Of a stretch of DNA of 45,227 nt, positions 1 through 45,227 are shown piece after piece. Positions within the stretch are counted from its first letter, which is position 1. Every line of letters starts with the position of its first letter. Source of the DNA: Planctomycetota bacterium (GTDB lineage Bacteria; Planctomycetota; Planctomycetia; Pirellulales; Pirellulaceae); NCBI GenBank assembly GCA_026692885.1, contig JAPLNJ010000895.1:1-45227 (forward strand). Direction: 5' to 3'. A model generated the notes under the pieces. That model did no database searches. It was not told the DNA's origin and saw nothing but the letters and a program-made list of their open reading frames with translations. The translations under genes and the position numbers were made by a program.

Positions 1-298
1 CGTGGGCCAACCCGGCCAGCACAAGCCACCCGGGGTTGATCTGGGACCACGCAAAGTTCTGGGTCTGCAGATCTCCCAATCCCTGTTGTATGCTGCGCCA
101 GATCCCCCACGCGACCAAGGCCAGGATCACCAGATGAAACAGCCATTTGGCGGCCGTCAGCCAACGCGGTTTCTGCTTCGTCGCAGCCGAAACACAACTC
201 CCTCGCCCCGGTACTCCTGGGAGTGGGGTGGGGTGAGGGGCCGAAGGGCCACTGCCCAAGTTGTTGTTCGGCCGTTCAATCGTCGGTTCCGAATTCAA
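1..298 (-). CDS. N-terminal part of a membrane protein, possibly lysylphosphatidylglycerol synthase TM (UPF0104) family; cut by window edge
   Basis: The complement strand is open from about 380 down to 1. From about position 177 it reads like a real membrane protein start: KPRWLTAAKWLFHLVILAL, then a short soluble stretch with repeated Gln (IQQGLGDLQTQ), then a second hydrophobic stretch beginning near NPGWLVLAG. This layout (a first membrane helix, then a loop ending in 'W..l.p..l..a') recalls the N-terminus of the UPF0104/LPG synthase membrane domain. That assignment rests on a short fragment and is tentative. No ATG was found in frame. TTG codons at 298 or 259 are candidate starts, and the residues before about 177 are encoded partly by an intergenic repeat (189-240), so the true start may lie nearer 190. 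The gene is divergent from the permease at 455. Confidence 0.45.
   Translation of the reverse strand, partial: MNSEPTIERPNNNLGSGPSAPHPTPLPGVPGRGSCVSAATKQKPRWLTAAKWLFHLVILALVAWGIWRSIQQGLGDLQTQNFAWSQINPGWLVLAGLAH
189..240. repeat. Dispersed GC-rich phrase, copy 1
   Basis: About 50 bp reading, on the complement, CCCCTCACCCCA...GGAGTACCGGGGCGAGGGAG, with a second copy at 25481-25535. Both copies sit in the 5' part of a gene for a membrane or secreted protein, so translated start regions there should be treated with care. Confidence 0.6.
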
Positions 299-454
299 GA
301 AGCCATACGCCCCGGCTGAGCCGTGGTTTTGCAGCAGGGTGTATTCTGGACGTTTTCCGGGCGACGAACAAGCTCAATCATGACGTTTGCCAGCACGCCG
401 GATTGGGCTACAATGCCGGGGTTGCAAGTTGAAGCCTCAACGAGGAGTCCCCCC

Positions 455-1837
455 ATGCCGCGCATGGTTTCGTTTTTCGTGCTGATCGTCATCGTGATCT
501 TGATCGGCGTGCTGTTCTTCAAGGTCATGGCGACGTTCCTGGTGCCCCTGTTCCTGGCGACGGTGATCGTGGTCGTGTTTCGCCCACTGCATCGCTGGAT
601 CGCGCAGCGGTGTGGTAACCACTCACGGCTTGCGGCGGGTCTGACGACGGCGGCCATCACGCTGATCACGCTGCTCCCGACCGCGGGGGTGTTCAGTTTG
701 GCCGTGATCCAAGGCAGCACATTGCTCACGGGTCTGGATGCCGGCACGGTGAAGAATCGCCTGGCAACCCTGCGCGGGAACCTGCGTCTCGAAATGCCCT
801 GGGCGGGCGAGTTGCGCGATGCGGAGTCCGTACTCAATGATTTGTTCGGTGGCCAGGGCTCGGCGAAGCGGAGCAACGAGCAGCAGCAACAGGCCTTGCA
901 GGGTCTGCTCCGCCGCGTGGAAAAGCTGGAAGCCGAATTGTCCAGCGGAACGCCGCACGAGCCGACCGCCGATGCCAAGTCGCTCCTGGAGACGCTCCGA
1001 CAACTCGAGCGTATGGCCCCGGGGACGCTGGAATTCGAGGCCGCGTTGCAGGTGGCCGTGCGGCAGTTCCGCGAGTTCAAACTGGCCCTGTTCGGTGGCC
1101 CGTACCACGCTTGGATGATCGACTTGGCCAATCCCAGCGACCAACAGATCCAAGAATGGAGCGGGCAAGTCTTTGGCAAGGTGCAGACCTGGCTCCTGTC
1201 GGTAGGCAGCGCGACGACGGCGTTTGCCTGGAACGTGGTGCTGGGGATCTTTATCATGCTGATCGGTACCTACTTCTTCCTGGCCGATGGGCCGGAGATG
1301 GTCAGCGCCATGATGCGGCTGTCCCCGTTGGACGATCGCTACGAGCAGGAATTGCTGGAGGAGTTCGGACGCATCAGCCGCGCGGTCGTGCTGGCCACCG
1401 TCTTGTCGGCCGTCGCCCAGGGACTCCTGGCCGGTATCGGCTACTGGATGGTCGGCATGGATTATGCGATCCTGCTGACGTTGCTGACCATCGTGATGGC
1501 GTTCGTACCCTTTTTTGGCACGGCTCTGGTGTGGGCTCCTGCCAGCCTGTGGCTGTTGTTCTACGACGAGCGTACCAGCGCCGCGGTGTGCCTGGCGATC
1601 TATGGGGCGACGGTGGTGTCGATGATCGACTACCTGGTCAAGCCCGCGGTGCTGAAAGGCGGTTCCAGCCTGCACCCGCTGTTGGCCTTCCTGAGTGTCT
1701 TGGGCGGCGTGCAAGCGCTGGGGCCGCTGGGCATCCTGATCGGGCCCATGGCGGTCGCCTTCCTGCAGACGCTGCTGAATATCCTGCATCGCGAACTGTC
1801 GGCGATGGAGCAAACGCCCACAGCCGCCACCAAGTAG
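455..1837 (+). CDS. AI-2E family (PerM/YdiK-like) transporter
   Basis: A 460-aa inner-membrane protein of the AI-2E/DUF20 permease family. The proteins are broadly tied to export of small molecules; the substrate here cannot be told from sequence. Two N-terminal helices (VSFFVLIVIVILIGVLFF and MATFLVPLFLATVIVVVF) are followed by a third and then a long soluble, Gln-rich predicted coiled-coil insert (about residues 120-230). The C-terminal half has the family's helices, including FVPFFGTALVWAPA and the final GPLGILIGPMAVAFLQTLLN segment. The start chosen is ATG 455, because GAGGAG lies 8 bp upstream and the open frame before it has no family resemblance. The gene stands alone, and a hairpin follows directly after its stop. 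Confidence 0.85.
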   Translation: MPRMVSFFVLIVIVILIGVLFFKVMATFLVPLFLATVIVVVFRPLHRWIAQRCGNHSRLAAGLTTAAITLITLLPTAGVFSLAVIQGSTLLTGLDAGTVKNRLATLRGNLRLEMPWAGELRDAESVLNDLFGGQGSAKRSNEQQQQALQGLLRRVEKLEAELSSGTPHEPTADAKSLLETLRQLERMAPGTLEFEAALQVAVRQFREFKLALFGGPYHAWMIDLANPSDQQIQEWSGQVFGKVQTWLLSVGSATTAFAWNVVLGIFIMLIGTYFFLADGPEMVSAMMRLSPLDDRYEQELLEEFGRISRAVVLATVLSAVAQGLLAGIGYWMVGMDYAILLTLLTIVMAFVPFFGTALVWAPASLWLLFYDERTSAAVCLAIYGATVVSMIDYLVKPAVLKGGSSLHPLLAFLSVLGGVQALGPLGILIGPMAVAFLQTLLNILHRELSAMEQTPTAATK

Positions 1838-1857
1838 GTCAGGCTTCCCAGCCTGAC
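1838..1857. repeat. Small palindrome GTCAGGCT-4-AGCCTGAC directly after a stop codon
   Basis: Perfect 8-bp stem with a 4-nt loop, starting at the base after the TAG of the permease. Near-identical copies lie at 21065-21084 and 34709-34728, so this is a dispersed REP-like unit. It may help end transcription here, but no T-run follows it. Confidence 0.6.
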
Positions 1858-1921
1858 GCAAACCGAGCGTCCGCCTGGAAAAGCTGACCTACAACGTGCG
1901 CGCATCACACAGGTGCAGGTC

Positions 1922-2616
1922 CTAGCACCAAACGCTATTTTGGCCCTTGCGCGCAAAGCATGAGACTTAACGGTTCCGCAGAGACGGGGCGTGAGACAAG
2001 GGGTCAGACGTGGCGTGTTCAGTTTGTGCCTGTCAAGGCCAATTGATTTGATCCCGTTTCTATTTCGCGTTTGGGGCTGGGGAAGGCTTCCCGGCGGAGG
2101 CCGGCGTGATCCGCTACTCTTCCGCCCCAAAGGGGCAAAACAAATCAGCCCAGGCAGAGCGTCGCGGCGACAGCCGCAGAGCGCCGCCCTGGGTACGGGT
2201 TCGATTCAGCACGGTAGCCCTGAAAGGACGAAACAAATCGACACTCATCCCGCACGCATCGTTCGTCCGATGCGGCCAAGGCTTGTTTCGCCCCTTCAGG
2301 GCTGGTGTTCTCAATCCGTTCATAACCCAGGGCGGCGCTATGCGGCTACGCCGCGACGCTCTGCCCGCTGATTTGTGGCTGCCCCGCTGGGGCGAAAACC
2401 CGTGGATCACCAGCAGGGGTGCCCCAGGGGCCACTCGGTCATTCGTGATTTCGTAATCGCTCCGCGAAGCAAACCAGAATGGGACAGAATCAGGCATTCG
2501 GGAAAACACCAATTCCAGGCAAAATCAAACAAACTGACCCCAGCTGGCGGTCCGTCTCTGCGAAACCGCAAAACCCCATGCTTGACACCGACGCCCCCGA
2601 CAACCGTTGGATGCTA
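1922..2616. mobile_element. MITE-like element, composite copy 1 (contains a palindromic repeat)
   Basis: It starts with CTAGCACCAAACG (1922-1934) and ends with an imperfect inverse near 2605-2616 (CCGTTGGATGCTA). The outer ~90 bp at each end match the 250-bp copy at 8722-8971, including the GGGGTCAGACGT / CTGACCCCAGC pair on the two sides. Copy 3 (21119-21814) has the same full layout. The interior carries the large palindromic repeat at 2108-2403. It has no coding capacity. The right end overlaps the last codon of the PQQ gene. This element fills the whole gap between the permease and the PQQ gene. Confidence 0.7.
2108..2403. repeat. Large palindromic intergenic repeat, copy 1
   Basis: About 295 bp built as two inverted arms of roughly 130 bp, each made of the same local hairpins: a GCCCC..GGGGC hairpin, a CCAGGC..CCCTGGG hairpin around GCGGC..GCCGC, and an AGCCCTGAAAGG unit. 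The right arm repeats them in reverse order (GCCCCTTCAGGGC, then the GCGGC unit, then GCCCCGCTGGGGC). Other copies lie at 21305, 28716, 37548 and 45076. Confidence 0.75.
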
Positions 2617-3831
2617 ACCTGGCCTTCGGACGTCGAAGCAATACAGGTTGGTGTCGAAACGGAGGTAGAGCCGTCCACCGACGACCACTGGATGCGCCCA
2701 ACTCGGGCCGCGGCCTGCGACCTTAAACGTGCCTTTCAGTTCCAGACTAGCGGGCGAACAGGTGGCCAGTCCGGCTTGCCCGGCGTTCTCGCTGAACAGA
2801 TATAGCATGCCATCGGCAAAGCAGAGCGAGCCCTTGCCCACCGCCCGTTCGCTCCACTTCTTCTCGCCGGATTTCAACTCGAAGCAGTTCCAAACGCCGC
2901 CGTGATTTCCGTAGATGTGACCCTCGTGGATCACGTAGCCACCGTGATGGCAGTCCATGTCCTTGGTAGTCCAAGCCACATCGGCCGTGACCTTGCCGTC
3001 CTCTTTCTTGAGCTTCAGGCAGATGCCGCCCCGGCCGTAGCCGTTGGCCCAGAACACATAGCCGTCCGCGTAGGCAGGGGTCGGGCAATTGGCCGTGTTG
3101 CCCGCGGACCAGTCGTTCGACCAGAGCAGACTGCCGTTGTTGGCATCGACGCCGACGATACCGCGATTGGTCCCGGTAATGATCATCGGCTGGCCTTGGA
3201 AGGTGACGGCGATACAGGAACCGTACTCTGGCCCGGCCTCGAAGCCGGTGCTCTGCCAGCCGGTCTCGCCGTTGGTCTTGTTCAAGGTGACGATGCAATT
3301 CTTGCCGCCCGGCTTGACGATGGCCTGGTCCTTGTAGATTAACACCGACTCGGCGTAACCCCAACCGCCGGGCGACCCGCCGAACTCCTTCGCGTCGCGA
3401 GACCAGATCTCTTTCCCGCTCTTGGTATCGTAGCAACCGATCAGACCGTGGCCGTCGATCAGGTACAGCTTGCCGCCGTCGATGACGGGCGAGGCGCGGG
3501 AACCGTCTGGTCCACCACGGCCTTTTCCGCATTCCGCCTTCCACAGCAGTTGGCCATCCAGATCCAGGGCGAAGGCCATCAACTTGCCGTCCTGGTCGCC
3601 GGTGATATAGACCTTGCCGCCGGTAACAGCCACACTCGAAAAGCCGGTGCCGATCCCGTCGTTCTTCCACAGCAGCTTCGGCCCGTCGGCCGGCCATTCT
3701 TTGAGCAGCCCGGTGTCGGGTGACTTCCCGTCCCGGTCCTTCCCGCGCCAGCCAGGCCAATCCGGGTTGGCGGCCATGACCAGCGAAGCCATCACGGTCC
3801 ACCACCCGATAGCAGAAATCATGCGCGTCAT
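2614..3831 (-). CDS. Secreted PQQ-like beta-propeller (BamB-like) protein
   Basis: A 405-aa protein with an N-terminal signal peptide (MISAIGWWTVMASLVMAA, ending before NPDWPGWRG) and repeated propeller blades of the form '..GKVYITGDQDGKLMAFAL', 'GKLYLIDGHGLIGCYDTKSG' and 'GIVGVDANNGSLLWS'. This pattern is typical of planctomycete 'PQQ-binding-like beta-propeller repeat' proteins, which are exported; enzyme activity is unproven. The start chosen is ATG 3831, with AAAGGA 9 bp upstream and the signal peptide directly after it; the longer frame to 3912 is Arg-rich and unlike a leader. The stop codon TAG (2614-2616) lies in the terminal repeat of the adjoining MITE-like element, so the natural C-terminus may have been altered by insertion. 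Divergent from the cytochrome gene. Confidence 0.85.
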   Translation of the reverse strand: MTRMISAIGWWTVMASLVMAANPDWPGWRGKDRDGKSPDTGLLKEWPADGPKLLWKNDGIGTGFSSVAVTGGKVYITGDQDGKLMAFALDLDGQLLWKAECGKGRGGPDGSRASPVIDGGKLYLIDGHGLIGCYDTKSGKEIWSRDAKEFGGSPGGWGYAESVLIYKDQAIVKPGGKNCIVTLNKTNGETGWQSTGFEAGPEYGSCIAVTFQGQPMIITGTNRGIVGVDANNGSLLWSNDWSAGNTANCPTPAYADGYVFWANGYGRGGICLKLKKEDGKVTADVAWTTKDMDCHHGGYVIHEGHIYGNHGGVWNCFELKSGEKKWSERAVGKGSLCFADGMLYLFSENAGQAGLATCSPASLELKGTFKVAGRGPSWAHPVVVGGRLYLRFDTNLYCFDVRRPG

Positions 3832-4003
3832 CGTGTCGGTCCTTTCGATCTTGCGGTTCCGAGGTCGCCGAGCCGTCGCGGCAGGCTTGGCCCTGCCGTG
3901 GCGGCGGCACATTCGCCGTCCAATGTAGCGGATTGATCGCCTGATGGAAACACGTCTGCTGATTGCCAGAACGGATGAAACGGCAATAATACGTTCAGGA
4001 TTG

Positions 4004-4036
4004 GGGGACGGTGAAGTTTAGGGGACGGTGAAGTTT
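4004..4036. repeat. Two tandem copies of GGGGACGGTGAAGTTT
   Basis: Copies at 4004-4019 and 4021-4036 (17-bp period) lie in the 225-bp divergent spacer just before the cytochrome c gene. Their position would suit a regulatory site, but this may be another dispersed repeat. Confidence 0.5.
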
Positions 4037-4056
4037 GTTTGATGGGAGTTGTGTTC

Positions 4057-5943
4057 ATGCGTAGCACCTTGGCCCAGTGTTTCCTATTGCTGGGGCTGGC
4101 GTCGGCGAGCTCGCACGCTTGGGCGGCCGATGAGCCGCCGGATTTCGCTCGCGGCGGACGGCTGTTTGTGGAGCAACACTGCCTCGCCTGCCACGGCGGC
4201 AAGGAACCGAAGGGCGAGCTGTCCCTGGAGCCGTTTCGCGATGCGGTGACCGTCAGCCACCGCCGCAAAGTCTGGATCGAGGTGCTGAAGCGGGTCGAGT
4301 CGGGCGACATGCCGCCCGAAGACCGGCCGCGGCCAACGCCTGAGGAAGTGAACGCCTTGACCAAGACGGTCCACGAGGTGTTGGACTTCGCGGACCGACA
4401 CGCTAAGCCCGATCCGGGCCGCGTCACAATGCGGCGGCTGAACCGCACGGAGTACAAGAACACGATCCGAGACCTAATCGGCGTCGACTTCGACCCGACC
4501 GAGGATTTTCCGTCGGACGACGTCGGCTACGGCTTTGACAACATCGGCGATGTCCTGACCCTCTCGCCCGTGCTGATGGAACGCTATCTGGCAGCGGCCG
4601 AAAGCCTTGTGCAGCGAGCGATCCTGGCCCGCGCGCCGGACAAGCCGCAGGCCGAGCAGACTCGCGAAGTCCTGCAGCGATTCGCGCTGCGGGCCTATCG
4701 CCGCCCGCCGACCAGCGCGGAAGTCGAGCGACTGGTGCGACTGGTCACCCGCGCCGAAGCAGCGGGCGAGTCCTGGGAGGCCGGTGTCCGAGTGGCGATG
4801 CAGGCCGTGTTGTGTTCGCCGAAATTCCTGTTCCGCGTCGAATTGGACGACCGGCCGGACGGACCCGAAACTCGCCCGCTCGACGAATTCCAACTGGCTT
4901 CCCGCCTGTCCTATTTCCTGTGGAGCACGATGCCGGACGATGCGCTGTTCGCGCTGGCCGAAAAACAACAGCTGACTGTCAACCTGGAGGGCCAGGTGCG
5001 GCGTCTGTTGCAGGATCCCCGATCGCGGGCCCTGGTTCAGAACTTCGCCCTGCAGTGGCTGCAGATCCAGCGTCTGCGCACGGTCGCCCCCGATGCGCAA
5101 ATGTTCCCGAACTTCAACGACCGGTTGCGCACCGCGATGCTGAAGGAAACCGAGCTGTTCTTCGAGTCGGTGCTGCGCGAAGATCGCAGCATCCTGGATC
5201 TGCTCGACGCCGACTACACGTTCGTCAACGGACCGTTGGCCCGCCACTACGGCATCGCGGACACGAACGGAAATGGGGTGGGGCAGAAGCCGGAACGGCC
5301 CGGCGGTCAGCCGATTCGCGGCGAGGAATTCCAACGCGTCGCGCTCCAGGGCCGGGTGCGCGGCGGGCTGCTCACGCAAGCCAGCGTGTTGACGGTCACT
5401 TCGAATCCGACCCGCACCTCGCCGGTCAAACGCGGCCGTTGGGTCCTGGAGCAGATCCTCGGCGAACCGCCGCCGCCACCACCGCCCAAGGTGCCCGACT
5501 TGCCGAACGACGCCCAGGCCGTGGCGGGCGCCTCGCTCCGGCAGAGGATGGAAATTCATCGCCAGAATCCGAGTTGTGCCAACTGCCACGCGAAGATGGA
5601 CCCGATCGGATTCTCCCTGGAGAATTACGATGCTATCGGCGCGTTTCGCACCAAAGACGGCAAGTTCGACATCGATGCCTCCGGCCAGTTTCCGGACGGC
5701 CGGACGTTTCGCGGCGCGGAGGATTTGAAGTCGATTTTGAAGGAGCAGCAGCCAGCCTTCAGCCGCTGCCTGGCGGAAAAAATGCTGATTTACGCGCTGG
5801 GCCGTGGCCTGGAGCACTACGACCGGCCGACGATTGACCGGATCGCATTGGCGTTGGAGCGCGAGCACCAGCGTTTCTCGACGTTGGTGGTCGAGATCGT
5901 CAAGAGCGACCCGTTCCGGCTGAGACGCGGGAGTACCGAGTAG
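4057..5943 (+). CDS. Planctomycete-type cytochrome c protein (DUF1587-DUF1595-DUF1592-DUF1588-DUF1585)
   Basis: A 628-aa exported protein. A signal peptide (MRSTLAQCFLLLGLASASSHAWA) is followed by a haem c site (CLACH, about residue 46). DUF1587 starts at MRRLNRTEYKNTIRDLIGVD, DUF1595 at FALRAYRRPP, and DUF1592 at LASRLSYFLWSTMPDDAL. DUF1588 starts at RGGLLTQASVLTVTSNPTRTSPV and carries a second CANCH site and the 'MDPIGFSLENYD' motif. The protein ends in DUF1585 with FSRCLAEKMLIYALGRGLE. All domains of the family are present in the usual order and length. The start at ATG 4057 has GGGAG 8 bp upstream. The gene is paired with the DUF1552 gene 43 bp downstream, the standard planctomycete pair. 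The role is unknown; a periplasmic haem enzyme complex acting on extracellular substrates is often proposed. Confidence 0.93.
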   Translation: MRSTLAQCFLLLGLASASSHAWAADEPPDFARGGRLFVEQHCLACHGGKEPKGELSLEPFRDAVTVSHRRKVWIEVLKRVESGDMPPEDRPRPTPEEVNALTKTVHEVLDFADRHAKPDPGRVTMRRLNRTEYKNTIRDLIGVDFDPTEDFPSDDVGYGFDNIGDVLTLSPVLMERYLAAAESLVQRAILARAPDKPQAEQTREVLQRFALRAYRRPPTSAEVERLVRLVTRAEAAGESWEAGVRVAMQAVLCSPKFLFRVELDDRPDGPETRPLDEFQLASRLSYFLWSTMPDDALFALAEKQQLTVNLEGQVRRLLQDPRSRALVQNFALQWLQIQRLRTVAPDAQMFPNFNDRLRTAMLKETELFFESVLREDRSILDLLDADYTFVNGPLARHYGIADTNGNGVGQKPERPGGQPIRGEEFQRVALQGRVRGGLLTQASVLTVTSNPTRTSPVKRGRWVLEQILGEPPPPPPPKVPDLPNDAQAVAGASLRQRMEIHRQNPSCANCHAKMDPIGFSLENYDAIGAFRTKDGKFDIDASGQFPDGRTFRGAEDLKSILKEQQPAFSRCLAEKMLIYALGRGLEHYDRPTIDRIALALEREHQRFSTLVVEIVKSDPFRLRRGSTE

Positions 5944-5986
5944 CACGGAATGCATTCACCAACGAAACACACCCCAGGAGGCTGAC

Positions 5987-8971
<2,985 letters not shown>

Positions 8972-9095
8972 TAGGCCGCTGCCTAGGGTTCGTGGGAACT
9001 TATTGCGTGTCGGAGGCGTCAAAGGTCCGAGTTTTTACAGGGAATGCATAGCGATCGGGTTGCTGCAGAAGGCTGTAATAGAGAAAGGCCGGGCG

Positions 9096-9653
9096 ATGTC
9101 TACGGTGGATTCCAACATTGTTCATCGGAAACCCACAGCCATATCTGGCGAAACCGGTGCCGCCGCTCCGAAGAGGACCTCGCGGCGATTGCACCGCATT
9201 CGTACGGTTCGACGTCAGCAGGACATGTCCTTGCGGACGGCCGCCCGTCAGTTAGGTTCGACGATCGGCGAGACGCGGAAGGAGGAGGAGGAGACGACGG
9301 ATTTGCGGTTGAGCGACTTATATCGTTGGCAGACCGCCTTGGAGGTACCGCTCGTCGAACTGTTGGTGGATCCCGACACGCCGCTGTCCCGTCCGATTAT
9401 GGAGCGGGCACGGCTGGTGCGGCTGATGAAGACGGCTACCGCCATCCTGGAACTGGCTCCAAATCAGCGGCTTCGCCGCATGGCCGAGATGCTGGTCGAG
9501 CAATTGGTCGAGTGCATGCCGGAGCTGAACGGAATCGGTCCGTGGCATTCCGTGGGCCAGCGCCGGAGCCTGGAAGAATACGGCCGAATTGTGGAACGTA
9601 GCCTGCCGGACAACATTCTGCACGATGCGTCCCTTGACAGGTCCGACTGTTAG
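9096..9653 (+). CDS. Small XRE-like helix-turn-helix regulator
   Basis: A 185-aa protein. Residues about 35-95 contain RTVRRQQDMSLRTAARQLGSTIGETRKEEE and then a 'LRLSDLYRWQTALEVPLVELL' block, like the HTH_XRE/Cro fold seen in planctomycete regulators ('...LSDLYRWQ.ALEVPV.ELL'). The C-terminal half is helical (ARLVRLMKTATAILELAPNQRLRRMAEML) and probably mediates self-association. The start at ATG 9096 has GAGAAAGG 7 bp upstream. A strong hairpin with a T-run follows at 9732. It is convergent with the ECF sigma gene. The target is unknown. Confidence 0.6.
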   Translation: MSTVDSNIVHRKPTAISGETGAAAPKRTSRRLHRIRTVRRQQDMSLRTAARQLGSTIGETRKEEEETTDLRLSDLYRWQTALEVPLVELLVDPDTPLSRPIMERARLVRLMKTATAILELAPNQRLRRMAEMLVEQLVECMPELNGIGPWHSVGQRRSLEEYGRIVERSLPDNILHDASLDRSDC

Positions 9654-9731
9654 GATAGAGAATATAGCCGCTCATTTCTTCCGTTTCATTGTTTCGTACG
9701 CACACCTGTTCATTGCTGTCGTACGGAAATG

Positions 9732-9760
9732 GCCTGCAGCTCGGCCAGCTGCAGGCTTTT
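9732..9760 (+). terminator. Rho-independent terminator after the HTH gene
   Basis: GCCTGCAGCT, a 5-nt loop, then AGCTGCAGGC (perfect 10-bp stem, 9732-9756), followed by TTTTCTCGTTT on the + strand, 79 bp after the stop of the HTH gene. Confidence 0.8.
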
Positions 9761-9793
9761 CTCGTTTCTTGGCCAAGCCGCAGGCCACGCTTT

Positions 9794-9824
9794 GAACCCC
9801 GGTTCCCAGGCGGAACCGGGGTTC
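9794..9824 (-). terminator. Strong hairpin after the ECF sigma gene
   Basis: GAACCCCGGTTCC / GGAACCGGGGTTC, a perfect 13-bp stem with a 5-nt loop, lies 9 bp beyond the sigma factor stop. No T-run follows on the minus strand, so its role as a terminator is inferred from position. Confidence 0.55.
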
Positions 9825-9832
9825 GGATTCCT

Positions 9833-10408
9833 TCACACCGCGGCCAGCGGTTCGACTTCCTTGGCCAGCCGCTGGCGAGCGACGTGCAGACGCCGTTTGA
9901 TCGTCCCCAGCGGCGCATCGAACTCGTCGCTCATCTCCAACAGCGACTGACCCTTGACGTAGAACGCCACCAGCGTCGCACGGTCCAGTTCCCGCAGTCG
10001 CTGCAAACCGGCCTGCACCTGCGTCACGCGCTCGCCCGCCAACATCGCGGACAGCGGCGTGTCGTTCTCGACGCAGCTGGCCTCCAGCGACTCCGCTTCC
10101 ATCGGCCGATCCACGGCCGACCGGGTCAGCCGGTTGATCGCCATGCGGTGCGTGATCGAGCGCAGCCAGCCGCCGAAGCATTCCACCTCCCGCAGTTGAG
10201 CGATTTTTTGCAGGGCCTGGATAAACACGTCCTGGCACAGCTCCTGGGCTTCGCTGTAGTTGCCCAGCCGGCGCAGCGCGATGGCGAATACGTGCCGCTC
10301 GTAACGCTCGAACAACTGGCCGAAAGCCGCGCGGTCACCCGTCTGCGAAGCCAGTACCAGCTGTGCCACGCTAGCAGTCTGTAGCTCGAGGAAAGTGCAA
10401 GTGCTCAT
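9833..10408 (-). CDS. RNA polymerase sigma-70 factor, ECF type
   Basis: A 191-aa protein. Region 2 covers about residues 10-85 (LVLASQTGDRAAFGQLFERY, then AIALRRLGNYSEAQELCQDVFIQAL, GGWLRSITHRMAINRL). Region 4 covers about residues 125-180 (LQRLRELDRATLVAFYVKGQ, SLLEMSDEFDAPLGTIKRRLHVARQRL). It directs core RNA polymerase to an unknown regulon. The start MSTCTFLELQTASVAQL (ATG 10408) fits planctomycete ECF proteins; the upstream extension is Arg/Ser-rich and unconvincing. GAGAG lies about 9 bp upstream. No anti-sigma gene with a membrane segment is adjacent. Confidence 0.88.
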   Translation of the reverse strand: MSTCTFLELQTASVAQLVLASQTGDRAAFGQLFERYERHVFAIALRRLGNYSEAQELCQDVFIQALQKIAQLREVECFGGWLRSITHRMAINRLTRSAVDRPMEAESLEASCVENDTPLSAMLAGERVTQVQAGLQRLRELDRATLVAFYVKGQSLLEMSDEFDAPLGTIKRRLHVARQRLAKEVEPLAAV

Positions 10409-10591
10409 GGTTCGAAACTCTCTGTGAAAGCGATTGGCAAGATCGCCGGTCGAGCGAGACCCTCGGCTGCGGGAACTGGAGTGGCTAGCAAGCACACACC
10501 GCCGCAAACCGTGAGCTGCGCGACCGGCCGTCCGCTGGGATTTCCTGAGCGCTGGAGAGCTGGCCCGCAGGCCCGGCCGCTCCGGCGGTCG

Positions 10592-10873
10592 TCAGGATAT
10601 CCGCGCAGCACAAGGCCGCGCTGAACGCCCGCGCGAGCATGGCTTGGCCGAGCACGTGCGCTCTTGCCAGCCATGCGCCGCATGACGTTCCGGACTGCAA
10701 CCCGGTTTTCCGCTCGCCAAATCAGCGGGCGCTGTCTCAACCGGTCTGCCGCCATAGAGGTACGGACGCGGGAGACCACCTAAGCGCAGCTCGACCATGC
10801 CGGCCACGGTCACGCAATCCTGGCGATTGGAAGCGTTATTCATGACGGTGATGGCATTGATAAAGCTACGCAT
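10592..10873 (-). CDS. Small hypothetical protein
   Basis: A 93-aa frame starting MRSFINAITVMNNASNRQDC with a good GAGGAG 8 bp before the ATG. It lies 183 bp upstream of the ECF sigma gene on the same strand. The first 45 residues look protein-like. After about residue 50 the composition turns to Pro/Arg/Cys-rich, and other frames stay open (10485-10700, 10405-10779), so a frameshift or a shorter product is possible. No family recognised. Confidence 0.3.
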   Translation of the reverse strand: MRSFINAITVMNNASNRQDCVTVAGMVELRLGGLPRPYLYGGRPVETAPADLASGKPGCSPERHAAHGWQERTCSAKPCSRGRSARPCAARIS

Positions 10874-11426
10874 CGTAGTGCTCCTCTGCGTCCATACGCA
10901 GTCAGAGAGTGAACCAAAAAGAATTACACCTTCCCAAGTGTAACGCCGCCGGGACGGTAGGGCCAGAGCAAGAGCGGAGATGAGCCGCCCGCAGCCTCCG
11001 CCCAGACCGAGTCCCGCGCGGATACAGCCCTAATAGACGATCCTTCGACGAAAAGGTTCGCGTTGGTTAGAAAAAATCTTGGCGATCCCACAGACGGATC
11101 CGTGAGAGACGACGCTCTTGCAAACGCTGCTGCCGGGACTCCCGCAGATTTCTTTTCGCACGGATGGCAGAGTCAGAGCACGGATGACGAGCGGGTTCAC
11201 CCAGTCACTTGGCGACTCTCCTGCTCCGTGCTCTGGCTCTGCCATCCGTGCGGTATCCTGCTTCCCCGCCCGGAAAAGGCGAGAGGTCTAATTAGAAAAG
11301 GGCCGCCGCGAGCGTTCGCCAAGGGCTACCAGCACGGGGCGACCCGGTTTGGAATTTTGCCCGCCGTCGGCGGGACAGGGGAACGGCCTGGTCCGTCTGG
11401 CTGGGCATCCGCCGCTGCATGCGGAG
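10874..11426. other. Non-coding stretch downstream of the DGR
   Basis: No convincing gene. It contains the hairpin repeat at 11158-11251 and, next to the template repeat, GGTCCGTCTGGCTG (11390-11403), which occurs in inverse orientation beside VR2 (16467-16480). Short open frames here are shadows. Confidence 0.5.
11158..11251. repeat. Inverted-repeat hairpin element, copy A
   Basis: A 27-bp arm GCACGGATGGCAGAGTCAGA.. (11158-11184) is inverted at 11225-11251 with one mismatch and a 40-nt loop. The same arm pair recurs at 21877-21952, and a single related arm lies at 16411-16447. Here it lies downstream of the TR on the DGR's transcribed strand and could end that transcript. Confidence 0.7.
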
Positions 11427-11547
11427 CTCGGGCCACGCGAAAGCCCAGATTCTCGTCGCGGTTCTCCGGCTCGTCCCTGTTGCGGTACGCCGCCCGGCAG
11501 TTCCTGGCGTCGTTGCCCCAGCTGCCGCCGCGTTTCACCCGGCGCGT
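11427..11547 (-). repeat. DGR template repeat (TR)
   Basis: 121 bp just downstream of, and overlapping by 13 bp, the reverse transcriptase gene. It aligns without gaps to VR1 (13359-13479). All 20 differences fall at T on the + strand, which is A on the transcribed strand; the other 96 bases are identical. Translated as if coding, it gives the FGE end motif RVKRGGSWGNDARNCRAAYR...LGFRVAR, with Asn/Asp/Glu codons at the variable places, as expected for a template rich in mutable A. The 23 bp at its 3' end on the coding strand (11427-11449) match VR1 exactly and are the likely initiation-of-mutagenic-homology (IMH) region. A G/C mismatch at 11426/13358 marks the end of homology. Confidence 0.95.
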
Positions 11548-12563
11548 GGTCTTCGGCCGCTCACCGGCATTTGTTCTAACACCGCCCGGCGGAAATGCCA
11601 AGACCGGGCCCCGGCCGCCATGGTGAACGCCACCAGCGACGTGCTGCGGGCCTGCAACTCGTCCTCCCCGATTTGACCGTCCAGATAACTGGTCTCCAAA
11701 GCCCGCAGCTTGCCAGTGAATCGGCGCCGGCTGCGGCGGTTCAACACCACGTGACTCGGGAATACGCGGCAGCCCAGGAAATCCACCCCGTGGCAAGTCC
11801 GATTGATGTAGGGTTCCGGTTTGAAGGTCAAACACAGCGCGTCGTCGATGTAGGTCCGGCACTGATCCAACGTTTCGCGCAAAGACGCAGCCGACGAGCC
11901 CCAGAGAAGCGTGTCGTCCATGTAACGCACGTAGCCCCGGACGCGAAGCGTTTCCTTGACAAACCGATCGAACCAACCCAAGTAGAAATTGGCGAAGTGC
12001 TGCGACATCAGACTGCCGATCGGCAGTCCACGCCCCAAGTTGCCGCGAAAGCTGCGGACGATTCGCTCCAGCAAGACCAGCAGCCTGCGATCTTTGAACA
12101 ACCGTTCCAGCCGCGCCAACAACACGTCGTGCGAGACGCTATCGAAGTACTTGCGGATGTCGGTCTTGAGGAAGAAGCCCTGGCCGGCGGAAAAGCCACG
12201 GGCGCGGGTGATGGCCGCCTCCCGCCCCCGGCCTGGCAGACAAGCGTAGGTATCGCGAATCAGCCAGCTCTCGAGGACCGGCTGGCAGACATTCATGATC
12301 GCATGGTGCAGGACCCGCTCCTCGAACCAGGGCGCGGTGATGATGCGTTGCTTCGGATCGTAGATCACCGACTGGTCAAAACGCCCCAGTTCCAGCGTTC
12401 CGTCCTGCAGTCCGCAGGCCAGGCGAAACAGATTGCCGTCCAAGTCGGCCGCGAACGCGCGGACCGCTCGGCTGGCTGGCTTCCCGTGGCTGGCCTTCCA
12501 GAAGGCCCACTGCAGATTCTCGCGGTCCAAGATCGCATCGAACAATTGCCCGGCTCGTCTCAT
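11535..12563 (-). CDS. DGR-type reverse transcriptase
   Basis: A 342-aa RNA-dependent DNA polymerase that would copy TR RNA into mutated cDNA. Motifs visible: YDPKQRIITAPWFEERVLHHA (res. 68-88); motif A TDIRKYFDSVSH (134-145); motif 4 GLPIGSLMSQHFANFYL (179-195), where IGxxxSQ is the signature that separates DGR polymerases from retron and group II types (QGxxxSP); catalytic YMDD (214-217); then GVDFLGCRVFPSHVVLNRRS. There is no maturase, endonuclease or protease domain. Length is in the usual DGR range. The start codon overlaps the stop of the HRDC gene (ATGA), so translation is likely coupled. The last codons overlap the TR. Confidence 0.95.
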   Translation of the reverse strand: MRRAGQLFDAILDRENLQWAFWKASHGKPASRAVRAFAADLDGNLFRLACGLQDGTLELGRFDQSVIYDPKQRIITAPWFEERVLHHAIMNVCQPVLESWLIRDTYACLPGRGREAAITRARGFSAGQGFFLKTDIRKYFDSVSHDVLLARLERLFKDRRLLVLLERIVRSFRGNLGRGLPIGSLMSQHFANFYLGWFDRFVKETLRVRGYVRYMDDTLLWGSSAASLRETLDQCRTYIDDALCLTFKPEPYINRTCHGVDFLGCRVFPSHVVLNRRSRRRFTGKLRALETSYLDGQIGEDELQARSTSLVAFTMAAGARSWHFRRAVLEQMPVSGRRPRAG

Positions 12564-13093
12564 GTGGGCCCCCCATCAGGCTCCGCGCCGGTGGCGCTGG
12601 CCGGCGTGGGGACTACGGCCTTCGCATCCGCCGTTCCTGCGGATTCCGCCAGGACGTCCAGGAATCTCGCCCCGTATTTTTCCACGCGAGCATCCCCGAC
12701 ACCCGCGATGGCCGCCAAATCCGTCTTGGTGCGGGCCTGCTTCTGGATCATCTTGGCCAACTGGTCGTTGTTGAAGATCAAGTAGGGCGGAACGCGCTCC
12801 TGCGCGGAGAGCTCCGTCCGCAGTCCGCGCAGCCGCTCGTACAAGGCATAACCGGCGGCCCCCAGCAGCTCGCGATAATCGACTCGCGCGCGATCCTTTC
12901 CGGGCGGCGAAGAGGGCCCGTCGGCTGGGGCCCGCTCAAGGTAATCAACGCAGATACTCCAGACCGAATCCCCGCCCTGCTCGACCCACCGCCGATCCAC
13001 GGTCATCACGCGATGGCTCCGCAGAAACGCATTCAGCTCCGCCTCCGCGACCTCATCCCCCCGATGCGGAATCACAAAGACTCGGTATGACAT
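12560..13093 (-). CDS. HRDC-domain protein, probable DGR accessory factor
   Basis: A 177-aa protein. An N-terminal part (MSYRVFVIPHRGDEVAEAEL...FLRSHRVMTVDRRWV...SVWSICVDYLE) is joined by a Pro-rich linker to an HRDC nucleic-acid-binding domain (about residues 85-150: ALYERLRGLRTELSAQERVP, PYLIFNNDQLAKMIQKQART, DLAAIAGVGDARVEKYGARF). HRDC-like proteins are known next to reverse transcriptases in DGRs that lack the Avd accessory protein, and no Avd is visible here, so a role in binding TR RNA or priming is inferred. Start ATG 13093 is chosen on family form; a GTG at 13117 with AGGG close upstream is an alternative. Its stop overlaps the RT start. Confidence 0.85.
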   Translation of the reverse strand: MSYRVFVIPHRGDEVAEAELNAFLRSHRVMTVDRRWVEQGGDSVWSICVDYLERAPADGPSSPPGKDRARVDYRELLGAAGYALYERLRGLRTELSAQERVPPYLIFNNDQLAKMIQKQARTKTDLAAIAGVGDARVEKYGARFLDVLAESAGTADAKAVVPTPASATGAEPDGGPT

Positions 13094-13128
13094 AAGTAGT
13101 AGCGTGCCGGCCGACACAAACCCTGGTT

Positions 13129-13229
13129 ACGAGGCTCTGCCTCGTAGCCCTCTGACCGCGAGGCTCCGCCTCGCGTAGGGCCGGCGGAGCCGGCAAGGCA
13201 GTGCGTTCCCAGGCAGGAGCCTGGGAACG
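13129..13229. repeat. Cluster of three perfect hairpins between VR1 gene and HRDC gene
   Basis: ACGAGGC..GCCTCGT (13129-13145, 7-bp stem), CGCGAGGC..GCCTCGCG (13157-13175, 8-bp stem) and CGTTCCCAGGC..GCCTGGGAACG (13204-13229, 11-bp stem). They lie 29-129 bp beyond the stop of the VR1 target gene. Structured DNA downstream of a VR helps retrohoming in some DGRs; it could equally be REP-like filler or an attenuator before the HRDC-RT genes. Confidence 0.55.
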
Positions 13230-13257
13230 AGAACGTGTTGCTTTGCTACGCCTTCCG

Positions 13258-15408
13258 CTACGGCACGCGGGGGGCGGGCTGCGCCTTTCCACCCCCCTCG
13301 GCCTTCGCTTCAGGCTCCGCTTGCTTGACCTGCGGTGCTTGACCTGCGGTGCTTGGACCTCGGGCCACGCGAAAGCCCAGAATCCCGACGCGGACCACCG
13401 GCACGACCCAGAGGCGGTACGCCGCCCGGCAGTCCCAGGCGCCGAAGCCCCAGCAGCCGCCGCGTCCCACCCGGCGCGAGGTCTGCTCAGGACCACGCGG
13501 ATCCGTCACCGCCCCCTCATGATCCTTCTCGAACCAGTCGCTGCACCACTCCCACACATTTCCTGCCAAGTCGCTGATCGACTCCGGTTCCGGGGTGTTC
13601 CCCAGCGGATAGATCCCCACCGGCGTCGGGTGGCCGACCTTCCCGTCGAAGTTCAGTCGCTGCTCATCAGCCGATTCAGCGCCCCAGGGATACCTTCGGC
13701 CGGTCGTGCCTCGAGCCGCACGCTCCCACTCGGCTTCGGTCGGCAGCCGACAGGCGGCCCAGGAACAGAACGCCGCGGCTTCGAACCAGCTCACGCCCAC
13801 CACCGGTCGCGATGGATTCGGCTGCTGCTGGTCCCATTTCTCCGGTGTGGTGAACTTGCCGAACCCGCCCGCGCTCCACCAATGTTCCTCCCCGTACCCA
13901 TCGTCTGCGATGAACCGCTGATACTGGCCGACGGTCAGAGGATAGCGAGCGATACAGAACGCCTCGAGGGAAACCGTTTGCGGCGACAATTCCCAGTTGT
14001 AGGCATCCTTGTCGTAGTTGGGCTCTTGACTCTTCTTCGATTGCGCTCCGATCACGAACCGGCCGGCGGGGATGTTCGCCCAATAGTCGTCCCGGTGGTG
14101 ATCCAGCCGCGGGTCGCCGGCTTGCCCTAGGGCATCGGCGGCGGCGATCCGCGTCTCGAGCGGCACGCTGGCCGATCGCTCTCGATCGAAGATCGCCGTC
14201 ACCGCTGCGGCCAGGCCGGGATAGCGGGGATCCGACACGGTGTACTGCAGCGGTGCCAGGTCGCTGAGCACCGCCCCCAGCAGCCCGAAGCAGCGGGCCT
14301 GATCGGCCAGTGGCGGGTTGCTGCCCAGCCGCTCCAACAGGCCGCTAACGAATCCATCGACTTTGCTGCGGCCCTGTTCGTGCAGGATCCCGGCCAGCAG
14401 CAGCACGACTTCGCGCCAATCGGGCGAGTACAACTTGGCGGCATCACCCAGCAGCATTTTCTGCTGCGCGTCCTCCAGGCGGCTGGAAACGGCCTTGGCG
14501 GCCAGGAATTCCTGGAAGGTCAGGTGCCAGAAGGCCACCTCGTTGCCGCGCCCCACGATGATCCCGCTGTCGACTTCCTCCTCGTCCAGGAACCGCTCGG
14601 CAAGTCCCAGGGCCAGATGCGGTTGCTGTCCTGCGCGAGCAAATTGCGGCAGCAGCTTCTCCGCCGCCTCGCGCTTCGGCAGTTGCATCTTGCGCCCGCC
14701 CGAAGCGTTCTGCATTTCCCAGGCCAGTTCCTGTAGCAGTTCCACCGTGCGGTCGGCGGTGGCGCGTCCCGCACGTTGTTCGCGCGATCGCGACAGCCAG
14801 GTGATGATCGATTGGTACAGATCCGCCCGCTGCTCGGGCAGCCGCCGTTCGTTCCAGTGCACGACGGCCAGGGCGGTCAGCATGACCGGGTTGCGGGCCA
14901 TGCGACGGATCTCCGGCCGCGCCCGCAACGCGGACAGCAGTTCGGCGGAGTGCTGGGCGGCGGACCCGGGGATCTCGCGATAGACGGCGTCGCACCAACG
15001 GGCCAGGAAGATCGCCACGGCGTCGTCGCCCAGCGCGTCGATGCGGGCGTGGGCGAAGCCGGGCAAGACCACGTCGTCCACGTAGGCGGCCGGCCGGCTG
15101 GTGACGACGAACCGGCAGCCGACGTAGGCGCGCGTGGCATTGCGGATCAGCCGCGACAGACGTTCTCGGGCCGGCCGATCGGGGGCCTCGTCCAGCCCGT
15201 CCAGCAGCACCGAGCAGACGCCGGCCTCCAATTGCCGCTGGAAGAAGGGTTGGTTCAGGCCCAGGCCGGCGGCAGCCAGGTAGTGCGGCAACCAGGCCGG
15301 CGCAGCATCCTCGGCCGGCGCATGGCCGCTGTTCGCGTGGCGTGCCAGGTGCTGGGCCAGCTCGCTCAAGCGGATGAATACCGGGAACGTGCGGTCGGTG
15401 ACGCCCAA
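13258..15408 (-). CDS. C-terminal part of DGR target 1: NACHT (STAND) ATPase with FGE/C-lectin domain carrying VR1
   Basis: Continuation, in a shifted frame, of the gene beginning at 16352. This part has the rest of the NACHT ATPase: Walker B-like SVLLDGLDEAPD, sensor region RFVVTSRPAAYVDDVVLPGF, and ARNPVMLTALAVVHWNERRL. A helical/ARM-like middle follows, then an FGE-sulfatase domain (about residues 460-690: YPLTVGQYQRFI, PVVGVSWFEAAAFCSWAACR, LPTEAEWERAARG, LAGNVWEWCSDW). VR1 forms the end of the FGE fold (RVGRGGCWGFGAWDCRAAYR..ILGFRVAR). A 30-residue Ala/Gln/Lys/Pro-rich tail, partly encoded by a 14-bp tandem repeat, ends the protein. No ATG starts this frame (15408 is a TTG), and the paralogue has one more C at the break (GCCCAG against GCCAG near 15438). 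The gene is therefore frameshifted or mis-sequenced. Nearly all of this segment is duplicated at 16466-18950. Confidence 0.85.
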   Translation of the reverse strand: MGVTDRTFPVFIRLSELAQHLARHANSGHAPAEDAAPAWLPHYLAAAGLGLNQPFFQRQLEAGVCSVLLDGLDEAPDRPARERLSRLIRNATRAYVGCRFVVTSRPAAYVDDVVLPGFAHARIDALGDDAVAIFLARWCDAVYREIPGSAAQHSAELLSALRARPEIRRMARNPVMLTALAVVHWNERRLPEQRADLYQSIITWLSRSREQRAGRATADRTVELLQELAWEMQNASGGRKMQLPKREAAEKLLPQFARAGQQPHLALGLAERFLDEEEVDSGIIVGRGNEVAFWHLTFQEFLAAKAVSSRLEDAQQKMLLGDAAKLYSPDWREVVLLLAGILHEQGRSKVDGFVSGLLERLGSNPPLADQARCFGLLGAVLSDLAPLQYTVSDPRYPGLAAAVTAIFDRERSASVPLETRIAAADALGQAGDPRLDHHRDDYWANIPAGRFVIGAQSKKSQEPNYDKDAYNWELSPQTVSLEAFCIARYPLTVGQYQRFIADDGYGEEHWWSAGGFGKFTTPEKWDQQQPNPSRPVVGVSWFEAAAFCSWAACRLPTEAEWERAARGTTGRRYPWGAESADEQRLNFDGKVGHPTPVGIYPLGNTPEPESISDLAGNVWEWCSDWFEKDHEGAVTDPRGPEQTSRRVGRGGCWGFGAWDCRAAYRLWVVPVVRVGILGFRVARGPSTAGQAPQVKQAEPEAKAEGGGKAQPAPRVP
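13326..13354. repeat. Two tandem copies of TGACCTGCGGTGCTT beside VR1
   Basis: 15-bp units at 13326-13340 and 13340-13354 (14-bp period), immediately downstream of VR1 on the coding strand. One copy lies at 16451-16465, beside VR2, after the stop of target 2. The template repeat has no copy next to it, so the unit marks VR sides only. Within target 1 it is translated as STAGQAPQVKQ. Confidence 0.75.
13359..13479 (-). repeat. DGR variable repeat VR1
   Basis: Gap-free match to the TR at 11427-11547. Of the 25 template adenines, 20 are changed here (to T, G or C on the coding strand); none of the other 96 positions is. The changes alter 15 residues of the FGE end: K-G, S-C, N-F, D-G, R-W, N-D, N-L, R-W, D-V, E-V, E-V, N-V, D-V, E-G and N-I. 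Conserved scaffold residues (GG.W, CRAAYR, P, LGFRVAR) are untouched. This indicates at least one past round of mutagenic retrohoming into this copy. Confidence 0.95.
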
Positions 15409-16352
15409 CCGTTCGCTCGCCGCGCCGGGGAGGTCGCCAGGTGGGTTTGGCAGAGTGTATGGACCACGCGGCGGAGAAAAGTTGTCTTGCCCGCGCCCGG
15501 ATCGCCGACGACCACCAGACGATCGTGGCGGAGCGCGTTGTGCAGCGGGACTGCGGCGGAGGACTCGGTCTCGAACTCCGCCGGAAAACCGGGCTGGCTG
15601 CGTCCGCGGCCGGTCGCTTTCGCCTCGCCCGACTCGCGCAGACCGGACCCGGTAGTCGTCAGCGAGATGAATAGGTCTTCGATGGGGAACAGGTAGGCCT
15701 CGCCGCGTCCGGCCTTCACGCCGCGGATTTCGATTTGGGATGTCTGGGCCAGCAGGTCGCGGAGATAGGCCGCCGGATCGGTCTGCTCGGGTGGCGAGGG
15801 TAGCGGGGAAGGCACGAGCTGACGGACGACGGCGCGCAGATGCTCACTAACCTTTTCGAAGAACCCCTCCCGGCTGCCCCGCACGGTCTCGTACGTGGCG
15901 TACAGGCCTTGCCGCTCGATCTGCTCGCGGAACTTGCGGACCTTGGCATATTGCGCCAGATCCAGTTCGTCCGGATCGACCTTGGCTTTGCTGAAGTAGA
16001 ACAGGATCCAGGGCACACCGGTGTCGCCCCAGCGTTTCAGGGCGTCGCGGAATTCCTGCTCGGTGCCCGATCCGTAGCGGCCGGTCTTGGTCCCGAAACG
16101 GTGCGCCATGAGACCCAGGTAGATGTGGTAAGCCGGCGTTTGGGCATCGATCACGGCTTGCGGCTGGGGACCGATCTGCGGCACCGCGTCCGCTTCCCAT
16201 TTCCAGACCTCCAGCCGGATCCCGCAGGCTCGGCCGTCGGTGCGATTGATGCTCTCGACGACCTCGTCCAGCACCGCGCGTTCGGCGGCGACGTCGCCGG
16301 GAGACGAGACAAAGATGCGGAGGATGCGGGCGGTTTCTGGTGTGGCACTCAT
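15366..16352 (-). CDS. N-terminal part of DGR target 1: DUF4062 domain plus NACHT P-loop (frameshifted)
   Basis: A 328-aa frame. Residues 8-110 form a DUF4062 domain (RILRIFVSSPGDVAAERAVL, YHIYLGLMAHRFGTKTGRYG, SGTEQEFRDALKRW, PWILFYFSKAKVD), often found at the N-terminus of NACHT and other STAND proteins. A linker shared with target 2 (LRDLLAQTSQIEIRGVKAGR, LFPIEDLFISLTTTGSGL) leads to the Walker A GDPGAGKTTFLRR at about residue 290. After THL the frame diverges from the paralogue and ends 22 codons later, because one C is missing near 15438. Restoring it joins this to the frame below, giving about 1030 aa. The start at ATG 16352 has AGGA 9 bp upstream; ATG 16361 is also possible. Confidence 0.85.
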   Translation of the reverse strand: MSATPETARILRIFVSSPGDVAAERAVLDEVVESINRTDGRACGIRLEVWKWEADAVPQIGPQPQAVIDAQTPAYHIYLGLMAHRFGTKTGRYGSGTEQEFRDALKRWGDTGVPWILFYFSKAKVDPDELDLAQYAKVRKFREQIERQGLYATYETVRGSREGFFEKVSEHLRAVVRQLVPSPLPSPPEQTDPAAYLRDLLAQTSQIEIRGVKAGRGEAYLFPIEDLFISLTTTGSGLRESGEAKATGRGRSQPGFPAEFETESSAAVPLHNALRHDRLVVVGDPGAGKTTFLRRVVHTLCQTHLATSPARRANGWASPTARSRYSSA

Positions 16353-16410
16353 GGAGGTCATTCCTGGGGATGAAAGGCAAAAAAGGGCTGCCGCGAACAG
16401 ATCTCTTCTC

Positions 16411-16447
16411 GCACGGATGACAGAGCCACAGCACGGATGACGAGCGG
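16411..16447. repeat. Hairpin-element arm, copy B (single arm)
   Basis: GCACGGATGACAGAGCCACA followed by GCACGGATGACGAGCGG, related to the arms at 11158-11201 and 21877-21907. Only one arm is present, in the 113-bp spacer between the two DGR target genes. Confidence 0.6.
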
Positions 16448-16450
16448 AAC

Positions 16451-16465
16451 TGACCTGCGGTGCTT
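16451..16465. repeat. Single copy of the VR-side unit TGACCTGCGGTGCTT
   Basis: Identical 15 bp to the two tandem units beside VR1. It ends one base before the stop codon of target 2 and lies 15 bp downstream of VR2 on the coding strand. Confidence 0.7.
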
Positions 16466-19400
16466 TCAGCCAGACGGACCTCGGGCCACGCGAAAACCCA
16501 GGTGGCCGGCGCGAAGTCCCGGTACGTCCCCGATGCGGTACGCCGCCCGGCAGATCCTGGCGTCGTACCCCCAGTTGCCCCCACGCAGAACCCGGAACGC
16601 GGCCTGCTCAAGACCACGCGGATTGGTCAGGGCTGTCACGGCGTACTCGCCATACCCGTCGGCACACCACTCCCACACGTTTCCGGCCAGGTCGCAAATG
16701 CCCTCCGGCGTGGTCCCCAGCGGATAGATGCCCACCGGCGTCGGATGTCCGAGCCGGCTGTCCGAGAAGTTCAAACGCTCCGGTTCCGCCGGTTCGTCGC
16801 CCCAGGGATACTTCCGGCCGGTCGTGCCTCGAGCCGCACGCTCCCATTCCGCTTCGGTCGGCAGCCGACAGGCGGCCCAGGAACAAAACGCCGCGGCTTC
16901 AAACCAGCTGACGCCCACCACCGGTCGCGACGGATTCGGCTGCTGCTGGTCCCATTTCTCCGGCGTGGTGAACTTGCCGAACCCGCCCGCACTCCACCAA
17001 TGTTCCTCCCCGTACCCATCGTCTGCGATGAACCGCTGATACTGGCCGACGGTCAGAGGATAGCGAGCGATACAGAACGCATCGAGGGAAACCGCGTGCG
17101 GCGGTGATTCCCGGTCATCAAAAGCTTGCGCATCGTAGTTGGGACCTTGACACTTCGATTGCGCTCCGATTACGAATCGGCTGGCGGGGATGCGCACCCA
17201 ATAGTCGTCCCGGTGGTGATCCAGCCGCGGGTCGCCGGCTTGCCCTAGGGCGTCGGCGGCGGCGATCCGCGTCTCGAGCGGCACGTTGACCGACCGCTCC
17301 CGGTCGAAGATCGCCGTCACCGCTGAGGCCAGGCCGGGATAGCGGGGATCCGACACGGTATACCGCAGCGGTGCCAGGTCGCTGAGCACCGCCCCCAGCA
17401 GCCCGAAGCAGCGGGCCTGGTCGGCTAGTGGCGGGTTGTGGCCCAGCCGCTCCAACAGACCGCTGACGAATCCATCGACTTTGCTGCGGCCCTGTTCGTG
17501 CAGGATCCCGGCCAGCAGCAACACGACTTCGCGCCAATCGGGCGAGTACAACTTGGCGGCATCCCCCAGCAGCATTTTCTGCTGCGCATCCTCAAGGCGG
17601 CTGGAAACGGCCTTGGCGGCCAGGAATTCCTGGAAGGTCAGGTGCCAGAAGGCCACCTCGTTGCCGCGTCCCACGATGATCCCGCTGTCGACTTCCTCCT
17701 CGTCCAGGAACCGCTCGGCAAGTTGCAGGGGCAGATGCCGTTTCTTTCCTGCGCGGGCAAATTGCGGCAGCAGTTTCTCTGCCGCCTCGCGCTTGGGCAG
17801 TTGCATCTTGCGCCCGCCGGAATCGTTTTGCATTTCCCACGCCAATTCCTGCAGCAGTTCCACCGTGCGGTCGGCGGTGGCGCGTCCCGCACGTTGTTCG
17901 CGCGATCGCGACAGCCAGGTGATGATCGATTGGTACAGATCCGCCCGCTGCTCGGGCAGCCGGCGTTCATTCCAATGCACGACGGCCAACGCAGTGAGCA
18001 TGACCGGGTTGCGGGCCATGCGGCGGATCTCGGGCCGCGCCCGCAGCGCGGACAGCAGTTCGGCGGAGTGCTGGGCGGCGGACGCGGGGATGTTGCGATA
18101 CACGGCGTCGCACCAACGGGCCAGGAAGGTCGCCACGGCGTCGTCGCCCAGCACGTCGATGCGAGCGTGGGCGAAGCCTGGCAAGACCACGTCGTCCACG
18201 TAGGCGGCCGGCCGGCTGGTGACGACGAACCGGCAGTCGGCGTAGGCACGCGTGGCATTGCGAATCAGCCGCGACAGGCGTTCCCGAGCCAGCCGATCGG
18301 GGGCCTCGTCCAGCCCGTCCAGCAGCACCGTGCAGACGCCGACCTCCAATTGCCGCTGGAAGAATGTCTGGTTCAGGCCCAGGTGGTTGCCCTGGCCGGC
18401 GGCGGCCAGGTAGTGCGGCAACCAGGCCGGCGCATCGTCCTCGGCCGGTGCGTCGCGACTGTCCGCGTGGCGTGCCAGGTGCTGGGCCAGCGCGCTCAAG
18501 CGGACGAACACCGGGAACGTGCGGTCGGCGACGCCCAACCGTTCGTTGGCCGCGCCGGGGAGGTCGCCCAGGTGGGTTTGGCAGAGCGTATGGACCACGC
18601 GGCGGAGAAAGGTCGTTTTGCCCGCGCCCGGATCGCCGACCACCACCAGGCGATCGTGGCGGAGCGCGTGATGCAGCGGGATCGGGGCGGATGCCTCGGT
18701 CCCCAACTCCACCGAAAGGCCGGGCTTGCTGTGGTTGCGGCCGGTCGAATTCGCCTCGCCCGACTCGCGCAGACCAGACCCGGTAGTCGTCAGCGAGATG
18801 AACAGGTCTTCGATGGGGAACCGGTAGGCCTCGCCGCGCCCGGCCTTCACGCCGCGAATCTCGATCTGGGAGGTCTGGTCCAGCAGGTCGCGGAGATAGG
18901 CGGTCGGATCGGTCTGCTCGGACGGTGCGGGTGGCGGGGAAGGAACGAGCCGGTGGACGGGTTCTTTCCCGAAGACGACCAGCGTAATTCCTGTCGCCGA
19001 CTCCTCCCACTGCGGGGGACGAAGGCCGAGTGCCTTGCACTCTTCGAGAATCTTCAGCGTCCCGCGTCCCACCCGCTCGATGATGCCTCGCAGGTAGAGC
19101 ACGTGCGCCATGTCCGGGTTGGCTGGTAGCGACGGATGGATCTCCTGGAGGTCGCTGATGCACAGACCAGCGGGCAGTTTCCCAGTATTCCAAATCTCGA
19201 TCCGATTCGAATAGATCCCGACGGTCATCCCTCCGGCGAAGGCGGCGTAATCCCGATGCACAATGGCGTTGATCACCCCTTCCCGCAAGGCCGCGAATGG
19301 GTACTGCGGCCGGTCTTCCCGCGCGATTTTGCCGGCCTTGAATTCCGACGCGATCGTGACGTGCCGATCAAGAAACGCGACCAACTGTTCCACCAGTGAG

Positions 19401-20125
19401 ACGGCGTGACCCTCAAACAGACGATCGTCGACGAAGTCACCGGTCTTGTCAGTCGCATAAACGGTCGCTCGAACCCGCGTCTGCGTCAAGCGATGGCTGG
19501 GATTCTCCGCGAACAGGACATCCGCCCCATTGGTGAGCTGCCCCGCCTGCCGGACTCCCAAGTCAGCCAGCACGTCGAGGATCTCCGTCACGTTTCGGAA
19601 GGCGTAGTTGCGCGCCCGCTGGGCCTCTGCGACGGTCTTCCAAATCTCCCTCTGGTCCAGATCATCCAACTCCAAACCCGCTGCCGCGAGCCGTTCCCAC
19701 CGAGTTGGCGCGACGTATTGCTGGCGGATCAGACGCCGAATCGTCTCCGCGTCCGCGGCGACCGTCTGTACTCCGTTGCGAATGTAGATCGCCCCCTGAC
19801 AAACGTACGGCCGGTCTCGGCCCGCGGGGACATCGATCGTTACGACGTCGCCTTGCGACGTAGCGTCGGTGCTGACGGACCAGAGCGCAGACGGACTAAT
19901 CGCATGACTCAGGGATTCCTTGATTTCCAGAACCCTGCAATCCGCGTTCTGGACAGGCTCAACGACTCCGCCTTCGCAGACACCAACCACAACCGCCCCG
20001 CCAGCCGTGTTCAGGAAGGCACAAACCGTGGTCGCGATACGATCCGAATCAACATCAGTCCCCCTGAATTCGAGCCGTTCCGATTCGCTCGCGTGAATGA
20101 GGTCTTCGATAGCCTTGCTGTTCAT
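16466..20125 (-). CDS. DGR target 2: AlbA_2/RecG-like domains fused to NACHT ATPase and FGE/C-lectin domain (VR2)
   Basis: A 1219-aa protein. An AlbA_2 (Schlafen-like) domain covers residues 8-135 (SERLEFRGTDVDSDRIATTV, CAFLNTAGGAVVVGV, GAIYIRNGVQTVAADAETIR). A RecG-type ATP-binding C-terminal block follows (275-365: PFAALREGVINAIVHRDYAA, NRIEIWNTGKLPAG, PANPDMAHVLYLRGIIERVG). From 393 on it matches target 1: the linker, Walker A GDPGAGKTT (497-505), VLLDGLDEAPD, ARM-like helices and FGE domain. It ends in VR2 and a GPSG tail. Start ATG 20125 has AAAGGAGG upstream, and its ATG overlaps the stop of the DUF4062 gene (ATGA). By family knowledge a STAND ATPase acts as a signal-triggered switch. 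Here the N-terminus would be the output and the lectin end the sensor, which is an inference. The frame is intact, unlike target 1. Confidence 0.92.
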   Translation of the reverse strand: MNSKAIEDLIHASESERLEFRGTDVDSDRIATTVCAFLNTAGGAVVVGVCEGGVVEPVQNADCRVLEIKESLSHAISPSALWSVSTDATSQGDVVTIDVPAGRDRPYVCQGAIYIRNGVQTVAADAETIRRLIRQQYVAPTRWERLAAAGLELDDLDQREIWKTVAEAQRARNYAFRNVTEILDVLADLGVRQAGQLTNGADVLFAENPSHRLTQTRVRATVYATDKTGDFVDDRLFEGHAVSLVEQLVAFLDRHVTIASEFKAGKIAREDRPQYPFAALREGVINAIVHRDYAAFAGGMTVGIYSNRIEIWNTGKLPAGLCISDLQEIHPSLPANPDMAHVLYLRGIIERVGRGTLKILEECKALGLRPPQWEESATGITLVVFGKEPVHRLVPSPPPAPSEQTDPTAYLRDLLDQTSQIEIRGVKAGRGEAYRFPIEDLFISLTTTGSGLRESGEANSTGRNHSKPGLSVELGTEASAPIPLHHALRHDRLVVVGDPGAGKTTFLRRVVHTLCQTHLGDLPGAANERLGVADRTFPVFVRLSALAQHLARHADSRDAPAEDDAPAWLPHYLAAAGQGNHLGLNQTFFQRQLEVGVCTVLLDGLDEAPDRLARERLSRLIRNATRAYADCRFVVTSRPAAYVDDVVLPGFAHARIDVLGDDAVATFLARWCDAVYRNIPASAAQHSAELLSALRARPEIRRMARNPVMLTALAVVHWNERRLPEQRADLYQSIITWLSRSREQRAGRATADRTVELLQELAWEMQNDSGGRKMQLPKREAAEKLLPQFARAGKKRHLPLQLAERFLDEEEVDSGIIVGRGNEVAFWHLTFQEFLAAKAVSSRLEDAQQKMLLGDAAKLYSPDWREVVLLLAGILHEQGRSKVDGFVSGLLERLGHNPPLADQARCFGLLGAVLSDLAPLRYTVSDPRYPGLASAVTAIFDRERSVNVPLETRIAAADALGQAGDPRLDHHRDDYWVRIPASRFVIGAQSKCQGPNYDAQAFDDRESPPHAVSLDAFCIARYPLTVGQYQRFIADDGYGEEHWWSAGGFGKFTTPEKWDQQQPNPSRPVVGVSWFEAAAFCSWAACRLPTEAEWERAARGTTGRKYPWGDEPAEPERLNFSDSRLGHPTPVGIYPLGTTPEGICDLAGNVWEWCADGYGEYAVTALTNPRGLEQAAFRVLRGGNWGYDARICRAAYRIGDVPGLRAGHLGFRVARGPSG
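16480..16600 (-). repeat. Variable-repeat-like region VR2, diverged from the TR
   Basis: Aligns without gaps to TR 11427-11547. 15 of 25 template A positions differ, but so do 13 of the 96 non-A positions (for example at 16496, 16502, 16505, 16514, 16568, 16580 and 16589). The first 15 bp at the IMH end are identical. It encodes RVLRGGNWGYDARICRAAYR...HLGFRVAR. The A-site enrichment says it belongs to the same scheme. The non-A changes say it was not recently copied from this TR. Confidence 0.75.
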
Positions 20126-20724
20126 GACGCCCTCCTTTGGGCAATTCTCTCCGTGATCTGCTCCAGGTCGCCAAATTGGGATCTGACGAATTCCATCGCA
20201 TCCTCGTGGCGAAAGTACGGCTGCACCCAATTGCCACTTCGTTCGGCAAGCGGGACACCGCGTCGAATCGCCGCTTCGTACATGTCGATCACCCGAACAT
20301 CGTCCAAGACGCTCGTCCGTTTGAAGACGAAGTCCGGTTTGGGCGTGTCGTCCAAGTTGAACCGATACTGCTTGAGCAGTTGCCGCGCGAACGCCACATG
20401 ATCATGGGCAAGGAACCACCGCAGTTTATTCAATTTGATGGCGCGAAGCAGTTCTTGATGAGTGATCGATTTCTCGACGCCTTCCTTCCCGCTGCCGTAG
20501 CGGGGCGTGATCAGCCCGAGAAACAGATCGCACTTGTCCACGGCGTCAAGGCAATTCTCGAAGGCTGTTTTCTGGGGATCGACAGGCAGCGTCCCCTTGT
20601 GCGACAGCCAGACTTCGTAGCCAAATCCACGCAACGCCGCGGATATCTGCTCTAACAAGTCTTCAATGCCGTAAACCGTGGAGGACAGCATGATCACCGG
20701 TTTGGGTTCACTACTCGCGCTCAT
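20122..20724 (-). CDS. Stand-alone DUF4062 domain protein
   Basis: A 200-aa protein starting MSASSEPKPVIMLSSTVYGI, then EDLLEQISAALRGFGYEVWL, DAVDKCDLFLGLITPRYGSG and SITHQELLRAIKLNKLRWF. The form 'vmlSST..dl...R..v...l...gy....' fits DUF4062. The second half (DVRVIDMYEAAIRRGVPLAE, GNWVQPYFRHEDAMEFVRSQ) is also seen in such proteins. The biochemical role is unknown. It is the first gene of the DGR cluster and is translationally coupled to target 2 by an ATGA overlap. Start ATG 20724 has GAGAGG at good spacing; ATG 20730 would place that site too close. It may act as partner or effector of target 2, in place of the DUF4062 fused in target 1. Confidence 0.75.
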   Translation of the reverse strand: MSASSEPKPVIMLSSTVYGIEDLLEQISAALRGFGYEVWLSHKGTLPVDPQKTAFENCLDAVDKCDLFLGLITPRYGSGKEGVEKSITHQELLRAIKLNKLRWFLAHDHVAFARQLLKQYRFNLDDTPKPDFVFKRTSVLDDVRVIDMYEAAIRRGVPLAERSGNWVQPYFRHEDAMEFVRSQFGDLEQITERIAQRRAS

Positions 20725-21118
20725 ACCCATCCTCTCGGCGTGTGTTCGCTGTTCCCCAGTGCTCCGCTAAATTGGGAATCGCGGCCGGACAATAGGTGAC
20801 GAACGCTGTCGGCCAGATGCGAAATGTGTCGATCATTCTAGTCGGCGTGCTCATAAGTACTCAATGCCCCGCAGTTGTTTCCGGAATAGCCAGCATCGCA
20901 GCCAGGAACTTAACATTCTTAACCAGTGGCGAGGTTAGGCAACGCTCTTGGGCGAGACACAAGCGGGAAGCCCTGACCTGTCCGAGGGCGATCATTATAC
21001 AGGATTTTCGGTTTGCGTTACGTCTGGGGAGTTAGCGAACCGGATCGCCATCCTCGTCTCGTAGGTCAGGCTTTCCAGCCTGACGCCAGCCAGTCCCTTG
21101 AAGTTTCCGCTGCCGGCT
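20725..21118. other. Gene-free stretch upstream of the DGR cluster
   Basis: No supportable gene; the longest open frames lack coding character. It should hold the promoter of the leftward DUF4062-NACHT cluster, but no clear -35/-10 pair was identified. The REP-like palindrome at 21065-21084 lies here. Confidence 0.4.
21065..21084. repeat. Small palindrome GTCAGGCT-4-AGCCTGAC, copy 2
   Basis: Same unit as 1838-1857 (one loop base differs) and the inverse of 34709-34728, each preceded or followed by TAGGTCAGG-type sequence. Confidence 0.6.
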
Positions 21119-21814
21119 GGCACCAAACGGCATTTTTGGCCCCTGCGCGTAAAGCAGGGGACTTAACGGTTCAGCAGGGACGGGGCGCGAGACAAGGGGT
21201 CAGACGTGGGGTGTTCAGTTTGCGCCTGTCAAGGCCAATTGATTTGATCCAGGTTCTATTCCGCGTTTGGGGCTGGGGAAGGCTTCCCGGCGGAAACCGG
21301 CGTGATCCATTACTCTTCCGCCCCAAAGGGGCCAAAACAAATCAGCCCAGGGCAAAGCGTCGCGGCGACAGCCGCAGAGCGACGCCCTGGGTACGGGTTC
21401 GATTCAGCGAGGTAGCCCTGAAAGGGCGAAACAAATCGGTTCATCCCGCACGCATCGTTCGTCAGGTGCGGCCAAGGCTTGTTTCGCCCCTTCAGGGCTA
21501 GTGTTCTCAATCCTCTCATAACCCAGGGCGGCGCTACGCGGCTACGCCGCTACGCTCTGCCCTGGGCTGATTTGTGGCTGCCCCGTTGGGGCGAAAACCT
21601 GTGGATCACGATCAGGGGTGCCCCAGGAGCCACTCGGTCATCCTTGATTTCGTAATCACTCCGCGAAGCGAACCAGAATGGACCAGAATCAGGCATTCGG
21701 GAAAACACCAATTCACGGTAGAATCAAACAAACTGACCCCAGCTGGTGGTCCGTCTATGCGAAACCGTAAAACCTCATGCTTGACGCCGACAACCCCGAA
21801 AACCGCTTGGTGCG
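21119..21814. mobile_element. MITE-like element, composite copy 3
   Basis: It begins GGCACCAAACGGCATTTTTGG and ends CCGCTTGGTGCGAG, degenerate forms of the 13-bp TIR seen at 8722. Its sequence follows the same order as copy 1: GGGGTCAGACGT, the GTTCAGTTTG..GCCTGTCAAGGCC segment, the large palindrome (21305-21602), GAATCAGGCATTCGGGAAAA, and CTGACCCCAGC. Copies 1 and 3 share the palindrome at the same internal position, so they moved or duplicated as a compound unit. Confidence 0.7.
21305..21602. repeat. Large palindromic intergenic repeat, copy 2
   Basis: Same two-armed structure as at 2108-2403, with the arms closer to complete: CCCAGGGCAAAGCG near 21345 against CGCTCTGCCCTGGG near 21553-21567. 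Confidence 0.75.
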
Positions 21815-21876
21815 AGCACTGACTGATCCAAATGCCGTATTGACACACGGTTTGGATCTACCAGGTTTTGTTTCCC

Positions 21877-21952
21877 GCACGGATGGCAGAGCCAGAGCAC
21901 GGATGAGGACCGAGCCAGAAAGATATCCGTGCTTTGGCTTTGCCATCCGTGC
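21877..21952. repeat. Inverted-repeat hairpin element, copy C
   Basis: The 27-bp arm GCACGGATGGCAGAGCCAGA.. (21877-21903) is inverted at 21926-21952 with two mismatches and a 22-nt loop. It is related to copy A at 11158-11251. Confidence 0.7.
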
Positions 21953-22016
21953 CAATAACACAAGACAGGCGCACTTGGGCCAGGTAGACAGTGTGCCTGT
22001 CAAATCGGATTAGTCA

Positions 22017-22158
22017 CGTAGGCCGGAACGAGGTCGCGCAAGGCTGTGCCGGAACGGCGCAACCGTCGCTTGTGGGAAGAACCCGCTTGGTGCAGACTCC
22101 ACGCGCCGGAAGCGACCGAAGTTCCGGCACTGCTTCCGGTTACTTGTTCCGGCCTACG
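22017..22158. mobile_element. Small MITE-like repeat (142 bp) with perfect 13-bp inverted ends
   Basis: CGTAGGCCGGAAC (22017-22029) and GTTCCGGCCTACG (22146-22158) are exact inverses. The inside carries further GCCGGAA / TTCCGGC pieces. The right end overlaps the 3' end of the ferredoxin gene and encodes its last residues and stop. Confidence 0.65.
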
Positions 22159-22457
22159 ACACGAGACAGGTGCTGCTGCGGCACCATTTCGATCGCATCC
22201 CAGGGACAGACGAGCATCTCGTACGGGTCGGATTTCTTCCGCGGGATGCGGACGCACAATTCGCAGCCGATGCAGCGGTCCAAGTCCACCTCACACCAGG
22301 ACTGGACGCCCTTGATGCCCTGCCCGATGGTGTGCAACTCGATGCAATCGACCGGACAGACCTCAATGCACGCCTCGCAACCGGTGCAACTGTCGGGATC
22401 GATGACGGCGAGTCGCTGGGGAATCTTCTGGCGGGGAGTCTTGTGCGTTTGAGTCAC
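22140..22457 (-). CDS. 4Fe-4S dicluster ferredoxin-like protein
   Basis: A 105-aa protein with two cluster motifs: CTGCEACIEVCPVDC (res. 24-38) and CIGCELC...CPWDAIE (res. 62-90), the second with a loop of about 14 residues between CxxCxxC and the last Cys. It is a likely cytoplasmic electron carrier. It starts at GTG 22457, directly after the TGA of the PDZ/esterase gene, so it is the last gene of that operon. The last residues (VVGRNK) and stop lie in the inverted end of a 142-bp repeat, so the C-terminus may have been reset by insertion. Confidence 0.85.
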   Translation of the reverse strand: MTQTHKTPRQKIPQRLAVIDPDSCTGCEACIEVCPVDCIELHTIGQGIKGVQSWCEVDLDRCIGCELCVRIPRKKSDPYEMLVCPWDAIEMVPQQHLSRVVGRNK

Positions 22458-24455
22458 TCAGATACGATCCAAGGTATCGATCCAGCGGGCTAACTCGACC
22501 AGTTCCTGATTGTTCAGATTTCGCGGTTCCCCCTCGGTGATCCGGACCGTGACGGGATACTTCATTGTCTGCAGTTGCTTGACGCCTTCCGCAATCGCCG
22601 CGGCCTGTTTGGCCGTCTTGGCGTAGGCGATGGAAAGAGCCAAGCGGCGGATCGGGTCATTGGCCGGCACCGCCATCCGCATGGGCAATGGGACGTCCAC
22701 GGCGGCGACGCCGCGGACCAACTCCTGGTTGGTGAAGGTCACCAGGTAGGCCATCGCCCCACCGCCCTGGTAGCCGTGAGCGACGATGCGCGTGCGGTCG
22801 ATGTTGTACTTGGAAACCAGGTCGTCCAGCGTCTTGCGGACAAAACCCAATTCCGTGGGCAACCAGCGGGCCGGGTCGGCGGCGCGAGGGGCCAGCAGAA
22901 TCAAGTCGTACTGCTCGCAAAGGGGCTTCCACCTGGCAATCAAATCCTTGGCCTCGAAACCGCCAGGGGCATGCAGCCACACGAGCACGCCATGAGCTAC
23001 GTCGGACCGATAGGTCTCGGGCACGTAGGCCACACACTTATGCTCGTCCTCCGGGAGCGTGATGGCGATTTCGCCCACCGCAAGCTTCGGACCCTGCTCC
23101 GCCTTCGAGGGCGACCGGGCCGGTGGCAGTTTGTCGGGAACGGCGGTGGGCAACGCCGCCAGCGTGAGCGGCATATCGCGGTTCTGGCCCGCGCGTTGGA
23201 TCGTGACAGCCAACTTGCCCTGCGGCGCGTGATTGGCCAGGATCTGCCAAGCCTCGGCGACGTTGTTCACAGGCTTGCCACCCAGTGCCAAGACGCGATC
23301 CTGGGCCTGGATGCCGGCTTGGGCGGCCGGACTGCCTGGGTAGACATAACGCACCACGATCCCCGGTTGCGTCGCAGGATCGCGCCACGGCAGCAGGCCC
23401 ACGAACGGATGCTCGTACGGCTCCAGGTGGTCCGCCAATTCAACAGTGGTCTCGATCCGATGGTCGCCGCGCAGGGCGACCACGCGGAGTTTCTCGCCGG
23501 CGTAGCGGCGGCCGAGGGCGTGTTTCAATTGAACCTGGCGGGCGATCGGTGTCCCATCGATCTCCACGATTCGGTCGCCCGCCTGCAAACCCGCTTGATG
23601 AGCCGGCGATTTGGGCTGGCAAGCCGCGATCTCCGCCGGTTCGGAGAACACGTCCTGCCCCTTGAGCGCCACGCCTAGGATGCCCGGCTTCAGTTCCTCA
23701 CCTTTCTTCAGGCGATCCAGGTAGGGCAGGATCTCGGCCAGGGGAACGGCGAAGCCAATGCCCGAATCGTACCACTCGGCGCCGGCCATTTCGTCCTGAG
23801 CCTGCGGGGACAGCGGCACGAGCACGCCCAGCACCCGGCCGCGAATATCCACCAGCGGACCGCCATAGTTATTCGGCGAGACCTTGGCATCGGTCTGAAT
23901 CGCTTTGCCCCAGATGCGGTTCAAGGCACTCAGGATGCCGACCGATAGATTGGGCTGGTTGCCTTCGAACGTCCGGCCGACGGCGATCGTCCACTGGCCG
24001 ACCACCATCTCGCTACGGGGGACCGCCTGCGGGACAACGAACTTCTCGGGCGAGTTGGCTTTCAACAGCACGAGCATCCGGCTGCGATCCCGCGCCACGA
24101 TGTCAGCCGCCGCCCGCTTGCCACTGGGCATGGTGACCAGGATCGAGGACGGCTGCTGGATAAAGTTGAACGCGCTGGACAGCACATAGCCGTCTTCGGA
24201 GACGGCCAAACCGGTGGTGGGCCCGGTGCCGACCAACACGCGGCCGACTTGCTCCAGACCGCCCAACGTTTCGATGCGCACGACAGACGGTGCGACGCGG
24301 GCCACAGCGGCCTTCATGGCCTGCTCTTCGAGAGCTTCCAGATCGTCCTGAGCTGCGGCAGAATTCGCCGTCAGGCAGGAAGTCACCGCGATGAGGAAGG
24401 CGGCGATACTTGAAAAGCGGTGACAAGTCACCGCACTCCAAAGGGGCTTCATCAT
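22458..24455 (-). CDS. Exported HtrA-like pseudoprotease with two PDZ domains and a C-terminal alpha/beta-hydrolase-like domain
   Basis: A 665-aa protein. A signal peptide (FSSIAAFLIAVTSCLTANSAAAQ) leads to a trypsin-like domain (about 50-245), PDZ 1 (255-335: PKSPAHQAGLQAGDRIVEID), PDZ 2 (350-425: YPGSPAAQAGIQAQDRVLAL) and an esterase-like domain (460-660: VPETYRSDVAHGVLVWLHAP, RTRIVAHGYQGGGAMAYLV). In the protease part the usual GNSGGP is NNYGGP, so the nucleophile Ser is missing, and the Asp-block reads RSRMLVLLK. It should bind peptides or proteins and not cleave them. In the hydrolase part, GYQGGGA has Gln where a nucleophile Ser would be expected, so that site too may be inactive. It abuts both neighbours with no spacer. 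Confidence 0.82.
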   Translation of the reverse strand: MMKPLWSAVTCHRFSSIAAFLIAVTSCLTANSAAAQDDLEALEEQAMKAAVARVAPSVVRIETLGGLEQVGRVLVGTGPTTGLAVSEDGYVLSSAFNFIQQPSSILVTMPSGKRAAADIVARDRSRMLVLLKANSPEKFVVPQAVPRSEMVVGQWTIAVGRTFEGNQPNLSVGILSALNRIWGKAIQTDAKVSPNNYGGPLVDIRGRVLGVLVPLSPQAQDEMAGAEWYDSGIGFAVPLAEILPYLDRLKKGEELKPGILGVALKGQDVFSEPAEIAACQPKSPAHQAGLQAGDRIVEIDGTPIARQVQLKHALGRRYAGEKLRVVALRGDHRIETTVELADHLEPYEHPFVGLLPWRDPATQPGIVVRYVYPGSPAAQAGIQAQDRVLALGGKPVNNVAEAWQILANHAPQGKLAVTIQRAGQNRDMPLTLAALPTAVPDKLPPARSPSKAEQGPKLAVGEIAITLPEDEHKCVAYVPETYRSDVAHGVLVWLHAPGGFEAKDLIARWKPLCEQYDLILLAPRAADPARWLPTELGFVRKTLDDLVSKYNIDRTRIVAHGYQGGGAMAYLVTFTNQELVRGVAAVDVPLPMRMAVPANDPIRRLALSIAYAKTAKQAAAIAEGVKQLQTMKYPVTVRITEGEPRNLNNQELVELARWIDTLDRI

Positions 24456-25589
24456 TCACTCCGTCGGCTTCAAGGTCAAATCCAATAACTCTTGCCCGCG
24501 TTGGACAGTCAAACGCAACGGGTCGATGCGGTCGATGAACGAGATCTCTTCCGCCACGTGCTGGCAGGAGGAGGCCACACGGTCGTTGACGAACAGGATC
24601 AAGTCGTCCGGTTGGAGGCCCGCATTTTCGGCGGGAGAATCGGGCCGCACCCGTTCGGCAAACGGTGGCGTCTTGGTCAGCACGGGCGGCATCAGCGTGA
24701 TACCGGACCGCCACAAAGTCCAGGGCTGGGCGGGTTTCTTCGCCGTCGAGTTCTCGCTGCGCGGTCGGGTCTTGCCGGCCAGCAGGTCGGCCACCGCGGC
24801 CTGCAAGTCGGCCACAGGGATCGCGTGATTGAGCCAGGTGTTGTTCAACGCGTTGCGCAATTCCTTGCCCAGGAGTCCGGCGAGCGACCCCTGTCGATTC
24901 GTGAGCGCACCGCCAGCTGCGCCGGGATTGTTCGTCATCGCGTCCACGACATACACGTTCCCGCGGTACGGCGTTTCAAAGGCTCCGCGGCGCGCCGACA
25001 GTTGCGTTGTTGCAGTGACGCTGCCGTGCTGGACGCTGGTCGATTCGGCACCCACCGCGACGCCGAACAAGTTGCTGAACGCCAGCACGCGATCGCCGAC
25101 CTGCAATTCCACCGCCTCGTCGAGTTTGAAGTGCGGCAAGTCCTCCGCAGGGATCTTCAGGATCGCGATTTCGAGCCGCGGGTCAGCACCCACGAGTTGC
25201 GATTCCAGCCGGCGACCATCGTCCAACGTCACCGTCACGATATCGCTGTCCAGCACGTAGCTCCACACGGTCAGTACGTGCCCTTTGGGCGAGATCAGAA
25301 ATCCCGTCTGATAGGCTTCCAGGCCGGCGCCGCCGCCGGCGCCGTAGATCTTCACCAGCTTCGGCTGCACCGTTTGGATCACGGCCGCGAATGACGGGGG
25401 AGCGGCAGGTAGAGCACGCGTTGCAATGACGAACAGCAGCATGAGCACAAGCAGCGTCAGCCAGCAGCGCGACGTGGGACTCCCCTCACCCCAACCCTCT
25501 CCCCGGAGTACCGGGGCGAGGGAGTTGTGTTTCGGGCAAGCCTTGGCTTCCCAGGTCGTCTTTTCACGGTCCCTACTTGCCCGCAGCAT
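24456..25589 (-). CDS. Exported trypsin-like/PDZ protein lacking the catalytic Ser
   Basis: A 377-aa protein. A hydrophobic leader (TLLVLMLLFVIATRALPA) is followed by a protease fold (YQTGFLISPKGHVLTVWSYV, DDGRRLESQLVGADPRLEIA, ILKIP) and a PDZ domain near the C-terminus (VRPDSPAENAGLQPDDLILF). The expected GNSGG is PGAAGG and the His position reads VWSYV, so the catalytic residues are gone. The N-terminal 40 residues before the leader are encoded by a dispersed intergenic repeat (25481-25535). The real start may therefore lie later than ATG 25589, within the hydrophobic leader. It overlaps the upstream gene by 17 bp if 25589 is right. Confidence 0.78.
   Translation of the reverse strand: MLRASRDREKTTWEAKACPKHNSLAPVLRGEGWGEGSPTSRCWLTLLVLMLLFVIATRALPAAPPSFAAVIQTVQPKLVKIYGAGGGAGLEAYQTGFLISPKGHVLTVWSYVLDSDIVTVTLDDGRRLESQLVGADPRLEIAILKIPAEDLPHFKLDEAVELQVGDRVLAFSNLFGVAVGAESTSVQHGSVTATTQLSARRGAFETPYRGNVYVVDAMTNNPGAAGGALTNRQGSLAGLLGKELRNALNNTWLNHAIPVADLQAAVADLLAGKTRPRSENSTAKKPAQPWTLWRSGITLMPPVLTKTPPFAERVRPDSPAENAGLQPDDLILFVNDRVASSCQHVAEEISFIDRIDPLRLTVQRGQELLDLTLKPTE
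25481..25535. repeat. Dispersed GC-rich phrase, copy 2
   Basis: Reads CCCCTCACCCCAACCCTCTC...GGAGTACCGGGGCGAGGG, the same as the complement of 189-240. It lies in the 5' end of the PDZ gene frame and is translated there as NSLAPVLRGEGWGEG. Confidence 0.6.
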
Positions 25590-27426
25590 ATTCAATTCTT
25601 TCCCACTTCAGTTCGGCAAACTGCCGGTCGCCGTAGCGTACGGTCATGCGGTGCGGCAACTCGCCGCCCGGCACCGCACGGAAATCAGCGAAGTAAATCT
25701 CGCACGGATCCACGGTCGGCTCCGGCCACAGCTCCAGACCGATCAATTGGCCGCTCTGCGGATCACACAGAAATCGCGTCTCCATGACGTCGTGAGTTCC
25801 GATCAAGATATCGTACAGTCCCACGCGTCCAAGCACGGGCGCCGTGCCCCAGTAAACCACCTCGCCGAATTGCTGCGGTCCCAGTCGCAGGAAACGCTGC
25901 CAAAGGTGCAACGCGACCAGCAGTCCGCCGCTTTGCGCAGGTTCCCGCTGTTCGCCCAGCTCCTGCTTCAAGTCGACCTGGGCCTCGGCCGGAAAGCGGC
26001 CGAGCACTTTGTCGGGTCCTAACTCGATGTCCACCTTGCTCCCGTCCTGCGCCGTGCCGGACAACTTCCAGGTGTCCGCCGTCTTTGAAAAATCACCGTG
26101 CGCCGCGAGCGACTTCCAGACCCGCTCGCGATTCAGTTCGTTGAAGTAGTAGTTGGCGTAGCCCTTACGCGCCTTGATGAACTTCTTCACCTGCTCTGGA
26201 ATCGCCTGCTTCGAGGGTGTATGCGGCACGGGCATCGGCTGCGGTTCGGGGCGCTGTGGGCCTTTGTCGCCGCCCTTGGGCTTGGACTGTGGTTTCGGTT
26301 GGGGCAGTTCCGCGGGCTTCCGCACTTTCTCCAACAGTTCCTCGATGCCGTGCACCCCCATTAGACGCACCAAGACGTCGTGACGCTGGCCCTCATGCCG
26401 GTAGCTGAGCGGCACGCGCCAGCCCTTAGGGAAGATGCCCAGGACATTCTTCAAGCCATTGACGGTCGTGATCGATCGGCCGCCGATGGCAAACACTTCG
26501 TCGCCATAACGCAACCCGCGGCGATAGACGTCACTGGTGTCGAGGATGTCGCTGACCACCACGCGGCCGTCCTCGTCCCGGGATACGGTGGCACCCAACG
26601 TCGCGTGGTCCACGATGCGTCCGCTGTGCAAGACGCCGAGAAAGTTCTTGATCTGGTTGATGGAGATCGAGTAACCCACGCCCACGTTGACGCGACCACG
26701 CTTCTCGAACGAGCAGCGGCCGTTGATGCCGATCAAGTCGCCGTCGGAATTGTACAACGGGCCGCCGGAATTGCCCGGATTGATCGAAGCATCGGTCTGG
26801 AGACAATCGGTGTATTCCAACAACGTGCCCGCCGGACCTTGGTAACGATGCACGCCCGAAACGATGCCGTAGGTGACGGTGGGCTGGAAATCAGTGGCCA
26901 GCAGGAACGGGTTGCCGACGGCAAAGCACCAGTCGCCCACGTGCACCTGGTCGCTGTCCGCCAACTTCGCGGCGGGGAAATCCACACGCCCCAGCAGCTG
27001 GATCAAGGCCACATCGCCGGTGGGATCCAGTCCGACCAGGACCGCATCGTACAAACCGCCGTCGGCCATAGCACATTTCATGGTCTCGCCAGCCGGTTGG
27101 GTGACGTGGAAGTTCGACAGGGCGTAGCCGTCAGGCGAGATGACTACCGCCGAGCCGCCGCCTTGGCCGCCCCCGGCGAACACGCAGACCGCCGTCTTCG
27201 CCGCCTTGGCCACCGCGGCGATGCGATCTTGTTCCGCCTTGAGCACCGGGTCGGGAACCTCGGCCGCCCCGGCCGTGAGGCAAGCGGACAGAAGAAGAAT
27301 TCCGGCAGCCCACACTGGCCCGAATCGCCCGCGAGGGATGCCCGTGCTGGCGCGTTTTGCCGTTGCGCAGGCTGGCGTGCTGCGAGATGGAGTACCGCGA
27401 AGCGGTTGTGTCTCGCTCTTGCTCAT
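25573..27426 (-). CDS. Exported HtrA-like serine protease with PDZ domain and long C-terminal extension
   Basis: A 617-aa protein. A signal peptide (VWAAGILLLSACLTAGAA, about res. 38-55) leads to a trypsin-like domain with all three catalytic sites: SNFHV (His), DPTGDVALIQL (Asp), NPGNSGGPLYNSDG (Ser). A PDZ-like block follows (YRRGLRYGDEVFAIGGRSIT), then a Pro/Gln/Lys-rich linker (PQPKPQSKPKGGDKGPQRP) and a unique 200-aa C-terminal domain. It is the only one of the three protease-like proteins in this operon that looks active, so the other two may be regulators or adaptors. Start ATG 27426 overlaps the stop of the NPCBM gene (ATGA), with GCGAGG upstream. Confidence 0.85.
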   Translation of the reverse strand: MSKSETQPLRGTPSRSTPACATAKRASTGIPRGRFGPVWAAGILLLSACLTAGAAEVPDPVLKAEQDRIAAVAKAAKTAVCVFAGGGQGGGSAVVISPDGYALSNFHVTQPAGETMKCAMADGGLYDAVLVGLDPTGDVALIQLLGRVDFPAAKLADSDQVHVGDWCFAVGNPFLLATDFQPTVTYGIVSGVHRYQGPAGTLLEYTDCLQTDASINPGNSGGPLYNSDGDLIGINGRCSFEKRGRVNVGVGYSISINQIKNFLGVLHSGRIVDHATLGATVSRDEDGRVVVSDILDTSDVYRRGLRYGDEVFAIGGRSITTVNGLKNVLGIFPKGWRVPLSYRHEGQRHDVLVRLMGVHGIEELLEKVRKPAELPQPKPQSKPKGGDKGPQRPEPQPMPVPHTPSKQAIPEQVKKFIKARKGYANYYFNELNRERVWKSLAAHGDFSKTADTWKLSGTAQDGSKVDIELGPDKVLGRFPAEAQVDLKQELGEQREPAQSGGLLVALHLWQRFLRLGPQQFGEVVYWGTAPVLGRVGLYDILIGTHDVMETRFLCDPQSGQLIGLELWPEPTVDPCEIYFADFRAVPGGELPHRMTVRYGDRQFAELKWERIEYAAGK

Positions 27427-28619
27427 TTGATTAACCTCGCCTCGCACAGATCCAAGTGATCCGCGATATCCAGTTCCTGCCCGAAATCGACGAGGATCTT
27501 CAGACGCTTGACGCCGGTGAGGTCCAGATCCACGGTCAACGGCGGATCGCGGCCGGTGATGGTCTTGGACAGCAGCACCCGTTCATCCCCCGAGAGTTTG
27601 AGATCCACGTTGCCGCCCTCCCGGACGCGATCGTCGATGCCCAGGACGGCGTGAAACTGCCGGAATTCTGCGGTCAGCCGGTAGACGAGTTCGGTGCGAC
27701 TGCGAATGGCCAAACCCCGCGGATAGACGGTGCCGCCCAACAACAGCGAGCCACCGCCGAAACTTTGGTCCTTCCTCGGCTGGAACAGTTTCGTCAGCAG
27801 TGGCTGCGGTAGCAGCGAATCGACGTACGGCCGCCAGTGCATCGTCTCCGGTTCCAAGTCGCTCAGCCACACGGTGTTGCCGCTGGAGAAATTGACCTTC
27901 AGCAACTGCTTCGCGGGAAGCAAGACTTTCATCCCCGCAGCCGTGACCAATTCGAATTGTCCCTCGACGAACCGCAACGACTTGACGTTCCACTGGGAGG
28001 CAGTCGCATCGGTCACCTGACACAACCGCTGGCGATAGTCGCCCGCCACGGGATGGTAGTACACCAGGCCGTCCAGCTTCTTGCGGTTCACGTCCATGCG
28101 TTGGTCTTGGACCTCGAATTGGACCGACTCGGCGGTGACATCATGCAGCACGCCTTCCAGTTGATCCAGGTTGTTGGTGCGCCGGATCACGACGATGTCC
28201 GTGTCCAGCTTTTGCGCAGCGAGGTCGGTCCACTGCTTGGCAAGATCCGGCGTCTGTCCGTGATCTCGCCAACGCACGGAGTGGATGGAGTGCGTGGGGA
28301 CGGTGGCCGTTTGCCCACTGGCCCAAGTGAACGCAGCGATGCCTTTGGAGACCGTGAATTGCGTCGTGTGCAATTGCGAACCATCGACGAGTTCCACCCA
28401 GACGGTGGCGGCGTCACGCGGCGGGCTGACGGGTTGGCTCGGTGCGATCTCCCACAGCCCGGACAAGTCGAGGGTCTGCCGGCCGTCGACCGTCTGCACG
28501 ATCGCCGCCTGTGCAGTCAAGTCGACCAGTTCACCGCTGACTGTAGGGCCGGACAACGGTTTCACATCGACCGGGAGGCCGGAGAAACTCAGGATGCTGA
28601 ACACGATAAGCTGCCACAT
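27423..28619 (-). CDS. Secreted NPCBM-domain protein
   Basis: A 398-aa protein with a short signal peptide (MWQLIVFSILSFSGLPV). The N-terminal and middle parts are beta-rich, with several segments like 'LEGVLHDVTAESVQFEVQD'. The end (about 290-398) is an NPCBM/NEW2-type carbohydrate-binding domain: GLAIRSRTELVYRLTAEFRQ, FHAVLGIDDRVREGGNVDL, LDLTGVKRLKILVDFGQELD, HLDLCEARLIK. It is the first gene of the protease operon. Such proteins are common in planctomycetes and probably bind surface or extracellular glycans. Confidence 0.82.
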   Translation of the reverse strand: MWQLIVFSILSFSGLPVDVKPLSGPTVSGELVDLTAQAAIVQTVDGRQTLDLSGLWEIAPSQPVSPPRDAATVWVELVDGSQLHTTQFTVSKGIAAFTWASGQTATVPTHSIHSVRWRDHGQTPDLAKQWTDLAAQKLDTDIVVIRRTNNLDQLEGVLHDVTAESVQFEVQDQRMDVNRKKLDGLVYYHPVAGDYRQRLCQVTDATASQWNVKSLRFVEGQFELVTAAGMKVLLPAKQLLKVNFSSGNTVWLSDLEPETMHWRPYVDSLLPQPLLTKLFQPRKDQSFGGGSLLLGGTVYPRGLAIRSRTELVYRLTAEFRQFHAVLGIDDRVREGGNVDLKLSGDERVLLSKTITGRDPPLTVDLDLTGVKRLKILVDFGQELDIADHLDLCEARLIK

Positions 28620-28635
28620 GCGTCATCTCTGCTAA

Positions 28636-28700
28636 CTAGCACCAAACGGTTTTTCCAGGCGTCGGCATTCACTTTGGTATTTGATGAATGCCCCCGGCTT
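28636..28700. mobile_element. Left end of MITE-like family, variant type
   Basis: CTAGCACCAAACG then GTTTTTCCAGGCGTCGGC and a ATTCACTTTGG..TTGATGAATGCCCCCGGC segment. Nearly identical to 45000-45075, but unlike the inside of the copies at 1922, 8722 and 21119. No matching right end was found nearby. Confidence 0.55.
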
Positions 28701-28715
28701 GCCCCTCGTCGTTAA

Positions 28716-28992
28716 CCACAACTCTTCCGCCCCAACAGGGCATTAACAAATCAGCCCAGGGCAGAGCGTCGCGGCGACAGCCGCAGAGCGACGCCCTGGG
28801 TGCAGTATCGATTCAGCACGGTAGCCCTGAAAGGGCGAAACAAATCGGTTCATCCCACACGCATCGCTCGTCAGATGCGCCAAGGCTTGTTTCGCCCCTT
28901 CAGGGCTGGCGTTCCTGAGACTCCTCTAACCCTGCCCCTATCGGGGCGAAAACTTAAGCTGCTATGTGGCTGCCCCTATCAGAGCGAAAACT
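28716..28992. repeat. Large palindromic intergenic repeat, copy 3 (right arm damaged)
   Basis: The left arm is complete (CCGCCCCAACAGGGC, GCCCAGGGCAGAGCG, AGCCCTGAAAGGGCG). In the right arm the CCCAGGGCGGCG..GCTCTGCCCTGGG unit is missing, and the end hairpin is present twice (GCCCCTATCGGGGC near 28933 and a decayed one near 28973). Confidence 0.7.
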
Positions 28993-29113
28993 TGTGTATA
29001 AGGACGAGGGCTTGCCCGCGGGATGCTTACGTTCGTCGCTACACACACGCCTTACTCCTTCCTGGCCGTCCCGTCCGTCGAGACATGCAACGCATTTTCT
29101 TTCGTAACGTCGA

Positions 29114-30145
29114 TCATTCGTTTCCCTCGCGAGCCAGCCGACGAAAATACTCCTCGATCACTTCCCGATAATGGGCGGGCAAGCCCTTGCTGATCTGCTG
29201 CAACGCTTCTTGCCGTTGCTTGGGCGGCAGATTGCCCCAGCCGGGCTGAGCGCCGATCCGTTTCGGGTCGACATTGCCGGGGCCACTGCCGCCCCCAGGC
29301 AGGCTGTCCTGCATCGGACTGCGGGGTTGTTTTCCGCCGACCTTGCCGGCCGCCTGCTGCTGTTGCTGTTGAAGTTGCTTCTCCAAGTCCTCGATCATCT
29401 TGTCCAGCTTGCCGATTACGTCGTCTTCCTGCTGCCGGACTTTCTTGCCGGCCCGCCCGAGACCTAACCGGCGTTCGATGTCGTCCATCAAACGGGAAAC
29501 CTCGTCCAACGAGTCGGGCTTCAACGGCGCGAGGTCAGCCTCCATCAACTGGCCGACGACCTGGTAGCGGCGCGGGAGCGTGGCCTTGTTCTCCATCAAT
29601 TTGCTGGCGGCGGCCAAGAACGCCTCCTTGTCGAGCAGGCGGTGAAAGCCGACGCTCTGATAGAACAACAGCAGGGCTGGGTCGACGACGTCCGCCGGCT
29701 TCAAGTCTCGAATCTGCGCCAGCGACTCGTCGTAAAACGCGTGCTGAGCAAGCCAACGGGCGTAGTACAGCCGGAGGTTGTTACGGACCAGGGGTGGGGA
29801 AGCCTGGTCCTGCAGCCCAGCGAACTGCGGTACCATCGCGGGGGCTTGTTCGCTACGGCACAATTCCAGCAACTCACGCGTGGACGGGTCAACCAAGGCG
29901 ATTGTGCCAGCCAGTCGGTCGAGCAGGTCCGCGTCCGGCGCCGCCCAGAGTTTTTCCACCTGCTGCCGCGTCGGTTCGTCGGCTTTTCGGCTGGCGAGCC
30001 ATTGGTCAACCTGGGGTTTGATCTCCGCCACGGTGGGTTGGCGCCAGCTGGCCTGACGTTCCAGTTCTTGATCGGCGGCGCGAGCGTTGATGCATGGAGC
30101 CGCGAAGCAGAGTGCCAGGCAGGCTGTTAGAGATTTGCAGGACAT
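29114..30145 (-). CDS. Exported planctomycete protein with coiled-coil, function unknown
   Basis: A 343-aa protein with a signal peptide (MSCKSLTACLALCFAAPCINARA). A helical body follows (LLDRLAGTIALVDPSTRELL, NNLRLYYARWLAQHAFYDES), then a predicted coiled coil with poly-Gln (VIGKLDKMIEDLEKQLQQQQ) and a Gly/Pro-rich region. It ends in QRQEALQQISKGLPAHYREV. It is the last gene of the MoxR/BatA operon, 55 bp after the 602-aa gene. The start at ATG 30145 fits the signal peptide. No named family recognised with confidence. Confidence 0.72.
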   Translation of the reverse strand: MSCKSLTACLALCFAAPCINARAADQELERQASWRQPTVAEIKPQVDQWLASRKADEPTRQQVEKLWAAPDADLLDRLAGTIALVDPSTRELLELCRSEQAPAMVPQFAGLQDQASPPLVRNNLRLYYARWLAQHAFYDESLAQIRDLKPADVVDPALLLFYQSVGFHRLLDKEAFLAAASKLMENKATLPRRYQVVGQLMEADLAPLKPDSLDEVSRLMDDIERRLGLGRAGKKVRQQEDDVIGKLDKMIEDLEKQLQQQQQQAAGKVGGKQPRSPMQDSLPGGGSGPGNVDPKRIGAQPGWGNLPPKQRQEALQQISKGLPAHYREVIEEYFRRLAREGNE

Positions 30146-30200
30146 GAGTTTTCTCTTCTTCGCGAGGGCTCCTGGCACCAAACGAGTTTCCTTGAAGTCC

Positions 30201-32009
30201 CTACTTGTTCTTACCGAGTACCAAGTCGCGGGTGACACGATAAATCCGATCCTGCTTTTCCGCCAGCTTGAGCAGGGCGTCGCGCAACTCTTGATCGGTG
30301 GCCTGCCCGGTAGGATCCTCGATGTTATCCAGGAGTTTCGCGTACCGTTGCGTGCGGGTGTTCACCCGCATCTGCAGCGACCGAATCATCTTCAATTCGG
30401 CGAGCGAGTCCACCAACGGCTGATCCTGCGGTTGGCCGGGCGGCATGGGTTGCGATTGCTGCTGCTTCTTATCCCGGTCTTTCTGGGCCTTTTGCAGGGC
30501 GGCGATCAGCTCCTCCAGAGCCGCGATGATGTCCTGTTCGATCCCTTGCGTGATCTTGCCGACGTTCGCCGCGTCGAGACGATCCGTGGCCTGCTGCATG
30601 TCGTCGCGCATCTGGCCCACCGTCTCCGGAAAGGCGACGGAAGAACCTTCCTCCATGAGCAGGTTCAACGCCTTGTCCGCCTCGACCACCAACTTGCGCT
30701 CCTCCGAAGCCAGTTTGCCGGCAGGCACGTTGACTTTCAGTTCGCGTTCCAGCTCCGGCACCTTGTCCAAACGCGTCGTATCCTCATAAATCCGCATCTG
30801 GATTTCCAGCATTTTGCGGAACCGACCTTCCAGCAGAGCCAAGACACGCTCGACTTCCTCTTCCCGCAACTGCCGCAGGATACGTTCCAGTTCCGCCTTG
30901 GCCTTTTCCAGTTCTTCCTTGGCCTGCTCTTGTTCCTGGACAGCCTCTTTGCGTTGGGCTTCTTCGAGCTTCTTCTGGGCGTCACGCATTTTCTGTTCGG
31001 CGGCCTGGACGCGTTTGCGGGCGGGGTTGCCGGCCTGATCTTGCTTGGCCTGGGGTGGCTGGTCGCTGTCGTCGCTAGGGCCCTGCTGGCCTGGCTCCTG
31101 CTGCCCCTGGTCCTGCGACTGGCCGTCCTTGCTCTTCTGCCCTTGCCCGCCGCCCTTGCCAGGCTCCTTGGCGGGCTTTCCTTGGCCCTGGCGGTCCTTG
31201 CCTTGCTCCTTCGCTGACGGTCCTTTTTCTTGGCCGTCCTTGCTCTGCCCCTCCTTGCCCTGTCCTTTATCAGATCCCTGCCCCTGGTCTTTGCCTTTCG
31301 GCTCGTCGCTGGGCTTGTCTTCCGGCTTCTGCTTCGGTTGGCCCTTGCCGTCGTCCTGCTTCTCTTGCTCTTGACGATCCGGCTTCTTGTCGCTGCCTTC
31401 GGGGCCGGGCTGTTTCTTGCCTCCGCTGGCGTCGCTCTCTTCGTTTTCCTGGATTTTCTTGCCCAACTGGCCCGTACGTTCGGCCACCTTGGCTTGATCT
31501 TTGGCGACTTCTTCCGTCGGGACGCCGCCTTCGGTGCGGCCTTGAACGCTCTTCTCCAAGCGGAGGATCCGTTCCACCTCTTTCAAATACTCCCGGATTC
31601 GTTCCTGCTCGCTCTTGAGCCGGTCTGAGCGGTTCTCGCTCAACAGCAACTCCAACAGGCCCTGCAAGTCCTTGCGCACGTCCTGCTGGTTCTCCAGCGC
31701 CCGCTTCAGCTGTTCTTGACTGAGCAGCTTGACGATCGAATTGAGCTTAGCGGCGGTCAGGTTTTCCTTGGACTGCTTGAGGACCTGCATCAACAGGGCG
31801 GCTCGCTTGGGATTGGAGACCGCTTCGATGCGGGCCATATCCTCCAACAACTTCTCCAGCTTGCCATACTTGTCAGCGACGACACCTTGTTGGACTGCCA
31901 GTTGGTCGACGGATCGCGGGGGCGACTGATCCTGAGCGCGCACGCCAAGAGTCGGCAGGACGCTGATGCCGAGCAAGAGACACCCCAGCAGTATTCGCTT
32001 TGTGGTCAC
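30201..32009 (-). CDS. Exported coiled-coil protein with a highly charged low-complexity middle
   Basis: A 602-aa protein. GTG 32009 is chosen because GAGGA lies about 8 bp upstream and a signal peptide follows (KRILLGCLLLGISVLPTLGV). Residues 40-190 are helical (LEKLLEDMARIEAVSNPKRA, QEQLKRALENQQDVRKDLQG). Residues about 195-320 are Lys/Gly/Gln/Asp/Pro-only low complexity. Residues 325-420 are a strong predicted coiled coil (KRVQAAEQKMRDAQKKLEEA), then further helices follow. It is a typical member of the planctomycete BatA-type operon, with probable structural or adaptor role at the cell envelope. Long opposite-strand frames here are side effects of its Lys/Gln-rich codons. Confidence 0.75.
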   Translation of the reverse strand: MTTKRILLGCLLLGISVLPTLGVRAQDQSPPRSVDQLAVQQGVVADKYGKLEKLLEDMARIEAVSNPKRAALLMQVLKQSKENLTAAKLNSIVKLLSQEQLKRALENQQDVRKDLQGLLELLLSENRSDRLKSEQERIREYLKEVERILRLEKSVQGRTEGGVPTEEVAKDQAKVAERTGQLGKKIQENEESDASGGKKQPGPEGSDKKPDRQEQEKQDDGKGQPKQKPEDKPSDEPKGKDQGQGSDKGQGKEGQSKDGQEKGPSAKEQGKDRQGQGKPAKEPGKGGGQGQKSKDGQSQDQGQQEPGQQGPSDDSDQPPQAKQDQAGNPARKRVQAAEQKMRDAQKKLEEAQRKEAVQEQEQAKEELEKAKAELERILRQLREEEVERVLALLEGRFRKMLEIQMRIYEDTTRLDKVPELERELKVNVPAGKLASEERKLVVEADKALNLLMEEGSSVAFPETVGQMRDDMQQATDRLDAANVGKITQGIEQDIIAALEELIAALQKAQKDRDKKQQQSQPMPPGQPQDQPLVDSLAELKMIRSLQMRVNTRTQRYAKLLDNIEDPTGQATDQELRDALLKLAEKQDRIYRVTRDLVLGKNK

Positions 32010-32084
32010 GATCCGATCCTCGCCTTCCTGATGTGCGCCGCGGCCGTTCACCTCACTGCTGTGAACAGCTTGGAACCAGAGCGA

Positions 32085-34577
32085 TCACTTCAAATCCTGC
32101 AGCAGGCCTTTCTGCCGCTCCTTCCCGGTCTCGTCGATCAATTTCTCCTGGTCTTTCATGAGCTGGCGAACGATGTCCAGCAATTCGTTGAACGTTTCGA
32201 GGTCCAGCATGTGCTGCAGGATTTTTTCCAACTCGGCCAGCACGTCGTTGGCCTGCTGCAGTGCAGCATTCGCCTCGGTCGTTCCCGCCTGTGCATCATA
32301 TCGCTTGGCGGTCAGATCGGCCAATAAGGTTTTCTCCAGGAGCTCCAAACGGCGTTGCAGTTCCGGAAACATGGTCTCCCCGATTAACTGGAGCGGTTCG
32401 GAGATCAGCTCCTGCAGACGCTGCTTGCGGTCCTCGGTATCCACGCGGTTATTGATCAACTCCTCGCGCAGGTCGCGGAACGACGCGGCCACGCCGAGCA
32501 CTTCCTGGGTGGCTTTGCGGGCCTGCTGCAGCGACTGCTGGGCGCGCAGTAACCGCAGCGACTGCGTGCGTTCGGGCGGGACGGCAGTCTTGGCAGGTTT
32601 CGCCTTGGCTGCGTCCTTCTCGCCCGCGGCCTCTGCGGGGGTTCTGTCGCTGGGCGGGTGAGGCTCCTGCGCCGCCCCGTCTGCGGGAGTTCCGTCCTGG
32701 GGAGGGCGAGGCTCCTGCCGAGCCGCATCTTCGGGTTCCGCGCCGCGGTCGGTCGTCGGGGCCGCCACGCGATTCAGGAAATCGCGGGCCTGCCGCACCT
32801 CCTCGATGATCTGCTCGAACCGCCGCCGCAAGCCGATCTCGCGCGCTTCCAGCATCGACAGCAATTGGTCCGGCGTGACGACCTCCAGTTGGTAGCGGTC
32901 GCTGCTGCCCACGTTCGGCCCGTCGTCCAGGTTGAATTTGTCCGCCGCCTGGATGACCAACAGCAGCTTGTCCTTGGGCTGCAACTCCAGGCCGTCGGAC
33001 TGCGAGCGCAGGTCACGGAAATCGAGCGCGGCGTCCGCCTGGCCGGCCTTCTGTAGACGAAACTCGTGAGCATACTTTAGGTTTCGCGGTTGTTCCGCAG
33101 TATCGATAGCGGCCGGAACCAGCTCGACGTCGAACCATGTCTTGTCCACCGCGTAATCGTCCGTGATCCGGCCTTGGATCGGGACGATCACATTCGGCGT
33201 GACGGCCGAGCCGATGCCCTTCAGACCAATGTCCACCCGCGGCGACTCGTCAGGAACCGCGGTCAGAAAGACGCGGTACGGTCGCTCGGTCACCACGTTG
33301 TCGACGTCGACCAGGGTCACATCAAGGGTCAGGTTCTCCTGCAAGTTGGCCACGCGGTGCACGAATTGTTTCCGGGCGTCGTCGAGGCCGGTGATCGTCA
33401 GAGGCACCGTCTCGTGCGTCACCGGGTTGACCAGTTCCACCCGTTCCAGCGGCTTGTTCGTGTGGACGCGAATCGTCACGTCGGTCCCGCGCGGCAATTG
33501 CGTGGCGCTGGTCCACTCGATGGTGCGGGGCAGCCAAGAACCCAGGGTCTGGTCGATCAAGTACTGAGGAAACACGCACTCCAACTCGACGCCGGTTACC
33601 GCCGGGCTGTCCACCACTTCGATACGAAAGTCGCGGACGCGGAAGTCGTAGCCCACCACGTCGAAGCGGAGGCTGGACAAAATGCCTCGCAGCGGCTTGC
33701 CGGCAAACGAGTAATTCTGATACTGGCCTCGGCCACGCTGGCTGCGGTTCATCGTGACGCGTCCCCGCTCGCCTTCGGCGGCGCGGTAGTGGACGGTGCA
33801 AGCCTGCGGCACGACCTTCGCGCCCAGATCCGCGCGGGCTTGCAGACGCAGGTTGGAGCCCTTGGCCACCTTCAGCGCGCCATCGCGGAACGGGATCAGC
33901 GGCGGTTCCTGCACGCGGTCCGCCGCATCTTCCGGCCCCAGCAGTTCCACCCCGACGACTTCGATCAGCGCATGCCGCGGCCAGGCCTCGTCGCGTAACA
34001 GGTATAACCGCCGGACCCAGATGCTCGCGCCCTCCGGATGGAAGGCACAGAACAACGCCACGCTGACCAGCAGACCACCGGCCCCCAGCAGTGCGAGGAG
34101 CAGCGGACGGAAGTTGAAGACCTGACCAAGACGGACGTCCGGCATGCTGGCCAACGCTGCGTGGCCGGTCCGCGTAAGCATTTCGAGGTCGAACGACTCG
34201 GCGTGGTCGGGCTGCTCGGTTAACTCCACGGTTGTCACCAGACTGTCCCGAAAACCGGCGAAGCGACGTTCCAGGATCATCGCCAGATTCCGATCCGTCA
34301 ACGGCACGAAGACGCGGCGGAAAATCCAGCGGTACAGGATCAGCGCCAAGACAACCGCGATGATCACGAGCACCACGGCCCGCGCCAGACACGGCATCTC
34401 GCTGGCGCCCACCAGCACGGGCAAGTAGTCCAGTGCGAGGCCGCCCCAGAACGTCAATCCCAGCCAGACGCAACTGACGGCGAGACCTTCGAGCCAGACG
34501 TAGCCACGGATTCGCCACCGCAACCGTGCGAGCAGCGTGCGAATGCTGGGATCGAGTTGTGAGGGGGGGACAGTCAT
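32085..34577 (-). CDS. Large membrane-anchored DUF4175-like protein
   Basis: An 830-aa protein. Two N-terminal helices (VSCVWLGLTFWGGLALDYLP and ARAVVLVIIAVVLALILY), a soluble segment and a third helix (LLLALLGAGGLLVSVALFCA) come first. A long beta-rich extracytoplasmic region follows, with DESPRVDIGLKGIGSAVTPN and ITDDYAVDKTWFDVELVP, blocks seen in planctomycete DUF4175-type proteins. The C-terminal 250 residues are helical with a Pro/Ala/Glu linker and a coiled-coil end. It lies between the VWA gene and the coiled-coil gene of the MoxR operon. The function is unknown; it may present the complex across the inner membrane. Confidence 0.75.
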   Translation of the reverse strand: MTVPPSQLDPSIRTLLARLRWRIRGYVWLEGLAVSCVWLGLTFWGGLALDYLPVLVGASEMPCLARAVVLVIIAVVLALILYRWIFRRVFVPLTDRNLAMILERRFAGFRDSLVTTVELTEQPDHAESFDLEMLTRTGHAALASMPDVRLGQVFNFRPLLLALLGAGGLLVSVALFCAFHPEGASIWVRRLYLLRDEAWPRHALIEVVGVELLGPEDAADRVQEPPLIPFRDGALKVAKGSNLRLQARADLGAKVVPQACTVHYRAAEGERGRVTMNRSQRGRGQYQNYSFAGKPLRGILSSLRFDVVGYDFRVRDFRIEVVDSPAVTGVELECVFPQYLIDQTLGSWLPRTIEWTSATQLPRGTDVTIRVHTNKPLERVELVNPVTHETVPLTITGLDDARKQFVHRVANLQENLTLDVTLVDVDNVVTERPYRVFLTAVPDESPRVDIGLKGIGSAVTPNVIVPIQGRITDDYAVDKTWFDVELVPAAIDTAEQPRNLKYAHEFRLQKAGQADAALDFRDLRSQSDGLELQPKDKLLLVIQAADKFNLDDGPNVGSSDRYQLEVVTPDQLLSMLEAREIGLRRRFEQIIEEVRQARDFLNRVAAPTTDRGAEPEDAARQEPRPPQDGTPADGAAQEPHPPSDRTPAEAAGEKDAAKAKPAKTAVPPERTQSLRLLRAQQSLQQARKATQEVLGVAASFRDLREELINNRVDTEDRKQRLQELISEPLQLIGETMFPELQRRLELLEKTLLADLTAKRYDAQAGTTEANAALQQANDVLAELEKILQHMLDLETFNELLDIVRQLMKDQEKLIDETGKERQKGLLQDLK

Positions 34578-34656
34578 CGTTTGTGAGGTCGTCTAAACCA
34601 CGTTTCTCAATCCGCGGAGACACGCGTACTGCGCCGCGCGGTGTCAGGCTGGAATG

Positions 34657-34695
34657 CCTAATCTTTCACCCTAATCTTTCACCCTGATCTTTCAC
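34657..34695. repeat. Three tandem 13-bp units CCTAATCTTTCAC
   Basis: Units at 34657, 34670 and 34683, the last with one change (CCTGATCTTTCAC), in the 157-bp gap between the VWA gene and the DUF4175-like gene. Confidence 0.7.
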
Positions 34696-34708
34696 CTTAG
34701 CGACCAGT

Positions 34709-34728
34709 GTCAGGCTGGAAAGCCTGAC
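34709..34728. repeat. Small palindrome GTCAGGCT-4-AGCCTGAC, copy 3 (inverse)
   Basis: Exact inverse of 21065-21084, 7 bp beyond the stop of the VWA gene fragment. It is the same position relative to a stop as at 1838. Confidence 0.6.
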
Positions 34729-34734
34729 CTACGG

Positions 34735-36402
34735 CTACGCCAATTTACTCAACCTCCGCACCAACCACTCGAGGCACAGGAAACCGCAGATCACCGCCAG
34801 CAACCAGGCCATCAGCCGCCGTTCGAAGCTGCGGTCCGGCGTGCCGGGCAAGTACGTCACATAGTCCTGCGCCTGCAGCGTGCTGGCCAGTGGCGAACCG
34901 CCGGCCAGCCTGGTCGCCGCAACGAGCCCTACATAATACGCCCCGCCGGTCGTCTGGGCGATCTCCGCCAGCAGCGGGTCGTTCCGTTCCGACTTCTCTG
35001 TTTCCAACGCGGGCACGCGGACGCGAACCTCGCGGACCAATAATTCGTCGAGTTGTCCGTGGGGGGGCCGCAGTTCCACGCGATAGTCGCCTTCCTGGAT
35101 GGCCGTGAACTGACCGGCGTACGTACCGTCGCGGGGCCCGCCCTTGACCGGCCGCAGCGTCAGCGGCGCCCGGCCGCCGTCCGGCCGCAGCAGATTCGCA
35201 GTCACTTCCGGGACCGACAGCGGCTGGTTCTGATCGTCGGTCAGGATCGCGCGCACACCGACCGTGTCGCCCAGCAGGGCGCGCTCCTTGTCGACCAGCA
35301 GCACGCCGTGCGTCGAGTCCTGCTGCAGCCGTCCCTGGGAGACCCAACGAATCAACTTTGTGTAGTACCGCTCGAAATACGCCTCTTCGACCGATCGGAT
35401 ACGCCACATCTCGCCACTGGCCTGGAAGAAGACTCGCCCGGCGCCATAGAAATGGCTGGCGAGATAGATGGGCAACTGACTGTCGATAGCCGTGTTGGGA
35501 TCCGAGAAGCGGGCATAAACTCGCGCGCCGGGTTTCGGGTCCTTGACGGCATAGTAGCCGTACACACCGGCGAACGCAGCCCAGGCAGCCTCGCTGCTGA
35601 CCGCGTTTTCTTCCAGCCACAGGAATTCGGCCTCCAAACCATCGCGTGTGAACTGCAGCGGCCACGCATTGTCGCCGCCGAAGCGGCCCACCCCGAGCGC
35701 GGCCGAGCCGCTGCTGTACAGGATTACGGGGTACAGGTTGCGGATCGTATCCAAGCGTGTGTCACCCCGGCGCGCCGCGGACCAGAGCGGCGTATGCACC
35801 GGCCCGGCCACCACGATCAGACCCCCGGCCTTGTCTGCGACCCACTGTTCGAGGTTCTTGACCTGGACCAGATCCAAGGCCGTCCAATCGGGGTCGAACG
35901 CGACGATGCAATCGTATTCGAACAGTTCCTGCGTTGTTTCCGGGAAGTCGAACAGCAGCTTGTTCGACTCTTGGGACATCCCCTGCTTGCCCGTCTGCAG
36001 CCACACGTCGACGGTCATGTCCCGGTCGCGAAACAACAGGTTGCGGAGGAAGGCATATTCGCGGGCAGGTCCGCCGGCGAGCAACAGCACGCGGGTCTTG
36101 CGCTCGACCACCTCGACATTCGCGACCTTGAAGTCATCCCGCGGGTCGGCATCGCCCGGCAGTGGCTTGACCGAGAGCTTATAGGTTCGCCGCCCGGGCT
36201 CCGTGGGCGTGACTTCAAACTTGACCGGCACGATTTCGCCCTCGTGCTTCAACTCGACACGGACTTCCTGCTCCAGGGTCTCCACGGTCGCCTGCTTGGT
36301 GCCGGCCGGCGCGGACGTCAGCCGGACTTCCAGCGTGCGGCTGCTAAAGCCGGTGCCTTGCAGATTTCCGGTCAGGGTGAACTTGTCGCCCGGATAGACG
36401 CC
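34735..36402 (-). CDS. C-terminal part of a membrane VWA/GATase-like protein (frame-broken)
   Basis: An open frame of 555 residues after a TGA at 36403-36405. It begins GVYPGDKFTLTGNLQGTGFS, the usual continuation of such planctomycete VWA proteins. A beta domain (VKFEVTPTEPGRRTYKLSVK), a glutamine-amidotransferase-like core (TRVLLLAGGPAREYAFLRNL, LFEYDCIVAFDPDWTALDLV, VADKAGGLIVVAGPVHTPLW), a second beta region and a C-terminal helix (RRLMAWLLAVICGFLCLEWL) follow. The upstream frame (36344-37399) overlaps it in another phase. A GTG at 36285 could start a separate product, but no ribosome site is clear. It is best read as the second half of one gene. Confidence 0.75.
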   Translation of the reverse strand, partial: GVYPGDKFTLTGNLQGTGFSSRTLEVRLTSAPAGTKQATVETLEQEVRVELKHEGEIVPVKFEVTPTEPGRRTYKLSVKPLPGDADPRDDFKVANVEVVERKTRVLLLAGGPAREYAFLRNLLFRDRDMTVDVWLQTGKQGMSQESNKLLFDFPETTQELFEYDCIVAFDPDWTALDLVQVKNLEQWVADKAGGLIVVAGPVHTPLWSAARRGDTRLDTIRNLYPVILYSSGSAALGVGRFGGDNAWPLQFTRDGLEAEFLWLEENAVSSEAAWAAFAGVYGYYAVKDPKPGARVYARFSDPNTAIDSQLPIYLASHFYGAGRVFFQASGEMWRIRSVEEAYFERYYTKLIRWVSQGRLQQDSTHGVLLVDKERALLGDTVGVRAILTDDQNQPLSVPEVTANLLRPDGGRAPLTLRPVKGGPRDGTYAGQFTAIQEGDYRVELRPPHGQLDELLVREVRVRVPALETEKSERNDPLLAEIAQTTGGAYYVGLVAATRLAGGSPLASTLQAQDYVTYLPGTPDRSFERRLMAWLLAVICGFLCLEWLVRRLSKLA

Positions 36403-37399
36403 TCAGTCCCGCGTTGCTGCGGCCGTCGCTGAACACCACGACCCCGGCGACGGGCCCGCCACGCTCTTTCTGCACCACGTAGCGCAGCGCCTCACCCAGC
36501 CGGGTTTCCAGGCCGCGGGCCGCCAGCTTTTCGGACCAGTCGATCTGCTCGACCTGCGGCACGGCGCCCGGCGGTATGGCTTCGGACGCCGATGGGTTGA
36601 CCTGTGTCTCGGTGAACCGGCCTTCTTGGAGCCCGAGCATGGTCAGAAACGCGACCTGCGGGTTGCGCAGGCCCGCCACGGCGAACACCACGAGCGCGAC
36701 GATGCAGAATACGACTCCGACCAGCAGGGACCACGGCGTCGACTCGGCGCTGCTGCCCGGCCGCACGACAATCAGGTACACCAGTCCGAAGAAGATGCTG
36801 AGGAACAGGCATCCGCCGCCCACCAGGGCGACGGTCCGGGCCTCGGCCACGGACTCGTGGAAGGCCTCCTCGGCGGAGACGGTTGGCGAGTTAGCGCCCG
36901 GCGGCGCGAGCTTCGGCAGCGCAGCGACCTCTGCCGGTTTGGACTGCTGATCGAAGCGGTAGACGACCACGTCGTGTTGCTGACGCAAGGTGACCAGCAA
37001 GGCCCCCTGGGCCAGTTCCTGGACCACGCTTTGGATGCGGCTGGCTGGGGGTTGCCCGCCGGGGGTCTCGTCGTCGGACATCATGCTCTGGCTGGTGTCG
37101 ACCAGCAGCAGCACCCGCGAGTTCTTGACGATCTTGCGCTCGGTCCGCTGCTCTAAGTTGAAGAAGTAGAACAGGATCCCCAGCAGAGCCAGCACCCGCA
37201 GCGCCAACAGCGTCCAACGCACGCCGCGCGGCAGTTCGACACTGTCGCGTCGGTACAGGAGCACCACCACCGCCAACAGGGCCGCGCAGACCGCCAGCAG
37301 CACCAGCCAATGCCACCACTCGGACATGGCTTGCAGGCGGGCGAACTGATAAAAGTCGCCGGCCGTTTCGGTGGCTAGAAGGCCCAGACCAATGCTCAC
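36344..37399 (-). CDS. N-terminal part of a membrane VWA protein (frame-broken)
   Basis: A 351-residue frame. A membrane helix (WWHWLVLLAVCAALLAVVVL), a second (WTLLALRVLALLGILFYFFN), then the start of a VWA domain with the DxSxS metal site (VLLLVDTSQSMMSDDETPGG) follow. Two more helices (VALVGGGCLFLSIFFGLVYL and WSLLVGVVFCIVALVVFAVA) interrupt the domain, and the VWA fold resumes with VAGVVVFSDGRSNAG. It then leaves frame (LRRLSGRQVHPDRKSARHRL). The VWA domain lacks the strands normally found between SDGR.NAG and YPGDKF, so some sequence may be lost as well as the frame. Start GTG 37399 has GAGG upstream; ATG 37327 is an alternative. Confidence 0.75.
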   Translation of the reverse strand: MSIGLGLLATETAGDFYQFARLQAMSEWWHWLVLLAVCAALLAVVVLLYRRDSVELPRGVRWTLLALRVLALLGILFYFFNLEQRTERKIVKNSRVLLLVDTSQSMMSDDETPGGQPPASRIQSVVQELAQGALLVTLRQQHDVVVYRFDQQSKPAEVAALPKLAPPGANSPTVSAEEAFHESVAEARTVALVGGGCLFLSIFFGLVYLIVVRPGSSAESTPWSLLVGVVFCIVALVVFAVAGLRNPQVAFLTMLGLQEGRFTETQVNPSASEAIPPGAVPQVEQIDWSEKLAARGLETRLGEALRYVVQKERGGPVAGVVVFSDGRSNAGLRRLSGRQVHPDRKSARHRL

Positions 37400-38028
37400 T
37401 GGCGGTGATTCCTCAGGGGGCTAGGGACTGCGATGATGGGGGACACTTGTTACTCCTGAAACGGCGAAACAAGGGCAAATCCGGCGCACGGTCACCATCT
37501 TGTCGCATCCTTTCAGGATTGGGAAGTTTGGGTCTCCGAAACCCAGGACGTTGCCTTCATCGTTATACACAACTCTTCCGCCCCAAAGGGGCATTAACAA
37601 ACCAGCCCAGGGCAGAGCGTAGCGGCGACAGCCGCAAAGCGACGCCCTGGGTACGGGTTCGATTCATCCCGGTAGCCCTGAAAGGGCGAAACAAATCGGT
37701 AGTCCCACACGTGTTGTTCGTCTTCAAACCAGATGGATGTCGTTCTTGAAGAAGGACTGTCGCGCGGCGTGCTGCGTTGGCTTGTTTCGCCCCTTCAGGG
37801 CTGGCGTTCTTGATACTCCCATAACCCAGGGCGGCGCTACGCGGCTAACGCCGCTACGCTCTGCCCTGGGCTGCTATGTGGCTGCCCCTATCGGGGCGAA
37901 AACTTGTGTCTAACGATCGGGGCGTTGCCGGGGCTGATATATTGCGCCCATTCAGGGCAAGACTTCCGACTCGACGTCCGGCCAGATTGCAATAACATGG
38001 TTCCTGATCTCTCCCAACTGAGCCGTGC
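37400..38028. other. Gap inside the MoxR operon, mostly a palindromic repeat
   Basis: 629 bp between the BatA-like gene and the VWA gene. Apart from the palindromic element (37548-37930) nothing was recognised. The insertion probably separated genes that are normally contiguous. Confidence 0.55.
37548..37930. repeat. Large palindromic intergenic repeat, copy 4 (longest)
   Basis: Here the inverted arms extend to the outer flanks: ACGTTGCC..CGTTATACACAAC on the left against GTTGTGTCTAACG..GGGGCGTTGCC-like sequence on the right. Both arms carry the complete set of three hairpins. The loop is longer (about 110 nt) than in copies 1 and 2. Confidence 0.75.
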
Positions 38029-40353
38029 TTAGACCGCCCCGCCCCGGGCCGGATGATAACTTGCCGAATAGGCCACCAGTTGCTCGGCCAGCAGCAAGGC
38101 GATCAACAGGCACATCAACAGCAGGCTGTGATTGTTCCCGCTCAGCCCGGACAACTCGTAGCTGTACTCGTCAGCATAACGGAATTCGGCCTTGACCGGG
38201 GCCAGGTTCGCAATCAGCAACTTCGGGTCCACGCGGCTCAAGTCGCCTTCGCTAGGTTCCACATTCAACGCGAACCGCCGCACCTCGGGTTCGCCGGCGT
38301 TTGTTACCGGCCAGGCTTCGTAGATTCCGCTACGGTCCGTCTCGCCCGTCTCGTCGGGCGTCACTTGCCCGATCGCGGCGGTCATGAGCGGCGAGTTCGG
38401 CTCCTTTCTGGTCGCCACGCGGTCGATCACCTGCTTGGTTTCCGGCGTGTCACCCGGCGCGACAAACTGTAGATCCTGCCGGAACTTGCCGGCCTCCAGT
38501 TGGACCACGATGGGTACGCCCACCGGACGCACTTCGGCGGCCCGCTCGGCCGAGGCCAGATGCGAGTGCAACTGCAGCACCATGACCACGAAGCTGGGGT
38601 CATTGCCCCAGTTGTTCCAGTCTGGCGCAAACGTGGTCAAGAAAGCCAGCACACGGCCCTCCCCGAACTTACGTTCCACGGCCAGCGGCAAGCGGTTGCG
38701 TAACGCGGCGGCGACTCGGACCGTGGAATCCGGCTCCGGCTGCCAACCGTCCAGAGGCTTCCAAAACCGGTCGATTGTCACCTGCCGGATGAACGAGTTA
38801 CGCTCACCCAAGAAGACGCTGAAGACCGGATGCTCCGTGACCTCGATGTCCGGAGCGTGCTCGACGTCCTCCGCGACCAACACGTCCTCGCGTCCCAGCG
38901 GAAGCGGGAACAGCCCCAGGCCACCTCGGTACAGCCGATTGGTGTAAAACATCGAGTCGACATCCGGACCGAGGAAAAAGCAAACGCCGCCACCGTTGCG
39001 TGCGTAAGCCTCCAGATTCTCGACGGCCCGATCGTCCAGACGCGGCAGATCCAGCAGATAGATCGCTCGATACTTCTGCAGCGACTCAGGCGTGGCATCC
39101 CGCAGGAAAGCCGCCGTGTTGGTGTCCGGTTGAATCCCCGTCTTGGCCCGGCCGCCCGGCTGGAACACGGCCTGCAGGAAATACCCGTGACGCTGTTGGG
39201 GCGAGCCATCCACGATCAGCACCGGTTCGTTTTCCGGGACGTCGATTACGCACCAGCGGTGATTGTCCGCGGTCACCGGATCGTCCACGAGACTCGCCTC
39301 GACCACGTGTCGGCCCGGCTTGGGGAAGAAGACCTGCACGCGGCGGGTCACAGTCTGACCCGGTTCGATCGTCTCGATCAGGATCGTGGGCAACTCTTCG
39401 GTCTTGCCGACGAATTTGTCCGGGGTTGCCGCCTGCTCCAATTCGGGATCGCAGAACACGGAGTTGATTTTCAATTGGATGTTGCGAGCCGTGTCGGAAC
39501 TGAAGTTCTTCACCGCGATGTTGATGAACAGCGGCACCCCGGCGGCACGGGTTTCTTGGGCCGGCTGGATGTCAACGAGGCCCAGATTCTGCCGCGTCTC
39601 CTTGACGCAACCGACCAAGTGGATCTCGGCCGGCGACTGCTCAATCCGCTTCAGCTGCTGGCGGATCTCCGCCGGATTCTCCCACTGCACCGCGCGGAAA
39701 TCAGACAGGATGTAGACCACGCGATGCTCGTCGGCCGCGGCATCGAACAGCTGTTCCAGCACGCTCAAGGCCGGCAGCGGCCCGCTGGCCAGTTGGGAAA
39801 CCTGGCAGGCGTTGCGCCGGTTGGCCAGCGTCACGTCGAAGTGCGGGTCGATGTCCTCCGCGTTGAAGTCCGCGACTCGATCGAGACCCTGGCCCGGCTC
39901 ATGCTCACTCGACTCGCGACCGGCACGGGAAAAGCGGATCAGGGTGAACTTCTGTGGCGTGTCTTGTGCCGCGGCCTGAGTGGCGATGCGTTGCAGCATG
40001 CTCAACGCCGTATCGAATGCGCTGGTCCCGCCCGCCCGGTCCGACATCGAGTAGCTGTCGTCCAGCAGCACGTAGTGATGCGTGGCCTTGGCGCCCAGGA
40101 AATCCAACCACTGCCCGCGGGTCACCCATTGGGCCAACATCGCCACCAGCAAGGCCACGGCGGCCATCCGCAGCAGCAGCAGCAGCAGTTGTTTCAGCCA
40201 GATCCACTTGCGGTGCTTCTTGTAGCTCTGCAGCAAGAAGTCCATCGCCGCCCACTTCACGCGTCGGTGCCGCAGCATGTTGATCAGGTGGATCAACAGC
40301 GGCAACAGCACGAGGAAAAATCCCCAGGTGAGTGGTTGATGGATAAAGTGCAT
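38029..40353 (-). CDS. BatA-like membrane protein with VWA domain
   Basis: A 774-aa protein. The BatA N-terminus (FLVLLPLLIHLINMLRHRRV, then WAAMDFLLQSYKKHRKWIWL) is followed by a second helix (LLLLLRMAAVALLVAMLAQW). A VWA domain follows with YVLLDDSYSMSDRAGGTSAF and later VVYILSDFRAVQW, then a CARDB-like beta region (NIAVKNFSSDTARNIQLKIN), and a GATase-like part (EPVLIVDGSPQQRHGYFLQA, YAIYLLDLPRL-type block). It ends in a C-terminal helix (HSLLLMCLLIALLLAEQLVA). This is the standard large membrane partner of MoxR/DUF58 in planctomycetes, with a probable chaperone-like or assembly role at the inner membrane. It lies 35 bp after the DUF58 gene. Confidence 0.87.
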   Translation of the reverse strand: MHFIHQPLTWGFFLVLLPLLIHLINMLRHRRVKWAAMDFLLQSYKKHRKWIWLKQLLLLLLRMAAVALLVAMLAQWVTRGQWLDFLGAKATHHYVLLDDSYSMSDRAGGTSAFDTALSMLQRIATQAAAQDTPQKFTLIRFSRAGRESSEHEPGQGLDRVADFNAEDIDPHFDVTLANRRNACQVSQLASGPLPALSVLEQLFDAAADEHRVVYILSDFRAVQWENPAEIRQQLKRIEQSPAEIHLVGCVKETRQNLGLVDIQPAQETRAAGVPLFINIAVKNFSSDTARNIQLKINSVFCDPELEQAATPDKFVGKTEELPTILIETIEPGQTVTRRVQVFFPKPGRHVVEASLVDDPVTADNHRWCVIDVPENEPVLIVDGSPQQRHGYFLQAVFQPGGRAKTGIQPDTNTAAFLRDATPESLQKYRAIYLLDLPRLDDRAVENLEAYARNGGGVCFFLGPDVDSMFYTNRLYRGGLGLFPLPLGREDVLVAEDVEHAPDIEVTEHPVFSVFLGERNSFIRQVTIDRFWKPLDGWQPEPDSTVRVAAALRNRLPLAVERKFGEGRVLAFLTTFAPDWNNWGNDPSFVVMVLQLHSHLASAERAAEVRPVGVPIVVQLEAGKFRQDLQFVAPGDTPETKQVIDRVATRKEPNSPLMTAAIGQVTPDETGETDRSGIYEAWPVTNAGEPEVRRFALNVEPSEGDLSRVDPKLLIANLAPVKAEFRYADEYSYELSGLSGNNHSLLLMCLLIALLLAEQLVAYSASYHPARGGAV

Positions 40354-40388
40354 GGGAAACCAATTGATAGCTGACCGCCGAGAGTTCC

Positions 40389-41291
40389 CTAGTTCTTGTG
40401 GTGCATGCCCAGCCGATTGCTCAAATACGTCGCCAGTGCCGCGTCTAACGGCTGGCTGGTACGAAGCAGGGCATAATCGACCATGTTGTCGGCGCAGCCG
40501 CGGCGGATTTCGCCCAGGAACGCGTTCATCGCCTCCAGGTAACCTTCGCGCAACGCCCGCGGATTGCAGTTCAAGTGATCCAACGACTCCAGTCCTTCGA
40601 ATCGCGTGGGTCCGGAGAACGGGAAATCCAACTCGTCGTCATCCAGCACGTGAAAGACCAAGATGTCGTGCCCCCGCTGCCGCAAGAGCCGCAACCCTTT
40701 CAGCGTGCCCGGCCGGTCTGCCAACAGGTCGGAGATCAACACAATCAGGCCACGCCGCGGCAGCCCTTCGGCCGCCTCGCGCAACACCGCGTACATGTCC
40801 GTCTTATCCCGCGGTTGGCTGACGTTCAGCGAGTCGACGATCGAATGGATGTGGTTCCGTCGGCTGCGAATCGGCACGCGCGTGCGGATCGCGTCGTCGA
40901 AGGCGAGGCAGCCGACCGCGTCCTGCTGCCGCAACACCAGGTACGCGAGACTGCCGGCGATTGTGCAGGCGTATTCGTACTTGTTCAGCGGACCGCGGCC
41001 GTACGCCATGCTGGCGGACACGTCCACGATCAGCGAGCAGCGCAGGTTGGTGTCCTCGTCGTACTGTTTGACGTACAACCGGTCCTGCCGCGCCCAGACT
41101 TTCCAGTCCACGTGGCGCAGGTCGTCACCCACGGTGTATTCGCGGTGCTGGCGGAACTCGACGGACTGGCCGAAGTAAGGGCTGCGGTGCATGCCCGACA
41201 GGAAACCTTCGACGATGTGCCGGGAGCGCAGGTCCAGCCGCGAGATCCGCTTGATCGCCTCAGGATGCAAAAATCTTTTGGAATCGGGCAT
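40389..41291 (-). CDS. DUF58 domain protein
   Basis: A 300-aa cytoplasmic protein with the family core: [60 protein letters not shown] and the VWA-like metal site [13 protein letters not shown] typical partner of MoxR ATPases. Its start (ATG 41291) overlaps the end of the MoxR gene by 32 bp, so the two are translationally coupled. Confidence 0.93.
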
Positions 41292-42330
41292 CGCGGGTCA
41301 GCTCGTCTTCCTTGGTAGGAGTCGTATCCAGCAGTTGCTGGACGAGGGAGTCCGGGGTCTTGCCTTCGCTTTCCGCGGCGTAGTTCAGCACCAGCCGATG
41401 CCGCAACACGGGCTTGGCCAGGGCTTGGATGTCGTCCGTGGACACGTGGGTGCGGCCCTGCAGCAACGCGCGCGATTTGCCGCCGAGAATCAGGAACTGC
41501 ACGGCCCGTGGTCCGGCACCCCAGGCCAATGTTTCGTTCACGAACTCCGGCGTCCCAGGATTTTGGATCCGCGTCTGTCGCACCAGGGACAGGGCGTAGC
41601 GGATCACGTGGTCCGTGACCGGCACCTCGCGTACCAGGCGTTGCAGGTCGAGGATCTCCTGGCCGCTCAGCACCGGGCGGATATCATCCGACTGCACGGT
41701 GGTCGTGCGGCGGGCGACTTCGAACTCTTCGTCGAACTTGGGATAGTTGACGAAGACCTTGAACATGAACCGGTCCTGCTGCGCTTCGGGCAGCGGATAG
41801 GTGCCTTCCTGCTCGATCGGGTTCTGGGTGGCCAGCACGAAAAACGGATCGGACAGGGGGTGCCGGATGCGGCCCACCGTGATTTGCCGTTCCTGCATGG
41901 CTTCCAGCAGTGCCGATTGCGTCTTGGGCGGTGTCCGGTTGATTTCGTCTGCGAGAATGATATGCGAGAACAGCGGGCCTTCCATGAATCGCCGTTCGCG
42001 CTGCCCGGTGCTGCGGTTCTCTTCGATGATCTCCGTGCCGGTGATGTCGGCGGGCATCAGATCGGGCGTGAATTGGATGCGGCTGAAGGACAGGTTCAAC
42101 GTGCGCGCCAGCGTGCTGATCATCAGCGTCTTGGCCAGACCGGGGACGCCTTCCAGCAGGCAGTGGCCGCGGCTGAACAGCGAAATCAGCAGTTCCTCGA
42201 TCACTTGCTGTTGGCCAACGATCACCTGAGCCAATTGTTCTTGGATTTTCGCACGGGCTTGCTGCAGACGCTGAAACGCCGCGGATTGACCCGGCGAGTA
42301 GGTCGCGCTGCGATCGCCTTCGGTGGTCAT
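41260..42330 (-). CDS. MoxR family AAA+ ATPase
   Basis: A 356-aa protein. Walker A GVPGLAKT and Walker [21 protein letters not shown], the arginine-rich sensor region [20 protein letters not shown], and the AAA lid ([40 protein letters not shown]) are all present. MoxR proteins act as ATP-driven chaperones for VWA-type partners, here DUF58, BatA and the broken VWA protein. Start ATG 42330 has GAAAGG 10 bp upstream; the longer frame to 42375 is less likely. First gene of its operon. Confidence 0.95.
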
Positions 42331-42574
42331 GAAATGTTGCCTTTCGTTGGGATTCACTCGTCCCTGATGGTCCAAGGGTTTGTGGTCATCAGCATACCCT
42401 AAACCACGAGGACTGCCAGCCCAGAGGATCTGTGGAAGTCATCCGCACCTGCGGCGAGCGGTCTCGCGGCCAACCGGCCGAAGCCTTGCTGCGAATAACT
42501 CGTATTCGCGAAGGGCGTCCGCATGGTAGGGCACAGCCGAAAGATATACCGCACGCGGTTGAGGATGGCACATC

Positions 42575-42648
42575 CTCGTTTAACCCGGAGCCAACGGCGA
42601 CGGCGTGTTTCACCGGGCACCGTCGCCGTTGGCTCCGGGTTAAACGAG
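42575..42648. terminator. Perfect 29-bp inverted repeat between kinase and MoxR operon
   Basis: Arms 42575-42603 and 42620-42648 are exact inverses (CTCGTTTAACCCGGAGCCAA...), with a 16-nt loop, 22 bp beyond the histidine kinase stop. It would stop or slow transcription entering the MoxR operon. It may instead be a dispersed repeat. The remainder of 42331-42669 shows nothing else. Confidence 0.7.
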
Positions 42649-42669
42649 TCAATGCCAACCGCGAGCTGG

Positions 42670-43779
42670 TTAACTTACCCCCGCTTCTCGACTCAGCGGT
42701 AGTTGAATGCGGACGACCGTGCCCGCGCCGCGCGAACTCTCGACGCACAGGCTCCCGCCCAGCAACTGCGCCCGCTGACGAAGGCTTCTCAGGCCGAAGG
42801 TCTTGGCGTCTGAGCGACCGGGGTCGAAGCCGATGCCCCAATCGCGCACGACGATCTCCAAGTGATCCTCCTGTGGGGTCAGTTCCACACGCGCCCGCAA
42901 GGATTGACTGTGGCGGCGGATATTGTTGAGACTCTCCTGGATCATCCGATAGACGGCCCGCTCCCACGACGGTGCCAACCGCGTCAAGGGTCGGTCGTGG
43001 ACGAACTCGATCGCGATTCCCGAGGTCGCCGAGAATTTGTCGATCAACACTTCCACGGCGCCGACCAACCCTTCCTGGTCAAGGTCCGGGCCGCGGGCAC
43101 CATCCATCAGACGGCGCGCCTCCTTAATCCCGTCTCGCAACAAGTCTGCCACTGTCTGCAACTGCTTGACGCTGTCCGGCTGGCCTTGTTCGATCGCCTG
43201 CTGAGCCGCCTCCAGGAACATCAGCGCCCCCGTGATTTCCTGGATCAAACCATCGTGGATCTCGCAGGCGAGGACTTCCTGGTCACGATCGGACTTATGC
43301 AGCAAGAGTTGCAGCGCCTGCCGCCCTGCCTGCCACTCGACTTCTTCCTGCTTCCGGTCGGTGATATTGACAAGGAACGTCAGCAGGCACTCCCGACCGG
43401 CGCAGATCATCCGTTGCTGCCAGACCGCCAGCCACAGCGGGCGGCCATCTTCCCGCCGGCTTTCTACCTCAACCCCGTGCGCGCAGCCGTTCTGGTCCGC
43501 CCGCCTCGCCACTTTGCGGCGATCCGCCAGCTTGGGGATGAACGCGGACAGATCTCGCCCCCAGAGGCTGCCGGGACGGACGCCCAGCGTCTCATCCAGA
43601 CACGCGTTGGTGTAGAGGATCTCCCCATCGGCCACCTGCCAAATCGCCAGGGGAACTGGCAGAGCGTCTACGGACCGCAGGAGTTCTTCGCCTGCCTGGC
43701 CACACACTTGCTGCAACTTGGCCACGCGAGTTGCCAGCGCGTCTACCTTCGCGGCCTTGCGCTCGGGATGCGGGATCAT
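42670..43779 (-). CDS. PAS-containing sensor histidine kinase, NarL/LuxR-partner type (HisKA_3)
   Basis: A 369-aa protein without membrane helices. A coiled-coil start leads to a PAS domain (about 35-150: LPVPLAIWQVADGEILYTNA, LWLAVWQQRMICAGRECLLT, NITDRKQ). HisKA_3 follows with the phospho-His in ACEIHDGLIQEITGALMFLE (about res. 173-192). The HATPase_c domain (ESLNNIRRHSQSLRARVELT, IVVRDWGIGFDPG, FGLRSLRQRAQLLGGSLCVE, GAGTVVRIQLP) ends the protein. It should phosphorylate a LuxR-type response regulator, but none is encoded next to it. The stimulus is unknown. It stands alone between two hairpin-rich gaps. Confidence 0.9.
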   Translation of the reverse strand: MIPHPERKAAKVDALATRVAKLQQVCGQAGEELLRSVDALPVPLAIWQVADGEILYTNACLDETLGVRPGSLWGRDLSAFIPKLADRRKVARRADQNGCAHGVEVESRREDGRPLWLAVWQQRMICAGRECLLTFLVNITDRKQEEVEWQAGRQALQLLLHKSDRDQEVLACEIHDGLIQEITGALMFLEAAQQAIEQGQPDSVKQLQTVADLLRDGIKEARRLMDGARGPDLDQEGLVGAVEVLIDKFSATSGIAIEFVHDRPLTRLAPSWERAVYRMIQESLNNIRRHSQSLRARVELTPQEDHLEIVVRDWGIGFDPGRSDAKTFGLRSLRQRAQLLGGSLCVESSRGAGTVVRIQLPLSREAGVS

Positions 43780-43913
43780 GACAAAGTCCTCGCTCCAACG
43801 GCAGAAAGATGGTCCCTAGCGGGTACCGACTCAACCCTTGAACGGTCAATATACCGCAAGAGTACCAATAAGTCCACCAGTGGTTAGGCGGGTCCACCCT
43901 GGCCGGCGCGAAT

Positions 43914-44957
43914 TTACTGCTTCACCGCGGAGATCCAGAGGAACGGCTGCTTCGCCTCGTCGACGCGCAGCTCGAATTTCAGTTTCGCCTGATAGAGCAG
44001 CCGGTCGATGATCTTCTGGTAGTACGTGCGGCCCGTTGGCAGCGAGACTTTGACCTGCGCCAGGTCAATCCGCTGGCGGGCCAGGGAATTGTAATCGATC
44101 AGGATCGGCGTCTTGAGCCGCCCGCCGATCGTCTCCAACGCCTCGGACAATGGCGTGTTCTGAATCTCGACGTTCAGGAACGTGAACAGGTCCGGCAACG
44201 TCTCGCGGGGCGGTTTGTCCGAAGGCCATCCCACCGGCCAGGAAACCGTCGATCGGCGCACGTCGGTGATCCACAACTTCAGTTCCCCACCCGACTGCTG
44301 TTGCGGCACCATGATCAGCCCCAGGGGGCGCAGGACTGCCACCAGCGCTGTGCCGGCACTAAGTCCCTGCAACTCGTCCGCCACCACCTCGGCACCGGCC
44401 ATGACCTGCCGGGCTTGATCGTCCGCCGAGAACGGCAGCGACAGGCTGGTCGCAATCCGCTTCAGCACGTCGTACGATTTCTGGCCTTTCGTGCTGACCT
44501 TCACCGGCACGCTCAGCGCCTCGTGCACGGCGACTAACTGACGCGCGGTCAGCCCGAAAGCTCCCTGTTTTTCGAACAGCCCGGACTCGCCGCCAGCCTG
44601 CAGTTTGGCCAACCACTGCTTGAGTCCGACCTTGTCGCCGACGCGGAACTCGCCGCCCGGCACGCGCAGCGTATTGTGTGGCGTCAGCACGCCAAGCACT
44701 TGGAACAGGGGCGCGCTGTCAGTACCGCGCTGCCGGATCTCCTCCTTGTCGCCGGGTAGAGCGGAGCGGATCCGGACATGGGCCAGTTTCTGGTCCTTGA
44801 GCGCGGCCAGCCATTCGTGCGCGCCGGTCATGAGCGCTCCCGGCTCCGTGATCAGTTCCAGTTCCACCCGCCCCTCGGCGTGGGCCGAACCAAATCCCAG
44901 GCCGGGCAGGAACAGGCCGGCCATGGGCAATATCCAAGCAACAAAGCTGGAACGCAT
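43914..44957 (-). CDS. Secreted planctomycete protein of unknown function
   Basis: A 347-aa protein with a clear signal peptide (FVAWILPMAGLFLPGLGFGS, cut before AHAEGRVELE). The N-terminal third has a thioredoxin-like feel (LITEPGALMTGAHEWLAALK). The rest is a mix of helices and strands with a secretin/STN-like segment near the end (FLNVEIQNTPLSEALETIGG, TPILIDYNSLARQRIDLAQV). This pattern is known from planctomycete exported proteins without assigned role. The last residues are KFELRVDEAKQPFLWISAVK. A MITE-type end lies 42 bp upstream of the start. Confidence 0.72.
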   Translation of the reverse strand: MRSSFVAWILPMAGLFLPGLGFGSAHAEGRVELELITEPGALMTGAHEWLAALKDQKLAHVRIRSALPGDKEEIRQRGTDSAPLFQVLGVLTPHNTLRVPGGEFRVGDKVGLKQWLAKLQAGGESGLFEKQGAFGLTARQLVAVHEALSVPVKVSTKGQKSYDVLKRIATSLSLPFSADDQARQVMAGAEVVADELQGLSAGTALVAVLRPLGLIMVPQQQSGGELKLWITDVRRSTVSWPVGWPSDKPPRETLPDLFTFLNVEIQNTPLSEALETIGGRLKTPILIDYNSLARQRIDLAQVKVSLPTGRTYYQKIIDRLLYQAKLKFELRVDEAKQPFLWISAVKQ

Positions 44958-44999
44958 GAATCAGCCTCGCCCTCCCACTCCCCTGGCAAGTGGGACTTC

Positions 45000-45075
45000 C
45001 TAGCACCAAACAGTTTTTCCAGGTGTCGAGATTCACTTTGGCATTTAACGAATGCCCCCGGCGTGCCCCTCGTCG
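45000..45075. mobile_element. Left end of MITE-like family, variant type (second copy)
   Basis: CTAGCACCAAACAGTTTTTCC.. then the same segment as at 28636-28700 (ATTCACTTTGG..ACGAATGCCCCCGGC). It runs directly into the palindromic repeat, as at 28636. The right end is outside the window. Confidence 0.55.
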
Positions 45076-45227
45076 TTAACCACAATTCTTCCGCCCCAAA
45101 GGGGCATTAACAAATCAGCCCAGGGCAGAGCGTCGCGGCGACAGCCGCAGAGCGACGCCCTGGGTGCGGTATCGATTCAGCACGGTAGCCCTGAAAGGGC
45201 GAAACAAATCGGTTCATCCCACACGCA
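45076..45227. repeat. Large palindromic intergenic repeat, copy 5 (cut by window edge)
   Basis: Left arm only: GCCCCAAAGGGGC, GCCCAGGGCAGAGCG..CGACGCCCTGGG and AGCCCTGAAAGGGCGAAACA, then the centre. Confidence 0.7.

Follow-up and report, generated by a model that had tools for sequence, protein, structure and literature searches.

A Diversity-Generating Retroelement With Two NACHT-Type Target Genes in a Planctomycetota Contig

The window analyzed here, the whole stretch of 45,227 nucleotides of contig JAPLNJ010000895.1 from a Planctomycetota bacterium, contains a genuine diversity-generating retroelement (DGR). It is identified as such because a template repeat (TR) and a variable repeat (VR1) differ at template adenines only, next to an open DGR-type reverse transcriptase (RT), an HRDC gene, and a target with a C-type-lectin/FGE domain. 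Two targets have been recognized, VR1 lying in a DUF4062-NACHT-FGE gene and an older repeat, VR2, in a Schlafen/HATPase-NACHT-FGE gene. The element probably diversifies the predicted ligand-binding face of these NACHT receptor-like proteins through randomization at the template adenines and subsequent homing.

Architecture of the Locus

The following features have been assigned:

11427..11553, minus strand: template repeat (TR), from alignment with VR1 and VR2
11535..12563, minus strand: DGR-type reverse transcriptase, 342 aa, open frame with IGSLMSQ and YMDD (domain match RVT_1, motifs)
12560..13117, minus strand: HRDC-domain accessory protein, N-terminal beta-alpha-beta-beta part plus HRDC (profile match, fold match)
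13258..15408, minus strand: target 1, open frame 2 (716 aa) with the remainder of NACHT, a helical part, and the FGE-sulfatase/C-lectin domain that contains VR1
13359..13381, minus strand: invariant 3' end of the repeat, encoding LGFRVAR, presumed initiation-of-homing region
13359..13485, minus strand: VR1, 21 differences from TR, each at a template adenine
15366..16361, minus strand: target 1, open frame 1 (331 aa) with DUF4062 and the NACHT P-loop (ORF, domain search)
16466..20230, minus strand: target 2, SLFN_AlbA_2, HATPase_c_4, NACHT, and FGE-sulfatase with VR2, intact frame
16480..16606, minus strand: VR2, differing from TR at 17 of the 28 A sites and at 13 of the 99 remaining ones

Read 5' to 3' on the minus strand, target 2 is followed by target 1 (16361-13258), the HRDC gene (13117-12560), the RT (12563-11535), and the TR (11553-11427). 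The earlier note on this DNA had let the element end at 16352, a position close to the beginning of target gene 1, whereas the second target extends to ~20.1 kb.

Substitutions Between Template and Variable Repeats

Over 11427-11553 and 13359-13485, VR1 is changed at 21 of the 28 template adenines (coding strand) and at none of the 99 other sites, a confinement that has a probability of P 1.9e-18 under random placement (128 bp). The substitutions lead from A to T in 13 cases, to G in six, and to C in two. For the gap-free 121-bp stretch (11427-11547 versus 13359-13479), it had been claimed that all 20 substitutions fall among the 25 T's of the plus strand and none among the other 96 bases. Realignment has reproduced these figures exactly (hypergeometric P 1.5e-18) and has brought up zero non-A differences, where many of them had been named as counter-evidence; the match even continues slightly further, up to 11553 and 13485. 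A scan of the whole window with the adenine-masked TR has detected VR2 as the sole additional copy, the next-best site agreeing at 51.5% of the non-A positions. VR2 equally shows an excess of changes at A (P 1.2e-6), and its 13 non-A differences indicate that it has not recently been rewritten from the present TR. The LGFRVAR-encoding 3' end is identical in TR and VR1, and VR2 deviates from it at 2 of 23 positions.

The earlier note had taken the A-only changes as the sign of a recent event. This is a fair conclusion, and the last homing into VR1 would accordingly be recent, but the argument is weaker than first stated, because 35 of the 59 TR/VR pairs from related loci are likewise free of any non-A difference, in a set that the detection rule inclines in this direction. 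Hairpins or cruciforms 3' of the VR are present in a subset of DGRs. No clear hairpin has been found just 3' of either VR, which has been counted against the preferred explanation; all that has been seen is an imperfect pair of 12 nt, its start lying 59 nt beyond the 3' end of VR1, and, unrelated to it, an imperfect palindrome ~70 nt past VR2.

The Reverse Transcriptase and the HRDC Accessory Gene

The DGR-type RT with IGxxxSQ and YMDD that had been described from the sequence has been recovered in an open frame of 342 aa, with IGSLMSQ at residue 182 and YMDD at residue 214. Its best match among solved structures is 8ub7 (E 4.4e-43) of the entries 8ub7-8ube, which we take to represent the Bordetella phage DGR complex, followed far behind by a GsI-IIC RT (2e-14); the assignment to the DGR lineage is one by motif and PDB match. 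The RT had been placed directly beside the TR. The two are indeed neighbors, but they in fact share 19 nt, with the RT stop codon at 11535-11537: at its 5' end, the TR covers one base of an RT codon, followed by the last five codons of the RT gene and its stop. Among the relatives, the TR follows the RT start in 52 pairs, of which 30 show such an overlap, and lies 5' of the RT in seven further pairs. As a novelty the overlap has been rejected, since DiGReF group 3 has the same layout, a TR overlapping the end of an RT ORF, with no notable difference in the part of that paper compared here (PMC3521204).

The HRDC gene and the RT start overlap by 4 nt. The HRDC domain has been recognized by its profile (E 1.6e-17) and by its fold, which superimposes on 1wud_A with a TM of 0.90 (by 1wud_A length), and in 77 of the 83 relative loci from genome and viral contigs an HRDC gene precedes the RT on its 5' side, in most cases adjoining or overlapping it. 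HRDC accessory genes that overlap the RT were already known from Treponema denticola (PMC4891356), and the accessory gene has also been rejected as a novelty on the strength of the passages that describe it (PMC4891356; PMC10053308); HRDC, NACHT, and accessory are never mentioned in PMC8144416. The N-terminal beta-alpha-beta-beta part of the accessory protein (12560-13117) is conserved and has no Pfam match, and a fold search with the whole model has given convincing matches for the HRDC half and none separate for this N-terminal part.

The Variable Domain and the Two Target Genes

The VR lies at the 3' end of its target gene, and the domain that bears it has a C-type-lectin/FGE fold (model mean pLDDT 76.9, pTM 0.82). 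Across 33 homologs, the 19 adenine-programmed residues have been found to vary with 2.67 bits, compared with 0.78 for their neighbors in the VR, and this match between programmed residues and variable homolog columns provides a sequence-level prediction of the residues that would contact a ligand. Both by structure and by sequence, enzymes (EgtB, FGE) and not receptors predominate among the best matches of the domain, which has been counted against the preferred explanation. FGE has two catalytic cysteines; compared with 5nxl and 6s07, VR1 has one Cys where FGE has two, in an alignment that is gapped and uncertain at this place.

At the DNA level, the two target bodies share 89% identity from ~15.8 and ~18.9 kb onward, a tandem duplication, and the N-terminal modules upstream are unrelated. 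Target 2 (ORF of 1254 aa, listed with 1219 aa in the protein database) combines in a single frame a NACHT domain (PF05729, E 1.4e-7) with GDPGAGK at residue 532 and VLLDGLDE, the Walker A (P-loop) and Walker B motifs, respectively. Its N-terminal module has a single match among PDB sequences (3lmm, E 7.8e-6). The DUF4062 of target 1 matches PF13271 exactly at the cut-off (E 2.8e-5), and against PDB sequences this segment has returned designed barrels and other chance-like matches only. Within its GTExEF stretch, two Glu are conserved in 27 and 26 of 35 rows, both of them candidates for the published catalytic Glu, E97.

A strip of ~250 nt just 5' of the VR (13487-13740) is considerably more diverged between the targets, with a dS of 0.6-0.8 at its peak versus 0.156 in the NACHT part. 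It appears as if the bodies had been homogenized by gene conversion and the VR by homing, so that an older strip was left between them. A 50-nt repeat has additionally been observed at 11145-11194, 16398-16447, and 21864-21913 (76-90% identity to the first copy). Its copies mark edges of cassette parts, one beyond the 3' end of the TR, one in the gap between the targets, and one before the 5' end of target 2, and the repeat could have helped the duplication.

Related Loci

RT relatives have been collected from 77 loci in genome contigs (best RT 64% identical) and six in viral contigs (best 47%), and the ten best RT matches are planctomycete records (Pirellula, Rhodopirellula, Singulisphaera, and the like). 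Among 392 sampled genomes from the phylum of the nearest relative DGR, L001, 41 contain an RT that matches at E 1e-20 or below, the best again at 64%. The search of related genomes for other VR1 versions that the earlier note had proposed has been without success, neither such versions nor closer relatives being found in the genome contigs, the viral contigs, or the 392 sampled genomes, with the best RT remaining at 64%. The seven genomes from the family of the best ThiC match gave 0 of 7 at E 1e-60, in a set that holds no positive control. No close relative has been detected on plasmids (three records, the best covering 21% at 66%) or in phages (124 records, all < 60%). Among the protein homologs listed, those outside the window reach at most 66% identity, which has been counted against the preferred explanation.

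From 69 candidate rows of TR/VR pairs, 10 have been dropped (the T-based ones in L002, L021, L044, L047, L054, and L073, two palindromic ones in L009, a second piece in L069, and L077). In the remaining 59 pairs (53 loci), which are to be taken as examples and not as an unbiased sample because the detection rule demanded an excess at A, the differences are A-only or nearly so, beside related RTs. Here 1,085 of 2,007 template adenines (54%) are changed, to T in 478 cases, to G in 443, and to C in 164. The mutation spectrum of VR1 does not differ significantly from that of the relatives (P 0.26), and no special T bias is therefore claimed for it. The altered fraction of VR1, 21 of 28, is higher than the overall 54% of the relatives, of which 4 of the 59 pairs reach 75% or more.

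In L001 (RT 64%), the VR lies in a DUF4062-NACHT-FGE gene in one frame, whose DUF4062 is 58% identical to that of target 1, with PF13271 just below the cut-off. Of the 120 family members listed, which include two proteins of the window itself, 35 match the DUF4062 segment of target 1 at E 1e-5, and PF13271 is marked in further listed members that do not match the segment, so more than one DUF4062 subtype is present. The N-terminal module of target 2 is matched, among the listed members besides the window's own, by P0027 only (25% over 218 residues). For the DUF4062 protein P0003, the identity is 51% over 175 residues. The longest contig given for P0027 and for P0003 measures 145,375 bases in either case, an indication that a second genome carries this type of pair. 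The genome G002, to which L002 belongs, contains three DGR-type RTs that are 60, 59, and 52% identical to that of the window, as well as a weaker fourth match (28%).

Proposed Function and Alternative Readings

In the mechanism that we consider likely, the RT and the HRDC protein would produce a mutated cDNA from the TR RNA, with random bases at adenines, and the invariant 3' end of the repeat would direct homing. The mutated copy would then be written into the 3' end of the neighboring gene, so that the predicted ligand-binding face keeps changing. When the FGE/C-lectin tip binds a molecule from an invader, the NACHT ATPase may assemble and thereby switch on the N-terminal module, DUF4062 in target 1 and Schlafen-AlbA_2/HATPase in target 2. 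As the targets have a common body and different N-termini, one template would feed the same type of variable sensor to two outputs. If this holds, the locus is a compact test case for whether bacteria possess an anticipatory immune repertoire: one template would serve a variable tip that can take ~10^15 sequences, together with a NACHT switch and two alternative outputs. For one of these outputs, NADases active in phage defense have recently been reported from the same family.

A more far-reaching version, in which one DGR supplies mutated tips to two NLR-like proteins with different killing modules and thereby provides an antibody-like repertoire, formed in anticipation and coupled to NAD depletion, is put forward only tentatively. 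The killing module of target 1 would in this case be a TIR-like NADase, in a DUF4062-NACHT layout as in human TEP1 and NWD1. TIR-like NADase members of the DUF4062 family have been reported in the preprint sections compared here (PMC13174449); according to the same source, NAD is hydrolyzed among the human DUF4062-NACHT proteins by TEP1 only and not by NWD1, NWD2, or NPHP3, which has been counted against the preferred explanation.

It is not very likely that the targets of the DGR, itself real, are non-immune, binding varied surface or environmental ligands or acting in kin signaling. The targets of the same RT clade (10 scanned of 54 listed) point in this direction, since they include a caspase-like-FGE protein (L004), a kinase-FGE protein (L007), and some FGE domains alone. 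A metallophosphatase-NACHT protein (L021) is also among those scanned. However, a NACHT domain with a DUF4062 or Schlafen N-terminus is a layout reported for conflict proteins (PMC10907252; PMC13174449).

The condition of target 1 and VR2 raises the question of whether the DGR is dead or dying, its last homing being recent and the rewritten target already a pseudogene, so that the element no longer benefits the cell. Near 15434, inside the NACHT, target 1 differs from target 2 by one base in length, which splits it into two frames and separates in the assembly the P-loop from the Walker B region, so that the two do not stand in one protein. The most recently rewritten sensor is thus located on a broken gene, unless the break is an assembly error. 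This break and the 13 non-A differences in VR2 have both been counted against the preferred explanation and in favor of a dead element, as has the RT of L001 (700-1728), whose reading frame is interrupted in the record by a stop at residue 35. A dead element nevertheless appears improbable to us: the RT and HRDC frames are open, target 2 is intact, and the codons of target 1 after the break have a dN/dS of 0.22 versus target 2 (430 codons), which would fit a break that is either very young or an artifact of assembly. A programmed frameshift is not claimed, no obvious slippery heptamer having been noticed by eye. An ordinary duplication with A-biased decay and no retrohoming, for which the tandem duplication of the target body might be cited, has already been refuted as an origin of the TR/VR1 likeness by the absence of non-A changes (0 of 99 versus 21 of 28 A sites) and is contradicted by the pattern in the 59 pairs of the relatives.

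Comparison With Known Systems

DGRs that diversify the C-lectin sensors of NACHT/STAND proteins, commonly with two targets per locus, have been described in the part of Dore et al. (2024, PMC10907252) considered here. Some of these targets have TIR or peptidase N-termini, and antigen sensing has been put forward there as a hypothesis. The likeness to their clade 5D is one of layout; the present locus differs from those sensors by its DUF4062 and SLFN_AlbA_2/HATPase_c_4 N-termini, by two targets with a nearly identical body, and by its planctomycete-like host. DGR-linked FGS domains in conflict systems have been reported in corresponding sections of Kaur et al. (2020, PMC7159879), which likewise have an FGE-type variable domain in fusion or linkage with conflict modules; here, in contrast, MoxR-vWA is neither fused nor adjacent, the MoxR/DUF58/BatA genes lying ~18 kb away. 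Since DGR-diversified NACHT C-lectin sensors have already been described, as the portions of both papers show (PMC10907252; PMC7159879), the locus adds a further example to a known class of systems. It is distinguished by the DUF4062 and Schlafen/HATPase modules on a common body and by the match of programmed with variable residues across homologs.

The DGR of Treponema denticola resembles the present one in its HRDC accessory gene overlapping the RT and in its variable protein 2y3c, which has the same fold, but its targets have predicted lipoprotein signals in the sections compared, whereas the variable domain here is fused to a NACHT (PMC4891356). The DUF4062 module is shared with the Swarozyc defense proteins, and DUF4062 adjoins a NACHT also in human TEP1, NWD1, NWD2, and NPHP3; unlike all of these, the targets of the window end in an FGE/C-lectin domain, and the term 'diversity-generating' is absent from the main text of that preprint (PMC13174449). 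A module of the DUF4062 family, with its TIR-like NADases, under the control of a DGR may therefore be new: the main texts searched include no report of a DGR-controlled DUF4062 protein and none naming DUF4062 together with a retroelement, and publications on DUF4062 and NACHT, judged by title and start of the abstract, include none on DGRs.

Genomic Surroundings

The flanking genes, encoding ThiC (7278-8717; best match 82% identity within the planctomycete phylum, where the search was made), an AI-2E family transporter, DUF1552, HtrA-like proteases, and MoxR/DUF58/BatA, look chromosomal. Three adjacent trypsin/PDZ (HtrA-like) genes together with an NPCBM-domain gene occupy 22458-28619, with no link to the DGR seen. 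Rfam has given zero matches in the window at gathering scores, including an 88-nt repeat. This repeat occurs in five copies (2153-2240, 21351-21438, 28760-28847, 37611-37698, and 45124-45211) across the window, embedded in longer families whose members extend to 228 nt and have inverted partners.
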